Of a stretch of 64,000 nucleotides of DNA, positions 1 through 64,000 are shown in pieces. Below the pieces are notes generated by a model. It was not told where the DNA came from. It ran no database searches and was given only the letters and a program-made list of their open reading frames with translations. A program made the translations under genes and the position numbers. The first letter of the stretch is position 1, and each line of letters starts with the position of its first letter. The stretch is from Bradyrhizobium sp. WSM471 (lineage in GTDB: Bacteria > Pseudomonadota > Alphaproteobacteria > Rhizobiales > Xanthobacteraceae), in the NCBI RefSeq assembly GCF_000244915.1, contig NZ_CM001442.1, forward strand, positions 3,596,001-3,660,000, written 5' to 3'.

Positions 1-3
1 TGA

Positions 4-1470
4 TCAGTCCAGTTCGGCGACGGCCTGGGCGAGAAGCCTGCAGCCGCGCTCGATCTGTGACACCTCCAGTGCCGAATAGCCCATGACGAGGCCGACTGTC
101 TTCCGCGGTCGGCGAGGTCCGACGAACAGTGCCGAGACGGAATAGATGCCAACGCCCTTGGCATGGGCCGCCTTGATCAACGCGTCCTCACGCTTTTGCG
201 GCAGATCATCGAACCATGCCACGACGTGCAGGCCGGCGGCCGTGCCCTCGATCCGGACGCGATCCCCGAACCGGCGGCGAAGCGCGTCGAGCAGTGCCCG
301 CTGGCGTTCGGCGTTGCGCCGGCGCACACGCCTGATGTGGCCGTCATAGGCGCCGCTTTCGAGCATCGACGCGAGAGCGTCCTGTTCGATCAGTGGCGTG
401 TGCCGGTCCATGATCTGCTTGGCGGCGGCGAACAGGGATCGCAGGGCGGCGGGCACCACCAGATAGCCGATCCGCAAGGTCGGCGAGAGCGTCTTGGAGA
501 CGGTGCCGAGATAGATCACGTTGCCGCCGCCTTCCAGCGCGTGCAGCGGCGGGATCGGCTTGGTATCGTAGCGATACTCGCTGTCGTAATCGTCCTCGAT
601 CACGTAGGCGTCGTTTGTCCTGGCCCAGGCGAGCAATTGGTGTCGGCGTCCGATCGGCATGACGCCGCCGAGCGGATATTGGTGCGACGGCGTGACATAG
701 GCGAGGCGGGCTTCGACGCCATCGAGCCGCGCTGTCTCCAATCCATCCGCATCGACCGGCATCGGGATCGTCTCGGCGCCCGTCGCGGCAAAAGTGTGCC
801 GCGCCATCTGGTAGCCGGGATCCTCCATCACGAAGCGGTCGCCGGCATCGAGCAGCAGGCGCGCGCAGATGTCGAGGCCTTGCTGCGAGCCGTTCACGAC
901 GACGATCTGATCGACCTCGCAGCGGACGCTACGCGACCGCCAGAGATAGCCTTGGAGCGTGGTCCGAAGCGGCAGCGCGCCGCAGGGATCGTCATAGGTC
1001 AGCCGCTCGGGCTTGCGCGCCATCGCGGCAGTCACGGCCTTCTTCCATGCCAATACCGGGAAATCCGATGGCGCGAGCTCGCCATAGCGGAAGTTCGCGA
1101 CAAGCCCGCGCGGCGGCTCGGTCCAGCGCGGCGGGTCCTGAAGCAATCGCTCACCGAACGCAGACAGCCGCACCTTCCGCGCCGATGGCCGCGACGCTAC
1201 GCGCGTGTGTCCCCGTTCGACGACGGCGCGAGCCACCCGCGGCCGCGCGCCATGGCGCGTCTCGATGAAACCTTCGGCGGCGAGCTGCTCGTAGGCAACT
1301 GTGACGGTCGAGCGTGCCACGCCCATCTCGCCGGCCAACGCGCGAGAGGACGGCAGCAACCCATCGATCCCGTACACCCGCGCCATGATCTGATCCCGCA
1401 GCGCTTCGTAGATCTGGCGCGCGCCCATGCGGTCGGCACGGGGAGTGGGTTTGGTCTTCATCTGGATCAT
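4..1470 (-). CDS. MocR/PdxR-type regulator (GntR HTH + aminotransferase-like domain)
   Basis: The protein has an N-terminal GntR winged helix (about residues 10-80) with the recognition region GVARSTVTVAYEQLAAEGF. A linker leads to a fold-type I aminotransferase-like domain that fills the rest. The PLP lysine is in SKTLSPTLRIGY (about Lys326). In this family PLP or an amine acts as the effector for transcription of PLP, amine or amino acid genes; the target here is unknown. The frame stays open up to 1653, but residues before the ATG cluster at 1476/1470/1461 do not look like family sequence. I chose 1470, which has a GGA about six bases upstream. The gene follows a MOSC/reductase gene on the same strand. 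The family is clear; the start is uncertain. Confidence 0.85.
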   Translation of the reverse strand: MIQMKTKPTPRADRMGARQIYEALRDQIMARVYGIDGLLPSSRALAGEMGVARSTVTVAYEQLAAEGFIETRHGARPRVARAVVERGHTRVASRPSARKVRLSAFGERLLQDPPRWTEPPRGLVANFRYGELAPSDFPVLAWKKAVTAAMARKPERLTYDDPCGALPLRTTLQGYLWRSRSVRCEVDQIVVVNGSQQGLDICARLLLDAGDRFVMEDPGYQMARHTFAATGAETIPMPVDADGLETARLDGVEARLAYVTPSHQYPLGGVMPIGRRHQLLAWARTNDAYVIEDDYDSEYRYDTKPIPPLHALEGGGNVIYLGTVSKTLSPTLRIGYLVVPAALRSLFAAAKQIMDRHTPLIEQDALASMLESGAYDGHIRRVRRRNAERQRALLDALRRRFGDRVRIEGTAAGLHVVAWFDDLPQKREDALIKAAHAKGVGIYSVSALFVGPRRPRKTVGLVMGYSALEVSQIERGCRLLAQAVAELD

Positions 1471-1642
1471 CCACATTCCAAGCCGGCATTCGCCCGAGCG
1501 GACGATGTCGGAATGCGGTTCTAATCCCGTTCGCCGAGAGTTTCGACGTAAGCCTTGTCGTTGGGATGAAAATGTTCCTTGCGGCCTTGGTCCCACAACG
1601 CAAGGAGGCCGGGGCGCCACCTCGCATAACAGGTCTCCACTT

Positions 1643-3400
1643 CTATAGATCAATCACGACGTCGTTGCGGGGCCGTGAGCAGCAGATCAGGACATTGCCG
1701 TCTGCCGGCGGATCGAGCGGATCCGGCGCATAGTCGACCGTCCCCGCGATCAATCCGCTCTCGCAATTATGGCAGACGCCGGTTCGGCACGACCATCGCA
1801 CGGGGACATCGCAGGCTTCGGCCAGCTCCAGCAGGCTGGCATAGGATGCTCCCCAGCGGACATTGAGGCCACTGCGGGCGAATGACACCATCGGACCGGG
1901 GCCGGTCGCTCCGGCCGGCATATGTGCTCTCGGCTTCGGTGCTGCCGCGATGCCCGGTGTCAGCGATGGCTTGCTGCCGAACAGCTCGGTGTGGATGCGA
2001 TCGGGCGGGACGCCCAATGCAGCGAGGCCGGCGGTGAGATCGCTCATGAAAGCGGCGGGGCCGCAGAGATAGAAATCACCGTCACGTGGTACCTCGAGCT
2101 GTTCGAGCAGGCGCCGGTCCAGATGTCCTGCGGTGTCGAAATCGAGGCCAGGACGATCGGCCGGATCAGGCACGCTGTAGCAGACATGGCTGTGATGGTG
2201 AGCGAGCCGGGCCAACAGCCCGCGCGCCTCGGCGGCGAACGAATGCTCGCGGCCGTTGCGGGTGCCGTGCAGCCACCAGACGTCCTGCATTGCGCCTTGC
2301 GCAGCGAGCGCGTGGAGCATGGCGAGCACCGGCGTCACGCCGATGCCGGCACTCAGCAGGACGACGGGCCGCGCATCCGGCCGGAGCGTGAAACTGCCGC
2401 GTGGCGCGCCGAGCTCGATGACGTCGCCGGTCTTGAGCTCGTCGGCGACATAGAGGCTGGCGGCGCCGTGCGGTTCGCGCTTGATGCTGATGCGATAGGA
2501 CGCGGCATCGGCGCCGCTCGACAGTGAATAGCTGCGCGTCATCGCCTGCGCAGCGGAAGGCTCGAGCCTGATGACGACGAATTGACCGGGCAGGGCGTCC
2601 GCCACGGGACGTCCGTCGGCAGGTTCGAGGATCAGCGACGTCACGTTGCCGCTCTCCGCGATCTTGCGCGCCACGCGAAAGGAGCGGAATCCGCGCCAGG
2701 CGGGAGCTGGGCTCGCCACCGGTCCAAGCCCGGCGTTTCCCGCGGTCTTGTTGTCCTTCTGCTGCTCGAGCAGCGCCTCGAAAGAACGGTGCCAGCCGCG
2801 GCTCAACGCGGGAATCCGCAGCGCGCGCTCCAGGCGTTCGCGCGGATGCGGCGGCATGTAGAGCAGCGCATTGATCTCGAACACGCTCATGCGCTCGGGT
2901 CCCACAGCGATCTGTGTGATCTCGTCACCGGTTTCGACGTCGCCTTCCTCGATCACACGAAAATAGAACCCGGGCCGGCCGTGCCTGACGAGCAGCGCGG
3001 CCATGTCCGGCTCGTCCATGCGAATGCCGAGCCGGTAGCAGGTGACGCGCGGCTGCGTCACTTCCAACAGCGCGGAGCCAATCCTGTAGCGGTCTCCGAT
3101 GCACACGTTGGTGTCGGCGAGGCCCTCGACCGTAAAGTTCTCACCGAACTGGCCATGAACGAGGTTCGATCGACCCAGATGCTCCTGCCAGTACCGATAG
3201 GATTCGTCCTGATAGACGAATACGGCACGATGCTCGCCGCCATGACCGGCCGTATCGCCCTGGCCGTCGCCATCGATGTTGAGCCGGCGCACCCTGCGCG
3301 GGCCTTTGACCTGCGCCTTCCAGATGCCGGTGTGGACGGTCCGACCCTGCCAGGCGATTTCGCGCGGCAGGCCGACATTGACCGAAAGCAGACGTGCCAT
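1643..3400 (-). CDS. MOSC domain fused to FAD/NAD reductase and 2Fe-2S ferredoxin
   Basis: Three modules are fused. First is a YiiM-like MOSC domain (about 1-210; GHGGEHRAV, QFGENFTVEG, QPRVTCYRLG). Next is a ferredoxin-NADP reductase-like part with the FAD motif RSYSLSS and NAD(P) motif GIGVTPVLAML. Last is a C-terminal plant-type 2Fe-2S domain with ligands in CRTGVCHNC plus a distal LICC. MOSC proteins typically handle molybdenum-cofactor-dependent detoxification, for example reduction of N-hydroxylated bases. Here the electron-transfer chain is built into one polypeptide, so it is probably a self-sufficient NAD(P)H-driven reductase; this is inference. An in-frame ATG at 3418, also with a good ribosome site (GAGG), would add six residues. 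Confidence 0.85.
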   Translation of the reverse strand: MARLLSVNVGLPREIAWQGRTVHTGIWKAQVKGPRRVRRLNIDGDGQGDTAGHGGEHRAVFVYQDESYRYWQEHLGRSNLVHGQFGENFTVEGLADTNVCIGDRYRIGSALLEVTQPRVTCYRLGIRMDEPDMAALLVRHGRPGFYFRVIEEGDVETGDEITQIAVGPERMSVFEINALLYMPPHPRERLERALRIPALSRGWHRSFEALLEQQKDNKTAGNAGLGPVASPAPAWRGFRSFRVARKIAESGNVTSLILEPADGRPVADALPGQFVVIRLEPSAAQAMTRSYSLSSGADAASYRISIKREPHGAASLYVADELKTGDVIELGAPRGSFTLRPDARPVVLLSAGIGVTPVLAMLHALAAQGAMQDVWWLHGTRNGREHSFAAEARGLLARLAHHHSHVCYSVPDPADRPGLDFDTAGHLDRRLLEQLEVPRDGDFYLCGPAAFMSDLTAGLAALGVPPDRIHTELFGSKPSLTPGIAAAPKPRAHMPAGATGPGPMVSFARSGLNVRWGASYASLLELAEACDVPVRWSCRTGVCHNCESGLIAGTVDYAPDPLDPPADGNVLICCSRPRNDVVIDL

Positions 3401-3533
3401 CACAGTTTTCCTGACCATGAGCGCACCTCAGAATGCAACGGGGCGCCTCCAGACTAATCTGCGCCCAAATCGGACTGCTGGCTCGTTAGCCGTTGTTAGA
3501 CGTTGCGAGAGGCCTTGGCGCCAGCGACGCTTT

Positions 3534-3590
3534 CGTGCCCCGGACGCAGCGCAGCGCCCCTTGGCGGTGCGCTGCAGAGCCGGGGCCCAC
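3534..3590 (+). repeat. Intergenic palindromic repeat, copy 1
   Basis: The copy begins GTGCCCCGGACGC, passes through GCAGCGC and GCGCTGCAGAG, and ends CCGGGGCCCAC, so CCCCGG and CCGGGG arms face each other. It matches in layout the inverted second copy at 3612-3665. I recall very similar elements between many Bradyrhizobium genes. Confidence 0.65.
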
Positions 3591-3611
3591 AGCGACGTGA
3601 CGCGCAGCTTT

Positions 3612-3665
3612 TTGGGTCCCGGCTCAGCGCAGCAGCGTTGCACGCTGCAGCGCGTCCGGGACACG
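3612..3665 (-). repeat. Intergenic palindromic repeat, copy 2 (inverted)
   Basis: Read on the minus strand this copy starts GTGTCCCGGACGC and ends GAGCCGGGACCCA, lining up with copy 1 except in the central loop. The two copies are 21 bases apart and could pair into a long cruciform or transcript hairpin. Confidence 0.6.
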
Positions 3666-3952
3666 TGGACAGCTGCGTGAGCCAATCTTGCAACACGGAA
3701 CCCGATGCGGCCGCTGGTCGCAGTCGCGTCGTCTTGATTCCGACGGCCCCACCTTTATGTGTGAAAGGAACAAGAATCCGGGCCCCTCTGGCGAGGAAGT
3801 CGACGTTGTCGGCAAAACCTCGCGATGTCGGATGACCTGTCCCGCGCGAATGCGATGGATCGGCCGATCGTCGGGCCTTCTTGAGAGTCTCTCCGACCCA
3901 ATCGTCCCCATCGCAGCCCCGTGCGGTCATTTCGCAAGATACGGGAGCAACG

Positions 3953-4426
3953 ATGTCCGACGCCAAGCATTCAAATCCGATCGCAATCGAGATCACCGAG
4001 CCGTCCAGCCTGAACGAGCAGGCTGCGGTGGCGCTTGTGATCGTCGGCGCGCTGGTTGCCGTCGCCGACCGGCGAGTTTCGCCGGTCGAACGCGACGAGG
4101 TCGTCCGTTTCATCAAGGATCGCAAGCTGGCGCCGCACATATCGGACGACCGGCTCTACGCGATGTTCGACGAGCTTGCCGAACGACTTGAGGAGCCGGA
4201 TTTCGCCAATGTGGTGATCGACCATTTGCGCCCGGTTTCGGACCTGCCGCTGTCGTCTCACCTCATGGAATTGTCGGAGCGCGTCGCGGCCGCGGACGAG
4301 GACGTGCATCCCCACGAAGTGCAGGCGATCAAGCTGTTGCGCCTGCTGACGCTGGTGCTGCCGCGCGCAAAGCAGGTGACGATCGGTGCCGTGCGGGCTG
4401 AACAGCGCATGGCCGCCGAGGAGTAA
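3953..4426 (+). CDS. TerB-like tellurite resistance domain protein
   Basis: 157 residues, all alpha, with paired acidic segments typical of the TerB fold: AVADRRVSPVERDEV in the first half and AAADEDVHPHEVQAIKLLRLL in the second. TerB domains bind divalent metal through such acidic helices and associate with membrane TerC proteins; here a TerC gene lies two genes downstream on the same strand. The start at 3953 has GGGAG seven bases upstream; upstream in-frame sequence to 3881 lacks family character. It probably forms an operon with the next two genes. The other ter genes (terZ, terD, terE) are absent, so real tellurite resistance is not implied. Confidence 0.8.
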   Translation: MSDAKHSNPIAIEITEPSSLNEQAAVALVIVGALVAVADRRVSPVERDEVVRFIKDRKLAPHISDDRLYAMFDELAERLEEPDFANVVIDHLRPVSDLPLSSHLMELSERVAAADEDVHPHEVQAIKLLRLLTLVLPRAKQVTIGAVRAEQRMAAEE

Positions 4427-4428
4427 GC

Positions 4429-4791
4429 ATGAGCGTAGTTTCGGACGAGGATAAGACAGGGACTGCGGGCGCTGCCGGCCAGATGGCCGGCGGGGACCCG
4501 CGCCTCGACAAGCTTGTCCGTCGCCTGCCGCCGCGCATGGGCGACACCGTCACCTATCTGCTCAAGCCGTCCAGCCGCTGGGTGAGGATCCCTTCGGGCG
4601 CGCTGCTCATTGTCGGCGGCGTGCTCTCCTTCCTGCCGGTGCTCGGCGTCTGGATGCTCCCGCTCGGCCTCGCTTTGCTCGCGGAAGACGTGCCCGCGTT
4701 GCGCTCCTCGCGCGGCAAGGTTCTGGATTGGGTCGAGCGGAAGAAGCCGCAATGGCTCGATCCGTCCGCACCGAAAAATGACCAATCATGA
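4429..4791 (+). CDS. Small membrane protein between TerB-like and TerC genes
   Basis: 120 residues. A soluble N-terminus (1-50) precedes one hydrophobic hairpin (about 54-86) with the pattern SGALLIVGGVLSFLPVLG followed by a second Leu-rich helix, then a charged tail. This resembles the small putative transmembrane PGPGW-type proteins (from memory). The ATG is two bases after the TerB-like stop, and its own stop overlaps the TerC start by four bases, so the three are almost certainly co-translated. It may be a membrane partner of TerB or TerC; the function is unknown. Confidence 0.7.
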   Translation: MSVVSDEDKTGTAGAAGQMAGGDPRLDKLVRRLPPRMGDTVTYLLKPSSRWVRIPSGALLIVGGVLSFLPVLGVWMLPLGLALLAEDVPALRSSRGKVLDWVERKKPQWLDPSAPKNDQS

Positions 4792-5423
4792 CTGAATTCA
4801 TCACCACCGAAGCGCTGACCGCGCTGCTTCAGGTCGTCCTGATCGACCTCGTGCTCGCAGGCGACAATGCCGTCGTCATCGGCCTTGCCGCAGCCGGCCT
4901 GCCGGCCGAGCAGCGCCGGCGCGCCATCGTCGTCGGCATCATCGCCGCCACCGCCCTGCGCATCGTCTTTGCCGGCGTCGCGACCCAGCTTCTGCAAGTG
5001 ATCGGGCTATTGCTCGCCGGTGGCGTGCTGCTGCTCTGGGTGTGCTGGAAGATGTGGCGGGAGCTGCGCGAGCAGTCCGCGCATGCGAACGAGTTCGCGT
5101 TCAGCCATGGCGGAAGCAGCGCTGCTCCTGCCTCCCGAAAGACCTTCAGACAGGCGGCCGTTCAGATCGTCGCCGCCGACGTCTCGATGTCGCTCGACAA
5201 CGTGCTCGCGGTCGCGGGCGCTGCGCGCGAGCATCCCTACATCCTCGCCTTCGGCCTGCTGTTGTCGGTCGCGCTGATGGGCGTCGCCGCCGATTTGCTC
5301 GGCCGCGTGCTCCAGAAGCAGCGCTGGATCGGTTATGTCGGCCTCGCCATCATCGTTTACGTCGCCTTCGAGATGATCTATCGCGGGTCGCTCGAGCTTG
5401 CGCCTGTGATCGCGAGTCTCTGA
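4788..5423 (+). CDS. TerC family integral membrane protein
   Basis: 211 residues with about seven hydrophobic segments. It carries the TerC hallmark acidic motifs inside membrane helices: DLVLAGDNAVVIGLA near the N-terminus and DVSMSLDNVLAVAGAA in the middle. These Asp/Asn motifs are characteristic of the TerC/YjbE group, linked in other bacteria to metal export, notably manganese. The length fits the short YjbE-like class without a CBS domain. It overlaps the preceding gene by ATGA. The substrate is not deducible. Confidence 0.88.
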   Translation: MTEFITTEALTALLQVVLIDLVLAGDNAVVIGLAAAGLPAEQRRRAIVVGIIAATALRIVFAGVATQLLQVIGLLLAGGVLLLWVCWKMWRELREQSAHANEFAFSHGGSSAAPASRKTFRQAAVQIVAADVSMSLDNVLAVAGAAREHPYILAFGLLLSVALMGVAADLLGRVLQKQRWIGYVGLAIIVYVAFEMIYRGSLELAPVIASL

Positions 5424-5456
5424 GGCAGCGCGTCTGTCTATCATCCGGAGTGATCA

Positions 5457-6041
5457 ATGACGTCCGAACCCAAAGCACCTTCGGCGGTTTCCGTGCCGGC
5501 GCCGCAAATCGGCGCGTTCGCCCAACTCATCTTTGGCTCGCGCTGGCTGCAAGTTCCGCTTTATGTCGGCCTAATCGTTGCGCAGGCCGTCTATGTGCTG
5601 CTGTTCCTGAAGGAGCTCTGGCACCTGGTCGTGCACTCGTTCGACGCCAGCGAGCAGCAGATCATGCTGGTCGTGCTCGGGCTGATCGACGTCGTGATGA
5701 TCTCGAACCTGCTGGTGATGGTGATCGTCGGCGGTTACGAGACCTTCGTTTCGCGCCTGAACCTCAGCGGTCATCCGGACGAGCCGGAATGGCTCAGCCA
5801 CGTCAATGCCAGCGTGCTCAAGATCAAGCTTGCGATGGCGATCATCGGCATCTCCTCGATCTCGCTGCTCAGGACCTTCATCGAGGCCGGCAATCTCGGC
5901 ACGACGCGCAGCAATTTCACCGAGAGCGGCGTGATGTGGCAGGTGCTGATCCACCTGACCTTCATCATCTCCGCGATCGGCATCGCCTGGGTCGACCGCC
6001 TCAGTGAGAGCGGCCAGCGCAAGGGAGCCGGCCACGGCTGA
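5457..6041 (+). CDS. YqhA/UPF0114 family membrane protein
   Basis: 194 residues with four predicted membrane helices. It shows the conserved UPF0114 pattern LLVMVIVGGYETFVSRL followed by LSHVNASVLKIKLAMAIIGISSI. The family function is unknown. It lies 33 bases after terC on the same strand and may be a fourth member of the TerB-TerC unit. The ATG at 5457 follows CCGGAG. Confidence 0.85.
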   Translation: MTSEPKAPSAVSVPAPQIGAFAQLIFGSRWLQVPLYVGLIVAQAVYVLLFLKELWHLVVHSFDASEQQIMLVVLGLIDVVMISNLLVMVIVGGYETFVSRLNLSGHPDEPEWLSHVNASVLKIKLAMAIIGISSISLLRTFIEAGNLGTTRSNFTESGVMWQVLIHLTFIISAIGIAWVDRLSESGQRKGAGHG

Positions 6042-6063
6042 GCGCTCGACCGGCGGCGCTTGA

Positions 6064-7002
6064 TCAGGCGATCTGCGGATAGGCCGCGCTTTCCCGCCGC
6101 TCGCGCTCGCCCAGTTCGCGCACCAGCTCCTGGAGGAAGGATTCCGTGTGGGCGGGCAGGGTGCGCTCGGCGCGAACGTAGATGCCGAGATCTGACCACA
6201 CCGGACTGCCGGCATTGTCGAGCGGCAGGAAGATGAGCCGGCTGTCGCGTGACAGCCTGCCGATGCCGAGCTGGGTCTGGAAGGCGACGCCGACGCCGCG
6301 CGCGGCGAGCTCGCGCATCAGGTCGATCGAGTTGGCCTGGATCGCCGGCTCCGGCGTTTCGGAGAGCTGCGCGATCAGCGGTTGGAGCAGATGGTAGATC
6401 GACAGCTCCGGCAGCGCGTGGATGACGGGAAAGGCGAGACATTGGGTCAGCGTGACCGTCTTGCCGCGCGCCAGTGGATGATCGCCCGCCACGACCGCGC
6501 CGAGGCGAAACCGTTTCAAGGCGACCTGGCGCAGATCCGGCGGATGGCGAAGCGCCATGGCGATGCCGATGTCGGCCTCGCCGCGGCTCAGGGCCTCCAG
6601 CACATCCGAAGATCCCTTCACCTCGGTGGTGAAGCTGACGCGCCGGGCCCGGCCGCGATGTGAGGCGATCAGGTCCGGCAGCACCGACTCCGTCAGCGAT
6701 TCGATGCAGGCAATGCTGATAGTGCCGTGCCAGGTCCCCGACAGGGACGCGACGTCCGAGCGGAAGCGGTCGAGGTCCTGGAGCACGTTCATAACGTGCC
6801 GGGCCAACATCTCGCCGACCGTCGTCAGCGTCAGGCCGCGCGCATTGCGCTCGAACAACGGTGACCCAACCTCCTGTTCGAGCTTGAGAATTTGGCGGCT
6901 TACGGCCGACGAGGCAACGTTCAGCAGGCGCGCCGCGGCCCGGATCGAACCGGTGCGGCGGACGGCGTGGAAGTACTGGATCGCCGGTGAGTGAAATCGC
7001 AT
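6064..7002 (-). CDS. LysR family transcriptional regulator
   Basis: 312 residues. An N-terminal winged HTH (about 3-62; GSIRAAARLLNVASSAVSRQILKLE) is followed by a LysR substrate-binding domain. The start at 7002 is set by the family (MRFHSPAIQYFHAV); the longer frame upstream is not family-like. It is divergent from 7161-7736 with a candidate LysR palindrome between them, the usual arrangement for regulation of the divergent gene and itself. The effector is unknown. Confidence 0.88.
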   Translation of the reverse strand: MRFHSPAIQYFHAVRRTGSIRAAARLLNVASSAVSRQILKLEQEVGSPLFERNARGLTLTTVGEMLARHVMNVLQDLDRFRSDVASLSGTWHGTISIACIESLTESVLPDLIASHRGRARRVSFTTEVKGSSDVLEALSRGEADIGIAMALRHPPDLRQVALKRFRLGAVVAGDHPLARGKTVTLTQCLAFPVIHALPELSIYHLLQPLIAQLSETPEPAIQANSIDLMRELAARGVGVAFQTQLGIGRLSRDSRLIFLPLDNAGSPVWSDLGIYVRAERTLPAHTESFLQELVRELGERERRESAAYPQIA

Positions 7003-7030
7003 GGGACCCCCGGGCTGGACTATAGCTGTT

Positions 7031-7041
7031 GCTGAAACAGC
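7031..7041. promoter_or_regulatory. Candidate LysR operator (GCTG-AAA-CAGC)
   Basis: An 11-base inverted repeat, GCTGAAACAGC, lies 29 bases upstream of the LysR start in the divergent intergenic region and sits in a wider imperfect dyad GTTGCTG...CAGCATCAAC. LysR proteins bind dyads of this general T-N11-A form. The assignment rests on position and symmetry only. Confidence 0.4.
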
Positions 7042-7160
7042 ATCAACATGTACGAAATTCGGTGCTTTTCGAGCGCGCTCCTCCCACCTAGGTTCGCCGC
7101 CGGCTTGCCGGTCCCGTCGGACCGTCATGCCATGCGCAACGAGGCGCCAGGGGATCCGGG

Positions 7161-7736
7161 GTGGACGAGAGCATGGTTTGCGAGGTCGCGCCGGATACGC
7201 GCCTGGTCGATCGCCGTCGCGCGGCGGCCTATGTCGGCGTGACCGCCGGACGCTTCGAGCAGCTGGTGCGCGATAACGTCGTGCCACCGCCGGTCATGGT
7301 GGACAACAAGCGGCGCTGGCCGCTCGCGTTGCTCGACGTGGCGAAGGGCGCGGTTGTCAGCAGCAGCATGCCGTGCCTGCCGCAGGTGACGGTCGAGATT
7401 CTGCAGGACGCGCGTCCCTGCGAACCGGCCCCGGCACCGGCCTTGCCCGAACTGCCGGACCAGGCCTGGTTCGAGCAGCGGGCGCGGTTCGTTCAGCGCG
7501 TGCGCCGGTCGCTGCTGTCGGGTAACGAGATACGTCTCTTGCGCGAGTTCAAGCTGCTCAGGCAGAACCAGATCAGCATGTTCGGCTATTACGGCAGCTT
7601 CGAAGCCCTGATGGTGCGCGGCTACATCGTCGAGCTCGCGCGAAAGCCGCCTTCGAGCCGTCCGCTGGTGACGTACCGCCTGACCGCGCAGGGCGAGCAG
7701 GTGATATCGGCGCTGAAGGACGAGCCGGTGATCTGA
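7161..7736 (+). CDS. Uncharacterised DNA-binding-like protein, divergent from LysR gene
   Basis: 191 residues, not recognised as a named family. The N-terminus (about 15-60) looks like an excisionase/AlpA-type winged helix: RRAAAYVGVTAGRFEQLVRD, then a basic KRRWPLALLD. A Pro-rich linker follows (about 88-100), then a C-terminal part resembling a winged helix with SGNEIRLLREFKLLRQNQIS and a beta wing at YRLTAQG. The GTG at 7161 follows GGGATCCGG; an ATG at 7173 is the alternative. It may act with the divergent LysR protein. Confidence 0.6.
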   Translation: MDESMVCEVAPDTRLVDRRRAAAYVGVTAGRFEQLVRDNVVPPPVMVDNKRRWPLALLDVAKGAVVSSSMPCLPQVTVEILQDARPCEPAPAPALPELPDQAWFEQRARFVQRVRRSLLSGNEIRLLREFKLLRQNQISMFGYYGSFEALMVRGYIVELARKPPSSRPLVTYRLTAQGEQVISALKDEPVI

Positions 7737-7769
7737 CCGGCGCGGACAAGGCGACGGTATCCTTCGGCA

Positions 7770-8852
7770 TCATCGCACGGCGTGCATCTCCAGAAACGCC
7801 TTCACGCCGGTGACGGTGCCCGTGTCGGACGGCACATAGCCGGGTAGCGTCGCGACGGCCGCGCGAAAATCGGCGCTGCGGATGATCTCCAGGATGCGCT
7901 GCATCGGCCCGGTGTCCAGGAACGCGCGCTTGCAGACGAAGAAATAATCCTCGGTCAGGAGCCGGATGAAATCGAGGCCGAAATGCCGGGCGGCGGCTTC
8001 GACGCCGAAACTCGCATCGGCCATGCCGCTCGCGACATAGGCTGCGACCGCGGCGTGGGTGAATTCGATCTGCTGCGCGCCGTTGATGCGGCTCTCGTCA
8101 ATTCCGCTTGCCGCGAGCAGTTGGTCGAACAGAAGCCGCGTGCCGGAATCGTGGTCGCGGTTGACGAAACGGACTTTTGGTCCGGTGAGATCATCAAGCG
8201 AAGCGATGCGCAGCGGATTGCCGCGCGCGACCATCAATCCCATTTCGCGTGTGACGAAGCTGATGATGCGATCCTCGCGCGGATCGAGCCATTCCCGCGC
8301 AGCCTTGATGCCCTGGGCGCGCAGGGCGCCGTGCGGCAGATGCAGGCCGGAGAGATCGCAGGCGCCTTGCGCCAGCGAGACCAGCGAGTGCTGGTTGCTG
8401 ACATAGCGCAGATCGACGCCGATGCCGGGCTCGCGGTCGAGGAATTCGCGCAGTTTTGCGACCGCAAAGCCGTGGCTGGCATGGACGCGGATCACTGACG
8501 GGCGCTGCTCGAGGAACGGCTTGATCTCGCTCGCCAGCTCTTGCGCCAGATTCTCAAGTTGAGGTCCGAGCCGGGCCTGCATGCGCTCGCCCGCCCACAC
8601 CAGCCGCTCGCCGAATGGCGTGAGTTTCGAGCCTTTGCCGCGCTGCGTTTCCACGAGCGGCGTGCCGAAGAACTCCGACCATTGCTCGATCAGATTCCAG
8701 ACATGGCGATAGGAGAGGTGCGCGTCCTTGGCTGCGCTGGTGATCTTCCCGGTTCTCCTGATCTCGTTGAGGACGCCGAGCATGACGATGGCGGTCCGCG
8801 GATTGCCCTCGCGGCGAAACCGCCATACGGCCTCGATCTCGATCTGAAGCAT
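7770..8852 (-). CDS. ModE-like HTH regulator with substrate-binding-protein-like sensor domain
   Basis: 360 residues. The N-terminal winged helix (about 15-110) is ModE-like: a helix with KITSAAKDAHLSYRHVWNLI and a wing at KGSKLTPFGERLV. The C-terminal two thirds resemble a type 2 periplasmic-binding-protein fold (PBP_like), with IRVHASHGFAV at its start and NRDHDSGTRLLFDQLL in the middle. ModE relatives of this build sense small anions or molybdenum/tungsten-linked signals; the ligand here is unknown. It is divergent from an aldehyde dehydrogenase, with two palindromes between, and is the likely regulator of that gene or of itself. Confidence 0.8.
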   Translation of the reverse strand: MLQIEIEAVWRFRREGNPRTAIVMLGVLNEIRRTGKITSAAKDAHLSYRHVWNLIEQWSEFFGTPLVETQRGKGSKLTPFGERLVWAGERMQARLGPQLENLAQELASEIKPFLEQRPSVIRVHASHGFAVAKLREFLDREPGIGVDLRYVSNQHSLVSLAQGACDLSGLHLPHGALRAQGIKAAREWLDPREDRIISFVTREMGLMVARGNPLRIASLDDLTGPKVRFVNRDHDSGTRLLFDQLLAASGIDESRINGAQQIEFTHAAVAAYVASGMADASFGVEAAARHFGLDFIRLLTEDYFFVCKRAFLDTGPMQRILEIIRSADFRAAVATLPGYVPSDTGTVTGVKAFLEMHAVR

Positions 8853-8862
8853 TCGTCTGCCT

Positions 8863-8880
8863 TATGAACTGTACTTCATA
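8863..8880. promoter_or_regulatory. Inverted repeat TATGAA-N6-TTCATA upstream of ModE-like gene
   Basis: A perfect six-base dyad with a six-base spacer begins 11 bases upstream of the ModE-like start codon. Its position suggests an autoregulatory operator. A related TTCATATCATA string follows at about 8901-8911. Confidence 0.4.
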
Positions 8881-8936
8881 TGCTGCCCGTCCATTGGCAA
8901 TTCATATCATATTTACTCCGAGGTAGGGGCGCCTAG

Positions 8937-8950
8937 TCTGGTATACCAGA
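8937..8950. promoter_or_regulatory. Perfect 14-bp palindrome before aldehyde dehydrogenase
   Basis: TCTGGTATACCAGA is a perfect palindrome ending 12 bases before the aldehyde dehydrogenase ATG. The TGGTATACCA core is the type bound by GntR/FadR-family regulators. It would sit on or near the transcription start and could act as a repressor site. No GntR gene is adjacent. Confidence 0.45.
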
Positions 8951-8962
8951 ACTGGAGGAAAT

Positions 8963-10450
8963 ATGATGTCTGTTGCATATGACTTTGTACACTCGCCGGC
9001 CACCGAGTTCATGTCTCGGCCACAGCATCTGCTGATTGACGGTCGCCGTGTCCCCGCCAGCTCCGGGCGCACCTTCAAGTCGCTCAATCCTGCCACCGGG
9101 CAGGTCATCGCCGTCGTCGCCGAAGGCAACGAGGCCGATGTCGACCATGCGGTCGCCGCCGCGCGCCGGGCCTTCGAAGGCCCCTGGCGCACGATGCGGG
9201 CGTCCGAGCGCGGCCAGATCCTGCTGCGCTGGGCAGATCTGCTCAAGGCTCACGCCGAGGAGATCATCGAACTCGAGTCGATCGATGCGGGCAAGCCGAT
9301 CGCGGCGACATCGCGGCAGGATTTTCCGGCGGCCGTCGACACGCTGATCTACTATGCCGGTTGGGCCGACAAGATCAGTGGCGACGTCGTGCCCGTGCGC
9401 GATGATGCCCTGACCTACACTGTGCGCGAGCCGGTCGGTGTGGTCGCGGCGATTGTGCCCTGGAATTTCCCGCTGATGATCGGGATGTGGAAGCTCGCGC
9501 CGGCGCTGGCCTGCGGCTGCACCATCGTGATGAAGCCGGCCGAGCTGACCTCGTTGTCGGCGCTGCGCATCGCCGAGCTCGCGCTCGAAGCCGGCCTGCC
9601 GGCGGGCGTCTTCAACGTCGTCACTGGCCCGGGCCGCGTCGTCGGCGACGCGCTGGTCAATCACCCTGACGTCGACAAGGTCACCTTCACCGGCTCTCCG
9701 GGTGTCGGGCGGGGAATCATGAAGGGCGCCGCAAGCAACTTCAAGCGCGTCTCGCTCGAGCTGGGCGGCAAATCTGCCAACGTCATTTTCGACGATGCCG
9801 ATCTCGAAGCCGCATCGAAAGCTGCGGCTTCCGGCATCTTCTTCAATGCCGGCCAGGTCTGCTCGGCCGGCTCTCGCGTGCTGGTGCAGGAGAAGGCTTA
9901 TGACGAGGTCGTCGAACGACTGGCGGCACGCGCAAAGTCGCTCAGGATCGGCGACCCGCTCGACCGCAAGACGACGCTCGGCCCCGTCATATCCGAGAAG
10001 CAGATGAAGTCGGTCCTCGACTATGTCGACATTGGCCGGAAGGAGGGCGCGACCCTCGTCACCGGTGGCGAGAAGGTCGGCGATCGCGGCTACTTCATCA
10101 GCCCCGCGGTGTTCGCGAATGTCGCGCACGAGATGCGGATCTCACAGGAGGAGATCTTCGGACCCGTCGTCAGCGTCATCAAGTTCAAGGATGAAGCCGA
10201 CGCTTTGCGGATTGCCAACGGCACGGCTTACAGCCTCGCCGCCGGCGTCTGGAGCCGCGACATCGGCAAGCTGCAGCGCTTCGCCAAGCGGGCGCGCGCG
10301 GGCACGGTCTGGATGAACACCTATGGCTATACCGACGTGCGGCTGCCTTGGGGCGGCGAGCGCGACTCCGGGCTCGGCCGCGAGCACGGCACCGCCGCGC
10401 TCGACAATTTCACCGAGCCCAAGGCTGTCTGGATGAATCTGGCCGTTTGA
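8963..10450 (+). CDS. NAD(P)-dependent aldehyde dehydrogenase
   Basis: 495 residues, full length for the ALDH superfamily. The catalytic cysteine is in GQVCSAGSRV (Cys300) and the general-base glutamate in LELGGKS (Glu266). The oxyanion Asn motif is VPWNFPLMIGMWK and the cofactor loop FTGSPGVGR. It oxidises an aldehyde to the acid; similarity is to the betaine-aldehyde and phenylacetaldehyde class, but the substrate cannot be named. A good ribosome site (TGGAGGA) precedes ATG ATG at 8963/8966; a further Met at 9011 begins the conserved part. A strong terminator follows, so it is monocistronic. Confidence 0.9.
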   Translation: MMSVAYDFVHSPATEFMSRPQHLLIDGRRVPASSGRTFKSLNPATGQVIAVVAEGNEADVDHAVAAARRAFEGPWRTMRASERGQILLRWADLLKAHAEEIIELESIDAGKPIAATSRQDFPAAVDTLIYYAGWADKISGDVVPVRDDALTYTVREPVGVVAAIVPWNFPLMIGMWKLAPALACGCTIVMKPAELTSLSALRIAELALEAGLPAGVFNVVTGPGRVVGDALVNHPDVDKVTFTGSPGVGRGIMKGAASNFKRVSLELGGKSANVIFDDADLEAASKAAASGIFFNAGQVCSAGSRVLVQEKAYDEVVERLAARAKSLRIGDPLDRKTTLGPVISEKQMKSVLDYVDIGRKEGATLVTGGEKVGDRGYFISPAVFANVAHEMRISQEEIFGPVVSVIKFKDEADALRIANGTAYSLAAGVWSRDIGKLQRFAKRARAGTVWMNTYGYTDVRLPWGGERDSGLGREHGTAALDNFTEPKAVWMNLAV

Positions 10451-10473
10451 TACCTCCCGAGCGGCCAAGCCTG

Positions 10474-10511
10474 GAGCCCGCCTGACCACCCGTGCAGGCG
10501 GGCTCTTTTTT
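10474..10511 (+). terminator. Rho-independent terminator after aldehyde dehydrogenase
   Basis: An 11-base perfect stem (GAGCCCGCCTG / CAGGCGGGCTC) with a ten-base loop is followed immediately by six T residues, 24 bases after the stop codon. Confidence 0.92.
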
Positions 10512-10637
10512 CGAGATCGATAAAATTGTCTGCATTCCGCTCAGCGGCGGCAAACCCTGCGGACAAGAACCATGCGGCCTTAAACCCCGGCTTTGGAACC
10601 GGCGTGCATCCTGCCTGCAACAGGGTGGGGCATCAGC

Positions 10638-10901
10638 ATGTCAGTTCTCAGGGAGGTCGTCGTCGCGGTCGCGGGAGTCTGCGCACTTCTGTTCGCGTGC
10701 GACACAATGTTCGGGATCGGCGAGGCACGCTTCGACGATGCTTATTACAGCGCCAGCTTCTACGCGCCGCGGCCGAAGGAGTTTCGTTTCGCCGGCGATA
10801 CGCCGCCGGCCGTCCGCGTCAGCGAGGCATTTGCGCAATTCGCGCCGGGCGAAGCCAAGCCGAACAAGCGCTACTCGTCGCTGACGACGATCCTCCGCTA
10901 G
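10638..10901 (+). CDS. Small hypothetical exported or anchored protein
   Basis: 87 residues. The N-terminus is a hydrophobic stretch (VVVAVAGVCALLFACDTMFG) that could be a signal anchor or a lipoprotein-like signal with Cys21. The rest is polar and Tyr-rich (FDDAYYSASFYAP). The ATG at 10638 follows GGTGGGG. It stands alone between a terminator and the cyclase remnant. No family recognised. Confidence 0.55.
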   Translation: MSVLREVVVAVAGVCALLFACDTMFGIGEARFDDAYYSASFYAPRPKEFRFAGDTPPAVRVSEAFAQFAPGEAKPNKRYSSLTTILR

Positions 10902-11026
10902 GGCGCACACTCATTGTTCCGACCGCAATCGCGGTTCGCGCCCAGGCCGCGATGGCCCGCGTGCGCCGGACTCCACGGCACATCACCGACGCGACGGGCC
11001 GTGAATAGCAATCGTCAACTGCTTCC

Positions 11027-11281
11027 TCAATCTTCCCAACCCGCTTTCCGAAGGCCGTCCAGCATCAGGGCGTGATCTTCCGGCCGAAACCACGGTGGCC
11101 GCTGACGGACCTGAAACTCGAACGATGCTGAGGAAATTGCGATTGCTTTTTGCAGCGCATCCTCGGCTTCAGCAGTTCGACCGAGTTGGCCGAGAGCTGC
11201 GGCAAGCCAGCGGTAAGGGGAGGGGAAGTCGGGAAATGTTCGGATCGCGCGCTCCGCCGCCTCGACCGTGGCCGTGTAGTC
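11027..11281 (-). pseudogene. In-frame C-terminal TPR remnant of the cyclase gene
   Basis: Directly after the TGA at 11282-11284 the same frame reads DYTATVEAAERAIRTFPDF, then a TPR segment with RWLAAALGQLGRTAEAED, and closes with FRPEDHALMLDGLRKAGWED before a stop at 11027-11029. This is the expected family C-terminus. Read through, the protein would be 585 residues. A single C-to-T change (CGA Arg to TGA) explains the break, since YYFCRDY-like sequence is usual at this place in relatives (from memory). Confidence 0.75.
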
Positions 11282-12784
11282 TCAGCAAAAATAGTGAGCC
11301 AATGCGACCTGGTTCAAGCGATTGACCAGCGATGGGTCACGAGGGTCCAGCCGAATGCACGTCTCGAGCGCGACGAGCCCCTCTTTCGGACAGCCGGAAT
11401 ACGCGAGAATGACGCCCAGCGCTCCGTGAGCTGGTGCCAGATTCGGGCAGAGTGCCAGCGCACGCTCGGCCTGCGCACGTGCTCCGCCGTGATCGCCCCG
11501 AGCGTTGAGCGCCAGCGCCAGGCGTGAATGGGCGTCCGCGTTGCCACGATCGAGAGCGACCGCGCGTCGCGCCAATTCTTCTTCTTCGAGTTGCGTTCCT
11601 TTCGACCGACTGAGCACGGTGGAGAGCCCGATATATCCGGGCGCGAACATGGGATCGAGATCAATGGCCCGCTGAAAGAATTCTCCGGCAACTGAATCAT
11701 CCTCGGTGCTCGCCTTGCCCAGATGCCACATTCCACGCTGGTAGGCACCCCAGGCATCAAGACTTGCGGGCGGCTTGCGCATGGCCCGCTGTTGCTCGGC
11801 GCCGGCAATGACCGGAGCGATGGCGATGGTCGTGGACTGCGCGATGTCATCTTGTACGGAGAAGATGTCGGCTATGTCGCGGTCGTAGCGTTCTGCCCAG
11901 ACATGGTTGCCTGTCTCTGCTTCGACAAGCTGTGCGGTGACACGGACGCGGTTGCCGGATTTTCGCAGGCCGCCCTCAAGCACATAGCGAACGCCCAGTT
12001 CGCGCCCGACCTGTTTCACGTCTACCGCGCGTCCCTTGAAGGAAAACGACGAATTGCGAGCGATGACGAACAGCGAGGAATATCGCGACAACGCAGTGAT
12101 GACGTCCTCCGCTATTCCGTCGGCGAAGAACTCTTGGTCCGGATCGGAACTCATGTTCTGGAACGGCAGCACCGCGATGGATGGCTTGTCCGGAAGCGCC
12201 AGCGGTCGCGCAAGTTCAGGCACTTGTCGTGGCTTTGATGCTGCAGATGAATTCCCATCGACAAGGAGGCGCCATGTATGCATCGGCTCGGCGATATTCT
12301 TGAGCGCTTGCAGACCCATATCGTCGTAGGCGACGTCTATCTTGCCGCGAATCTGCCGACGAGCATCGTCGGAGATACAGATGCCGCCGGGGTCGGCTAT
12401 GCTTTCAAGGCGCGCGGCGATGTTGACGCCATCGCCGAAGATGTCGTTGTCATCAAGAATAATGTCGCCGATGTGGATGCCGATCCGGAATTCGATCCTG
12501 ATTGCCGGGGAGACGTCGGCGTTCTGCGCCGCCATTCCGCGCTGGACTTCGACCGCACTGCGCGCCGCGTCCACCGCACTCGCAAACTCGACCAGCATGC
12601 CGTCGCCGGTGGTCTTGACGATGCGCCCGCGATGCGCAGCGATCATGGGATCGACAACGATCTTTCGAGCTGCCTTCAGGCGCGCCAGCGTGCCTTCCTC
12701 GTCAGCACCCATCAGACGGCTGTAGCCGGCGACATCGGCAGCCAATACCGCTACAAGTCGTCGTTCCACGCGCTCGCCGGTCAA
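11282..12784 (-). CDS. Class III adenylate/guanylate cyclase with TPR repeats, prematurely stopped
   Basis: 500 residues. A class III nucleotide cyclase domain (about 5-170) shows metal-site LAADVAGYSRLMGAD, the VKTTGDGMLVEF loop and FGDGVNIAARLE. A TolB-like segment follows (IAVLPFQNMSSDPDQEFFADG), then TPR-type repeats. This architecture is common in Bradyrhizobium, where such proteins run to about 580 residues. The frame ends at a TGA (11282-11284) in the middle of a repeat, yet the same frame continues with typical family sequence for 84 more codons (11027-11281). The start is an apparent TTG at 12784 with GAGG upstream. The cyclase domain is intact, so a truncated active enzyme is possible. 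Confidence 0.8.
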   Translation of the reverse strand: MTGERVERRLVAVLAADVAGYSRLMGADEEGTLARLKAARKIVVDPMIAAHRGRIVKTTGDGMLVEFASAVDAARSAVEVQRGMAAQNADVSPAIRIEFRIGIHIGDIILDDNDIFGDGVNIAARLESIADPGGICISDDARRQIRGKIDVAYDDMGLQALKNIAEPMHTWRLLVDGNSSAASKPRQVPELARPLALPDKPSIAVLPFQNMSSDPDQEFFADGIAEDVITALSRYSSLFVIARNSSFSFKGRAVDVKQVGRELGVRYVLEGGLRKSGNRVRVTAQLVEAETGNHVWAERYDRDIADIFSVQDDIAQSTTIAIAPVIAGAEQQRAMRKPPASLDAWGAYQRGMWHLGKASTEDDSVAGEFFQRAIDLDPMFAPGYIGLSTVLSRSKGTQLEEEELARRAVALDRGNADAHSRLALALNARGDHGGARAQAERALALCPNLAPAHGALGVILAYSGCPKEGLVALETCIRLDPRDPSLVNRLNQVALAHYFC

Positions 12785-12809
12785 ATTGGCCTCAACAAAA
12801 TGGCCTCAA
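12782..12809. repeat. Tandem 14-base duplication at the cyclase start
   Basis: CAAATTGGCCTCAA is followed at once by CAAAATGGCCTCAA, 13 of 14 identical. On the minus strand each unit supplies a GAGG ribosome-site-like string and a TTG, so the duplication carries two start-like units in different frames. Confidence 0.6.
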
Positions 12810-12888
12810 AAATATGATATTTGGACCAGCGCATCAAAGCACGCAGAGCTGCTTCCGGCCAGCACCGACATTCGTCCCGGCTTTACTC

Positions 12889-13785
12889 TCACTCCCCCTG
12901 GATCCATTCCGCGACGCCACGCCACAATGTGTCGCGGTGGTCCGGGCGGAAGAAGCCGAAATGTCCGATCGCCTTGGCGCCGACGTCGGACGGCTTCACG
13001 TTGAGCACCTCCGGCTTGATCGCGGTAAATCCGCTCGCAAGCAGCTCGACCGCGGGCCGCGTCGCCCAGGGATCGTCGGAGAAGCAGAGTGTGCGCAACT
13101 CGCCCTTGAACTTCGCGAAGTTCTCCAGGGCCGCCAGCTTTGAATCGAAGAGATAACGAGGGCTCGAGACCCACTCGGCCCATTGCAGGAAGACGCCCTT
13201 GGGCAAATCCTCACCGATGCCGGCCCAGCCCGGCGCGTAACCGAGCGCGTGGACGAGCGGCACGCCGACAAAATTCATGAAGGCGAAGACGCGGTATTTT
13301 TCCGGGGACGTCATCAGCCGCCAGGTCGCGGCCTGCGAGGCCACGAACGCGGCGCGCGAAATGTCCGTGTTGTTCGCGATCAGCCCGAGCGCCTGGCCGC
13401 CAAAGGAGTGCCCGACATAGGCCAAGGGCAGGGTGTTGTAGCGCTCGCGCATCCAGTGCACTGCGGCGGTGACGTCGAGCGCGGCCCAGTCCGACATCGA
13501 GGCCTTGAAGCCGACCAGCGATTTCGGCCGGTTGTAGCCGACCATCGCCGGCAGCCGGGAGTCGCCGATGCCGCGGTAGTCGTAGGTCAGGACCGCGCAG
13601 CCGCGATGGGCGAGATATGAGGCAAATCCGCGATAGATTTTTCGCGGGACGGCAGTCGCCGAATTGACCAACACGGCATGACGGTTGGTGCCGCGCGGCA
13701 GGAATAGCGTGCCGGTCAGCGCATACCCGTCGGTCGCCGGGAAGCTGATCTCGTCGATGAAAACGTCGTCCAGTGCCACGCCCAT
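12889..13785 (-). CDS. Alpha/beta hydrolase (serine esterase-like)
   Basis: 298 residues. The nucleophile elbow is GHSFGG and the first-strand motif is RGFASYLAHRGCAVLTYDYRG, typical of alpha/beta hydrolases. A C-terminal His is present in KAIGHFGFFRPDH. The start at 13785 (MGVALDDVFIDE) is preferred; the upstream open frame to 13923 has no hydrolase-like sequence. It overlaps no neighbour and is divergent from the DAHP synthase gene. The substrate is unknown. Confidence 0.82.
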   Translation of the reverse strand: MGVALDDVFIDEISFPATDGYALTGTLFLPRGTNRHAVLVNSATAVPRKIYRGFASYLAHRGCAVLTYDYRGIGDSRLPAMVGYNRPKSLVGFKASMSDWAALDVTAAVHWMRERYNTLPLAYVGHSFGGQALGLIANNTDISRAAFVASQAATWRLMTSPEKYRVFAFMNFVGVPLVHALGYAPGWAGIGEDLPKGVFLQWAEWVSSPRYLFDSKLAALENFAKFKGELRTLCFSDDPWATRPAVELLASGFTAIKPEVLNVKPSDVGAKAIGHFGFFRPDHRDTLWRGVAEWIQGE

Positions 13786-13966
13786 GGGCCGAAGGTATCT
13801 TGCCAGTTTCCAAGCCGTTTCCCAGCAAATGCGAATTTGGCTTTCCCCGCAAGGCTTTGCGGTGCCAAACGGATTTACAACTGGCGGCCGGTGGCCAGCC
13901 TGTGTATAAGGCGACCCTCGCAACCCACAGATCAGGTTGTGCTTTTTGCTTCACGGAGAGATTGCG

Positions 13967-15355
13967 ATGTCCGAGCGGTGGACGCCCGAATCCTGGCGCA
14001 GCAAGCCGGTGCTACAGGTGCCCGACTATCCCGACGCCAAGGCCTTGGCCGACGTCGAGGCGCAGCTTGCGAGCTTTCCGCCGCTGGTGTTCGCGGGCGA
14101 GGCGCGCAATCTGAAGAAGGCGCTGGCGCGGGTCGCGGCCGGAGAGGCGTTCCTGCTGCAGGGCGGCGACTGCGCCGAGAGCTTTGCCGAGCACGGCGCC
14201 AACAACATCCGCGACTTCTTCCGCGTGCTGCTCCAGATGGCGGTCGTGCTGACCTATGCCGGTGCCGTCCCGGTGGTGAAGGTCGGGCGCGTCGCCGGCC
14301 AGTTCGCAAAACCCCGATCCTCGCCGATGGAGAAGATCGACGGTGTCGAGCTGCCGAGCTATCGCGGCGACATCGTCAACGACATCGCCTTCACCAAGCA
14401 AGCGCGCGTCCCTGATCCGCAGCGCCAGCTGATGGCCTATCGCCAGTCGGCGGCGACGCTGAACCTGCTGCGTGCGTTCGCCACCGGCGGCTACGCCAAT
14501 CTCGGCAGCGTGCATCAGTGGATGCTCGGCTTCCTCAAGGACTCGCCGCAGTCCCGCCGCTACAAGGAATTGGCCGACCGCATCTCCGATGCGCTCAATT
14601 TCATGCGCGCCTGCGGCCTCGATCTCGAGGCCCACCCGGAGCTGCGCGCCACCGATTTCTACACCAGCCACGAAGCCCTGCTGCTCGGCTACGAGCAGGC
14701 CATGACCCGGGTCGATTCCACCACCGGCGACTGGTACGCGACCTCGGGTCACATGATCTGGATCGGCGACCGCACCCGTCAGCTCGACCACGGCCACATC
14801 GAATATTTCCGCGGCATCAAGAATCCGATCGGGCTCAAATGCGGCCCATCGCTCAAGCCCGACGAGCTGCTGAAGCTGATCGACGTGCTCAATCCCGACA
14901 ACGAGCCGGGCAGGCTGACGCTGATCGGCCGCTTCGGCTCCGACAAGATCGGCGAGCACCTGCCGAACATGGTCCGCGCCGTGAAGCGCGAGGGAAAAGT
15001 GGTGGTCTGGTCGTGCGATCCCATGCACGGCAACACCATCACCTCGACGTCGGGTTACAAGACGCGGCCCTTCGACCGCATCCTGTCCGAGGTGAAGTCG
15101 TTCTTCGCGATCCACGCCGCGGAAGGCACCCATGCCGGCGGCGTGCATCTGGAGATGACGGGCCAGGACGTCACCGAGTGCCTCGGCGGCGCCCGCGCGA
15201 TCACCGATGAGGATCTCAACGACCGCTATCACACGGTCTGCGATCCCCGGCTCAATGCCGAGCAATCCATCGACATGGCTTTCCTGGTCGCAGAACTGCT
15301 CAAGCAGGAACGCGCCGGCAAAGTCAGGCCGATGCCCGCCGCAGCGGGGCTCTGA
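13967..15355 (+). CDS. Class II 3-deoxy-7-phosphoheptulonate (DAHP) synthase
   Basis: 462 residues, the usual class II length. The enzyme condenses phosphoenolpyruvate and erythrose 4-phosphate, the first step of the shikimate pathway. Characteristic blocks are [64 protein letters not shown] and [15 protein letters not shown]. Class II enzymes are the plant/actinobacterial/alphaproteobacterial type. The start at 13967 ([14 protein letters not shown]) follows CGGAGAG. A diacylglycerol kinase gene follows within five bases. Confidence 0.95.
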
Positions 15356-15359
15356 GACC

Positions 15360-15713
15360 TTGCTACGAATCTGGAAGGCCACGATCAATTCCCGTAACGG
15401 TCTGGCCTTTGCGTTCCGCTCGGAGCAGGCCGTCCGCGAGGAGATCGTTGCGCTCCTCGTGTCGCTGCCGCTTGCGTGGTTCGTCGGCGCGACCGCGATG
15501 CGCGCGGTCGAGCTGATCTGCGCGGTCGCGTTTGTGCTGGTGGTCGAGCTCCTCAATACTGCGATCGAGAAGCTTGCCGACCGGCTGACCATGGATCACG
15601 ACAAGCAGATTGGACGGGTCAAGGACATGGGCTCGGCCGCGGTCGGTGTTGCGCTCCTGATGGCCGGCACGTTCTGGATCATCGCCATCATCGAGCGTTT
15701 AGGATTCCTCTAG
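15360..15713 (+). CDS. dgkA: Diacylglycerol kinase (DgkA family)
   Basis: 117 residues with three hydrophobic helices and the DgkA signature VELLNTAIEKLADR, which holds the catalytic and metal-binding acidic residues. It phosphorylates diacylglycerol in the inner membrane, recycling lipid to phosphatidic acid. No ATG or GTG precedes the conserved LRIWKATINSRNGL region after the DAHP synthase stop, so a TTG at 15360, four bases past that stop, is the most likely start with probable translational coupling. Confidence 0.85.
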   Translation: MLRIWKATINSRNGLAFAFRSEQAVREEIVALLVSLPLAWFVGATAMRAVELICAVAFVLVVELLNTAIEKLADRLTMDHDKQIGRVKDMGSAAVGVALLMAGTFWIIAIIERLGFL

Positions 15714-15742
15714 AGCGCACGTCGCGCTTTAGACTGTTTTTT

Positions 15743-15790
15743 GAGCATGATCTTTTCGGAAAACCGCTTCACACTTTTCCGGATCATGCT
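15743..15790 (+). repeat. Palindromic repeat GAGCATGATC...GATCATGCT
   Basis: About 48 bases: GAGCATGATC and GATCATGCT arms enclose TTTTCGGAAAA and CTTTTCCG. A second copy of the same family lies inverted at 40509-40554. I know this element as a very common intergenic repeat of Bradyrhizobium-type genomes. Here it separates dgkA from nadE. Confidence 0.75.
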
Positions 15791-15804
15791 TTGATCGGAG
15801 CGCC

Positions 15805-17562
15805 ATGACCGAACGTCTCAACGCATTCGCGGTCACGCTCGCCCAGCTCAATCCGACCATGGGCGACATCGAGGGCAATGCCGCGAAGGCGCGCGCGGCG
15901 CGCGTGCAGGCAGCCGCCGACGGCTCCGATCTCGTGCTGTTTCCGGAATTGTTCATCGCCGGCTATCCGCCGGAAGATCTGGTGCAGAAGCCTTCGTTTC
16001 AGGCCGCCTGCCGCGCTGCGATCGAAGCGCTGGCGCGCGAGACCGCTGATGGCGGGCCGGCGATGCTGATCGGCACGCCCTGGGTCGAGGAGGGCGGGCT
16101 CTACAATGCCTGTGCACTGCTCGACGGCGGCCGTATCGCCGGCTTGCGCTTCAAATGCAATCTGCCGAATTACGGCGTATTCGACGAGAAGCGGCTGTTT
16201 TCGCGCGGCCCTGCGGCCGGCCCCGTCACCGTGCGCGGCGTGCGCATCGGTGTGCCGATCTGCGAGGACATCTGGCTGGAGGAGTCCGAGGACTACGAGA
16301 ATGTGGTCGAGACGCTGGCCGAGACCGGCGCGGAGATCATCCTTGTGCCGAACGGATCTCCGTACGCCCGCAACAAGGCGGACGTGCGGTTGTCGGTCGC
16401 GGTCGCGCGCGTCACCGAGAGCGGCCTGCCGCTGGTCTATCTCAACCAGGTTTGCGGCCAGGACGAGCTGGTGTTCGACGGAGCTTCCTTCGCGCTCAAC
16501 GGCGACCTTTCGCTCGCAGCGCAATTGCCGGCATTCGCGGAGAGCATCACCACACTGCGGTTCACGAGAAACGGCGACGATTGGCGCTGCACCGGTCCGA
16601 TCGCCGCGCAGCCCGAGGGCGACCACGCCGACTACGCGGCCTGCGTGCTGGGCTTGCGCGACTACGTCGCCAAGAATGGCTTTCCCGGCGTTCTGCTCGG
16701 GATTTCCGGCGGCATCGATTCCGCGCTGTGCGCTGCCATCGCGGTCGATGCGCTCGGGGCCGATCAGGTGCATGGCGTGATGCTGCCTTATCGCTACACT
16801 GCGGCACACTCGATCGCGGACGCCGGCGAGCTCGCCGGCCATCTCGGCATCCGCTACGAGGTGCTGCCGATCGCGGAGGCGGTGAACGGGTTCGAGACTA
16901 TCCTGTCCGGCGTCTTCAAGAATCTGCCGCCCGATGTCACCGAGGAGAATCTCCAGGCCCGCACCCGCGGCACGTTGCTGATGGCGATCTCCAACAAGAC
17001 CGGGCTGATGGTGGTGACCACAGGCAACAAGTCGGAAATGTCGGTCGGCTACGCCACGCTCTACGGCGACATGAATGGCGGCTTCAATCCGATCAAGGAC
17101 ATCTACAAGACGCAGGTGTTTCGGCTGGCAAGCTTGCGCAATGCGTGGAAGCCCGAGGGGGCGCTGGGGCCGGCCGGCGAGGTGATCCCGCCCGACATCA
17201 TCACGCGTCCGCCGACAGCGGAGCTGCGCGAGAACCAGACCGACCAGGATTCGTTGCCCGCTTACGACGTGCTCGATGCCATCCTGCAGCGTCTGATCGA
17301 GCGCGAAGAGCCGCTCGAGACAATCATTACCGCTGGCTTCGACCGCGAGACGGTCACCCGCATCGATCATCTCCTCAACGTCGCCGAATACAAGCGCCGC
17401 CAGGCCGCGCCCGGCGTCAAGGTCACGGCCAGGAATTTCGGCCGCGACCGCCGCTATCCCATCACCAACCGCTTTCGCGACAAAGGCGAGCAGCTCGCCG
17501 CCCCGGACGAGACGCTGGTGTCGCGCGGGAGCAAAGCCTCGATCGACGCGTTCGAAGGGTGA
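15805..17562 (+). CDS. nadE: Glutamine-hydrolysing NAD+ synthase
   Basis: 585 residues. The N-terminal nitrilase-type glutaminase has its triad Glu48 (LFPELFIAGY), Lys117 (FKCNLPNYGVFDE) and Cys153 (PICEDIW). The C-terminal synthetase has the ATP pyrophosphatase loop SGGIDS (301-306) and TTGNKSEMSVGYATLYGD. It converts deamido-NAD to NAD using glutamine-derived ammonia. It is probably transcribed alone; repeats lie on both sides. Confidence 0.96.
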   Translation: MTERLNAFAVTLAQLNPTMGDIEGNAAKARAARVQAAADGSDLVLFPELFIAGYPPEDLVQKPSFQAACRAAIEALARETADGGPAMLIGTPWVEEGGLYNACALLDGGRIAGLRFKCNLPNYGVFDEKRLFSRGPAAGPVTVRGVRIGVPICEDIWLEESEDYENVVETLAETGAEIILVPNGSPYARNKADVRLSVAVARVTESGLPLVYLNQVCGQDELVFDGASFALNGDLSLAAQLPAFAESITTLRFTRNGDDWRCTGPIAAQPEGDHADYAACVLGLRDYVAKNGFPGVLLGISGGIDSALCAAIAVDALGADQVHGVMLPYRYTAAHSIADAGELAGHLGIRYEVLPIAEAVNGFETILSGVFKNLPPDVTEENLQARTRGTLLMAISNKTGLMVVTTGNKSEMSVGYATLYGDMNGGFNPIKDIYKTQVFRLASLRNAWKPEGALGPAGEVIPPDIITRPPTAELRENQTDQDSLPAYDVLDAILQRLIEREEPLETIITAGFDRETVTRIDHLLNVAEYKRRQAAPGVKVTARNFGRDRRYPITNRFRDKGEQLAAPDETLVSRGSKASIDAFEG

Positions 17563-17610
17563 GGCTGGCGCTTGCGCTGCCGTTTCCACAAGCGAGATCG
17601 GCGTTATTGT

Positions 17611-17765
17611 GCCCTCGCCCCTTGCGGGAGAGGGCAGCTTCGCTGTCGAAGCGAACTCATTCGGGTGAGGGGTCTGTCTCGGCGTACTCGTGTGCACGTG
17701 TGAGCGCGGATCGAACCCCTCATCCGGCGCTTTGCGCCACCTTCTCCCGCAGGGGGAGAAGGGAA
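17611..17765. repeat. Compound hairpin repeat between convergent genes
   Basis: The element begins GCCCTCGCCCC...GGGAGAGGGC, contains GGTGAGGGG facing CCCCTCATCC, a small GGCGC/GCGCC hairpin, and ends in CCTTCTCCC...GGGGGAGAAGG. This is a familiar Bradyrhizobium/Rhodopseudomonas-type intergenic repeat. It sits between convergent nadE and the DUF2865 gene, where the final hairpin could serve as a terminator for either side. Confidence 0.65.
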
Positions 17766-17772
17766 GAGCGAC

Positions 17773-18960
17773 CTACTTCTGCTGTTGGGGCAGGAAGCTC
17801 GGGCCGACCGAACGGATCGGCTTGTTCTCGGAGTTGGCAGGGGTGGCGGTTTCCGCCGGCGGCGTTGCTGCCGGGGCGCCAGTCGTCGTCGTCGCCGGGG
17901 CCGCGCCCTTCTTGGCATTCGCAGGCGTGCCCTTGTTGAGCTGCCGCTGCTGCATCTTCTTGGCGCTCTCCTCGGTGACGATGATGTCACCCTGCTGTTC
18001 GGCCGATGCCTTGTCGTCGGCGGATTTGAGCGCGTCGGCCCAGGTCTGGCCCGCGGCCTTGCAGGAGCAGGACGGGTTGAACTCGCTGCGGAATTTGAAC
18101 GCGGTCGGCAGGGCCGTGTAGGGCTGGCCGCTGGTGGAGACCGCGGAGTTCATGTCCTCGCCGGGATTGCGATGGGTGTAGAGCACGGCTTCGGCGGCCG
18201 GGCACAGCGCCTTGCAGGTCTTCTCGTCGTCGGGGAAGCGCGCCGGCACGGTCGCAAACGAGACCGGGAAATAAGCGCCGTCGCAGGTGCGCACGCACAC
18301 GGTGCGATAGGTGCCTGATTGCGGGCCGAGATCGGACGGCGGCACGCCTTGCGGATTGTTGGGGTTGTTGCCGCCGAACAGATTGCTCAGGAAGTTGCCG
18401 CCGCCTTGCGACTGTGCGGCGTTGGCATATTGCGGGCCGCAATTGTTCTGCGCCAGCGCTGCCAGCACCGAGCGGCGCTGGTTGTCACGCTCGGGGCTGA
18501 AGCCGCCGGGACCGCCGCCGCGCAGGCGTTCGAGATTGCCGGTGATCTGGTCCAGATTGGCGCGCATCTGCTGGATCTGGGTGTTGACCGGACCGCATTG
18601 CGCCGACTGGCCGCTGAACAGCGAGAAGAAGCCGGAGGAATCGCAACCCATGCGCTTGGCCTGCATGGTGACGCGGTCGAGCTCGGCCTGCTGCTTGCTT
18701 TGGGACTCTTGATACCGGCGGATCTGGTCTTCGCGCGCGGGATCACCGCCGCCGCCACGATCGAGACCGGCGAGCTGGCCTTCCAGGCGCGCGCACATCG
18801 GGTTGGGTCCGAGCCCGTTCTGGCCAGGCTGAGGTGGCGGTCCCGGCGGGCCGGCCTGTGCGAACGCGTTAGTGGCGAGCGCGACCGTGCTCAAGAGCAC
18901 GGCGCAGGCAAGGATCGAGCGAGCACGGGAGAGAAACAAAAATTCAGGCATATCCGCCAT
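17773..18960 (-). CDS. DUF2865 domain secreted protein
   Basis: 395 residues from the start used. A signal peptide (ILACAVLLSTVALATNAFAQA) is followed by a Pro/Gly-rich segment, a coiled-coil-like region, and the DUF2865 core: TYRTVCVRTCDGAYFPVSF, ARFPDDEKTC, LYTHRNPGEDMNSAVS and FNPSCSCK, with many paired cysteines suggesting disulphides. The C-terminus is Ala/Thr/Pro-rich and low complexity. The family is found mainly in Hyphomicrobiales and is functionally unknown, probably periplasmic or cell-wall associated. Starts at 18960 or 18951 are both possible; sequence upstream to 19038 is not signal-like. Confidence 0.85.
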   Translation of the reverse strand: MADMPEFLFLSRARSILACAVLLSTVALATNAFAQAGPPGPPPQPGQNGLGPNPMCARLEGQLAGLDRGGGGDPAREDQIRRYQESQSKQQAELDRVTMQAKRMGCDSSGFFSLFSGQSAQCGPVNTQIQQMRANLDQITGNLERLRGGGPGGFSPERDNQRRSVLAALAQNNCGPQYANAAQSQGGGNFLSNLFGGNNPNNPQGVPPSDLGPQSGTYRTVCVRTCDGAYFPVSFATVPARFPDDEKTCKALCPAAEAVLYTHRNPGEDMNSAVSTSGQPYTALPTAFKFRSEFNPSCSCKAAGQTWADALKSADDKASAEQQGDIIVTEESAKKMQQRQLNKGTPANAKKGAAPATTTTGAPAATPPAETATPANSENKPIRSVGPSFLPQQQK

Positions 18961-19090
18961 TCTAGCGAGGTCACGGCCACGCGTGATGTGGGGGGCCGAA
19001 GCGCGCCCTCCCATAGCCGCTTCCTGCGGCATCGTCACGTCGTTTCAGAGGCCAGCGATTGGGCCTAAAGTACGCCAGTTCCGAGCGAAT

Positions 19091-19396
19091 TCAGCGCTGG
19101 CAGGTGATTGCGACATATTCATCGCAATGGCCATGGGAGCAGTTTGCGCCGGATTTGGGGACAGAGCCGGTAATTTCGTCGGGATCGACCCGGCGATAGG
19201 CCGAAGCCTGGGCAAAATCGCGTGACTGGCAGTAGGTGCGGGCGACCTGCGCGCCGCATTTGTCGCTTTTGGCCAGGCACTGATCGACGCCGTAGCCATC
19301 CGCCTGGTTGGGGATGATGAAGACGCGGGTCTCGGCGAGAGCGCTGGAAACGACAAGGATGGAGGCGCAGGAAATGAGCGCGAGCAATGATCGCAT
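19091..19396 (-). CDS. Small secreted Cys-rich hypothetical protein
   Basis: 101 residues. A clear signal peptide (LLALISCASILVVSSALA, cleavage likely before ETRV) is followed by a mature part with six cysteines (QCLAKSDKCGAQVARTYC, then NCSHGHCDEYVAITC). Even cysteine number and export suggest a disulphide-stabilised periplasmic protein. It belongs to the same strand block as the DUF2865 gene, 131 bases upstream of its start. The start at 19396 is chosen for the signal peptide. No named family. Confidence 0.7.
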   Translation of the reverse strand: MRSLLALISCASILVVSSALAETRVFIIPNQADGYGVDQCLAKSDKCGAQVARTYCQSRDFAQASAYRRVDPDEITGSVPKSGANCSHGHCDEYVAITCQR

Positions 19397-19688
19397 GAAA
19401 ACACCGGGGGCAAAAAACAGGAACTGCCAGTTCCAGAATGGGCTCAAATGGTTAAGGATCTGAACCATCTAGCCGTAGCGGCTGCGCATTGCGGAGATAA
19501 AACGGCATTTTCGCGGCTCTCTTGACGCGGGGCCGCCTCATAGCCCATATGTTCCGTTATGAACGGTCTCCTCGTCATTTGCGCCATTTGCCGCGAGATT
19601 ACGAGCTAGCGATTCGCTGGCTGGAGCCGTCTTTTCTCAAAACCATTGAGAGCACTGGACGCCCGGCCAACAGCCGACGGGTATCCTT

Positions 19689-21071
19689 ATGGAATTGCGC
19701 CTCTACGATACGCTGAGCCGGGAAAAGCGCACCTTCGTGCCGCTCGATGCCAAGGACGTCCGCATGTATGTCTGCGGACCGACGGTCTATGACTTCGCCC
19801 ATATCGGCAATGCCCGGCCGGTGATCGTGTTCGACGTGCTGTTCCGGCTGCTGCGCCATCTCTACGGCGCGGCGCACGTCAAATATGTCCGCAACATCAC
19901 CGACGTTGACGACAAGATCAACGACCGTGCCGCGCGTGATTTCCCCGGCCTGCCGCTGAACGAGGCGATCCGGAAAGTCACGGAGCAGACCGGCAAGCAG
20001 TTTCACGCCGACGTCGACGCACTCGGTGCGCTGCGGCCGAACGTCGAGCCGCGCGCCACCGAGCATATCGGCGAGATGCGCGAGATCATCGAGCGGTTGG
20101 TCGCCGGCGGCTTTGCCTATGTCGCCGAGGATCACGTGTTATTCTCGCCGCAGGCGATGAACGCGGCCGATGCCGGGCTGCCGCGCTATGGCGCGCTGTC
20201 CAACCGCTCGCTGGACGAGATGGTTGCCGGCGCCCGCGTCGATGTCGCGCCGTACAAAAAGGGCAACACCGACTTCGTGCTGTGGAAGCCGTCCAAGCCC
20301 GGCGAGCCGTCATGGCCATCACCGGCCGGCATCGCCGCGCAGGGGCGCCCGGGCTGGCACGTCGAGTGCTCGGCCATGGCCTGGAAGCATCTCGGCGAGC
20401 ACTTCGACATCCATGGCGGCGGCATCGATCTCGTGTTTCCGCATCACGAGAACGAGGTTGCACAAACCTGCTGCGCCTTCCATCGGGAGCGCATGGCGAA
20501 CTACTGGATGCATAACGGCTTCCTGCAGGTCGAGAGTGAGAAGATGTCGAAATCGCTCGGCAACTTCGTCACGATTCACGAGCTGCTCGCGGACTGGCCG
20601 GGCGAAGTGCTGCGCCTGAATATGCTGAAGACGCATTACCGCTCGCCGATCGACTGGACGATGAAGTCGCTAGAGGAGAGCGCCAGGACGCTCGACGACT
20701 GGTATCGGGTTGCGGCTGACGTCGTACCCGGCAAGCCCGCCCCGTCAGTGATCGAGCCGCTGCTCGACGACCTCAACACGCCGCTGGCCATCGCGGCGCT
20801 GCATGGCTTGCGCGGCAGCGACGTTGGTGCTCTCGCGGGTTCGTTGCGTCTGCTCGGCTTTCTCTCCGAGAGTGCCGCGCAGTGGGAAGGACGCAAGCAG
20901 CAGGCGAGCGGCGTCGATGCCAAGGAAGTGGAGCGCCTGATCTCGGAGCGGACGGCGGCGCGTGCGCGCAAGGACTTTGCGGAGTCCGATCGTATCCGCG
21001 ATCTGCTTGCCGCGATGGGCGTTGCGATCAAGGACTCCAAGGAAGGCACGACCTGGGAGGTCGCACGATGA
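19689..21071 (+). CDS. cysS: Cysteinyl-tRNA synthetase
   Basis: 460 residues. Class I motifs are HIGN (38-41) and KMSKS (285-289). Zinc ligands are expected in [18 protein letters not shown] and FPHHENE. It charges tRNA-Cys. A weak promoter-like TTGACG at 19522 with CATATG 18 bases later lies upstream. The stop overlaps the start of a 37-codon gene by four bases (ATGA), beginning a tight run through cimA. Confidence 0.96.
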
Positions 21072-21181
21072 AGCGGCCCGACACGCCTTTTCCGCGGCAC
21101 TGGTTCTATTACATCGCGCTGAAAATCCTGCTGCTGGGCGCCGCCGTGGCGCTGGCGCTGAAACTCTATGGGATGTGGTGA
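21068..21181 (+). CDS. 37-residue single-span membrane protein coupled to cysS
   Basis: A short gene whose ATG overlaps the cysS stop (ATGA). It encodes a basic N-terminus ([15 protein letters not shown]) and one hydrophobic helix ([20 protein letters not shown]). The stop lies six bases before the acetyltransferase ATG. Overlap on one side and tight spacing on the other argue that it is translated. The topology is N-in, C-out by the positive-inside rule. Function unknown. Confidence 0.65.
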
Positions 21182-21186
21182 AGACG

Positions 21187-21696
21187 ATGGCACAAGCACT
21201 CCCAAAGCCCGGCTTGCGGCCCTTCCTGCCGGAGGACGTGCCGGTTCTCGCCGCGATCTTCGCCGCCAGCATCGAAGAGCTGACCGGCGACGACTATAGC
21301 GAAGCGCAGCAGCAGGCCTGGATGGCGGCGGCCGAGGACGAAGAATTCGGCAAGCGGCTCGCCTCCGACCTGACGCTGATCGCGACGCTGGAGGGATCAC
21401 CGGTGGGCTTTGCCTCGCTGCGCGGCAAGGATCATGTCCGCATGCTCTATGTGCATCCGGCCGTGGCCGGGCAGGGCCTGGCGACGATGCTGGTCGATGC
21501 GCTGGAAAAGCTTGCGGGCGGCCGCGGCGCCGACAAGCTGACGGTCGACGCCAGCGACAACGCGCAGGGCTTTTTCGCCAAGCGCGGCTATGTCGCCATG
21601 CAGCGCAACAGCATCACCGTCAACGACGAGTGGCTGGCCAACACCACCATGCAAAAGACGCTGGGCAGCGGACCCGCGACGGGAGCGCTGCAATGA
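21187..21696 (+). CDS. GNAT family N-acetyltransferase
   Basis: 169 residues with the GNAT acetyl-CoA motif A in VRMLYVHPAVAGQGLATMLVDAL (AGQGLAT is the pyrophosphate loop) and the motif-B region KLTVDASDNAQGFFAKRGY. The substrate is unknown. A GTG at 21178, overlapping the stop of the small membrane gene, is an alternative start. Its own stop overlaps the cimA ATG (ATGA), so cysS, the 37-codon gene, this gene and cimA form one coupled unit. Confidence 0.85.
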   Translation: MAQALPKPGLRPFLPEDVPVLAAIFAASIEELTGDDYSEAQQQAWMAAAEDEEFGKRLASDLTLIATLEGSPVGFASLRGKDHVRMLYVHPAVAGQGLATMLVDALEKLAGGRGADKLTVDASDNAQGFFAKRGYVAMQRNSITVNDEWLANTTMQKTLGSGPATGALQ

Positions 21697-23291
21697 GCAA
21701 GGAGCGCCTCTATCTGTTCGACACCACGCTGCGTGACGGTGCGCAGACCAATGGCGTCGATTTCACGCTGACCGACAAGCAAATCATCGCTCAGATGCTT
21801 GATGAACTCGGCATCGACTATGTCGAGGGCGGCTATCCCGGCGCCAATCCGACCGACACCGAGTTCTTTGGCACCAAGCCGAAGTTTTCGCATGCGCGCT
21901 TCACTGCGTTCGGCATGACACGTCGGGCGGGGCGCTCGGTCTCCAACGATCCCGGCGTGGCCGGTCTACTCGAAGCGAAAGCCGACGCCATCTGCTTCGT
22001 GGCGAAGTCGTCGGCCTATCAGGTGCGCGTTGCGCTGGAGACGACGAACGAGGAGAACCTCGCCTCGATCCGCGACAGCGTCGCGGCGGCCAAGGCCGCC
22101 GGCCGCGAGGTGATGCTCGACTGCGAGCATTTCTTCGACGGTTACAAGGAGGATTCCGGTTTTGCGCTCGCCTGCGCGAAAGCCGCCTATGAAGCCGGCG
22201 CGCGCTGGGTGGTGCTGTGCGACACCAACGGCGGCACCATGCCGAATGAGATCGAGGCCATCGTTACCGAAGTGGCGAAGCACATCCCCGGCGATCATCT
22301 CGGCATCCACGCCCATAACGACACCGAGCAGGCGGTGGCGAATTCGCTCGCCGCGGTGCGCGCGGGGGCGCGGCAGATCCAGGGCACCCTGAACGGCCTC
22401 GGCGAGCGCTGCGGCAACGCCAATCTCTGCTCGCTGATCCCGACCTTGAAGCTGAAGGCTGAGTTTGCCGACGCTTTCGAGATCGGCGTCACGGCGGAAA
22501 AGCTTGCGACCCTCGTCAAGGTGTCGCGCACACTCGACGACATGCTCAACCGCGTGCCGAACCGTCATGCAGCCTATGTCGGCGAGAGCGCCTTCGTCAC
22601 CAAGACCGGCATCCATGCCTCCGCCGTGCTGAAGGATCCGCAGACCTACGAGCATGTCTTGCCGGAGCGGGTCGGCAATCACCGCAAGGTGCTGGTGTCC
22701 GATCAGGCCGGCCGCTCCAATGTCATCGCCGAGCTCGACCGCGCCGGCATCGCCTACGAGAAGAGCGATCCGAAGCTGTCGCGGCTGGTCGAGGAATTGA
22801 AGGAGCGCGAGGCGCAAGGCTATGCCTATGAATCCGCCAACGCCTCGTTCGAGCTGCTGGCGCGGCGCACGCTCGGCAAGGTGCCGCATTATTTCGAGGT
22901 CGAGCAGTTCGACGTCAATGTCGAGCAGCGTTACAATTCGCATGGCGAGCGCGTCACCGTGGCGCTGGCGGTGGTCAAGGTCGACGTTGCCGGCGAGCAT
23001 CTGATCTCGGCGGCCGAAGGCAACGGTCCCGTCAACGCGCTCGACGTCGCGCTGCGCAAGGATCTCGGCAAGTACCAGAAATATATCGAAGGCCTGACGC
23101 TGATCGACTATCGCGTGCGTATCCTCAACGGCGGCACCGGCGCGGTCACGCGTGTCCTGATCGAGAGCGAGGACGAGAACGGCGACAGCTGGACCACGGT
23201 CGGGGTGTCCCCCAACATCATCGACGCCTCCTTCCAGGCGCTGATGGATTCGGTGATCTACAAGCTGGTGAAGTCGGGGGCGCCGGCGTAG
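21693..23291 (+). CDS. cimA: Citramalate synthase
   Basis: 532 residues with HMG-CoA-lyase-like TIM barrel motifs LFDTTLRDGAQT, CDTNGGTMPNE and GIHAHNDTEQAVANSLAAVRAG, plus QGTLNGLGERCGNANL, then a LeuA-type C-terminal dimer domain. Length and motifs match the CimA (TIGR00977) group, which condenses pyruvate and acetyl-CoA to citramalate for threonine-independent isoleucine synthesis, rather than homocitrate or isopropylmalate synthase. The ATG overlaps the preceding stop. Confidence 0.92.
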   Translation: MSKERLYLFDTTLRDGAQTNGVDFTLTDKQIIAQMLDELGIDYVEGGYPGANPTDTEFFGTKPKFSHARFTAFGMTRRAGRSVSNDPGVAGLLEAKADAICFVAKSSAYQVRVALETTNEENLASIRDSVAAAKAAGREVMLDCEHFFDGYKEDSGFALACAKAAYEAGARWVVLCDTNGGTMPNEIEAIVTEVAKHIPGDHLGIHAHNDTEQAVANSLAAVRAGARQIQGTLNGLGERCGNANLCSLIPTLKLKAEFADAFEIGVTAEKLATLVKVSRTLDDMLNRVPNRHAAYVGESAFVTKTGIHASAVLKDPQTYEHVLPERVGNHRKVLVSDQAGRSNVIAELDRAGIAYEKSDPKLSRLVEELKEREAQGYAYESANASFELLARRTLGKVPHYFEVEQFDVNVEQRYNSHGERVTVALAVVKVDVAGEHLISAAEGNGPVNALDVALRKDLGKYQKYIEGLTLIDYRVRILNGGTGAVTRVLIESEDENGDSWTTVGVSPNIIDASFQALMDSVIYKLVKSGAPA

Positions 23292-23341
23292 GGACATGGC
23301 GCCAGGAACGCAATGACGAGGAGAGAGGGGAAGCGCGACCC

Positions 23342-23719
23342 ATGATCGACCACATCTCCGTCGGCGTCAGCGATCTCGAACGCTCAGCAAAATTCTACGA
23401 AACAACGCTCGGGGCGCTCGGGCTCACGCGCGTCGTCACGCGACCGCGGACGATCGGCTTTGGCAAGGCCTATCCCGAATTCTGGATCAATCTGCGCGAG
23501 GGCATGCCGCACGTCACGCCGGAGAGCGGCGTGCATATCTGCCTCCGGGCCAGGACGACCGCCGAGGTCGATGCATTTCACGCTGCAGCGCTGTCCGCCG
23601 CCGGCGCGTCCGACGGCGCGCCGGGTATCCGCCCGCACGATCGTGTGCGTTATTACGCAGCCTTCGTCGTCGACCCCGATGGCAACCGGATCGAGGCGGT
23701 GACGTTTCCTGCGGACTAA
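23342..23719 (+). CDS. VOC (glyoxalase/bleomycin resistance) family protein
   Basis: 125 residues, a single VOC domain: MIDHISVGVSDLERSAKFYE at the start, a conserved DPDGNRIEAV near the end, with His4 and Glu near the C-terminus as the usual metal ligands. Substrate unknown. Its stop shares bases with the stop of the convergent LOG-family gene. Confidence 0.85.
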   Translation: MIDHISVGVSDLERSAKFYETTLGALGLTRVVTRPRTIGFGKAYPEFWINLREGMPHVTPESGVHICLRARTTAEVDAFHAAALSAAGASDGAPGIRPHDRVRYYAAFVVDPDGNRIEAVTFPAD

Positions 23720-24330
23720 AGCTTGCGCGCGACTTCCGGGGCAAGCTGCTTTTCTGCGTCAGCGAGCTGTGCCACGGCGGCCTTCAGCTTCGGCAAGATC
23801 TCCTCGATGCGATCGGCCTTGAGGATGTCGACCGAGAGGCCGGCGCGGATGAACTCGGTCTGGCGCATGTGCGACAGCAGCGAGAACAGCGGCTCCCAGA
23901 AATTGTCGATATTGGCGAGCAGCACCGGCTTGGCGTGACGGCCGAGCTGTTTCCAGGTCAGCTGCTCCACCAGTTCCTCCAGCGTGCCGACGCCACCCGG
24001 CAGCGCCACGAAGGCGTCGGAGCGCTCGAACATCAGCCGCTTGCGCTCGTGCATGTCTGGAGTGACGATCATCTCCTGCACGCGGGTCAGCGCGTTCTCG
24101 CGCTTCCGGAGGAATTCGGGAATGATGCCGGTGACGGTGCCGCCGTGATCGAGCACGGAGGTCGCGACCGAACCCATCAGGCCGAGCGAGCCGCCGCCAT
24201 AGACGAGGCGGATGTTGTTCTCGGCGAGCGCCTTGCCGAACGCCTTGGCGCCTTCGGTGAAACGGGGATTGGTTCCTGGGCCGGAGCCGCAATAGACACA
24301 GACGGTTTTGATCGTGCTCATTGGTGCCAT
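23716..24330 (-). CDS. LOG family protein (TIGR00730, nucleoside 5'-monophosphate phosphoribohydrolase-like)
   Basis: 204 residues with a Rossmann-type fold. Family motifs are VCVYCGSG, VYGGGSLGLMG, MHERKRLMFERSDAFVALPGG and PGGVGTLEEL, the PGGxGTxxE signature that binds the nucleotide phosphate and catalyses ribose cleavage. LOG enzymes release free cytokinin bases or recycle purine monophosphates. Start 24330 or 24321 (MSTIKTVCVYC). The stop overlaps the convergent VOC gene by three bases. Confidence 0.9.
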   Translation of the reverse strand: MAPMSTIKTVCVYCGSGPGTNPRFTEGAKAFGKALAENNIRLVYGGGSLGLMGSVATSVLDHGGTVTGIIPEFLRKRENALTRVQEMIVTPDMHERKRLMFERSDAFVALPGGVGTLEELVEQLTWKQLGRHAKPVLLANIDNFWEPLFSLLSHMRQTEFIRAGLSVDILKADRIEEILPKLKAAVAQLADAEKQLAPEVARKL

Positions 24331-24490
24331 GATGCATTGCAGCGAAGAGGCGTCAAGCCCAATCGGTGATTCGGGACTTCCGGAAATCTACCGGTAAACG
24401 GCGGCGAACAATCGAAGATTCGCCATCTGGCGGGGTGCATGGGCATCGGTAAGGCTCTATATGACAAACGAAAATCCTTAATGGCAACAC

Positions 24491-24513
24491 AGCCCGCATC
24501 CGACGGGCTTTTC
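24491..24513 (+). terminator. Hairpin with short T run just before the ABC exporter
   Basis: AGCCCG and CGGGCT arms with a seven-base loop are followed by TTTC, ending about 11 bases before the exporter ATG. It has the form of a weak terminator, but its place inside the exporter leader could instead control read-through or ribosome access. Confidence 0.4.
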
Positions 24514-24523
24514 AGGCTTCTTG

Positions 24524-26479
24524 ATGGACCAAGTTCAATCGCCCGCCGGCCCCAACGTTCCTGATCCCGCCGGGGGGCCGCTGGAGCGGGCCACGCTGAT
24601 GGGCACGCTGGCGCATCTGTGGCCCTATATCTGGCCGGGCGACCGTTTCGACCTGAAGATGCGCGTGGTCTGGTCGATGGTGCTGCTGCTCGCCGCCAAG
24701 CTGATCACGCTGACGGTTCCTTTCAGCTTCAAATGGGCGACCGACGCGCTGACCGGCGCCAACACCGCGCCGGTCCAGGCCGACAATTGGCACCTCTGGG
24801 TGATCGCCTCGCCGCTGCTGCTGACCGCCAGCTACGGCGTGATGCGCATCGTGATGGCAGTGCTGACGCAATGGCGCGACGGCATTTTCGCGCGCGTTGC
24901 CATGCATGCGGTGCGCAAGCTCGCCACCATCACCTTCATCCACATGCACGAGTTGTCGCTGCGTTTCCACCTGGAGCGCAAGACCGGCGGCCTGACGCGC
25001 GTGCTCGAGCGCGGCCGCGAGGGCATCGAGGTCATCGTGCGCATGGTGATCCTGCAGCTGATCCCGACCATCGTCGAGGTCTCGCTGCTGATGGCGGTGC
25101 TGCTGTGGCAGTTCGATTGGCGCTACGTGCTCGCGACCCTCGTCACTGTCGCGGTCTACATGTACTACACCTACATCGCGACCGAGTGGCGGATCGGCAT
25201 CCGCCGCAAGATGAACGATGCCGACACCGAGGCGAACACCAAGGCGATCGACTCGCTGCTCAACTACGAGACCGTCAAATATTTCAGCGCCGAGACCCGC
25301 GAGTCGCAGCGCTACGACCGATCGGTCGCGCGTTACGAGGAGTCGAGCGTCCAGGCTTACACTTCGCTTGCCGTGCTCAACACCGGGCAGGCCGTGATTT
25401 TCACGCTGGGGCTGACCGCGACCATGCTGATGTGCGCGATCGGCGTGCGCAACGGCACCAATACGGTCGGCGATTTCGTGCTGGTCAACGCCATGATGAT
25501 CCAGCTCTACCAGCCCTTGAACTTCATGGGCATGGTCTATCGCGAGATCAAGCAGGCGATCATCGACATCGAGAAGATGTTCAACGTGCTGGGGCGCGAG
25601 GCCGAGATCAAGGACGCGCCGGGCGCGAAGCCGCTGGTGGTCTCCGCGGGCAATGTGCGTTTCGAGGACGTGCGCTTTGCCTATGAGCCGTCCCGCCCGA
25701 TCCTCAAGGGCATCAGCTTCGAGGTGCCGGCCGGCAAGACGGTCGCGATCGTCGGCCCGTCAGGTGCGGGCAAGTCGACCATCTCACGCCTTTTGTTTCG
25801 CCTCTATGACATCTCCGGCGGCAAGATCCTGATCGACGGCCAGGACATTCGCGAAGTCACGCAGGCGAGCTTGCGCGCGTCCATCGGCATGGTGCCTCAG
25901 GACACCGTGCTGTTCAACGACACCATCCGCTACAACATCCGCTATGGTCGCTGGGACGCCAGCGATGCCGAGGTCGAGCAGGCGGCACAGCTGGCGCAGA
26001 TCGATCGTTTCATCCGCATGGCGCCGAAAGGCTACGAGACCCAGGTCGGCGAGCGTGGCCTGAAACTGTCCGGTGGCGAAAAACAACGAGTCGCGATCGC
26101 GCGCACCGTGTTGAAGGCGCCGCCGATCCTGGTGCTGGACGAGGCGACTTCCGCGCTGGACACCCACACCGAGCACGAGATCCAGGGCGCGCTCGAGCGC
26201 GTGGCGAAGAACCGCACTTCGCTGGTGATCGCCCATCGGCTCTCGACCATCGTCGGCGCCGACGAGATCATCGTGCTGGACCAGGGCCGCATCGCCGAGC
26301 GCGGCACCCACGCAAAACTGCTCGCGGAGGGGGGACTTTACGCCAGCATGTGGAACAGGCAGCGCGAGGCCGAGGCGGCGCGCGAGAAACTGGCCAGGAT
26401 GGCCGATTCCGGCGAGGCGCCCAATCGGGAGCCACCGCCGGTTGCGGATGTCCTCACGGCGCCTGCGGCGGCGGAGTGA
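24524..26479 (+). CDS. ABC exporter of the Atm1/HMT1 type (fused permease and ATPase)
   Basis: 651 residues. A six-helix membrane domain (about 40-330) includes the Atm1-family stretch LLNYETVKYFSAE. The C-terminal nucleotide-binding domain carries Walker A GPSGAGKST, Q-loop GMVPQDTVLFNDTIR, signature LSGGEKQRVAIAR, Walker B ILVLDEATSALD and a switch His in VIAHRLST. Atm1-type exporters move glutathione-linked or sulphur-containing compounds and metal conjugates out of the cytoplasm. The ATG at 24524 is preferred to a TTG at 24521. The acidic, Pro/Ala-rich tail after about residue 620 is variable. Confidence 0.9.
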   Translation: MDQVQSPAGPNVPDPAGGPLERATLMGTLAHLWPYIWPGDRFDLKMRVVWSMVLLLAAKLITLTVPFSFKWATDALTGANTAPVQADNWHLWVIASPLLLTASYGVMRIVMAVLTQWRDGIFARVAMHAVRKLATITFIHMHELSLRFHLERKTGGLTRVLERGREGIEVIVRMVILQLIPTIVEVSLLMAVLLWQFDWRYVLATLVTVAVYMYYTYIATEWRIGIRRKMNDADTEANTKAIDSLLNYETVKYFSAETRESQRYDRSVARYEESSVQAYTSLAVLNTGQAVIFTLGLTATMLMCAIGVRNGTNTVGDFVLVNAMMIQLYQPLNFMGMVYREIKQAIIDIEKMFNVLGREAEIKDAPGAKPLVVSAGNVRFEDVRFAYEPSRPILKGISFEVPAGKTVAIVGPSGAGKSTISRLLFRLYDISGGKILIDGQDIREVTQASLRASIGMVPQDTVLFNDTIRYNIRYGRWDASDAEVEQAAQLAQIDRFIRMAPKGYETQVGERGLKLSGGEKQRVAIARTVLKAPPILVLDEATSALDTHTEHEIQGALERVAKNRTSLVIAHRLSTIVGADEIIVLDQGRIAERGTHAKLLAEGGLYASMWNRQREAEAAREKLARMADSGEAPNREPPPVADVLTAPAAAE

Positions 26480-26562
26480 CCTTGTCTCCGGTCCCAACTC
26501 TGGCCTAAACAACATCACCGCGCGGGACGACCTGCGCCATCAACCCTGAGCGGCAGATAGCG

Positions 26563-27261
26563 ATGTCCATTCTCGATTCGATCCAGCGTCAGATCCCGCC
26601 GATCCACAAGGAGGGTTATCCGTTCATCGGTGGCTTTGCGCTGGCAAGCCTGGTCCTGTTCTGGCTTTGGTCGCCGTTAGGTTGGATCGGCACCATCCTG
26701 ACCGTGTGGTGCGCGCTGTTCTTCCGCGACCCCGTGCGCGTGACCCCGGTGCGCGAGGGGCTCGTGGTGTCGCCGGCCGACGGCCGCGTCTCGATGATCA
26801 CCATGGCGCTGCCGCCGGCCGAACTCGGGCTCGGCGACCGGCCGCTGCCGCGCATCTCGGTGTTCATGAGTGTGTTCAACTGCCATGTGAACCGCAGCCC
26901 GATCGCGGGCAGGGTGGACCGTATCGCCTACCGCCCCGGCCTGTTCATCAACGCCGAGCTGGACAAGGCGAGCGAGGACAATGAGCGCAACTCGCTGGTG
27001 ATCACGACGCCGACGGCGCGGATCGGCGTGATCCAGATCGCAGGGCTCGTCGCCAAGCGCATCGTCTGCTTCGTCAAGGAGGGGCAGGCGATCGGCGCCG
27101 GCGAGCGCTTCGGCCTGATCCGCTTCGGCTCGCGGCTAGACGTCTATTTGCCGCTGGGCACCAAGGCGCTGGTCTCGGAAGGGCAGACCGCGATCGCCGG
27201 TGAGACGATTCTGGCCGATCTCGCCGGAGACGACCCGAGTCGCGCTTACCGCTCCAATTAA
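26563..27261 (+). CDS. psd: Phosphatidylserine decarboxylase (proenzyme)
   Basis: 232 residues, the short bacterial/archaeal type. An N-terminal membrane segment (about 25-50) is followed by the core VVSPADGRV and [18 protein letters not shown]. The self-cleavage site that makes the pyruvoyl group is the Gly-Ser in [11 protein letters not shown] (Ser190). It makes phosphatidylethanolamine. It is immediately followed by pssA, the preceding enzyme of the pathway. Confidence 0.94.
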
Positions 27262-27347
27262 CCAATAAGTCGGCCTGAGGGGCCTTCCGCCGCAATGGCG
27301 GAGGGGAGCGCGGCTTGCTATATCTCGCCCCAAGGTGAGGACGAGCC

Positions 27348-28229
27348 ATGACGCCCTACGACTCTAGAGATCCAGACGTGCGCCGCCGGCGGTTCCGCCC
27401 CATCCCGGTGCGCATGCTGGTGCCCAACGTCATCACTCTGCTGGCGATTTGCGCCGGCCTGACCTCGATCCGGCTCTCGATCGAGGGGCGGATGTCGCTC
27501 GCGGTCTACGCCATCGTGTTCGCGGCGGCACTCGACGGCATCGACGGCCGTATCGCGCGCATGATCAAGGGGCAGTCGAAGTTCGGCGCCGAGCTCGACA
27601 GCCTCGCCGACTTCGTCAATTTCGGTGTGGCGCCCGGCCTGATGCTGTATTTCTGGCAGCTGCACGAGCTTGGCAATGCCGGATGGATTGCCGCCATGGT
27701 ATTCGCGATCTCCGGTGGCCTGCGCCTGGCGCGCTTCAATGCCACTATGGACGATCCCAACAAGCCGGCCTTTGCCGCCAATTTCTTCACCGGCGTGCCG
27801 GCGCCGGCCGGCGCGATCACGGTGCTGCTGCCGATCTATGTCGCGTTCCTCGAGCTCGGCCGGCTGCCTGCGGCGGTGACGGCTGCGTATACGCTGCTGA
27901 TCGCCTTCCTGATGGTGTCGCGCCTGCCGGTGTTCTCCGGCAAGACCAAGCGCATGCGCGTGCCGCCCGAACTGGTGCTGCCTGCGTTCGTTGCGGTGAT
28001 CGTCTTCATCGCGATCCTGATCGCCTATCCCTGGCACGTGCTGTCGATCGGCACGGTGCTGTATCTGCTCGCTTTGCCGCTCGGCTACAAATCTTATCGC
28101 GACCAGGCGCGCGCGTTGGAAACCACCGCGCCGGCGGGAGGCGAGGTCTCGTCGCCGCCGTCGGCACCGACGCTGACAAACCTGTCGGAGCCGCCGCGGG
28201 ACGATGACCGGCCCGACCGGCTGCACTGA
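27348..28229 (+). CDS. pssA: CDP-diacylglycerol-serine O-phosphatidyltransferase
   Basis: 293 residues with about eight membrane helices. It carries the CDP-alcohol phosphatidyltransferase signature DG-x2-AR-x8-G-x3-D-x3-D, seen as DGRIARMIKGQSKFGAELD followed by SLAD. It makes phosphatidylserine from CDP-diacylglycerol. It pairs with psd 86 bases upstream, giving the two-step route to phosphatidylethanolamine. The hydrophilic Pro-rich C-terminus is a variable tail. Confidence 0.94.
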   Translation: MTPYDSRDPDVRRRRFRPIPVRMLVPNVITLLAICAGLTSIRLSIEGRMSLAVYAIVFAAALDGIDGRIARMIKGQSKFGAELDSLADFVNFGVAPGLMLYFWQLHELGNAGWIAAMVFAISGGLRLARFNATMDDPNKPAFAANFFTGVPAPAGAITVLLPIYVAFLELGRLPAAVTAAYTLLIAFLMVSRLPVFSGKTKRMRVPPELVLPAFVAVIVFIAILIAYPWHVLSIGTVLYLLALPLGYKSYRDQARALETTAPAGGEVSSPPSAPTLTNLSEPPRDDDRPDRLH

Positions 28230-28396
28230 ACGGCAAGGCACCAAGCAGCGAGGCACTGAGCCCAAGCCACTTAAGCAGCAAGACTTGGATATCTGCCATG
28301 AGGCGCCCTGAGTTGGGTTGAGGCCCGATCTCGGCTATATCGCCCGGTGCAGGCGGCACCGCGCCAACAGCGGCCGCCAATCTGGGAGAGAACGCC

Positions 28397-29116
28397 GTGA
28401 CGAATAACGCGACCGGGCCGCTGCCCGCTTCCGTCCTCGAAGCGCTGGGCCGCTACGACACCCCGACGATCTGCAATGCCATGGAGATCGTGGCGCCCGA
28501 GCGCCGGCTGATCGGCTACACCACCAAGCCATTGGTCTGCCCATTCCCCGATCTGCCGCCGATCGTCGGCTACGCCCGCACGGTCGCGATCCGCTCGGTG
28601 CTGAAAAATTCGCTGCCGCCGGAAGAGCAGTCCAAGCGTCGCATCGCATATTACGAATATGTCGGGACCGGCCACGGTCCGCGCATCTCGGTGATCCAGG
28701 ACATCGACGGTCCCGACGTCGGCTACGGAGCGTTCTGGGGCGAGGTGCAGAGCAACGTGCACAAGGCGCTCGGCTGCCTCGGCGTCATCACCGACGGTTC
28801 GATCCGCGACATCCCGCAATGGGCACCGGGCTTCCAGGCGCTGGCCGGCTCGATCGGCCCGTCGCATGCATGGGTGCATGCCGAGAGCTTTGGCGGTGAG
28901 GTGCGCGTTGCCGGCATGACCGTGAAGTCGGACGATTTGATCCACGCCGACCAGCACGGCGCCATCGTGATTCCGCACGATATCGCCGCAAAGCTGCCCG
29001 ACGCCGCCGAGCTCTGCGGCCGCCGCGAGACGCCGATCCTCGAGATCGCCCGCAGCCCCGACTTCTCGCTGGAGAAGTTGAAGGCTGCATTGAAGCGCTC
29101 GGCGGAGATTCACTAA
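28397..29116 (+). CDS. RraA family protein
   Basis: 239 residues with the RraA/HMG-aldolase-like fold: GYARTVAIRS, then GCLGVITDGSIRDI, where the Asp and Arg are the family metal- and substrate-site residues, and ADQHGAIVIPHD. Family members are RNase E inhibitors or 4-hydroxy-4-methyl-2-oxoglutarate/oxaloacetate lyases; the intact GxxxDG-x2-RD motif fits a lyase, but the substrate is open. The GTG start at 28397 follows GGGAGAG. Confidence 0.82.
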   Translation: MTNNATGPLPASVLEALGRYDTPTICNAMEIVAPERRLIGYTTKPLVCPFPDLPPIVGYARTVAIRSVLKNSLPPEEQSKRRIAYYEYVGTGHGPRISVIQDIDGPDVGYGAFWGEVQSNVHKALGCLGVITDGSIRDIPQWAPGFQALAGSIGPSHAWVHAESFGGEVRVAGMTVKSDDLIHADQHGAIVIPHDIAAKLPDAAELCGRRETPILEIARSPDFSLEKLKAALKRSAEIH

Positions 29117-29467
29117 CGGCGGGACTGGAACGATCTACGACGCCGCTCGCAGGCTGCCCTGTTCCGTCAGGAACAAGGCAGTTCGGTCCGGCTCGCCGAA
29201 CATCGCGGCAGCGCAGCCGACGGTTTCGCGCGCGCGGCCTTGAGTGATGGGGTGCGCGCGATGCCGTATGGTTAGCAAAAGATTGAAATCCCTGTCGGCA
29301 CTCGGCAAAAGCCGGCGCCTTTCAGCGCGCTGCGGCCGCCAGGCGCGCCGGCTCAACTTAACCTTTACGCGTCTTTAATCGCGGCTCACTAGGGTTCCGA
29401 TGCGGTTCGGGGTTGGGCCGCGCCATCGGCCAGGACGGCCGTTGTTGCGTTCGGGTTGGAGTCTCCC
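29117..29467. other. Intergenic region before motAB, no gene seen
   Basis: About 350 bases. The left part is GC-rich with no family-like reading frame. The right part has an AT-rich pocket (about 29354-29381, AACTTAACCTTTACGCG and CTTTAATC) that is the likely promoter area for motA. No RNA gene or clear terminator was seen. Confidence 0.5.
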
Positions 29468-30241
29468 ATGGATATCATGACGAGCATCGGGCTCGTGGCG
29501 GGCATTGTCGTCATCGCGACGATGATGCTGCTGGGCGGCGATCTCCACATGTTCATTTCCGAGCATGCGATGATCATCATCTTCGGCGGCTCGACCGCTG
29601 CGACCATGATCCGCTTTCCGCTCTCGACGCTGATCCACGGCCTGCCGCTCGGCGCCAAGTTTGCCTTCACGATGAGCCGTCTGTCGGCGCACGATCTGGT
29701 CGACGAGCTCGCCCGCATCGCCGAGATCGCCCGCAAGCAGGGGCCGGTGGGGCTGGAAAAAGTAGAGACCGACGAGCCGTTCCTGGCCAAGGGCATCCGC
29801 TACGTCGCCGACGGCTACGACCTCGATTTCATTCGCGACAATCTCGAGCGCGACCGCGACAATTTCCTGATGCATCTGGACGAAGGCAGCAAGATCTACC
29901 GCGCGATCGGCGACTGCGCGCCGGCCTTCGGCATGGTCGGCACGCTGATCGGCATGGTGCAGATGTTCGCAAACATGACCGACCCGTCAAAGCTCGGCCC
30001 GTTCATGGCGACCGCGCTGCTCGCCACTCTCTACGGCGCGCTGGTCGCCAACCTGTTCTGTATCCCGATCGCCGACAAGCTGCATGGCAAGCTCCTGGAC
30101 GAAGAGACCAACCGCACGCTGATCATCGACGGCATCCTGATGATCCGCGATTCCAAGAGCCCGACGCTGGTCCGGGAAATGCTGCTGGCCTATCTGCCCG
30201 AGAAGCACCGCCACGCCGAAGGCGAGCCGGTACCGGCCTGA
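29468..30241 (+). CDS. motA: Flagellar motor stator protein MotA
   Basis: 257 residues with four membrane helices and a large cytoplasmic loop. It is of the PomA/MotA type: MDIMTSIGLVAGIVVI at the start, the conserved loop KGIRYVADGYDLDF, and the MotA/ExbB proton-channel core APAFGMVGTLIGMVQMF followed by ATLYGALVANLFCIPIADKL. The ATG at 29468 is used; a TTG at 29456 is possible. motB follows after 23 bases. No other flagellar genes are in the window. Confidence 0.9.
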   Translation: MDIMTSIGLVAGIVVIATMMLLGGDLHMFISEHAMIIIFGGSTAATMIRFPLSTLIHGLPLGAKFAFTMSRLSAHDLVDELARIAEIARKQGPVGLEKVETDEPFLAKGIRYVADGYDLDFIRDNLERDRDNFLMHLDEGSKIYRAIGDCAPAFGMVGTLIGMVQMFANMTDPSKLGPFMATALLATLYGALVANLFCIPIADKLHGKLLDEETNRTLIIDGILMIRDSKSPTLVREMLLAYLPEKHRHAEGEPVPA

Positions 30242-30264
30242 GGCCGCCCGCCGGGATTTGAGAA

Positions 30265-31095
30265 ATGGCCAAGAAGAAGCGAGGCGATTCACACGGAGGC
30301 GGTCACGGCTGGTTCGTGACTTTCGCCGACCTGATGGGCCTGATGATGAGCTTCTTCGTGATGCTCGTCGCGTTTTCGACCCAGGATGCCAACAAGCTGA
30401 AGGTCGTCGCGGGCTCCATGCGCGACGCCTTCGGTGTCCAGACCGAAGCGCGCTATTCCGGCATTGTCGAGTCCGACGGGCTGCCGACCCGCCCTCGGCT
30501 GAAGAACGTCGATCACATTCAGCCTGAGGACTCCTCCAATACGCCGACGCCGGACCAGGAGGATCGTGACCGCACGTCGGGCGCGAAGATCAAGGTCGAC
30601 CGCAATTTTGCACTGGCGGCGGCCTCGCTGCGCCAGGCGCTGCAGGACATGCCGGAACTGACCGAGATGTCCAAGCACATCATGTTTGAGGAGACCAAGC
30701 AGGGCCTCAACCTCGAGATCGTGGACCAGGACGGCCGCTCGATGTTCGCCGACGGCTCCAAAGTGCCCTATGACCGCACCCGGCGCCTGATCGAGAAGCT
30801 CGCTGTCCCGCTCAAGGCGACGCCGCTGCGCGTCTCCATCGCCGGCCACACCGCGGCTGGGTTCGTGCCGACCCGCAGCGACTACGGCGCCTTCGACCTG
30901 TCGGCCGACCGCGCCAATGCCGTGCGTCAGATTCTCGAACGCGAGGGCCTGCCGGGCGCCCATGTCTTTGCCGTCTCCGGCAAGGCGGACACCCAGCCGC
31001 TGTTTCCGGACGATCCCTCGCTCGCGGCCAACCGGCGGGTGACCATCACCCTGATGCGCGAAGATCCGCCGCTGCCGCCGAATCTGAAGCCGTAG
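30265..31095 (+). CDS. motB: Flagellar motor stator protein MotB
   Basis: 276 residues. A basic cytoplasmic N-terminus is followed by a single helix with the ion-binding Asp22 in FADLMGLMMSFFVMLVAFS. A variable linker precedes a C-terminal OmpA-like peptidoglycan-binding domain (SIAGHTAAG, LSADRANAVRQIL, NRRVTITL). With MotA it forms the ion-driven stator. The tip of the helix is typical; the ion (proton or sodium) cannot be assigned safely. Confidence 0.9.
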   Translation: MAKKKRGDSHGGGHGWFVTFADLMGLMMSFFVMLVAFSTQDANKLKVVAGSMRDAFGVQTEARYSGIVESDGLPTRPRLKNVDHIQPEDSSNTPTPDQEDRDRTSGAKIKVDRNFALAAASLRQALQDMPELTEMSKHIMFEETKQGLNLEIVDQDGRSMFADGSKVPYDRTRRLIEKLAVPLKATPLRVSIAGHTAAGFVPTRSDYGAFDLSADRANAVRQILEREGLPGAHVFAVSGKADTQPLFPDDPSLAANRRVTITLMREDPPLPPNLKP

Positions 31096-31368
31096 GGCGC
31101 ATTCGAGCGAAGTGGACCCCGTTTCGTACGAAGAAAGCGCAACAAAACAAGGATGTAGAGCCAATTCCCCTTCAATCGGGGACGGAAAGGCTCAGGGCTC
31201 TTGTGCCACCATGTTACCTGAGGCATGTCGTCGCGTGGGCGGCGACCGTTGCTGCGCCGTCACAGCATCCGCCCCGGCGCCTGCTATGGTGATGTGCCGA
31301 TTGACAGGCGCGCCGGAACCGTCAAAAGGCGCCGGATCAATTCTCGGGCAGAAGCGTTCCAGTTTCAT

Positions 31369-33267
31369 ATGACGGCGAGCATCACATCGACCGAAGCTCC
31401 GGACGGGCCGGTCACCTCGGGTTTCTGGGGCCTGACGCTCGGGAGCATCGGCGTTGTCTTCGGCGACATCGGCACCTCGCCGCTCTACGCATTCCACGAG
31501 GCCGTCAGGGGCGCGGCCCACGGTCAGCCGGTCTCGCGCGTCATGGTGCTCGGCGTGCTCTCGCTGATCCTCTGGGCGCTGCTGATCGTCGTCACCGCCA
31601 AATACGTGCTGCTGCTGCTGCGCGCCGACAACAACGGGGAGGGCGGCACGCTTTCCCTCATGGCGCTCGGCCAGCGCGCGCTCGGGCGGCGGAGCTGGTT
31701 CCTGATGGCGCTCGGCGTCGTCGGCGCCTCCATGTTCATCGGCGATTCCATGATCACGCCGGCGATCTCGGTGCTGTCGGCGGTCGAGGGTCTGAAGCTC
31801 GCAACGCCCGCCTTCGAGCACTATGTCGTCCCCTTGACCGTTCTCATCCTGGCGCTGCTGTTCGCGGTCCAGAGCAAGGGGACGGCGCTGGTCGCCTCGG
31901 CCTTCGGGCCGGTGATGGTCGTCTGGTTCACCGTTCTTGCCGTGTTGGGCGCCATTCACATCGCCGACGATCCGTCGGTGCTGGCAGCGATCAATCCCTA
32001 TTACGCGCTGCAATTCCTGCTGTCGCACGGCACGATCGGCCTGGTGACGCTGGGCGCGGTGTTCCTCGCGGTGACCGGCGGTGAGGCGCTCTACGCAGAT
32101 CTGGGCCATTTCGGCCGCAAGCCGATCCAGTCGGCCTGGATGTTCTTCGTGCTGCCCTCGCTCCTGATCAACTATTTCGGGCAGGGCGCGCTGGTGCTGT
32201 CGGATCCCAGCGCGATCGAGCACTCTTTCTATCGCATGGTACCCGAGCATTTCGTGCTGCCGCTGGTCGGGCTTGCGACCGCGGCGACGGTGATCGCAAG
32301 CCAGGCGGTGATCACAGGGGCCTATTCTCTGGTCTATCAGGCTGTGCAGCTCGGTCTCCTGCCGCGCTTCGAGGTGCGCTTCACCTCGGAAACCCATGCC
32401 GGCCAGATCTATCTGCCGCGTGTAAACCGGCTGCTCCTGATCGGTGTGATGCTGCTGGTGCTGTTGTTCCACACCCCCAGCAATCTGGCTTCGGCCTACG
32501 GCATTGCGGTTTCCACCACCATGGTCGCCGACGGCATCATGGGCTTCATCGTGATCTGGAAATTGTGGAACTGGCGCGCCGCGACGGCCGCAGCCGTGAT
32601 CCTGCCCTTCGTCGTGGTCGACATCAGCTTCTTCAGCGCGAACCTTCTGAAGCTGCTCGAAGGCGCCTGGGTGCCGCTGCTGTTCGGCGTGATCATGGCC
32701 GGGACAATCTGGACCTGGCGGCGAGGGTCGGGGATCCTGATCCAGAAAACGCGCCGCATCGAGGTGCCGCTGGACGATCTGATCCGGAGCCTGGAGAAGC
32801 GGCCGCCGCACATCGTCAAGGGCACCGCGGTGTTCCTGACCAGCGATCCCTCCTTCGTGCCGACTGCGCTGCTGCACAATCTCAAGCACAACAAGGTGCT
32901 GCACGAGCACAACGTGGTCCTGACCATCGAGACCGCGCATACGCCGCGGGTCGACCTGTCGGAGCGTTTCCGGATGGAGAAGATCAGCGACAAGTTCTTC
33001 AAGGTCCGCCTGCGCTTCGGCTACATGGAGCAGCCGAACGTGCCCAAGGCGCTCGCGATCGCGCGCAAGCAGGGCTGGCAGTTCGACATCATGTCGACCT
33101 CGTTCTTCGTGTCGCGGCGCTCGCTGAAGGCTTCGGCGCAGTCCGGCATGCCGCTCTGGCAGGACCATTTGTTCATCGCACTGAGCCGGTCCGCCAACGA
33201 CGCGACCGACTATTTCCAGATTCCCACCGGACGGGTGGTTGAAGTCGGAACCCAGGTCACCATCTAA
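31369..33267 (+). CDS. kup: Kup potassium uptake transporter, first copy
   Basis: 632 residues with twelve predicted membrane helices. It opens with the Kup signature [18 protein letters not shown]. Other blocks are [33 protein letters not shown] and [16 protein letters not shown]; the cytoplasmic C-terminal domain ends [20 protein letters not shown]. It is a low-affinity K+ importer. The ATG at 31369 is chosen; the open frame upstream to 31225 is not family-like. A close paralogue follows 141 bases downstream. Confidence 0.94.
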
Positions 33268-33408
33268 ACGGCGATTGGCAGAGATATGCGAAATTGCATG
33301 TCTAAGGCCCAAAATCGGGCTAGGCTATGCCGGCAGCGCAGGACTATAAGCCGCGCGCTCCTCCGCCGTTGTGCAGTGAAGCATTTTTAGAGGCCATCAG
33401 GCTCTCCC

Positions 33409-35337
33409 ATGACAAGTGACGTAGCGATTTCCGCCCCGGAAACGGCGGCGGCCAATGGGCATGGCGATGCCCACACCACCGCCGGCTTCGGTGCGCTGAC
33501 GCTCGGCAGCATCGGCGTCGTCTACGGTGACATCGGCACCAGCCCGCTCTACGCGTTCCGCGAGGCGGTGATGGCGGCTTCTGGCGCGGAGGGGTTGCCG
33601 ACGCCGGCGGCGGTGCTCGGCGTGCTCTCCCTGATCCTGTGGGCGCTCATCGTCGTGGTGACGCTCAAATACGTCGTGATCCTGCTCCGCGCGGACAACA
33701 ACGGCGAGGGCGGCACGCTGGCGCTGATGGCGCTGGCCCAGCGCGCAGTCGGCACCCGCGGAACAACCATCGTCATGCTCGGCATCATTTCCGGCGCCCT
33801 GTTCTACGGCGACGCCGTGATCACGCCGGCGCTCTCGGTGCTGTCGGCGATCGAAGGCATGAAGGACATCACGCTGCACTTCGAGCCCTACATCGTACCG
33901 CTGACCGTGATCATCCTGGTCGGTCTGTTTGCCGTGCAGTCCCGCGGCACCGCGCGCGTCGCCGCCTTCTTCGGCCCGATCATGTGCGTCTGGTTCGCGG
34001 TGATCGCGATCGCGGCGATCCACCCGATCATCCAGCAGCCGCAGGTGCTGCTCGCACTGAACCCGCTCTATGCCGTGTCCTTCATGATCCACCACGGCAT
34101 CATCGGCTTCGTGACGCTCGGCGCTGTGTTCCTGGCGGTCACCGGTGCCGAGGCGCTCTATGCCGACCTCGGCCATTTCGGCAAGCGGCCGATCCAGACC
34201 GCCTGGCTGTTCATCGTGCTGCCGTCGCTGGCATTGAACTATCTGGGGCAGGGTGCCCTCGTGCTCGGCGACCCCGGCGCGATCGTGAGCCCGTTCTTCC
34301 AGCTCTTTCCGCAAGGTTTTTTCCGCGGCTGCATGGTCGTGCTGGCGACCGCCGCAACTGTTATCGCGAGCCAGGCGGTCATCACCGGTGCCTATTCGCT
34401 GACGCGTCAGGCGATCCAGCTCGGTCTGTTGCCGCGCTTTGAAATTCGCCATACGTCCGAAGCCCATTCCGGCCAGATCTTCATCCCGCGCATCAACCAG
34501 CTCCTGCTGGTCGCGGTGGTCCTGCTGGTGCTCTTGTTCCGCTCCTCCAGCGCGCTGGCCTCGGCCTACGGCATCTCCGTTACCGGGACTATGGTGGTCA
34601 CGGCGTTGATGGGCTTCGTGGTGATCTGGAAGGTCTGGCGGTGGTCGCCGTTCACGGCTGCCGCCCTGATCGCGCCGTTCCTGTTCCTCGACCTCACCTT
34701 CCTCGCCGCCAATCTGCTCAAGGTGTTCGAGGGTGGCTGGGTGCCGCTGGCGCTCGGCGCGCTCATGATCATCCTGATGTACACGTGGCGGCGCGGCAGC
34801 CGGCTGCTGTTCGAGAAGTCGCGCAAGCTCGAATTCCCGCTCGCCGACCTCGTGGCCATGCTGGAGAAGCGGCCGCCGCAGCGCGTGCCCGGCACCGCCG
34901 TGTTCCTGACCAGCGATCCCCTCAGCGCCCCGACCGCCTTGATGCATAGTTTGAAGCACTACAAGGTGCTGCACGAGAAGAACGTCATTCTGACCATCGA
35001 AACCGCGCAGACCCCGCGCATCGATCCGGCCGAGCGGGTGAAGCTGGAGCAGATCTCGCCGACCTTCTCCAAGGTGACGCTGAAGTTCGGCTTCATGGAA
35101 TCGCCCAACGTGCCGAAGGCGCTGGCGATCGCCCGCAAGCTCGGCTGGCAGTTCGACATCATGTCGACCTCGTTCTTCCTGTCGCGGAGGGCGCTCAAGC
35201 CGGCCGCCCATTCCGGCATGCCGCGCTGGCAGGACCGGTTGTTCATCTCGCTCAGCCGTTCCGCCAACGACGCCACCGACTATTTCCAGATCCCCTCCGG
35301 CCGCGTCGTCGAGGTCGGCACCCAGGTCACCATCTGA
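33409..35337 (+). CDS. kup: Kup potassium uptake transporter, second copy
   Basis: 642 residues, same family and layout as the gene just upstream: [48 protein letters not shown] block (here [17 protein letters not shown]) and the same C-terminal TDYFQIP...VEVGTQVTI. The two copies differ through the N-terminal 20 residues and in scattered loops, so the duplication is not recent. Both keep the full set of Kup motifs and look functional. Confidence 0.94.
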
Positions 35338-35508
35338 AGTGACGATCTGATCCTCCATTTGAAGGTCGCGCTTCAAGTCGCTGCGATTTAGCTTTAACTT
35401 GCGCAAGGCAGCTCAAGCCTTTGTAGCGCTTGATTTTCACCGGCCGAGAGGCGAGGTTGCCGGCCGCCGGGATCGCTCCGGCAGCGGCCCGCGACGTTGG
35501 AGGATGAT

Positions 35509-35835
35509 GTGGCAAATCAAGTACAGGATCTGACCCCGGACGAGGTCTCCAACGGTGTCGCGGAAGGGCGCTACCTCCTCGTCGACGTCCGCGAGCCGAA
35601 CGAGGTCGAGGCTGAGGCCTATCCCTACGGCGTGGTCGTGCCGCTCTCGACTTTCGATCCCAAAGCGATCCCCGATCCGGAGGGTAAGGAGGTCGTGTTC
35701 GCCTGCCGCTCGGGCAAGCGTTCGGTGACGGCCTCGCTGGCGGCGCAGGCCGCGGGCCTGCCTTACGACAAGCATCTGGCCGGCGGCATGCTGGGCTGGA
35801 AGGCGGCGGGTCTTCCCAGCAAGGTCGGCGGTTGA
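35509..35835 (+). CDS. Rhodanese-like sulfurtransferase
   Basis: 108 residues, a single rhodanese domain: LLVDVREPNEVEAEAYP, the catalytic loop ACRSGKRS with Cys66, and a closing GGMLGWKAAGLP. The six-residue CRSGKR loop is typical of sulfurtransferases such as GlpE. GTG at 35509 with GGAGGA four bases upstream is preferred to a TTG at 35497, which lies within that ribosome site. It starts a tight operon with the aminotransferase. Confidence 0.86.
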   Translation: MANQVQDLTPDEVSNGVAEGRYLLVDVREPNEVEAEAYPYGVVVPLSTFDPKAIPDPEGKEVVFACRSGKRSVTASLAAQAAGLPYDKHLAGGMLGWKAAGLPSKVGG

Positions 35836-35843
35836 CCCCGCCG

Positions 35844-37022
35844 ATGTCCAAGAGCTCGTCCCTCAACAAGGTCTTCGCGGACCTTCCCGTCACCATCTTC
35901 GAGGCAATGTCCCAGGCGGCGCGCGACAATGCCGCCATCAATCTTGGCCAGGGCTTTCCCGACGATCCCGGGCCTGAGGACATCCGCCGCGCCGCGGCCG
36001 AGGCCTCGCTGAACGGCTACAACCAGTATCCGTCGATGATGGGTCTGCCGGAACTGCGCCAGGCGATCGCGACCCATTACGGCCACTGGCACGGCCTCGA
36101 GCTCGATCCGATGAGCGAGGTGATGGTGACCTCCGGCGGCACCGAGGCCCTGACCTCGGCCATCCTCGCCGTGGTCCAGCCCGGTGACGAGGTGGTGTGC
36201 TTCCAGCCGGTGTACGATTCCTACCTGCCGATCATCCGCCAGGCCGGCGGCATTCCGCGCCTGGTCCGGCTCGAGCCGCCGCACTGGCGGCTGAATGAGG
36301 ACATGCTGAAAAGCGTCTTCAGTTCAAAGACCAAGGCGGTGCTCTTCAACAATCCTCTGAATCCGTCCGCGGTGGTGTTTCCGCGCGAGGACCTCGAGCT
36401 GTTGGCGCGCTACTGCCAGGAGTTCGACGTCATCGCGATCTGCGACGAGGTCTGGGAGCACGTCACCTTCGACGAGCACAAGCATATCCCGCTGATCACC
36501 ATCCCCGGCATGCGGGACCGCACCATCAAGGTCGGCTCGGCCGGCAAGATCTTCTCGCTGACGGGTTGGAAGATCGGCTTCGTCTGCGCCGCGCCGCCGT
36601 TGCTGCGCGTTGCCGCCAAGGTGCACCAGTTCCTGACCTTCACCACCGCGCCGAACCTCCAGGCCGCCGTTGCCTACGGCCTTGGCAAGCCGGACGAGTA
36701 TTTCCTGTCAATGCGCAAGGACCTGGCGCGGAGCAGGGACCGCCTCGCCAGGGGACTGGAGAGCCTCGGCTTCCCGGTGCTGAAGTCACAGGGCACCTAC
36801 TTCCTCACCGTCGACCTGTCCCCGCTCGGGCTGAACGAGAGCGACACAGATTTCTGCTGGCGGATCGTGAAGGACTACAAGGTCGCGGCAATCCCGGTGT
36901 CGGCGTTCTACGAGCAGGACCCCGTGACCTCGGTGGTGCGCTTCTGCTTTGCGAAGAAGGACGAGACGCTCGACACCGCGCTGGAGCGGCTGTCGGACGC
37001 GGTGCGCGGGCGCAAGAGGTAG
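35844..37022 (+). CDS. PLP-dependent aminotransferase, class I/II
   Basis: 392 residues, fold type I. PLP lysine is Lys235 in SAGKIFSLTGWKIGF; other family motifs are NLGQGFPDD, NQYPSMMGLPELR, NNPLNPSAVVF and CDEVWEH. It resembles the kynurenine/methionine aminotransferase (YbdL/KAT) group. NNPLNPS replaces the usual NNPxNPTG, a small change at a conserved turn. A TTG at 35832 overlaps the rhodanese stop; the ATG at 35844 is used. The gene is followed within five bases by a polyamine-type binding protein. Confidence 0.88.
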   Translation: MSKSSSLNKVFADLPVTIFEAMSQAARDNAAINLGQGFPDDPGPEDIRRAAAEASLNGYNQYPSMMGLPELRQAIATHYGHWHGLELDPMSEVMVTSGGTEALTSAILAVVQPGDEVVCFQPVYDSYLPIIRQAGGIPRLVRLEPPHWRLNEDMLKSVFSSKTKAVLFNNPLNPSAVVFPREDLELLARYCQEFDVIAICDEVWEHVTFDEHKHIPLITIPGMRDRTIKVGSAGKIFSLTGWKIGFVCAAPPLLRVAAKVHQFLTFTTAPNLQAAVAYGLGKPDEYFLSMRKDLARSRDRLARGLESLGFPVLKSQGTYFLTVDLSPLGLNESDTDFCWRIVKDYKVAAIPVSAFYEQDPVTSVVRFCFAKKDETLDTALERLSDAVRGRKR

Positions 37023-37027
37023 GGGAG

Positions 37028-38134
37028 ATGACGAACGTCAGCCGCTTTGGTTTTGGCCTCACGATCGCCGCCGCGCTGACGTTGCTCTCCGCCCCCGCAG
37101 GGGCCGAGGAGCGCGTCGTCAACTTCTACAACTGGTCGAACTACGTGGCGCCCGACGTCCTCGAGGCCTTCACCAGGGAGACCGGCATCAAGGTGGTCTA
37201 CGACACTTTTGACGCCAACGAGACCCTGGAGACGCGCCTGATGGCCGGCAAATCCGGCTATGACGTCGTGGTGCCCACGGCCTATTTCCTCCAGCGCCAG
37301 ATCAAGGCCAACATCTTCCAGAAGCTCGACAAGTCGAAGCTGCCGAACTTGGTCAATGCCTGGCCGGTGGTGACCGAACGTCTCGCGATCTACGACCCCG
37401 GCAATGTCTACGCCGCCAATTACATGTGGGGCACGACGGGCATCGGCTACAACGTCGCCAAGCTGAAGCAGATTCTCGGAGCGGATGCGAAGATCGAGAG
37501 CTGGGACATCGTGTTCAAGCCGGAGAACCTCGCGAAATTCAAAGACTGCGGCGTGCACATGCTGGATTCCGCCGACGACATCTTTCCGGCGGCGTTGAAC
37601 TATCTCGGACTCGATCCGAACTCGACCAAGCAGGCCGACCTCGACAAGGCCGCCGATGTCGTCGCCAAGGTGCGGCCCTCCGTGCGCAAGTTTCATTCGT
37701 CCGAATATCTAAGCGCGCTGGCCACCGGCGAGATCTGCTTCGTGGTCGGCTGGTCCGGCGACATCATGCAGGCCCGCGCCCGCGCTGCCGAAGCCAAAAG
37801 CGGCATCGAGATCGGCTACGCCATCCCGAAGGAGGGCGCGCAGATGTTCTTCGACAATCTCGCAATCCCGGCGGATGCGAGGAACGTTAGGGAAGCCTAC
37901 GAGCTGATCAACTATCTCTACCGTCCGGACGTGGCCGCCAAGAACACGGACTTCCTGTCCTACGCCAACGGCAACCTCGCCAGCCAGAAGCTGGTCGATC
38001 CGAAGATCCTGAACGACAAGAACATCTATCCGGACGAGGCAACGCTTGCAAAGCTGTTCGTCATCACGGCGCGCGAGCCGGCGACCCAGCGGGTTATCAA
38101 CCGGCTGTGGACCAGGGTGAAGACGGGAAGGTAA
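37028..38134 (+). CDS. Polyamine (putrescine/spermidine) ABC transporter substrate-binding protein
   Basis: 368 residues. A signal peptide (FGLTIAAALTLLSAPAGA) is followed by a PotF/PotD/SpuD-type binding protein: VVNFYNWSNYVAPDVLEAF, YDVVVPTAYFLQRQIKA, NYMWGTTGIGYN, and WSGDIMQARARA. It captures polyamines in the periplasm. The ATP-binding and permease genes are not adjacent, so it is an orphan component here. It is the last gene of the rhodanese-aminotransferase operon, and a palindromic repeat follows. Confidence 0.9.
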   Translation: MTNVSRFGFGLTIAAALTLLSAPAGAEERVVNFYNWSNYVAPDVLEAFTRETGIKVVYDTFDANETLETRLMAGKSGYDVVVPTAYFLQRQIKANIFQKLDKSKLPNLVNAWPVVTERLAIYDPGNVYAANYMWGTTGIGYNVAKLKQILGADAKIESWDIVFKPENLAKFKDCGVHMLDSADDIFPAALNYLGLDPNSTKQADLDKAADVVAKVRPSVRKFHSSEYLSALATGEICFVVGWSGDIMQARARAAEAKSGIEIGYAIPKEGAQMFFDNLAIPADARNVREAYELINYLYRPDVAAKNTDFLSYANGNLASQKLVDPKILNDKNIYPDEATLAKLFVITAREPATQRVINRLWTRVKTGR

Positions 38135-38142
38135 TCGCGCCG

Positions 38143-38259
38143 GTCATTGCGAGGAGCGAAGCGACGAAGTAATCCAGAATCTGTCCGCAGAGAGATTCTG
38201 GATTGCTTCGCTTTCGCCTTCGCTCTTCGAGCTACGGCGGACAAGTCGCTCGCAATGAC
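38143..38259. repeat. Palindromic repeat with 11-bp perfect ends
   Basis: The ends GTCATTGCGAG and CTCGCAATGAC are perfect inverted copies. Inside is a second dyad with CCAGAATC facing GATTCTGG. This is a well-known intergenic element in Bradyrhizobium-type genomes (from memory). It lies between convergent genes (the binding protein and lpxXL) and may form a bidirectional terminator. Confidence 0.8.
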
Positions 38260-38268
38260 GGAACAAGA

Positions 38269-39201
38269 TCACCGCCACCTTCTATGCAGCCAAAGCCACT
38301 GCTCGGGATGCTCGCGGACCCAGCCTTCCACTACGCTCGTGATCGCCTGCGTGGTGCCCTGGATGTCGATCTTGCCGTCGGCGTCGCGCACCGGCTGGAC
38401 CTCTTCGGTGATCTCGGCGGTGAAGCGGCCGCCGGGCAGGCGGATGACGCGAACGCCGTGGATCGGGCATTCGACCTGGCGCAACAGGCGCGCCAGCATC
38501 GGATTGGCTCGGGTCTTGCGGCCGAAGAAGGTGACCTCGACGCCGCCGGTCAGATACTGGTCGATCAGCATCGCGACGTGCTTGCCGTCCTTGAGCGCCT
38601 GCGCGAGCCGCAGCGGCGCGTCGCGCCCCGCCGGGATCAGCGTACCCATGTTGACCTGGCGCATCTCCTGGATGATGCGGTCGGCGGAGGCGATATTCGG
38701 TCGGCGGTAGAGGATCGCCGCATCGAGCCCGTGTGCGACGGCGGCGAGCGCCGGCAATTCCCAATTGGCCAGATGCGCGGCGAAGATCAACGCCGGCTTG
38801 CCGTCGTCGCGGATGCCGTCGAACAGCTCGATGCTGCGCCTGGGCAATTCGATTCGACTGTTTTCCGGATGATCGCGGTCGTAATCCCAGACGTGGTCCA
38901 TATGGGCGAATTCGGCGCCGACGCGACCGAGATTGTCCCAGACGCCCATCAGGATGGATTCGATTTCCTCGGGCGACTTGTCCGGAAACGCCGCGGTGAG
39001 ATTGGCGCGGCCGATGCGGTGCTCGCGCAGGCGTGGGCCGATCAGTTTGGTGACGCGTGCGAAAAAGTCCGAGGTCTTGGCCGGATCGAAATATCGCGTG
39101 GTGCGCAACATGCCGACGGTGGCAGCGCCGATCAGGCCTCCACCGATCGACTTGGCCGTCTCCCGCGCGCGGGCCTTCGTCCTCGCAGGAAGCAGCGCCA
39201 T
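38269..39201 (-). CDS. lpxXL: LpxL/HtrB-type acyltransferase, probable LpxXL
   Basis: 310 residues of the lysophospholipid-acyltransferase-like LpxL family. The catalytic motif is HLANWE (His143, Glu148), followed by YRRPNI and a downstream DQYLTGGVEVTFFG block, and one N-terminal hydrophobic segment anchors it at the inner membrane. It closes a cluster starting at acpXL, so it most likely transfers the very long hydroxy fatty acid from AcpXL to lipid A. Only eight bases separate it from fabF1XL. Confidence 0.88.
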   Translation of the reverse strand: MALLPARTKARARETAKSIGGGLIGAATVGMLRTTRYFDPAKTSDFFARVTKLIGPRLREHRIGRANLTAAFPDKSPEEIESILMGVWDNLGRVGAEFAHMDHVWDYDRDHPENSRIELPRRSIELFDGIRDDGKPALIFAAHLANWELPALAAVAHGLDAAILYRRPNIASADRIIQEMRQVNMGTLIPAGRDAPLRLAQALKDGKHVAMLIDQYLTGGVEVTFFGRKTRANPMLARLLRQVECPIHGVRVIRLPGGRFTAEITEEVQPVRDADGKIDIQGTTQAITSVVEGWVREHPEQWLWLHRRWR

Positions 39202-39209
39202 GCGTCCGG

Positions 39210-40487
39210 TCAGGCCGGTTCGCGGGTCAGGATCAGCGAGGCGTTCTGGCCGCCGAAGCCGAACGAGTTCGACATCACTGCGGTGACGCGGGCATCGCGT
39301 GCCTTGTTGCCGACGACGTCGAACAGGATCGTGGGATCCGGATTGTCGTAGTTGATCGTCGGCGGGATGCGCTGATGCTCCAGCGTCAGCAGCGAGAAGA
39401 TCGCCTCGACCGCGCCGGCGGCCGAGATGGTGTGGCCGACCATCGACTTGTTGGAGGTGACCGGGATCTTCGAGACGAGATCGCCGAATACGGCCGACGT
39501 CGTATTGTATTCCATCTTGTCGTTCTCGGGCGTCGCGGTGCCGTGCGCGTTGATGTGGTCGATCTGGTCCGGCGTCATGCCGGCATCGGCCAGCGTTTTG
39601 TTCATGCAGCCGATGATCGGCTTGCCGTCGGGCGAGGAGCGGGTGCGATGGAAGGAATCGGTGAGCTCGCCGCAGCCGGCGATCACGCCGAGGATTTTTG
39701 CGCCGCGCGCGGTGGCGGCTTCATAGCTTTCGAGCACCAGCGCACCGGCGCCTTCGGCCATGACAAAACCGTCGCGGTTCTTGGAGAAGGGACGGGAGGC
39801 CGCCTGCGGCGGGTCGTTCTGGGTCGACAGCGCCGAGAGCAGCGAGAAGCGCACCAGCGCCTCCGGGTTCACGGTGCCGTCGGTCGCCACGCACAGCGCG
39901 GCATCGGTCTCGCCGCGGCGGATCGCCTCGACGCCGAGCTGGATCGAGGTCGCGCCCGAAGCGCAGGCCGTCGACAACGAGATCGGCGAACCCTTGGTGC
40001 CGAAGGTCTCCGCGAGGTAGGCCGCGACCGAACCGAACATGAAGCGGTGGTGATAGGCGCTGTACTTGCCGCCGCCGGAGATGCGCAGCAGATCGTCGTA
40101 ATTGAAGTCGGGCTTACCGACGGCGCGGCCGAGCTCGCGGCGCTGCGGCCATTCGACCTCGACAGGTGCGACCGCAAGGAAGAGAGGACCCGGGAAATCC
40201 GCCTTGGCGCCGATGCCGGCCTGGTCCAGCGCCTCCTGCGTCACCAGTTCGGCCATCCGCTCGGACAGGCCGGTGGAGGAGAACGGATCGACGCTGACAA
40301 AATCCACCGTGCCGGCCATCGTGGTTTTCAGGCCGTCGACCGGAAAGCGCGTGATGGTGCGGATGCCGGATTCGCCGGCGACGAGCTTCGCCCAATTGTC
40401 GGTCTTGCCGTTGCCGAGCGAGGTCATGATTCCCATGCCGGTGACGACGACGACGGGACGCCCGAGTTTGTCGCGTGGTGCAGTCAT
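39210..40487 (-). CDS. fabF1XL: Beta-ketoacyl-ACP synthase (FabF1XL-type)
   Basis: 425 residues with a complete ketosynthase site: Cys175 in STACASG, His in INAHGTATPEND, His in NKSMVGHTISAAG, and the closing NSFGFGGQNASL. It elongates acyl chains on AcpXL. The start at 40487 (MTAPRDKLGRPVVVVTG) is fixed by family; upstream sequence overlaps a palindromic repeat. Next upstream is a ketosynthase homologue lacking the catalytic cysteine, with which it probably pairs. Confidence 0.9.
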   Translation of the reverse strand: MTAPRDKLGRPVVVVTGMGIMTSLGNGKTDNWAKLVAGESGIRTITRFPVDGLKTTMAGTVDFVSVDPFSSTGLSERMAELVTQEALDQAGIGAKADFPGPLFLAVAPVEVEWPQRRELGRAVGKPDFNYDDLLRISGGGKYSAYHHRFMFGSVAAYLAETFGTKGSPISLSTACASGATSIQLGVEAIRRGETDAALCVATDGTVNPEALVRFSLLSALSTQNDPPQAASRPFSKNRDGFVMAEGAGALVLESYEAATARGAKILGVIAGCGELTDSFHRTRSSPDGKPIIGCMNKTLADAGMTPDQIDHINAHGTATPENDKMEYNTTSAVFGDLVSKIPVTSNKSMVGHTISAAGAVEAIFSLLTLEHQRIPPTINYDNPDPTILFDVVGNKARDARVTAVMSNSFGFGGQNASLILTREPA

Positions 40488-40508
40488 GTCGATCCCCGCT
40501 TGAGCTGG

Positions 40509-40554
40509 AGCATGATCCGAAAAAGCGTGACGCGGTTTTTCGAGAAGATCATGC
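40509..40554 (-). repeat. Second copy of the GATCATGC palindromic repeat
   Basis: AGCATGATCCGAAAAAG at one end and CGAGAAGATCATGC at the other; read on the minus strand it aligns with the copy at 15743-15790. It lies inside the acpXL operon, between fabF2XL and fabF1XL, so it is transcribed as part of the message. Confidence 0.72.
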
Positions 40555-40586
40555 CCAAACAATAACCTGCCGAAGCGCAACGCGCT

Positions 40587-41792
40587 TTAGCTTACTGCCT
40601 CGACCAGCGCCATGCCTTCGCCGCGCCAGTGTCCGGCCCCCACCACCACAATCTGGGTGGGCGCTCCCTGCATTTCAATCTCGGTGCCCGTGGAATCGTT
40701 CGGCGGAAACAGCGCGCCGCGCGAGATCGACAGTGCGGCGAGCGCGATGCCGAGCGGGAATTGCGTCTCCATGGTGTGGCCGAACATCGTACCGGTCGAG
40801 CGCACCGGGAACTCGGCGTGGCCCTTCAGGAAGCCGCGCTCTTCCGATGTCGCCGGCTCCGCGCCGGTCGCACCGGATATGATCGCGCCCTTGCCGTCGC
40901 GCTTCGGCAACTTCGCCCAAAGCTTCTCCAGCGTCGCGGCCATGTCGCCGGGGGTCTTGCGGCGGGCAAGGTCGGCAACGACGCTCGACAGCTTCGCGAA
41001 TGGCTTTGCGCCGCGCGCTTCCGCATGCGCCTTCGATTCCAGCACCAGGAACGCGCCAGCCGAGCCGAGCGCGAAGCCGGCGTGGTCCTTGCGCGCCCAC
41101 ACGGGTGCGAACTTGTCCTTGAGATTGAAGTCGCCGAATTCGTACAGGACCATCAGGTCCTTGCGCTCGCCATTGTGCGAGCCGCCGATCAACGCGATGT
41201 CGCTCTCGCCGGAGGCGATGCGCGACAATGCTATGCGGGCGGCATCGGCGCCGGCAACCTCTTCACCCATGAAAGTGCGCGAGGTGCCGCCGATGCCGTG
41301 CACGATGGCGATGTTGCCGGCGAGCAGGTTGGAGAGCTGGGCCAGGAAAAGCGTCGGCCTGAGATCGCTCATCAGCCGCTCGTTGAGGAAGCCGGGCGCG
41401 TTGGCGCCCTTGGCCTCGGCCGTGAGCACGCCGGTGTCGACGTTGAGATCGCGCTCGCCGCCGCCGGCGGCGACCACCATGTCGATCTTCGACAGGATGT
41501 CCTTGTTGCCCTTGATCCCGGCGGAGTCGAGCGCAAGCCCGGCCGCATAGGTACCGATGCGCTGCCAGGCTTCCATCTGGCGCTGGTCGCCCTTCTTCGG
41601 AATCTGCCTGTCGAAGGTAACAGGCATCAGGGGGTGCACGATGTAGGGCGCAAACCCCTTCTCGTCGACATTGATGCGCTTCTCCTGAAGCGCGGCCCAG
41701 TTGGCGTCCAGGCCCTCTCCGAGCGAGGTGGCCAGGCCAATGCCGGTGATCCAGACTTCCGTCTGGGCGGGCTTCGAAGCAGTCTCGGTCAT
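40587..41792 (-). CDS. fabF2XL: Ketosynthase homologue lacking the catalytic Cys (FabF2XL-type)
   Basis: 401 residues of thiolase/ketosynthase fold (VWITGIGLATSLGEGLDANW at the N-terminus, ending IVVVGAGHWRGEG). Where ketosynthases have TACxS, this has HGIGGTSRTF, putting Gly169 in place of the nucleophile. The region of the first catalytic His reads SGATGAEPATSEE, with no His; the second His survives in MFGHTMETQ. It is therefore probably not a condensing enzyme by itself. By analogy with the chain-length-factor subunits of polyketide synthases, it may pair with FabF1XL; this is inference. The ATG overlaps the fabZ stop. Confidence 0.85.
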   Translation of the reverse strand: MTETASKPAQTEVWITGIGLATSLGEGLDANWAALQEKRINVDEKGFAPYIVHPLMPVTFDRQIPKKGDQRQMEAWQRIGTYAAGLALDSAGIKGNKDILSKIDMVVAAGGGERDLNVDTGVLTAEAKGANAPGFLNERLMSDLRPTLFLAQLSNLLAGNIAIVHGIGGTSRTFMGEEVAGADAARIALSRIASGESDIALIGGSHNGERKDLMVLYEFGDFNLKDKFAPVWARKDHAGFALGSAGAFLVLESKAHAEARGAKPFAKLSSVVADLARRKTPGDMAATLEKLWAKLPKRDGKGAIISGATGAEPATSEERGFLKGHAEFPVRSTGTMFGHTMETQFPLGIALAALSISRGALFPPNDSTGTEIEMQGAPTQIVVVGAGHWRGEGMALVEAVS

Positions 41793-42259
41793 GGCGATAC
41801 GGCCTGTTGCGGAAAGCCGACGCGTTTGGCGACCGCGTCCATGTGAGCGCGCATATCCGCATGGGGAAAGGGAATCTGCGTGAAGGTCAGCGTCGAATTC
41901 GCGCGCAGCTTGCCGCCGACCTTGATCTTGGCTTCGGTCACGGCGTAGCCCGAGCCCTGATGGGCCAGGCTCGCCTCGATGCTCATGAGATCGCCGGGGA
42001 AGACCGAGCCGCGGACCTTGGCCTCCTTGACGGCAGCCAGGATCGGCATGCGCTCGAATTTGAGCACGCCAAGCTGAAGCCAGCCCGAGGCCTGCGCCAT
42101 CGATTCGATCAGGAGCACGCCGGGCATCAGGGGATAGCCCGGGAAGTGGCCCTCGAAGATGGTGCTCTCCATCGGGACCTGAGCCTCGACGACAATCGTC
42201 TTCGCGTCGACGTTGAGGTCGACGACGCGATCTATCATGTGGAAGTATTCGAGTTGCAT
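41789..42259 (-). CDS. fabZXL: 3-hydroxyacyl-ACP dehydratase (FabZ-type, very-long-chain cluster)
   Basis: 156 residues, single hot-dog domain. The catalytic His38 is in FEGHFPGYPLMPGVL and the catalytic Glu in LLIESMAQASG. It dehydrates 3-hydroxyacyl-AcpXL during chain elongation. The ATG at 42259 (MQLEYFHMIDRVVDL) is chosen by family. It lies ten bases after acpXL and its stop overlaps the fabF2XL start by four bases. Confidence 0.9.
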   Translation of the reverse strand: MQLEYFHMIDRVVDLNVDAKTIVVEAQVPMESTIFEGHFPGYPLMPGVLLIESMAQASGWLQLGVLKFERMPILAAVKEAKVRGSVFPGDLMSIEASLAHQGSGYAVTEAKIKVGGKLRANSTLTFTQIPFPHADMRAHMDAVAKRVGFPQQAVSP

Positions 42260-42269
42260 GACCGCGCCC

Positions 42270-42557
42270 TTAGGCGCTCGCGCCCTTGGCCGCAACCAGT
42301 TCGTCGATGCGGGCGCACAGGTTTTTCAGCACAAAATACTGCTCGGTGGTCGCTTTGCCGTCGTTGACCTCCTGGGTCCACTTTTCCAGCGGCAGCTTGA
42401 TACCGAACTGCTTGTCGATCGCGAACGCGATGTCCAGGAAATCGAGGCTGTCGATGCCGAGGTCATCGATGGCATGGCTATCCGGCGTGATCGTGTCGCG
42501 CGGGATGTCGCAGGTTTCAGCGATGATCGTAGCGACCTGATCGAATGTGGAGGACAT
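42270..42557 (-). CDS. acpXL: Acyl carrier protein AcpXL
   Basis: 95 residues. The phosphopantetheine serine is Ser37 in [19 protein letters not shown] longer C-terminus ([20 protein letters not shown]) marks the AcpXL group rather than housekeeping AcpP. It carries the 26-28-carbon hydroxy fatty acid attached to rhizobial lipid A. It is the first gene of a five-gene operon acpXL-fabZXL-fabF2XL-fabF1XL-lpxXL running leftward. The promoter should lie in 42558-42700. Confidence 0.92.
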
Positions 42558-42790
42558 CAGTAAGCCTTTGATAGATTGCGGATATTTTTCAGATTGTCCA
42601 GAGTGGAACGGTGGGTGGGCATCGCGCCCCGATGACGCCCTCAACCCCCCTCTGGCCGGGTCGAGAGCCCGTATATCGGAGCGTCGCCCTGAGTTCAATG
42701 GAGCCGGCGGGTGTGGGGACAGGACTAGGGACGCCCCGGCTGAGCCGTTTCCGCCGAAGGACCGTCGGCGCGCCTCGCCAGACGTCTTCC

Positions 42791-43132
42791 TTAGATGTGC
42801 GGCGTCGTGATCTTGACGCAGTCACGGCGGCCCATCAGCACGCAATCCTGGGTCCGGCGCAGGTCGGCGATGCTCACCGCGAGCCAGATCCCGATCGCGG
42901 TCAGTGCGATGGTGAAGGCCAGCGCCGCGACGTTGGCGAGCATGCGATGGCGGAAATCGTCCGGTTCAGTGCGGGGCTGCTCGTAGCGCGACAGGTCGAG
43001 CGGCTCGGGCGCGACGCGCAATTGCTGCACGCTAGCGTTGCCGCGGTAGCCCGTCGGGGAAGGCGAGGTGCGCGGCCTGAACTGGAGCACCCGGTGCTCG
43101 TCATCCGAGCTTATGGGCCGCCGGTTTGTCAT
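42791..43132 (-). CDS. Single-span membrane protein, unknown
   Basis: 113 residues: a basic, Pro-rich cytoplasmic N-terminus (1-65), one membrane helix (about 67-90, [21 protein letters not shown]), and a short tail with two Cys ([14 protein letters not shown]) that could form a disulphide if periplasmic. No family recognised. Divergent from the ParB-like gene. Confidence 0.6.
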
Positions 43133-43255
43133 GGTGCAGAGATCACTCCGAAGCAGCGATTTTAGATAGCATACGTGGTGAACGCGTTGCAGAAAATCTT
43201 CTCAACGCGCACGTGCATTGCGCGTTCGCACTATCCTGCAGGGCTGCGAACGTAT

Positions 43256-43273
43256 GACCGCGGAACCGCGGTC
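43256..43273. promoter_or_regulatory. 18-bp GC-rich palindrome in divergent promoter region
   Basis: GACCGCGG-AA-CCGCGGTC: eight-base perfect arms around two bases, about midway between the divergent starts at 43132 and 43405. The tiny loop disfavours an RNA hairpin and favours a DNA-binding site. Confidence 0.4.
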
Positions 43274-43404
43274 GTGTCGGGCATGCAGAAGGGTGCGATG
43301 CAATAATCTCCGCCGGGCCTAATGCGTTTTGCCGACGCGATGCCCATGGCATAGTCGAGAGAACCTGACCACGCAGCTGCAACCATGTTAAGGGCCTTTC
43401 GACC

Positions 43405-44028
43405 ATGACCAATACGCGCGAACCGAGAGTGCATCCGGTGTCGATCCTGTCGCTGCGGCCGACGCAGATGACGGTCGGGATGCGCGAGGTCAAGGAGAAG
43501 CGCAAGCGCTGGCGCGAGCACGACAAGAAGAAGCAGGCCGATCTGCTCGGCAAGCATATGATCCCCGTCGTGCATGGCCCCGACGAGCGCTATTACGTGA
43601 TCGACCATCATCATCTCGGTCGCGCGCTGCACGACGAGGGCGTCAAGGAGGTGCTGGTCACCATCGTCGGCGACCTCAGGATGGTCGAACGCGAAGCGTT
43701 CTGGGGCGTGATGGACAACAAGCGCTGGGTCTACCCCTACGACGCCAAGGGCGAACGGCGACCGTTCCGCGATTTGCCCAAATCCGTCGTCGATCTCAAG
43801 GACGATCCTTTCCGGAGCCTTGCCGGCGAGCTGCGCCGCATGGGCGGCTTCGCCAAGGACATAACCCCCTTCTCCGAATTCCTGTGGGCCGATTATCTGC
43901 GCCGAAAGCTGTCGCGCAAGGCCGTGGATGCCAATTTCGACAAGGCGCTCGAGAAGGCGATGTCCTCAGCCAAGAGCAAGGACGCGATCTATCTGCCCGG
44001 CTGGTGCGGTCCGGCTGACGATGATTAG
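43405..44028 (+). CDS. Stand-alone ParB-like nuclease domain protein (ParBc_2 type)
   Basis: 207 residues. The ParB/sulfiredoxin-like fold is suggested by VSILSLRPTQMTVGMREV, MIPVVHGPDERYYVIDHHHLGRAL and VTIVGDLRMVE, matching the ParBc_2 group of small proteins annotated as putative ParB-like nucleases. The His-rich DHHHLGR motif is where ParB proteins bind nucleotide phosphate. There is no parA beside it and no HTH segment, so chromosome partition is unlikely. Biological role unknown. Confidence 0.72.
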   Translation: MTNTREPRVHPVSILSLRPTQMTVGMREVKEKRKRWREHDKKKQADLLGKHMIPVVHGPDERYYVIDHHHLGRALHDEGVKEVLVTIVGDLRMVEREAFWGVMDNKRWVYPYDAKGERRPFRDLPKSVVDLKDDPFRSLAGELRRMGGFAKDITPFSEFLWADYLRRKLSRKAVDANFDKALEKAMSSAKSKDAIYLPGWCGPADDD

Positions 44029-44178
44029 GCGCAACGCTCGCGTCGGTCCGGCATGCGGCCCCGCAAAGCGGGCCTGATCACAGCCTCTTGAGCGAAACCA
44101 TCTTCCGTCCGCGCGAAGCCGTGCTGAAACAAAGCCGTGCCATCTGTTGGAGTCGTCGAGCTCTCATAGGAGGCCGAA

Positions 44179-44322
44179 ATGCGCCGTCTGGTTTTCGCCG
44201 TTGCCCTGCTCGTGGTCGCTTCAGCCGGGATATCGGCATCGTTTGCCGCAGTTCACCATGCCAAGACATTGACGTTCTCCGAGCGCTTTGCCCCGGCGCT
44301 CGAGTTGATGGCGAAGCGCTAG
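44179..44322 (+). CDS. 47-residue exported peptide
   Basis: ATG at 44179 with a strong ribosome site AGGAGG six to eleven bases upstream. It encodes a clear signal sequence (MRRLVFAVALLVVASAGISA) and a short mature part HHAKTLTFSERFAPALELMA. A good ribosome site plus a signal peptide supports a real gene despite the size. No family recognised. Confidence 0.6.
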   Translation: MRRLVFAVALLVVASAGISASFAAVHHAKTLTFSERFAPALELMAKR

Positions 44323-44339
44323 GACAGATTCACGCCGGT

Positions 44340-45281
44340 TCAACCAACGGCGTCGCGATCGATTTTGCGCAGCCGCACAAAGGCGGCCCAGGCTCGCGGA
44401 TAATCCTTGTCCGTGGGATCGATCGTAAGTAGCGCGCGGCATGCCTCCTTGATCTCCTCAGGCGAAGGACGCTTGGCCGGAACGCCGGATGATTTGGCTT
44501 GCTCCCAGCGAGCCTCGATATCTGTTGCGAAAGCCAGGGCCCCGGCGCTCGTCCGCTTCTGCGCCGATTTCGCCAGCGGATGGTCCGAGGGGAAATTCGG
44601 CCATGCGGCCGGAGGCTGATCGACACGCCACGTCAGTTCATCTGCTTGTCGCGCCTCCACGCCCGAACTTGAATGCTGGGCTGCTGGTGCCCATCCAGCC
44701 CCTGCTGAGGCTGCCGAACCCGACGTGCCGGCCGATCTCCGCGCGTCCGCCGAACCTGGCGCGAGCGCCGCTGTCTGTCCGGCCAGCTGGCCAAGCTGTT
44801 GTTCCATCGTTCCGCCGTTGGACTTGGGGATCATTTTTTCGACGGTCTTGATCATCGACAGCGCGCCTGGCGATATCAGTGAGTTCTGGTCGGCAATTTT
44901 GTCGTCGGCCGCGCCTGGGCAGGGCTTGTAAGCAGAGCGCTGCGACGTCATCCGGCCGTCGTCGTCGATACGGGCAAAATCGATCGCGACGGTGTAAACG
45001 AAGGCGGCCTCGACATACTGCCTCTCCTTGTCCATCGCCTTTACGGAGCCGCATACGTATTTTGCCTGGTCCGCATCGATCGTTCGCAGGCCGTTGAAGT
45101 GAGCTGAATTCGGCGCAACGAGGACGCGCAAGACGGCAGCTCGCGCCTTGCCATGCTCCGATTCGAACATGCTCCATATCTCGTTCGCGTTGATGATTTC
45201 GGGCTGATAGTTCCATGCGTATCCGGCGGCGAAGAATGCCGTGCCAATACATGTCGCAATAACAAATGCCCGCACGTTCAT
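44340..45281 (-). CDS. Hypothetical exported or membrane-anchored protein
   Basis: 313 residues. An N-terminal hydrophobic segment (AFVIATCIGTAFFAAGYAW) is a signal or anchor. Residues about 50-120 include YVCGSVKAMDKERQY and YTVAIDFARID, resembling small domains in other hypothetical exported proteins; the middle is Ala/Gly/Ser-rich and low complexity; the C-terminal 80 residues are charged (SPEEIKEACRALLTIDP). The start at 45281 is preferred to 45302. No function can be given. It is convergent with the 47-residue gene. Confidence 0.6.
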   Translation of the reverse strand: MNVRAFVIATCIGTAFFAAGYAWNYQPEIINANEIWSMFESEHGKARAAVLRVLVAPNSAHFNGLRTIDADQAKYVCGSVKAMDKERQYVEAAFVYTVAIDFARIDDDGRMTSQRSAYKPCPGAADDKIADQNSLISPGALSMIKTVEKMIPKSNGGTMEQQLGQLAGQTAALAPGSADARRSAGTSGSAASAGAGWAPAAQHSSSGVEARQADELTWRVDQPPAAWPNFPSDHPLAKSAQKRTSAGALAFATDIEARWEQAKSSGVPAKRPSPEEIKEACRALLTIDPTDKDYPRAWAAFVRLRKIDRDAVG

Positions 45282-45479
45282 GAGCAGCCCCTCAACAGGC
45301 ACGACTCATCCACGTCTCCGGTGATGGAAACTACGCAAGTTGTGCCAAAGCGTTTGTGCTAGTTGAGGGTGAGATTCTTAATTAAACGTGTGCGATTGCG
45401 AAAACGCAGAGTTCCCGTCAAACGGGAACTCATCCGCTGCATTTGTCGGCGACCCGTTTCTTTAGCGCTCGGCGGTCGG

Positions 45480-46061
45480 TCATTTCTTCGGCAGCCGTCC
45501 CATCAGATAGAATTCGTCATTCGGCCGCATGCCGGTGAAATTCGCCAGCCGGTTCGACAGTGCGAAGAAGGCGGAGATTGCGGCGATGTCCCAAATGTCG
45601 TCGTCGCTGAACCCATGCGGCGCGAGCGCGGTGAAATCGTCCTCGGAAATCCGCTGCGCATCGGCCGAGACCTTCATCGCGAAGTCGAGCATCGCCTTTT
45701 GCCGCGGCGTGATGTCGGCTTTGCGGTAGTTCGTGGCGATCTGGTCGGCGATCAGCGGGTTCTTGGCGCGGATGCGCAGGATCGCGCCGTGCGCAATCAC
45801 GCAATACTGGCACTGATTAGCCGCCGAGGTCGCGACCACGATCATCTCGCGCTCGGCCTTGGTGACGCCGCCGTCCTTCTCCATCAGCGCGTCGTGGTAG
45901 GCGAAGAAGGCGCGGAACTCGTCCGGGCGGTAGGCCAGCGTCAAGAACACGTTCGGCACGAAGCCGCTTTTCTCCTGCACGGCGAGGAGACGCGTGCGGA
46001 TGTCGTCAGGGAGCGCATCGAGAGCGGGAGCGGGGAAGCGTTGCGCGGCGGTTTTTGTCAT
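45480..46061 (-). CDS. Peroxidase-related / AhpD-like carboxymuconolactone decarboxylase family protein
   Basis: 193 residues. The AhpD redox motif is CQYCVIAHGAILR, with the preceding Glu in EREMIVVATSAANQC; the conserved frame SGFVPNVFLTLAYRP near the N-terminus matches peroxidase-related enzymes of this family. It is probably a peroxide-reducing or thiol-redox enzyme in the cytoplasm. Start at 46061 (MTKTAAQRFPAP). Confidence 0.85.
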   Translation of the reverse strand: MTKTAAQRFPAPALDALPDDIRTRLLAVQEKSGFVPNVFLTLAYRPDEFRAFFAYHDALMEKDGGVTKAEREMIVVATSAANQCQYCVIAHGAILRIRAKNPLIADQIATNYRKADITPRQKAMLDFAMKVSADAQRISEDDFTALAPHGFSDDDIWDIAAISAFFALSNRLANFTGMRPNDEFYLMGRLPKK

Positions 46062-46136
46062 TGGCTTGTTTTCCGGATCGGGGGCACCGAACATTAGTCG
46101 ATGCTGGCGGTCGCCTCAACGTGCCACACACTCAGT

Positions 46137-46235
46137 GTCATCGCCCGATTTAATCGGGCGATCCAGTATTCCAGAGACAGCGATGGGATACGGAGAAGCC
46201 GCGGCGTACTGGATGCCCGCTTTCGCGGGCATGAC
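46137..46235. repeat. Palindromic repeat with nested hairpins
   Basis: Ends GTCAT and ATGAC enclose a CGCCCGAT/ATCGGGCG hairpin, CCAGTA facing TACTGG, and a GCCCGC-TTTC-GCGGGC hairpin. This is another common Bradyrhizobium-type intergenic element (from memory). It separates the peroxidase-related gene from the HerA-like ATPase. Confidence 0.75.
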
Positions 46236-46265
46236 GGCGGAGTTTGCCGAAGCGGTATCCGCCCC

Positions 46266-48050
46266 TTACCGCAGCGGCTTCTTCAGCAGCGAGAAGCGGT
46301 CCGGATCCAGCCCCATCGACGGTTGCAGCATCGGGGCTTCGACGTTGGAGAGCGTCTTCGCGGGCGGCGCCGAGAATACCGGATCGTTCGGCACGTCGCG
46401 CTGCGAGGTGGCACCGCGCCAGCGCTCGAGCACGGCACCGACGAAATGCATGTCGTGACCGGAGGTGACCGAGGGCACGCTGCTGATCGTCGCTTCGCCG
46501 CGCGGCAATTGATGCGGCGGCACCTCCTTGAAGCGCAGCCGCGTCGGCAGCGCGACACCTTCGCCGAAGGCCAGCACTTCGCGGGTGCCGAGCGAAGGTA
46601 CGAACGAGAGCAGGTTCGCGGCCGCGTCCGACACCGCGGCGCGCAGCAGCGCCTGGTCGCGCTCGTTGGCAAGGCGCATCGTGAACAGCGTGTTGCACTG
46701 GGAGATGATGGTGGCGTCGAGCTCGGCCGGACGCTGGGTGATGAGGCCGAGATAGACGCCGTATTTGCGGCCTTCCTTGGCGATGCGCGACACCGCCTTG
46801 CGAGTCGGCCCGAAGCCGACATTGCGATCGGCGGAGGCGTAGCGGTGAGCCTCTTCGCAGACGAACAGCATCGGCGAAACGCCGTCGCTCCACAGGCCGA
46901 AGTCGAAGGCCATGCGGCAAAGCACCGAGACGACGGAATCGATGACCTCGGCCGGGAAGCCGGCGAGCTGCATCACCGTCATCGGCTTGCCGTTGGCCGG
47001 CAGGCGGAACAGATGACTGATCACCTCGGCCATGGTGTCACCGCCGACATTGGCGTTGTCGAACATGAAGGCGTAGCGCGGGTCGTTGCGGACCGCTTCG
47101 ATGCGGGAGATCAGCTTGTGATATATGATGCGCGAGGAGCGGTTCTCGAGCTTGCCCATGCGCTCGTCGATCAGCGACATCAGATCGACCAGGCGATAGG
47201 GCACCGGCGTATCGACGGTGTAGCCGATCTGCTTGGGATCGATGCGCTTCAGGCCGATGCGGTCGGTGTTCTGATATTGGGTGTAGACGCCCTTGGCGAG
47301 CGGAATCACCTCGGCGAGGACGTCGAGCTCCTCGGGCACGCCGGCGCGGCCGCCGAACAGCACGTCGACGATTTCCTCGAAATTGAACAGCCAGAACGGC
47401 AGTTTCAGATTGCGCGGGTTGAGCACCAGCGCGCGGTCGCCGAAGCAGCGGCCATATTCGTTGTGCACGTCGAGCAGGAAGATGCGCAGGTTCGGGCGCG
47501 CCTTGAGGATCTCGTTGAGCAGCAGCGACACACCGGTCGATTTGCCGACGCCGGTCGATCCCAGCACCGCGAAGTGCTTGGAGAGCATCTCCTCGATGTC
47601 GACATAGGCGACGACGGAGCTGTCCTGCTGAAGGAAGCCGACATTGATCTGGTCGGAACCGGTGGGCGCGTAGATCGTGCGCAGCTCCTGGCTCGTGATC
47701 AGGTCGACCGAATCACCGATGGTCGGATAGTTGGTGACGCCGCGCTGGAATTTGGCCTTGCCAGTCGCGTTGAGGATTTCGCCGAGCAGGTCGACCGAGG
47801 CGATGGCGATCAAATTGTCGTTGCTCGAGAGGTTCTCGCAGGACACCTCGGTGATCATCGCGACGATGACCGAGCTGGCGCAGCGAATACTGACGAAGCG
47901 GCCGACGGTTGCCCGCACTTCCGAGACCGGCATCCGGCTTTCAGCCAGCAGCCCGACCCGGGCGAGCGATCCGCGAACCGAAATCACGCGTCCAAAGGAT
48001 GTCACAATGAATGAACCTGACAAGAGCAACGGGTTGCCCGGACTATGCAC
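46266..48050 (-). CDS. HerA-like ATPase (DUF87 helicase/translocase)
   Basis: 594 residues. An N-terminal beta-barrel (HAS-barrel-like, about 20-110) precedes a FtsK/HerA RecA-type ATPase: Walker A GSTGVGKST (about 163-171), Walker B MLFVCEEAHRY, and a sensor region ITQRPAELDATIISQCNT. HerA proteins form hexameric DNA pumps, often with the nuclease NurA or, in defence systems, other partners; none is adjacent. The apparent GTG start at 48050 lacks a clear ribosome site; GTG at 48005 (VTSFGRVISVRGS) is an alternative. It is divergent from a small HExxH protein gene. Confidence 0.86.
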   Translation of the reverse strand: MHSPGNPLLLSGSFIVTSFGRVISVRGSLARVGLLAESRMPVSEVRATVGRFVSIRCASSVIVAMITEVSCENLSSNDNLIAIASVDLLGEILNATGKAKFQRGVTNYPTIGDSVDLITSQELRTIYAPTGSDQINVGFLQQDSSVVAYVDIEEMLSKHFAVLGSTGVGKSTGVSLLLNEILKARPNLRIFLLDVHNEYGRCFGDRALVLNPRNLKLPFWLFNFEEIVDVLFGGRAGVPEELDVLAEVIPLAKGVYTQYQNTDRIGLKRIDPKQIGYTVDTPVPYRLVDLMSLIDERMGKLENRSSRIIYHKLISRIEAVRNDPRYAFMFDNANVGGDTMAEVISHLFRLPANGKPMTVMQLAGFPAEVIDSVVSVLCRMAFDFGLWSDGVSPMLFVCEEAHRYASADRNVGFGPTRKAVSRIAKEGRKYGVYLGLITQRPAELDATIISQCNTLFTMRLANERDQALLRAAVSDAAANLLSFVPSLGTREVLAFGEGVALPTRLRFKEVPPHQLPRGEATISSVPSVTSGHDMHFVGAVLERWRGATSQRDVPNDPVFSAPPAKTLSNVEAPMLQPSMGLDPDRFSLLKKPLR

Positions 48051-48278
48051 GGCCGTCGCTGGACAAACGGTTAAGCGGCAGGCGCCGGCGCTTCGTTAAA
48101 TCCGCGACAATTCGGGTGCGAGGTTTGTTCCAATACATACTTGTGGGCAGAAACGGCGAGAATGCTGCTTTTTCCCGGCCGGTTGGTGTGCGGGTGGGTT
48201 AAGGAATAGTTTACCATATGCCAAGAGGCGGAGTGGAATCGGTGCGGCCCGAAGCGGCCGTGGAGAGAGACGTAGCGG

Positions 48279-48911
48279 ATGTCGGAAAAGATCGTGAAGC
48301 AGCGGGTAGGCCCGGGCATCTACCTGCTTCGCTTCAAGACACAATATGAGCTGACGTCGACCTTTCTGCGTGTGCAGGAGCACTACGAGTCGCCAGAGTT
48401 CCACGGGCGCGTTTTCTCGCTAGAGCAGTACATGGACTGGTATGCGGAACAATACGGCAATTTCACCTACTATCAGGACTGGTCCGGTTTCAACGTGCCT
48501 TCGACGGCATTCGCTCCGTTCTATACCGGCGCGTTCGATCCGCTCACGCGGAAGGAGAGGCGTCTGCTTCGCTTTTTCGAACGGCTGCGCGGACGCTTCT
48601 ACGTGATCGGGATCTACCAAGGCCACGGCAGCACGCTGACGCACGAACTCGCACATGCGCTGTTCTTCACCGATGCCGGCTACCGCAAGGGAGTTCGTGA
48701 GGCGATGCGCTCATACGATACCCGTGCGCTCGAGCGGCAGATTGCAAAGGCCGGTTACGCGCAACATGTCATCGAGGACGAGGCACAGGCCTATCTGATT
48801 GCGCCGTCGGGTGAGCTCGGTGCCGCGTCGAAACCGCTGGTGCCGCTGCGCCGGCAATTGCGTGCGCTGTTCCGCGAGCATGCGACGAAGCTGTCAGTGC
48901 CGGCAACCTAG
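48279..48911 (+). CDS. Small putative zinc metallopeptidase (HELAH motif), unknown family
   Basis: 210 residues with no signal peptide. A HExxH motif is seen as THELAHALFFTDAGYR (His122, Glu123, His126), and acidic residues at VIEDEAQAYL (Glu166, Glu168) sit about 40 residues later, where gluzincin-type enzymes such as ImmA place the third zinc ligand. The N-terminal half is Tyr/Phe-rich (YMDWYAEQYGNFTYYQDW). I do not recognise the family, and the peptidase role is inferred from the motif alone. Its stop overlaps that of the convergent alpha/beta hydrolase at a shared CTAG. Confidence 0.65.
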   Translation: MSEKIVKQRVGPGIYLLRFKTQYELTSTFLRVQEHYESPEFHGRVFSLEQYMDWYAEQYGNFTYYQDWSGFNVPSTAFAPFYTGAFDPLTRKERRLLRFFERLRGRFYVIGIYQGHGSTLTHELAHALFFTDAGYRKGVREAMRSYDTRALERQIAKAGYAQHVIEDEAQAYLIAPSGELGAASKPLVPLRRQLRALFREHATKLSVPAT

Positions 48912-50308
48912 GCCAAGCTGCGCCGGATGAAGCCGATCGTTCTGGTCTGACGAAAGTAATTGCAGTGCCAAACGTCGGGCGAGTTACCGAAATCCTCGAC
49001 GCCCTGGATGGCGAGCGGGAAGCCCGTCGCTCCCAGGTCCGACATCGAGACCGTATCGACAACGAGATCGTTCTTGCTGGGAAAGATTTCATCGGCGGCC
49101 AGGTCGCCGATCCGCAGTGCCCTGAAATTTTTCCAGAACTGCCAGCCGGGATTCTCCGTCTCGAAATTCGACTGGACGACGAAGTAGGCGGGCTGCGTCG
49201 TACAAGGACCGAGCCGCAGCAGATTGAGCTCGTAATTGTTCTCGATCATGGATTGCCCGAACAACCCCGGAACGAGCGCGACCAGCCCATCAAGGAGCGG
49301 CGTGTGTGCAAGCGTTCCGGTGACGGTCATCACCACCTCGACCAGCTTGCCGGCGACCCACAGGAACGGATTGGCGCCACCGGCGAGCTGTAACGTCTTC
49401 TCGGCGAAGGTACCGATATTGGAAAGCAGGCTCAGTGCGTGCTGGAGCTTGTCGGGCGCGGCGAGCGAGGTGCCGTGGAGTGGCGAGCCCGCAAACACGA
49501 CGCGGGTCGTCGCGGCGAGCGAGCGGCCGAACGCCTCCAGCCACCACCGCACGATCAAGCCGCCGCGGCTATGGGCGACGACGTCAACTTGTCCCGTTGC
49601 ATCGACGAATGCGCGTCCGAGCTCGAGCGCATTCAGAACCGGGCTGACGGCAAGGGTCGCGTGCTCGAAAACGAGAACCTGGTCGTACTTGTCGGGTCCG
49701 TTCAGGGCGGCCCCGAGAAACGCCTGGCCATCGGCAGTCGCCTGGAACTCGCCGATCATGTTGACGGCGTTCGAGAAGGTCCCGTGGACCAGCAGCAGGG
49801 TCCGCCCCTTGAATGGTCCATGGGCATCGGCAGCGTCGATGACGAAGTTGGACGGACCGCCCCGCAACTGGCGTATGTGTGAGCGCAGCGAAACATCGAT
49901 TGCGGAGTTGAGTCGCATGTCGATGGCGCCGATGGCCGCGGCAGCCCTGTTCGGCTGGAGTCTTGGAAACTCCTTGGTCAGGATCACCGTCTGATCGGGA
50001 AGCGGCGGCGGCCCTCCCGCCCGCCGTGCGCGACGACGGCGCTGCGGCGCTTCCGCGCGTGCCGGAACGCCGTCATACCATCGCAGCACACCGTTTTCCT
50101 CGACCAGGGAAGCCGCGAGGATGTTGTCGTCGGGTGTGTTGGAAGCGCGCCGCCTGCGTCGGCGCAGGCCGGCTACGGAGTCCATCCTCTCGTCATGATC
50201 GACATAGAGGGGCACAAACAGGTCATCGTTATCCTCGGCCGCCTTGATCTGCGACAGGAAACGTCCGGGGTCTTCCGCAACAAACTGTGACATGTTCGAT
50301 GCCGTCAT
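48908..50308 (-). CDS. Alpha/beta hydrolase of the type found in CHAT-associated proteins (DUF7379-like)
   Basis: 466 residues. The first ~130 are charged with two Arg-rich runs (RRRRRR, QRRRRARR). The hydrolase domain starts at LLLVHGTFSNAVNM. The catalytic set is complete: Ser247 in VDVVAHSRGGLIVRWW, Asp414 in SKNDLVVD, His448 in DVWHCNYF. The FEHATLAVSPVLNALELG block and the overall pattern match, from memory, DUF7379 hydrolase domains, usually seen fused to CHAT or caspase-like proteases. Here it is the third gene of an operon with separate CHAT-like and transglutaminase-like proteins; starts and stops overlap by four bases. Lipase, esterase or peptidase activity is open. Confidence 0.8.
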   Translation of the reverse strand: MTASNMSQFVAEDPGRFLSQIKAAEDNDDLFVPLYVDHDERMDSVAGLRRRRRRASNTPDDNILAASLVEENGVLRWYDGVPARAEAPQRRRRARRAGGPPPLPDQTVILTKEFPRLQPNRAAAAIGAIDMRLNSAIDVSLRSHIRQLRGGPSNFVIDAADAHGPFKGRTLLLVHGTFSNAVNMIGEFQATADGQAFLGAALNGPDKYDQVLVFEHATLAVSPVLNALELGRAFVDATGQVDVVAHSRGGLIVRWWLEAFGRSLAATTRVVFAGSPLHGTSLAAPDKLQHALSLLSNIGTFAEKTLQLAGGANPFLWVAGKLVEVVMTVTGTLAHTPLLDGLVALVPGLFGQSMIENNYELNLLRLGPCTTQPAYFVVQSNFETENPGWQFWKNFRALRIGDLAADEIFPSKNDLVVDTVSMSDLGATGFPLAIQGVEDFGNSPDVWHCNYFRQTRTIGFIRRSLA

Positions 50309-51405
50309 TCATTGATGATCGGAAGCGGGGTGACGTTCAGGCTTCGTGCGTGCTGGATGTCCAGCAGGCTGTCGAATTCCTTTTGGCTGCGCAGATTGGC
50401 CCGTCCTTCGGTTTGAGCGTCCTTGAAGCTGTAGGCCCCGGTCAGGTAGGTGGCTTCCAGCATCACGAGGTCGCCCGACGTCACATAGGCCATGATCTCG
50501 GCGTAACTCATCTTGGTGAGTCTCCAGCCGTAAGGATCGACGTAGCACAAGCCCGCATTGCGGGTCGCGGCATCGCCGACGGTCGGCACCGTGGCGGGCA
50601 CCTTCGCCACGCCCACGAAGTCGTCGTGCGCCTCCTCGGACCGCCAGTAGCCGACGAAGGCATGACCGGTGAGCAACACCACGACCGGGAAGATGCCGAC
50701 ATATTCGAGGCACGAGGCGAGCAACAGCGCCAGGTCGATGCAGGTGCCGGTGTTGGAAGCGACGATCTCGCTGGGGGTGCGCAGCCGCTGCGTCTGCTCC
50801 GAATAGGCGGGGGGAGGGTTGATGTACTGCAGACGATATTCGTTGACGAGCGCGGTCCAGATGGCCTGAACCTGGCGATCGACGGCGTGCTGTTCGCCCT
50901 GCTGGTAGCCGTCGAACCCTGCGCCGGGGTCGTCCAGAATGCCGACCAGGTAACGCCGGGAGGCGTGGATGATCGCAAGGATCGCCGGATCCCTCGGCAA
51001 CACGAAGGACGGCAGCCAGGGATTGTTCTTGGTGTCGTCGAGCCATTCGTCCACGGGTATCAACGTGACGCGCCTGGTGTCCTCGAACACCGTCTGTCCC
51101 CCACACGTCACCTTGACGTAAACGGCGGACTGCACTCGCTCGTGCAGCGAACGGCTCAAGCTGGCGGTGAGAGGGATGATCACGTCGGAGGACAGCGGCA
51201 GCTGCAACTCCTCCATGAGCGGGATCGTGTAACGGTAGGGGTAGTTCTCGGCGCCGACGCAGAGTTCGACCTGAATCGTGATCGCTTCGACTGGCTTCTG
51301 GGTCAGCCGCGTCAGCGTCAATTTGTCGAGCAAGGGCCTGTTGTTGTGCAGGAGGGAATAGTTGATTGCCTCCGCCACGTCCAGGTCGACCTGGATCGGG
51401 ATCAT
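50305..51405 (-). CDS. Stand-alone transglutaminase-like protein with beta-sandwich N-terminus
   Basis: 366 residues. An N-terminal all-beta domain (about 1-125) is followed by a helical linker (NNPWLPSFVLPRDPAILAII; FDGYQQGEQHAVDRQ; LQYINPPPAYSEQTQ) and a transglutaminase-like core with Cys222 in NTGTCIDLALLLASC, His248 in LLTGHAFVGYW and Asp290 in YVDPYGW. Layout and spacing strongly recall the N-terminal module of very large DUF4011/DUF3320-type helicases (from memory), here detached from any helicase. The ATG at 51405 overlaps the CHAT-like stop, and its stop overlaps the hydrolase start. The triad is intact, so proteolytic or amidase-like activity is plausible. Confidence 0.78.
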   Translation of the reverse strand: MIPIQVDLDVAEAINYSLLHNNRPLLDKLTLTRLTQKPVEAITIQVELCVGAENYPYRYTIPLMEELQLPLSSDVIIPLTASLSRSLHERVQSAVYVKVTCGGQTVFEDTRRVTLIPVDEWLDDTKNNPWLPSFVLPRDPAILAIIHASRRYLVGILDDPGAGFDGYQQGEQHAVDRQVQAIWTALVNEYRLQYINPPPAYSEQTQRLRTPSEIVASNTGTCIDLALLLASCLEYVGIFPVVVLLTGHAFVGYWRSEEAHDDFVGVAKVPATVPTVGDAATRNAGLCYVDPYGWRLTKMSYAEIMAYVTSGDLVMLEATYLTGAYSFKDAQTEGRANLRSQKEFDSLLDIQHARSLNVTPLPIINE

Positions 51406-52625
51406 CTGGCTGCCCTCTTCTTCCGGGGAGACGCCTTCTTGGCGGAACGCGATCTCGCCGCCGATTTCATGATCGACTCGCTGCCTGGCGCGAAGATGCT
51501 TCGTCCCATCCAGATCACGATTGACGTGCCGTGAACCTTGTCCGACGGCATCGCCTCCCAAGCCTTCAGGAATGCATCCGGGATCGAAAGGATCAGTCCG
51601 TCCTTTCCGTGAAACCAGTTCCAGTAGAATGCCTGGAAGAACAGCTCCGCCACCTCGTCGTCGATCTCGTCGAGAAATCCGAGCGCCACGTGGGCCTTGT
51701 TTCTGACCAGCTCGCGCGCGATGCGTGCGCCGGAATAATAGAGATTGAGTGTCACTATCCGGGGTGGCGTCGGACCCACGAGGATCTTGGCAAGGTCGCC
51801 GTAGGGAACGGGTAGCTCGCTCTCGTGACCTTCGCGAAGGATCATTCCGTCTGGCAGCCGTCCGGTGGAGTCGATGAGCGTGTCGAACAGCGGCTTGTTC
51901 TTCGTCTTCATGTCCACGTAGAAGTCTTCGACGATCCAGGCGGCCTGATGGGTATCTATGCCTGTGACGTGGATCGCCTCCCACCTCGAGCCGTGGATTG
52001 TCTTGGCGAGCTCACTTGTCTGGGGCGTGCGAACGATGGTCCGGTATTTGTCGTTGTCCGGTTTGTCGATCGCACCGATCGCGACGCTGATGCGCTTTTC
52101 CTCGTCCGCGAATTCGTATTTATCCCAGAAGCGTCCGGGCGCGCTCTCGACGAAGAGCATACCTGTCGGCGGGTGTGGGGTGACCTGCGCGAGCCCGTTG
52201 TCGAACAGGCGCGAGATCAAGGTGCTGTGGTAACGGCCTTCCGCGCGCGTGCCGGCGCTGAGCAGATATTCCCAGGGAATTTCACAGGCCGCTTCATGGA
52301 TCGCACAGATCCTCGCATCCGTGCGATCCCAGTCGTGCACCTCGATCTCGATACGTTCGGCTGTGGCCAGCTCGCGCAAACGCTTGGTCGACACGCCCAC
52401 GCCTGCGAGGTCCTTGACGGCGCGCTCGGCGATGGATTTGCGCAACTCGACGTCGAATGCCCAGCGCGAGCGCACCCGCAGAAGGTATGTCCATTCCTGC
52501 GCGAGGCGCGCGAGTCGTTCGGGATTGGTGACGGGCGTATCGGGGACACCGGCCGCGCGAATCGTTGCGATGCCTTTACCCGGCGAACTGCCGGCCGGTT
52601 CCGTGCTCCCGGACTGCTTGGCCAT
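51402..52625 (-). CDS. CHAT-fold protein without catalytic His and Cys
   Basis: 407 residues. CHAT (caspase-like) features are IHEAACEIPWEYLL (about 109-122), a central strand WEAIHVTGIDTHQAAW (about 214-229), RIVTLNLYYSGARIARELV (about 287-305) and the closing block AELFFQAFYWNWFHGKDGL. Active CHAT proteases have GHG after the first strand and a Cys in LNACxSG; here these read TGI and LNLYYSG, so both dyad residues seem replaced. It is probably a pseudo-protease scaffold or sensor. The basic C-terminus (SRSAKKASPRKKRAAR) could bind nucleic acid. ATG at 52625 has GGGGGA upstream. First gene of a three-gene overlapping operon. Confidence 0.72.
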   Translation of the reverse strand: MAKQSGSTEPAGSSPGKGIATIRAAGVPDTPVTNPERLARLAQEWTYLLRVRSRWAFDVELRKSIAERAVKDLAGVGVSTKRLRELATAERIEIEVHDWDRTDARICAIHEAACEIPWEYLLSAGTRAEGRYHSTLISRLFDNGLAQVTPHPPTGMLFVESAPGRFWDKYEFADEEKRISVAIGAIDKPDNDKYRTIVRTPQTSELAKTIHGSRWEAIHVTGIDTHQAAWIVEDFYVDMKTKNKPLFDTLIDSTGRLPDGMILREGHESELPVPYGDLAKILVGPTPPRIVTLNLYYSGARIARELVRNKAHVALGFLDEIDDEVAELFFQAFYWNWFHGKDGLILSIPDAFLKAWEAMPSDKVHGTSIVIWMGRSIFAPGSESIMKSAARSRSAKKASPRKKRAAR

Positions 52626-52682
52626 CGAGCTTCCCCCAACTCCCGGCGCACCGAGCGATTGGCTGCAGCTCGGGTTCCCAAC

Positions 52683-52712
52683 AATACACCTTGAGATAGC
52701 GTCCGCCGTCAA
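52683..52712 (-). promoter_or_regulatory. Candidate sigma-70 promoter of the CHAT-like operon
   Basis: On the minus strand TTGACG (52712-52707), an 18-base gap and TGTATT (52688-52683) lie about 60 bases before the CHAT-like start codon, in a region free of other genes. Confidence 0.4.
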
Positions 52713-52832
52713 GATAAACCGGGGGAGGATGACAAATCGCCGCGCGCAAGTGTCTCGCGCCTTCCGCATAGCTGCGAATTGGCGGCGACCGATTGAGTAG
52801 TATCTTGGTAGCACGCGGCTGGAACGAATTTG

Positions 52833-52859
52833 TTGACGAGACCTAATCATTTGTACATT
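52833..52859 (+). promoter_or_regulatory. Candidate promoter of the catechol 2,3-dioxygenase-type gene
   Basis: TTGACG at 52833-52838 is followed after 15 bases by TACATT (or after 16 by ACATTA). The -10 region is covered by the inverted repeat at 52848-52869, suggesting repression by steric block. Confidence 0.4.
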
Positions 52860-52869
52860 AGTACAAATG
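52848..52869. promoter_or_regulatory. Operator-like inverted repeat, site 1 (CATTTGTAC-N4-GTACAAATG)
   Basis: Nine-base perfect arms around ATTA, overlapping the candidate -10 element. The half-site GTACAAA recurs at 58038-58053 and 58191-58206, upstream of the molybdenum hydroxylase and the 6-hydroxynicotinate-reductase-like gene. Confidence 0.6.
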
Positions 52870-52973
52870 AACCGGCAGCCTGGTGCCGCCTACGGGCGCG
52901 TGAGCGGATTGCAGCCGGCGCCAGATCGCGGGATCCGGTCCAGCGTATCGCAAGCCACGCCTTGGAGGACACC

Positions 52974-53936
52974 ATGCAGCCCGAACCGATCCTCGATCTC
53001 GCTCATCTCGGCCACATGGAGCTGCTGACGCCGAAGCCGGACGAGAGCCTGAAGTTCTTCGTCGACGTGATGGGCATGACCGTCAGCGGGCAAAAGGGCG
53101 AGTCGGTCTATTTGCGCGGCTGGGACGACTATGAGCGCTATTCGCTCAAACTGACGGCGTCGAAGACATCGGGCATGGAGCACATGGCGCTGCGCGCGCG
53201 CAGCCAGCAGGCGCTGGAGCGCCGCGTTGCGGCGCTGAAGGGATCCGGCTTCGATATCGGCTGGATCGACGGCGACATGGGGCAGGGGCCGACCTTCCGC
53301 TGCCGCGATCCCGATGGACACATCGTCGAGCTCTATTACGAGACCGAATGGTATCAGGCGCCGCCCGAGCTGAAGCCCGCGCTGAAGAACCAGGCGCAGC
53401 GCTTTCCCGCGCGCGGCGTCAACGTCCGGCGCCTCGACCATCTCAACTGCCTCGCCGTGGACATCAAAGCCAACCGCGAGTTCTTCGAAAATTATCTCGG
53501 CTGCCGCCTCACCGAGCAGATCGTGCTCAACGACGGCCGCGAAGCGGCGATGTGGCTGACGATGTCGAACAAGAGCTACGACTTTGCCTACTCGCTTGAT
53601 CACTCCGGCACGCCCGGCCGCTTCCACCACGTCACCTACGCCCTCGACAGCCGCGAGGAGATCCTGCGCGCCGCCGACATCTTCCTGGAGAACGACATCC
53701 ACATCGAGACCGGCCCGCACAAGCACGCGATCCAGCAGACCTTCTTCCTCTATGTCTACGAACCCGGCGGCAACCGCGTCGAAGTCGCCAATGCCGGCGC
53801 TCGCCTCATCCTCGCGCCCGACTGGAAGCCGATCGTGTGGACGGAAGAGGAACGCAAGAAGGGGCAGGCGTGGGGCCTGAAGACGATTGAGTCCTTCCAC
53901 ACGCACGGCACGCCGCCGGTGGAGCACAAGAAGTAG
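52974..53936 (+). CDS. Extradiol ring-cleavage dioxygenase, catechol 2,3-dioxygenase type (VOC superfamily)
   Basis: 320 residues with two VOC modules, the size of XylE-type catechol 2,3-dioxygenases. Iron ligands in the C-terminal module are His156 (LDHLNCLAVD), His219 (FHHVTYALD) and Glu270 (GNRVEVANAG). It would open a catechol-type ring next to the diol. The exact substrate is unknown; by its operator and neighbours it may act in the same pathway as the molybdenum hydroxylase. ATG at 52974 with TTGGAGGA upstream. It is convergent with the hydroxylase large subunit, four bases away. Confidence 0.86.
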   Translation: MQPEPILDLAHLGHMELLTPKPDESLKFFVDVMGMTVSGQKGESVYLRGWDDYERYSLKLTASKTSGMEHMALRARSQQALERRVAALKGSGFDIGWIDGDMGQGPTFRCRDPDGHIVELYYETEWYQAPPELKPALKNQAQRFPARGVNVRRLDHLNCLAVDIKANREFFENYLGCRLTEQIVLNDGREAAMWLTMSNKSYDFAYSLDHSGTPGRFHHVTYALDSREEILRAADIFLENDIHIETGPHKHAIQQTFFLYVYEPGGNRVEVANAGARLILAPDWKPIVWTEEERKKGQAWGLKTIESFHTHGTPPVEHKK

Positions 53937-53939
53937 CGC

Positions 53940-56900
53940 TCAGTTCGTGGCGGCTCTCACACGCGCAATCGTCTCCTTCACGCCGGTCCATGCTGGCCTG
54001 TCCGGTGCAAACTGCTTACGCAGGAACGTGACGAGTTCCTCGACCTGTGCATCGCTCATGCTGTTCTTGAATGCCGGCATGTAGCCGAGATCGCTCGACA
54101 CCGGCTCGGCGATGCCGTGCAGGATGATTTGCACGAGATTGTCCGATGCGGCGCTGTGCAGGTTGCTGTTGAGTGCCAGCGAAGGCCGGCTGCCGAACAG
54201 CGGCAGGCCGCCGACCTCATGGCAGACGGCGCAGGCGCCCTGATAGAGTCGCGCGCCGCTGGAGGACGCCATCGTGACTTGCGTGGAAGCTTCTAACCCG
54301 GTCGCGAGTGCGTCCTGCGTCGGCGTCCCGGTCGCGCTGTCATTGAACGAGTTGAGATAGACGGCCATGGCGCGGATGTCCTGGTCGGGCAGGGCTTTGA
54401 GGTCCCGGACGATCGGCGCCATCGGCCCGGCGGCGACGCCATGGTATCGCGAGTGGCCCGTGCGCAAATAGGCGAAAAGCTCGTCCTCGCTCCATGGGAT
54501 CGGCGCGTGCGAGAGTGAGGTCAGCGGCGGCGCCTCCCAGCCCTCGGCAAAGCCGCCGGCGAGATAGGCGCCACGCTGCTCGGCGCCGAGCGCGTTGCGC
54601 GGCGAATGGCAGGCGCTGCAATGGCCGAGACCTTCGACGAGATAAGCGCCGCGATTCCAGACTTCGGACTTGGCAGGGTCGGGCTTGAACTCCCGCGTCT
54701 GGTGGAACAGCGCATTCCATCCGGCAAGTAGCGGACGGAGATTGAACGGGAAGGCGAGCGTATTCGCAGGCTGCGTCGTGCGCACCGCCGGCTGTGCCAT
54801 CAGGTAGGCATAAAGCGCCTGCATGTCGGCGTCGCCGGTCTTCGAAAAATGCGTGTAGGGGAAGGCGGGATAGAATTGCCGTCCGTCGCGATGCAGCCCG
54901 TCGCGCATCGCGCGCTCGAACGCTGGATAGGACCAGGCGCCGATGCCGGTCTCGACGTCGGGTGTGATGTTGGTTGCGTAGATTATGCCGAACGGCGTCT
55001 CCAGCGCGCGGCCACCAGCGTTGAGCGCGCCGCCGATCATGGTGTGGCACTCCGCGCAATTGCCGAGTGCGGCCAGTTGTTGCCCGCGCGCGATCGTCGC
55101 TGCGGAATAGACCGATGGGTCAGGCCGCGCGATAGGCGCGATGGCGCGGCCAGGCAAAACAGCCGCGCCGATGCCGATCGCCGCGGTGCAGATCGCCGCG
55201 ATGGTCGCGAAGATGCCGGCGCGTTTGGCGAATGGATTCTCCCAGATACGGGACGGTTGTGGCGCAGGCGGAGCGGGCAGCGCCTGCGGCGTGGCCGGTG
55301 CGCCGCCGTGCAGCCCCTTCAGGATGCGCTCGGGCGTGAACGGCGGCTCGCGAAATCGCACGCCGGTGGCATCGAAGATCGCGTTCGCAATCGCAGCCGC
55401 ACTCGGGACCGAGGCGGATTCGCCGACGCCGAGCGGCGGCTGGTCCGGCCGCGGCAGCAACAACACGTCGATCTTGGGCACGTCAGGGAAGGGGATGATC
55501 GGGTAGGCGCCCCATTCCCGCGCCACGACTGCGCCGCGCTCGAACGAGACCTCCTCCATCAGCGCGCGGCTGGTGGACTGGATGACGTTGCCGTGGATCT
55601 GGTGGCGCACGCCGTCCGGGTTGATCATCAATCCGGAGTCCTGCCCGGCGACCACGCGCGTCACGCTGACGTCGCCGGTCGCCTTATTCACGGCAACGTC
55701 GGTGACCCAGGCCGACCACGCCGCGCCATAGCCGGGAAATTTGCTGTGGACGTAGAGCGCATAGGCAAAACCGCGCCCATGCACGATCTCGCCGTCTTTC
55801 TCTTCGCGCACCGGTCGTGGCGTCCAGCCCGCGCGATCGGCGACCGCGTGGACGAGATCGACGGCACGCCGGTCCTTCAGGTAACGCAGGCGATATTCGA
55901 TCGGGTCGACGCCGGCCTCGGTCGCGGCTTCGTCGATATAGGATTCATGCGCAAAGGTGTTCGGCAGGGCCGAGACGCCGCGAAACCAGGACGCGCGCGC
56001 GATCGGCGCCATGTCGTGGGCGACGACGCGCATGTGGTCGTAATCGTAAGGCGGGATCGCGGTGCGGTCGCCCATCTGGAGGACGTCCGGCTTCGGCGAT
56101 ATCCGCCCCGTCAGCAACAGCGCCAACGTCGGGGCGGCATTCGACGGATAGCGCGTGGCGAGATCGTAGGCGGCGACGTCGCCCTTCGCGTCCAGGCCGC
56201 CATTGACGTCGATGAGCTGCGCGGCGCCCTTGGGCTCCCAGGCGTGTTCCTGCTCGCGCGTCAGCTGCACGCGCACGGGTCGGCCGACAGCGCGCGAAAG
56301 CAACAACGCGTCCGCGGTGACATCGTCGGCGCAGTTGCGGCCGTAGCAGCCGGCGGCCTCCAACCTGATGACCTCGATCTCGCTCTCGGGACGCTCGATC
56401 AGCAGCGACAGATCTGCGCGCAGCACGTGCGGATTTTGCGTGCCCGACCAGACGCGGATGTTGCCGTCCTGGAAGTCGGCGACCGCGCAGGACGGGCCGA
56501 TCGAGGCATGCATCTGATACGGCCAGACGTAAGTGCGCTGCATCGGCTTGGCCGCGACGGCAATGGCAGCATCGACGTTGCCCTTGTCGATCAGGGTGCG
56601 CGGCGTCGATGGATTGGCACGCAGCGCCGTCTCGACGTCGGCGAGATCCGTCAGTTCAGGCGTCGGTCGCCAGCTCACCGCAAGCTGCTCGGCCGCACGG
56701 ATCGCGTTCTCCTCGCGCTCCGCGACGACGCCAACGAAATCGCCGATGCGCACGACGGCTATGATGCCGGGGATGTCGCGCACCGAGGATTCATCGACCG
56801 AAATCAGGCTGGTGCCGACGAACGGTCCGGCGTCGACGCCGGCATAGGGCGGACGCACGACGCGGCCGTGCAGCATGCCGGATACTCGGATGTCGTGCAC

Positions 56901-57470
56901 GAAGGTCAGCTCGCCCGTGGCCTTGGCAGGCAGGTCGACGCGGGGCATCGATTGGCCGACAATGGCGTAATCGCCGACCGGCTTGACGGCGACGTCGTCG
57001 GCAAGCTCGAGACGAACCGTCTCTCCGCCGATCAACTCCCCATAGCTGACGCTGCGATTGTCGTGCCCGCGCACAAGGCCGTCTTCGATCCTGAGATCGG
57101 CTGTCGGCAGCTCCAGGCGCTCGGCCGCACGTGCGATCAGGAAGTGACGCGCCTGCGCGGCAGCTTTGCGCAGGGGGACGGCGGTGATCTGGATGGTCTC
57201 GCTGGCGATCGTGGCGCCCTGGTTTGGCACCGTTGCGGTATCGCCGAGCACCACGACGACGCGGGCAAAGGAGACGTCGAGCTCTTCAGCCACGATCTGG
57301 CCAAGCGCCGTGCGGATGCCGGTGCCGAGATCGACATGACCATTGTAGGCTGTGACTGAACCGTCTGCCGTGATGCGGACGAAGGTCTCGGATGTGCACT
57401 CGTCCACGGTGCGGACGACGACGAGCGAACCCGGCGGCAGCTCAGCTCCGTTCGAAACAGGGGAGGCCAT
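53940..57470 (-). CDS. Molybdenum hydroxylase large subunit fused to tri-haem cytochrome c (nicotinate dehydrogenase subunit B-like)
   Basis: 1176 residues. Residues 1-740 are a xanthine-dehydrogenase-type molybdopterin subunit (NGHVDLGTGIRTALGQI; active-site Glu in LGVGESASVPSAAAIANAI). A membrane helix at about 753-772 is followed by three cytochrome c domains with haem motifs CAECH (about 804-808), CSACH (about 950-954) and CAVCH (about 1079-1083). The fusion lets electrons from ring hydroxylation in the cytoplasm pass through the membrane to periplasmic haems. This architecture and length match nicotinate dehydrogenase NicB and related N-heterocycle dehydrogenases. ATG overlaps the stop of the 2Fe-2S subunit. 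Confidence 0.88.
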   Translation of the reverse strand: MASPVSNGAELPPGSLVVVRTVDECTSETFVRITADGSVTAYNGHVDLGTGIRTALGQIVAEELDVSFARVVVVLGDTATVPNQGATIASETIQITAVPLRKAAAQARHFLIARAAERLELPTADLRIEDGLVRGHDNRSVSYGELIGGETVRLELADDVAVKPVGDYAIVGQSMPRVDLPAKATGELTFVHDIRVSGMLHGRVVRPPYAGVDAGPFVGTSLISVDESSVRDIPGIIAVVRIGDFVGVVAEREENAIRAAEQLAVSWRPTPELTDLADVETALRANPSTPRTLIDKGNVDAAIAVAAKPMQRTYVWPYQMHASIGPSCAVADFQDGNIRVWSGTQNPHVLRADLSLLIERPESEIEVIRLEAAGCYGRNCADDVTADALLLSRAVGRPVRVQLTREQEHAWEPKGAAQLIDVNGGLDAKGDVAAYDLATRYPSNAAPTLALLLTGRISPKPDVLQMGDRTAIPPYDYDHMRVVAHDMAPIARASWFRGVSALPNTFAHESYIDEAATEAGVDPIEYRLRYLKDRRAVDLVHAVADRAGWTPRPVREEKDGEIVHGRGFAYALYVHSKFPGYGAAWSAWVTDVAVNKATGDVSVTRVVAGQDSGLMINPDGVRHQIHGNVIQSTSRALMEEVSFERGAVVAREWGAYPIIPFPDVPKIDVLLLPRPDQPPLGVGESASVPSAAAIANAIFDATGVRFREPPFTPERILKGLHGGAPATPQALPAPPAPQPSRIWENPFAKRAGIFATIAAICTAAIGIGAAVLPGRAIAPIARPDPSVYSAATIARGQQLAALGNCAECHTMIGGALNAGGRALETPFGIIYATNITPDVETGIGAWSYPAFERAMRDGLHRDGRQFYPAFPYTHFSKTGDADMQALYAYLMAQPAVRTTQPANTLAFPFNLRPLLAGWNALFHQTREFKPDPAKSEVWNRGAYLVEGLGHCSACHSPRNALGAEQRGAYLAGGFAEGWEAPPLTSLSHAPIPWSEDELFAYLRTGHSRYHGVAAGPMAPIVRDLKALPDQDIRAMAVYLNSFNDSATGTPTQDALATGLEASTQVTMASSSGARLYQGACAVCHEVGGLPLFGSRPSLALNSNLHSAASDNLVQIILHGIAEPVSSDLGYMPAFKNSMSDAQVEELVTFLRKQFAPDRPAWTGVKETIARVRAATN

Positions 57471-57952
57471 CAATCAGCGGTCCCGGCGAGTTGACCCGAC
57501 GCGCGCATCACCGCGCGCAGGATTTCGACATGCGTGCCGCAGCGGCAGAGATTGTAGCGCAGCGCCGCCAGCGCCTCATGTTCGGTCGGCCGCGGATTGA
57601 TCGCGAGCAGCGCCTTGGTGGTCATGATCATGCCGTTGAGGCAGTAGCCGCATTGCGCGGCCTGTTCGTCGATGAAGGCTTGCTGCACCACATCCGGCTT
57701 GTCGCGGGTACCGAGCCCCTCGAGCGTCACGATGTCGCGGCCGGCGCAGCCACTGATCGGAATGACGCAGGAGCGCGCCGCCGCGCCATCGATCAGGACA
57801 GTGCAGGTGCCGCATTCACCGAGGCCGCAACCGTATTTCGGACCGTTGAGCGCGAGATCGTTGCGCAGCACGTAGAGCAGCGGTGTGTCCCGCGCCGCAG
57901 TGATCTCGTGGATCCTGCCGTTCACGGTGATGCGGATCGGTGTCTGCGTCAT
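57470..57952 (-). CDS. Molybdenum hydroxylase small 2Fe-2S subunit (nicotinate dehydrogenase subunit A-like)
   Basis: 160 residues with two 2Fe-2S clusters. The plant-type cluster has Cys in KYGCGLGECGTCTVL plus a distal Cys in ARSC; the all-helical cluster has Cys in QCGYCLNGM and NLCRCGTHVEI. It passes electrons from the molybdenum site to the haems of the large subunit. Start at 57952 (MTQTPIRITVNG); the upstream open frame crosses the promoter and operator. Stop overlaps the large-subunit ATG. No separate FAD subunit is present, as in NicAB-type enzymes. Confidence 0.9.
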   Translation of the reverse strand: MTQTPIRITVNGRIHEITAARDTPLLYVLRNDLALNGPKYGCGLGECGTCTVLIDGAAARSCVIPISGCAGRDIVTLEGLGTRDKPDVVQQAFIDEQAAQCGYCLNGMIMTTKALLAINPRPTEHEALAALRYNLCRCGTHVEILRAVMRASGQLAGTAD

Positions 57953-58030
57953 CCTCGTTCCCAAGTCGACTCGTCGAGCGCCGCGGCCAAAGCTTCGCGA
58001 AATCCAGGTCCGCTCAAAATCTATGTTGCG

Positions 58031-58058
58031 ACGATACCGTTTGTACACAAACGTGCAA
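58031..58058 (-). promoter_or_regulatory. Candidate promoter of the molybdenum hydroxylase genes
   Basis: On the minus strand TTGCAC (58058-58053), 16 bases, TATCGT (58036-58031). The palindrome at 58038-58053 fills the spacer. It lies about 80 bases before the small-subunit start. Confidence 0.4.
58038..58053. promoter_or_regulatory. Operator-like inverted repeat, site 2 (CGTTTGT-AC-ACAAACG)
   Basis: Seven-base perfect arms around AC. The reverse complement, CGTTTGTGTACAAACG, matches site 3 at 14 of 16 positions. Confidence 0.6.
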
Positions 58059-58161
58059 GCCGTGGATGCCGCAGTGCAGCGCGAATGCCTTCTTTGTGGA
58101 CAGAGCGGATAGGCAAATGAGGTTTTATGCGGCAGGCGTATCTTTTGCGCCGCACCGCCGC

Positions 58162-58190
58162 TTGACAGCCATCGGGAGGGCGCGCAACAT
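58162..58190 (+). promoter_or_regulatory. Sigma-70-type promoter of the 6-hydroxynicotinate-reductase-like operon
   Basis: TTGACA (58162-58167), 17-base spacer, CAACAT (58185-58190): consensus -35, good spacing, fair -10. Site 3 begins at the very next base, so it covers the start of transcription. Confidence 0.6.
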
Positions 58191-58206
58191 CGTTCGTGTA
58201 CAAATG
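58191..58206. promoter_or_regulatory. Operator-like inverted repeat, site 3 (CGTTCGTGTACAAATG)
   Basis: An imperfect dyad immediately downstream of the -10 element, 14 of 16 bases identical to inverted site 2 and sharing GTACAAATG with site 1. Confidence 0.6.
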
Positions 58207-58233
58207 ATAACTGCACTGTCGGCTGGCTTTGAC

Positions 58234-59691
58234 ATGGTGACTGAACCTACGAGCGCCGCCATCGACAAGATCCGCTGCGATGCGTGTCCGGTGATGTGCT
58301 ACATCAAGCCGGGCGCGGCGGGCGCCTGCGACCGCTATGCCAATCACGAGGGCAAGCTCGTCCGCGTCGATCCGCATGTGATCCTGGAGCGCACCGTGTC
58401 GCATGGCGGCAAGCTCGTTCCGTTCAGCCGCACCGAAGATTGGGACGGCAAGATCGTCCACGAGCCTTCCACCTTTGTAACGGCGATCGGCGCGGGAACG
58501 ACCTATCCCGACTACAAGCCGGCGCCGTTCATCGTCTCGGCGGAGGTCGACGGCGTCGACATGGTGACTGTCGTCACCGAGGGCATCTTCTCCTATTGCG
58601 GCATCAAGGTGAAGATCGACACCGACCGTTATCTCGGGCCGGAGACGGCGACCGTCCGTGCACAAGGCGAGGCGGTCGGTCATGTCACCACCAGCGAATA
58701 CGGTTCGCAGATGCTGTCGCTCGGCGGCGTGCACCATCTGACCGGCGGCTCCAAGAAGGAAGGCCGCGTCACCTGCGACACGTTGATGGACCTCGCAAAT
58801 TGCAAGGCGGTCGAACTCACCATCGACGGCGGCGCGAGCGTGGTGGTGCAGGCCGGCCAGCCGCCGATCGTCAACGGCATGAAAGAAGAGCGCATGCGCG
58901 TCGGCTGCGGCTCGGCGACGATCGGCATGTTCGCCAAGCAATGGCACGGCAAGGTCGACGAGGTCGTCGTGGTCGACGACCATATCACCGGCGTGCTCTC
59001 GGAGCACCAGGCCGGCAAGCTGCTCGACATCGCCGACACCGGCATCAAGATGAAGGGGCGCCGCTCGACGCCCGGCCGCTATTTCCAGGTCGCCGATCCC
59101 GGCACGGGTTGGGGCGGCACCAATATCTCCGATCCGCTCGCAATCCTGGGACCGTTCGATGCGAATGAGGCCAAGCCTGGCCTCTCGATGCTGATGGTAT
59201 CCACGACGGGCGAACATTCCTCCTATTATGTGCTCGACGAGGCCCTGAAGCCGGTCGAGACCGAGATGCCTGATGTCCTCAAGTTTTCGGTCGAGCGCAT
59301 TCAGGAGAATTGCGAGCCGGCGCTGTGTACGGTGCTGTTCATGGCGGGCGCCGGTGGTTCCTTGCGGGCGGGCGTGACCGACAATCCTGTGCGGCTGACC
59401 CGCTCGGTGAAGGACGCGCTGACGCGCGTCACCAGTGGTGGCGCGCCGGTCTATGTCTGGCCGGGCGGCGGCATCACCTACATGGTCGACGTGACGCAGA
59501 TGCCGGCGGGGGCATTCGGTTACGTGCCGACGCCCGCGCTGGTCGCGCCGATCGAATTCACGATGAAGCTGTCGGACTATGCGGCGCTCGGCGGGCACAT
59601 GGATTATGTGAAACCGCTCGCCGAAGTTCAGCGTGGCGACGATGTCCGCCAATTGCCCTGGCAAAACCCGATTCCCGGACCTCGGGCATGA
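58234..59691 (+). CDS. 6-hydroxynicotinate reductase-like iron-sulphur protein
   Basis: 485 residues. An N-terminal Fe-S motif holds Cys15, Cys18, Cys22 and Cys32 (IRCDACPVMCYIKPGAAGAC). The rest has repeated Gly-rich strands (SCDT-like VTCDTLMDLANC; TPGRYFQVADPGTGWGGTN; VWPGGGITYMVDVTQMP). I match it from memory to proteins annotated 6-hydroxynicotinate reductase, first described in Eubacterium barkeri, which reduce the pyridine ring to tetrahydro-6-oxonicotinate with ferredoxin. A nicotinate-dehydrogenase-like pair is divergent next door, which supports this. An in-frame ATG at 58204 lies inside the operator, so 58234 is preferred. The stop overlaps the next ATG. Confidence 0.68.
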   Translation: MVTEPTSAAIDKIRCDACPVMCYIKPGAAGACDRYANHEGKLVRVDPHVILERTVSHGGKLVPFSRTEDWDGKIVHEPSTFVTAIGAGTTYPDYKPAPFIVSAEVDGVDMVTVVTEGIFSYCGIKVKIDTDRYLGPETATVRAQGEAVGHVTTSEYGSQMLSLGGVHHLTGGSKKEGRVTCDTLMDLANCKAVELTIDGGASVVVQAGQPPIVNGMKEERMRVGCGSATIGMFAKQWHGKVDEVVVVDDHITGVLSEHQAGKLLDIADTGIKMKGRRSTPGRYFQVADPGTGWGGTNISDPLAILGPFDANEAKPGLSMLMVSTTGEHSSYYVLDEALKPVETEMPDVLKFSVERIQENCEPALCTVLFMAGAGGSLRAGVTDNPVRLTRSVKDALTRVTSGGAPVYVWPGGGITYMVDVTQMPAGAFGYVPTPALVAPIEFTMKLSDYAALGGHMDYVKPLAEVQRGDDVRQLPWQNPIPGPRA

Positions 59692-60584
59692 CAAGGCTCC
59701 CGCAAATCGCGTTGCTGTCTGATGGCCGGCGGCTGCATTTGCAGGATGGACCGATTGATTTGATCGTCGAGGCGAGGGGAGAGCCGAGCGAGGTACGTGC
59801 AGCCTATGAGGCGGCCGCCCGGCGCTTCACGGGATTACTCGACGAGCTCTGCGCGGAACTGCCGGAGTTGCGGGCTGCCGTCGAGGGTCGGACCTCGCTG
59901 GTAGGCGTCGTGGCGCGCCGCATGCACGCCGCGGTCGCGCCTTATGCCGCTGATGACTTCATTACGCCGATGGCGGCGGTTGCCGGCGCCGTGGCGGAGG
60001 AGATTCTCGGCGCAATGCTGAACGCTGCGGCGCTCGATCGAGCCTATGTCAACAATGGCGGCGACATTGCCCTGCATCTCGGCGACGGCGAGCATTTTTC
60101 GGTCGGCCTGATGGACCGGCCCGATGGCGACGGCGTGATGCGGACAATCAGGGTGGACGCCGATGACCCCGTGCGCGGCATCGCGACCAGTGGACGGCAC
60201 GGCCGCAGCTTTTCGCTCGGGATTGCCGATGCGGTGACCGTGTTGGCCGGAACGGCGTCGCAAGCCGACGCGGCCGCGACGATCATTGCCAATGCCGTCG
60301 ATCTCCCGGGGCATCCCGCCATCATCCGGAAGCCAGCGAGTGAGCTTCAGCCCGACAGCGATCTCGGCGCGCGGCTCGTGACCCGTGACGTCAGTGAATT
60401 GTCGCAGACCGAGATCACCACCGCGCTGGAATCTGGCGCGGAATGTGCACGGCAATTGTTCGATCGCGGATTGATCGAGGGTGCCGTGTTGCAGCTTTGT
60501 GGTGATATGCTTGTCATCGGGACCAAGGATATTGAACGGCAACGATCGCGCCCGCTTGTGCTGGAGAACGCGGTTGATGCCTGA
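59688..60584 (+). CDS. UPF0280 family protein
   Basis: 298 residues. UPF0280 hallmarks are AAVAGAVAEEILGAML, AYVNNGGDIALHL, GIATSGRHGRSFSLGIADAVTV and a run of small residues around ATIIANAVDLP. The fold is related to ApbE flavin transferases, with no proven function. ATG overlaps the preceding stop (ATGA), tying it to the reductase-like gene; it may modify or assist that enzyme, or catalyse the next step. This is inference. Confidence 0.82.
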   Translation: MTRLPQIALLSDGRRLHLQDGPIDLIVEARGEPSEVRAAYEAAARRFTGLLDELCAELPELRAAVEGRTSLVGVVARRMHAAVAPYAADDFITPMAAVAGAVAEEILGAMLNAAALDRAYVNNGGDIALHLGDGEHFSVGLMDRPDGDGVMRTIRVDADDPVRGIATSGRHGRSFSLGIADAVTVLAGTASQADAAATIIANAVDLPGHPAIIRKPASELQPDSDLGARLVTRDVSELSQTEITTALESGAECARQLFDRGLIEGAVLQLCGDMLVIGTKDIERQRSRPLVLENAVDA

Positions 60585-60611
60585 ACAGGGAAGCGGCTTG
60601 AGGAAACAATC

Positions 60612-61196
60612 ATGAGCGCGATCATCCGCAAGATCGTCACCGTCGTCGAAGAGACGCAGATGGAGATGGGCCGCCAGGTCTCGCCGCCGACGCGGCGTGC
60701 GGCGGCGATCGCCGTGATCGAGAATCCGTTCGCTGGAGAGTATGTCGAGGATCTCTCGCCGCTGATCGCGATTGGCGAGGAGCTCGGCGAGCTGCTGTCG
60801 AAGCGTGCGGTGGCGGCGCTCGGAATCGACGGGTCCAAGGCGCAGAGTTATGGCAAGGCTGCGGCCGTCGGCGAGAATGGCGAGCTGGAGCATGCCGCTG
60901 CCATCCTTCACCCGAAAATGGGCGCGCCGGTCCGTAAAGTGCTGGGCAAAGGCGCTGCGCTGATCCCGTCGTCGAAGAAGCGCAGTGGACCCGGCACGAC
61001 GCTGGACATTCCGCTGGGCCACAAGGATGCGGCCTTCGTGCGCAGTCATTTCGACGGCATGGAAGTGCAGATCAACGACGCGCCGCGCGCCAACGAGATC
61101 ATGGTCGCGGTCGCCGTCACCGACAGCGGCCGTCCGCTGCCGCGCGTCGGCGGGCTGACGGCCGCGGAGATCAAGGGCGAAGACGGACTGCGTTAA
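60612..61196 (+). CDS. Amino acid synthesis family protein (DUF1185)
   Basis: 194 residues: KIVTVVEETQMEMGR, AAAIAVIENPFAGEYVEDL, SYGKAAAVGENGELEHAAA and AVTDSGRPLPRVGG match the DUF1185 (amino acid synthesis) family, whose real activity is unknown. The gene is 27 bases after the UPF0280 gene in the same operon and likely provides a pathway step such as ring opening or hydrolysis. Confidence 0.84.
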   Translation: MSAIIRKIVTVVEETQMEMGRQVSPPTRRAAAIAVIENPFAGEYVEDLSPLIAIGEELGELLSKRAVAALGIDGSKAQSYGKAAAVGENGELEHAAAILHPKMGAPVRKVLGKGAALIPSSKKRSGPGTTLDIPLGHKDAAFVRSHFDGMEVQINDAPRANEIMVAVAVTDSGRPLPRVGGLTAAEIKGEDGLR

Positions 61197-61222
61197 ATCT
61201 TTTCAGAAAAGTGGAGGTTGGG

Positions 61223-62425
61223 ATGCGAGCAAAGAACTATTTTGTCGGCGCGGCGTTCGCGCTGTTGGCAAGCGGCATGGCTCATTCGGCCCTGGCGCAG
61301 GACATCAAGATCGGCGAGATCAACAGCTATTCGCTGCTGCCGGCGTTCACCGAGCCCTATCGCAAGGGCTGGCAGCTCGCGGTTGAGGAGATCAACGCGG
61401 CCGGCGGCATCAACGGCAAGAAGCTTGTCGTCGTCTCCAAGGACGACGGCGGCAAGCCGGCGGATGCGCAGACCGCGGCCAACGAGCTGGTGTCGAGCGA
61501 GGGCGTGGCGATGCTGACGGGTACGTTCCTGTCGAACATCGGACTTGCGGTCAGCGACTTCGCCAACCAGAAGAAGGTGTTCTTCCTGGCGGCCGAGCCT
61601 CTGACGGACGCCATCACCTGGTCGAAGGGCAACAAGTACACGTTCCGACTGCGTCCTTCCAATTACATGCAGGCGGCGATGCTGGTGGAAGCAGCCAGCA
61701 AGCTGCCGGCAAAGCGCTGGGCGACGATCGCGCCGAACTATGAATACGGCCAATCGGCGGTTGCCGTATTCAAGAAGCTGATGTCAGAGAAGCGGCCCGA
61801 CATCCAGTGGGTCGACGAGCAGTGGCCGCCGCAGGGCAAGATCGACGCCGGTCCGGTGGTGCAGGCGGTTGCCGCGGCCAATCCGGAAGCGATCCTCAAC
61901 GTCACCTTCGGCGCGGATCTCGTCAAGCTCGTACGTGAGGGCAACACCCGCGGTCTGTTCAAGGGACGCGAGGTCGTCTCGTTCCTCACCGGCGAGCCCG
62001 AATATCTCGACCCGCTCAAGGAGGAGACGCCCGAGGGCTGGATCGTCACCGGCTATCCCTGGTACTCGATCAAGACGCCCGAGCACGACGCGTTCCTGAA
62101 GGCCTATCGGGCCAAGTACAACGACTATCCGCGCCTCGGCTCGATCGTCGGCTACCAGACCATCAAGTCGGCTGCGGCGATCCTGGCGAAGGCCAATTCG
62201 ACCGATCCGGAGAAGCTGATCACTGCGGCGGAAGGACTGTCGATGCCGTCGCCGCTGGGCGAGATCACCTTCCGCAAGATCGATCACCAGTCGACGCTCG
62301 GTGCCTATGTCGGCAAGACCGCGCTGAAGGACGGCAAGGGCGTGATGGTGGACTCGTCTTACAAGAAGGGCGCGGACTATCTGCCAAGTGATGCCGAAGT
62401 CGAGAAGCTGCGTCCGAAGGATTGA
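61223..62425 (+). CDS. Branched-chain-type ABC transporter substrate-binding protein
   Basis: 400 residues. Signal peptide (FVGAAFALLASGMAHSALAQ) then a LivJ/type I periplasmic binding fold: IKIGEINSYSLLPAFTEPYRKGW, EEINAAGGINGKKLVVV, GTFLSNIGLAVSDFA and WATIAPNYEYGQSAV. Such proteins bind amino acids, amides or aromatic acids. In this operon it probably captures the heterocyclic acid degraded by the neighbouring enzymes. ATG at 61223 with GTGGAGG upstream. Confidence 0.9.
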   Translation: MRAKNYFVGAAFALLASGMAHSALAQDIKIGEINSYSLLPAFTEPYRKGWQLAVEEINAAGGINGKKLVVVSKDDGGKPADAQTAANELVSSEGVAMLTGTFLSNIGLAVSDFANQKKVFFLAAEPLTDAITWSKGNKYTFRLRPSNYMQAAMLVEAASKLPAKRWATIAPNYEYGQSAVAVFKKLMSEKRPDIQWVDEQWPPQGKIDAGPVVQAVAAANPEAILNVTFGADLVKLVREGNTRGLFKGREVVSFLTGEPEYLDPLKEETPEGWIVTGYPWYSIKTPEHDAFLKAYRAKYNDYPRLGSIVGYQTIKSAAAILAKANSTDPEKLITAAEGLSMPSPLGEITFRKIDHQSTLGAYVGKTALKDGKGVMVDSSYKKGADYLPSDAEVEKLRPKD

Positions 62426-62443
62426 TGCAAAGAGAGACCGGGG

Positions 62444-62540
62444 CCTCATGGTTCGAGACGCGCGGCGCAGCCGCGCTCCTCACCATGAGGGTCCCGGACC
62501 TCATCCTGAGGAGGCGCGTAGCGCCGTCTCGAAGGATGAA
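62444..62540. repeat. Palindromic repeat inside the transporter operon
   Basis: CCTCATGG and CCATGAGG perfect arms form the left half, followed by CCTCATCCTGAGGAG and a GTCTCGAAGGATGA end. GTTCGAGACGCGCGGC and GCGCCGTCTCGAA are also complementary across the element. A familiar Bradyrhizobium-type element (from memory). It lies between the binding protein and the permease and could reduce downstream expression relative to the binding protein. Confidence 0.7.
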
Positions 62541-62577
62541 GCCCAATATTGAGAACTATGCTTAACCCGGACCGCCG

Positions 62578-64000
62578 ATGGCCTTTTACGTCGTACAGTT
62601 TCTGACCGGTCTCGCGAGCGCAGCATCGCTGTTCCTGGTGGCGTCGGGCCTGTCGATCATCTTTGGCGTGACGCGGATCGTGAATTTCGCGCATGGTGCC
62701 TTCTACATGATCGGCGCCTATATCGCCTTCACGCTGACGGAGCGCCTATCGGGGACGTTCGGCTTCTGGGGCGGGATCGTCATCGCAGCGCTTGCCGTGG
62801 CGGTGATCGGCGTCATTGTCGAGATGGTGCTACTCCGGCGCATCTATCACGCGCCCGAGCTGTTCCAGCTGCTTGCGACCTTCGGCCTGACCTTGATGGT
62901 CGAGGACCTGGTCGTCCTAATCTGGGGCCCAGACGATCTCGTCGGGCGCCGTGCACCCGGATTCAAGGGGGCGATCGACTTTTTCGGCCAAAACATCCCG
63001 AGCTATGATTTGTTCCTGATCGTGCTCAGCCCGGTCGTGCTCGGCATTCTCTGGCTCCTGTTCCAGCGCACGCGCTGGGGCGTGCTGGTGCGCGCAGCGA
63101 CGCAGGACCGCGACATGGTCGCAGCGCTCGGCGTCAATCAGAAATGGCTGTTCACGAGCGTGTTTGCGGTCGGCGTTTTCCTCGCCGCTCTCGGCGGTGC
63201 GCTCCAGATCCCGCGCGATGCCGTGCATCATGCGATGGATTTGCGCATCATCGTCGAGGTCTTCGTTGTCGTGGTGATCGGAGGCCTCGGCAGCATCATC
63301 GGTGCTTTCGTCGCAGCGGTGCTGGTCTCCGAGCTCAATGCCTTCGGCATCCTGATCTTTCCAAAAATCTCCATCATCCTGGTCTTCCTGGTGATGGCGG
63401 CGGTGCTGATCGTGCGGCCCTGGGGCCTGTTCGGCAGGCCCGAGGCGCCGGCGCGCAAGACACCGGGCCTCACCGTCAATCCCTGGCGGCCGCTGAACTC
63501 GAACGAGCGGGTTGCTGCGCTTGCAGCGCTTGTCATCGCGGCGACGCTGCCGCTGTTTGCCGGCAACTATGCGCTGACCGTCGGCTCGGAGATCGCGATC
63601 TCAGTGATCTTCGCCGTCAGCCTGCATTTCCTGATGTCGGTCGGCGGGCTTGCCTCCTTTGGTCACGCCGCCTATTTCGGCCTCGGCGCCTACGGCGTCG
63701 CTTTCCTCGCCAAGATGGCGGGACTGCCGATGATCGTCTGCCTCTTGCTCGGTCCGCTGCTCGGCTGCATGGGCGCTGCCGTGTTCGGCTTCTTCGCGGT
63801 ACAGCTCTCCGGCGTCTATTTCGCCATGCTGACGCTCGCCTTCGCGCAGATCGTCTGGTCGATCGCGTTCCAGTGGGTGAGCGTCACCGGCGGTGACAAC
63901 GGCATTCTGGGCGTCTGGCCCGCGAGCTGGGCCGCGAGCCCATCGCATTTCTATTGGCTGTCGCTCGGCGTTGCGGCGCTCGTGACGATCGCGTTGCGGG
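62578..64000 (+). CDS. Branched-chain-type ABC permease, LivH-LivM fusion (partial, runs off the end)
   Basis: An uninterrupted frame from ATG 62578 to the window end (474 codons, no stop). Residues 1-290 are a LivH-type permease: ASAASLFLVASGLSIIFGVT, IVNFAHGAFYMIGAYIAF, VVIGGLGSIIGAF. After a linker (RPWGLFGRPEAPARKT, about 278-293) a LivM-type permease begins: NYALTVGSEIAISVIFAVSL, SVGGLASFGHAAYFGLGAYG and FAVQLSGVYFAMLTLAFAQI. The two subunits, usually separate, are one chain. It is the inner-membrane channel for the binding protein upstream; ATPase genes should follow beyond the window. Confidence 0.88.
   Translation, partial: MAFYVVQFLTGLASAASLFLVASGLSIIFGVTRIVNFAHGAFYMIGAYIAFTLTERLSGTFGFWGGIVIAALAVAVIGVIVEMVLLRRIYHAPELFQLLATFGLTLMVEDLVVLIWGPDDLVGRRAPGFKGAIDFFGQNIPSYDLFLIVLSPVVLGILWLLFQRTRWGVLVRAATQDRDMVAALGVNQKWLFTSVFAVGVFLAALGGALQIPRDAVHHAMDLRIIVEVFVVVVIGGLGSIIGAFVAAVLVSELNAFGILIFPKISIILVFLVMAAVLIVRPWGLFGRPEAPARKTPGLTVNPWRPLNSNERVAALAALVIAATLPLFAGNYALTVGSEIAISVIFAVSLHFLMSVGGLASFGHAAYFGLGAYGVAFLAKMAGLPMIVCLLLGPLLGCMGAAVFGFFAVQLSGVYFAMLTLAFAQIVWSIAFQWVSVTGGDNGILGVWPASWAASPSHFYWLSLGVAALVTIALR

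Follow-up and report, generated by a model that had tools for sequence, protein, structure and literature searches.

What becomes of a caspase-clan domain whose protease residues have been replaced, and what might it do beside enzymes whose own catalytic residues are retained? The question is raised by a small locus in Bradyrhizobium sp. WSM471, lying in a window of 64,000 nucleotides (contig NZ_CM001442.1, positions 3,596,001 to 3,660,000) from a genome of 7.78 Mb in a single contig. An earlier note, made from the letters of the window, had read three minus-strand genes there as a compact, split effector system in which a dead CHAT protein serves two active hydrolytic partners. The features of the locus, in window coordinates, are as follows.

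Gene A, 52625-51402, minus strand: pseudo-CHAT protein, 407 aa
Gene B, 51405-50305, minus strand: transglutaminase-like protein (papain/PNGase fold), 366 aa
Gene C, 50308-48908, minus strand: DUF7379 (PF24096) alpha/beta hydrolase, lipase-like, 466 aa
Gene D, 48279-48911, plus strand, convergent: HExxH (zincin-like) protein, 210 aa
Inserted cassette, 48218-52827, no strand: about 4.6 kb, from comparison with empty sites; holds D, C, B and A only
herA-like flanking core gene, 46266-48050, minus strand: outside the cassette
VOC flanking conserved gene, 52830-53936, plus strand: outside the cassette

A four-gene cassette between conserved neighbours

Genes A, B and C are joined by ATGA overlaps, as had been noted, and both junctions are in-frame. 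The proposed three-gene unit stood as to order, which recurs at 16 loci, and fell short as to completeness, the convergent fourth gene D having been missed; the 3' ends of D and C overlap by 4 bases. Where A and B are separate genes, the A-B junction is an in-frame 4-base overlap at 11/11 loci and the B-C junction at 9/11 (ATGA, or TTGA at locus L040). Where A and B are fused, the junction with C is of this kind at five of the eight loci (ATGA or GTGA). A search for promoter-like sites found none, and terminators were not in excess over shuffles.

The limits of the cassette come from 28 non-carrier loci, drawn from the top 30 herA matches in a set of 60 genomes and leaning to close relatives. 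The herA-like gene and its neighbour, which from its look we take to encode a VOC/extradiol-dioxygenase protein, are directly adjacent in 23 of these; the remaining five have no VOC match in the stretch examined. Identity with the window resumes on the right at 52828 or 52829 in 18 of the 23 empty sites and at 52954-52964 in the other five. On the left, five sites lose identity at 48217 and the others before that point, the furthest at 48112. The insert spans approximately 48218-52827, with a sharp right edge and a left edge that falls between 48112 and 48217 according to the genome compared; empty sites showing both outermost edges (n = 4) hold 75-80 bases between them. Its GC content is slightly lower than that of the window (62.0% against 64.2%) and bears no clear foreign signature.

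The herA-VOC interval (window 48217-52828) looks like an integration site in the genus, being empty in those 23/28 non-carriers and occupied elsewhere by the cassette, either by itself or together with further genes. Five more carriers (L027, L028, L032, L033 and L034) have the cassette close to this herA, separated from it by additional DNA, and VOC falls within the examined stretch in four of them; nine ORFs lying between herA and VOC at L034 have metabolic, transport or regulatory functions according to Pfam. At L036, L037, L040, L029, L030 and L038 the stretch examined showed neither herA nor VOC, and D accompanies A-B-C at the first three of these. Neighbouring genes were placed by protein-to-DNA mapping.

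The herA-like protein matches PADLOC HerA models (E 8.6e-98) and scores 212 bits against NCBIfam HerA_antiphage_2, whose cut-off is 850. It was considered as a fifth component and rejected, because it is a core gene, present in 60/60 sampled genus genomes, and adjoins VOC when the cassette is absent. Two further observations concern the surroundings: a terC RNA (RF03067) lies at window positions 3770-3840 on the plus strand (48.8 bits against a gathering score of 39.9), and close to the distant locus L038, where A-B-C is of the fused form, there is a gene (12500-19999, minus strand) whose Pfam domains are of the Tc-toxin TcA type.

Gene A as a predicted pseudoenzyme of the CHAT fold

Structure prediction agrees with the earlier description of A as CHAT-like. 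The model is confident (pLDDT 87.3, pTM 0.86), its best structural matches are CHAT/caspase-clan proteins, and among the homologs of A, of which a search returned 136, some carry PF12770 CHAT. A itself had no match above threshold in a Pfam search, and a profile comparison with four active CHAT domains aligned 95 columns only, at a probability of 59%, so that A is assigned to CHAT on the strength of its fold.

The catalytic dyad is lost family-wide, as expected of a dead CHAT domain (His in 0/159, Cys in 2/159). The CHAT His position is Ile223 in A and the CHAT Cys position is Tyr296. In alignment columns, from which the motif counts for A and B were taken, the clan His is found in 0/82 A sequences and 0/77 fused A-B proteins, and the clan Cys in 0/82 and 2/77, respectively. 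The family instead has the motifs HVTG[IV]DTHQ and LNLYYSGAR, with H219, G222, D224, N294, S298 and G299 each kept in 82/82. Judged by these residues and by its model, A is a CHAT-fold pseudoenzyme and no CHAT protease. Two divergent fused A regions, at L029 and L030, keep the Cys position (TCYSAQ and SCYSAQ) and not the His; they are possible intermediates in the loss of the dyad.

It could be argued that A is not dead at all and has gained a new activity using His219, Asp224, Asn294 and Ser298, since its replacement motifs, with six residues invariant, are conserved like an active site. However, the same conservation equally fits a binding site, many other invariant residues lie elsewhere in the sequence, and the clan His is absent in all 159 sequences with the Cys kept in two. 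We consider a new activity very unlikely and continue with A as a pseudoenzyme.

Association of A with B and C

A is present in 16/195 same-genus genomes. B matches 35 and C matches 32 of the same 195, and both the B matches of at least 44% identity and the 16 best C matches are in the same 16 genomes as A. The gene order proves not to be peculiar to one strain: A, B and C are adjacent and in this order at 16/16 genus loci and in one genome of another family (G223, locus L082). As the three genes share the same 16/195 genomes and stand side by side in the same order at all loci, their association goes beyond chance.

The system had been described as split, which is true here, but A and B are fused in deep branches, giving the word an unexpected sense. 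The two share one open frame at 7/16 loci, and G223 encodes a 763-aa A-B fusion followed, after a 4-base overlap, by C. A profile search with the fusion returned 255 proteins, most of the 120 listed being about 800 aa long. We built a tree of B from 42 fused and 45 split rows, sampling parts of the lists at one in three for fused and one in two for split proteins and filtering by length; the L082 row was left out, as the trimming motif missed it. All of the deepest branches are fused, and two changes of state are needed, which is the minimum forced by well-supported branches. We infer that the fusion is ancestral and the split later, an order that depends on the midpoint root. Fused in the deep branches, and split and translationally coupled here, A and B belong together on the evidence of sequence and prediction.

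Among 297 genomes of the order, A-B was found in one besides the window (G223), and among 349 genomes of the phylum in none further. Other matches in order and phylum cover the transglutaminase part only, mostly in frames of about 2000 aa; these searches scored two or three candidates per genome, and divergent copies may be missed. A scan of genome contigs gave only 8 loci, all Bradyrhizobium. No relative of A was found in viral contigs, and the one match to A-B in phage records is to the transglutaminase part only. Plasmid records gave 78 matches, and the 20 listed all cover query residues 430-821, again the transglutaminase part only; 14 of these 20 are annotated as DUF4011 or DUF3320. A search of a viral structure library gave one match with E < 0.001, at a low TM-score of 0.29.

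Enzymes encoded with A

B combines the Cys-His-Asp/Glu residues of transglutaminase-like proteins with a papain-like fold. A check of the sequence placed Cys222, His248 and Asp290 as had been claimed, and in 77 aligned fused A-B proteins the Cys and His are invariant; 56 of them have Asp and 17 have Glu at the third position. A natural A-B fusion was modelled, and in it the catalytic domain of B follows a stretch rich in strands. The module had been described as the usual N-terminus of DUF4011/DUF3320 helicases, and distant relatives of B do form the N-terminal part of proteins of about 2000 aa, one of which was shown to be such a helicase. The 366 residues of B hold no DUF4011 or SF1 helicase region after the module. 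B also matches the NCBIfam antiphage_ProA model at E 2.1e-61, far below the cut-off for whole ProA, its best stretch spanning only positions 1-245 of the model's 1903. One study suggests that the transglutaminase module of the giant helicases may serve in defence by cleaving proteins (PMC3710099).

C matches DUF7379 (PF24096) at 110.1 bits against a cut-off of 33 (E 1.7e-31), and its matches among solved structures are weak ones to lipases (best E 0.019). Ser247, Asp414 and His448 are all present as described; we take them to be the catalytic triad, following the earlier reader and what is known of the fold. They are invariant in 19/19 operon-type C proteins and in 3/3 CHAT-fused relatives. 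These three scanned same-genus relatives (1117, 1194 and 1876 aa) bear out the expectation of hydrolases of this type fused to CHAT, with His and Cys intact. The 1117-aa PF24096-DUF7363-CHAT protein, encoded at L041 (5766-9119, minus strand) in genome G027, which is without the cassette, has the intact CHAT motifs HVSGHG and LNACQAG. It looks like a single-chain analogue.

D carries HELAH at residues 122-126 and DEAQAY at 167-172 (conserved DExQAY), the HExxH and conserved downstream acidic residue of the zincin motif. HExxH and DExQ are invariant in 14/14 and kept in 3/3 phage or viral relatives. No Pfam, PADLOC or NCBIfam family matched above threshold, and PHROG 1365 is a weak match. From these motifs D is predicted to be a zincin metallopeptidase. 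It is present in 13/195 same-genus genomes, all within the 16 A-B-C carriers, and among 297 order genomes only the window's own copy was found. D is not strictly required, since searches did not recover it from L029, L030 and L038, the most divergent three of the carriers, or from G223 (L082), and at L035 (genome G147) it is a remnant of 34 matching residues beside retained A-B-C.

Relatives of D occur in Xanthomonas phage XacN1 (31%, covering 90% of D), in a phage record of 642 kb from an uncultured source (34%, covering 79%) and in a viral contig of 608 kb (50%). Among these copies in huge phages (L113, L114 and L115), that of XacN1 bears the annotation ABC transporter ATP-binding protein, a label that its HExxH motif does not support.

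Selection on the four genes

Purifying selection acts on all four genes in 10 pairwise comparisons (nine for D), with dN/dS of 0.04-0.35, one value being undefined and dS saturated in distant pairs. Of the four genes, A shows the largest dN in 10/10 comparisons and the largest dN/dS in 7/10; this would fit A meeting a changing partner and is suggestive only. Between L035 and the window, C is 96% identical with a dS of 0.25, and A is 72% identical with a dS of 0.76. That C of G147 is so much closer to the window than A suggests recombination inside the cassette.

Selection also bears on a rival reading in which D, a gene with counterparts in huge phages, would neutralise or activate A-B-C in a toxin-antitoxin-like or anti-defence arrangement instead of acting as its partner. 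Its convergent orientation, its viral relatives and its absence or decay in some carriers would suit such a role. Yet D is constrained like the rest (dN/dS 0.06-0.18 in its nine comparisons) and stays with A-B-C at different places, and distant A-B-C loci are without a recognisable D. We regard this role as improbable.

Discussion

The protease dyad of A is replaced throughout its family by other strictly conserved residues, and the catalytic residues of B and C are complete. We favour, at a little less than an even chance, the reading that A, B, C and D form a mobile four-gene unit whose likeliest purpose is a response to conflict, such as phage-triggered arrest or death. PADLOC has no model match for A, B, C or D, and the neighbouring defence genes for which the earlier note suggested a search were not there: ten nearby genes at L029, L036, L038, L040 and L082 had no PADLOC match. 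The conflict reading is weakened by this lack of a known-system match for A-D and by the fact that the only defence-type neighbour is the core herA-like flank.

The surroundings could also suit a set of accessory enzymes that serves niche adaptation or the quality control of proteins or envelope, in which A recruits substrates, B and D process proteins and C hydrolyses lipids or esters. Neighbours include citrate synthase and ROK genes (L029), a haem peroxidase gene (L082) and transport, MFS and amidohydrolase genes (L034); these, the nearby genes without a PADLOC match and the lack of A-B matches in phage or plasmid records all lean that way. Sporadic presence in 16/195 genomes at several insertion places does not, nor do the phage relatives of D or the relatives of the CHAT fold, transglutaminase and DUF7379 in conflict-type proteins. 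We hold a quality-control or niche role to be unlikely, and return to the conflict response.

In such a response, A would be the sensor or scaffold that the earlier note proposed: it would bind a trigger (a peptide, a protein or another ligand) at the former active-site region without cutting it, and would hold or release B. B, as a thiol hydrolase (peptidase, amidase or cross-linker), may then act on a protein, which might be C or D. The effector step downstream would fall to C, whose substrate is probably a lipid or ester, and D, the predicted metallopeptidase, might regulate the system or answer to it; the order of the B, C and D steps is a guess. It is tempting to speculate further that the cassette is a mobile immune unit built on a pseudo-caspase and complete in itself, its CHAT site turned throughout the family into a conserved ligand site, with the peptidase role taken over by the fused transglutaminase, a dedicated lipase-like hydrolase as executor and a phage-related zincin as regulator or bait. 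That fuller version is possible, and we would put it well short of even.

The family has more than 100 relatives, and its dead domain is strictly conserved and either fused or translationally coupled to a thiol hydrolase that retains its catalytic residues. As dead domain, thiol hydrolase, hydrolase and zincin are packed into about 4.6 kb, the pseudo-caspase question becomes tractable, testable with one small clone.

Comparison with known systems

Several known proteins share parts of the cassette. The DUF4011/DUF3320/MTES_1575 helicases and antiphage_ProA have an N-terminal transglutaminase-like module homologous to B; B is without the helicase, nuclease and wHTH parts of these helicases, and its partner is a dead CHAT. 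The PF24096-DUF7363-CHAT fusions have the same hydrolase family and triad as C linked to CHAT, but in one polypeptide, with CHAT intact and no transglutaminase domain by Pfam. SAVED-CHAT and Csx29 carry SAVED and TPR sensor parts. A differs from these two CRISPR-linked proteases, SAVED-CHAT and the Csx29 (TPR-CHAT) of Craspase, in being without a His-Cys dyad and only 407 aa long.

Also near in outline are the ternary VMAP/MoxR-vWA systems, as presented in PMC7159879. There, as in the cassette, a caspase-clan domain is encoded with an alpha/beta hydrolase, a pairing described for conflict systems; transglutaminase-like peptidases are rarely present, and many caspase domains in the effector position are inactive and are taken to be either dominant-negative regulators or domains that bind peptides (PMC7159879). 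The cassette differs in having no NTPase, vWA, MoxR or VMAP gene (no MoxR, vWA, VMAP or iSTAND core gene lies within the insert, which holds A-D only), in the joining of dead caspase fold and transglutaminase in one fused protein in deep branches, and in its zincin-like fourth gene. Searches of an open-access library showed no description of the gene set A-D. Each part has known relatives, and within those searches it is the combination that appears new, above all that of a family-wide pseudo-CHAT fused to a transglutaminase with a DUF7379 hydrolase and a phage-related zincin. We see the cassette as a variant of the caspase/hydrolase conflict modules and not as a separate kind.
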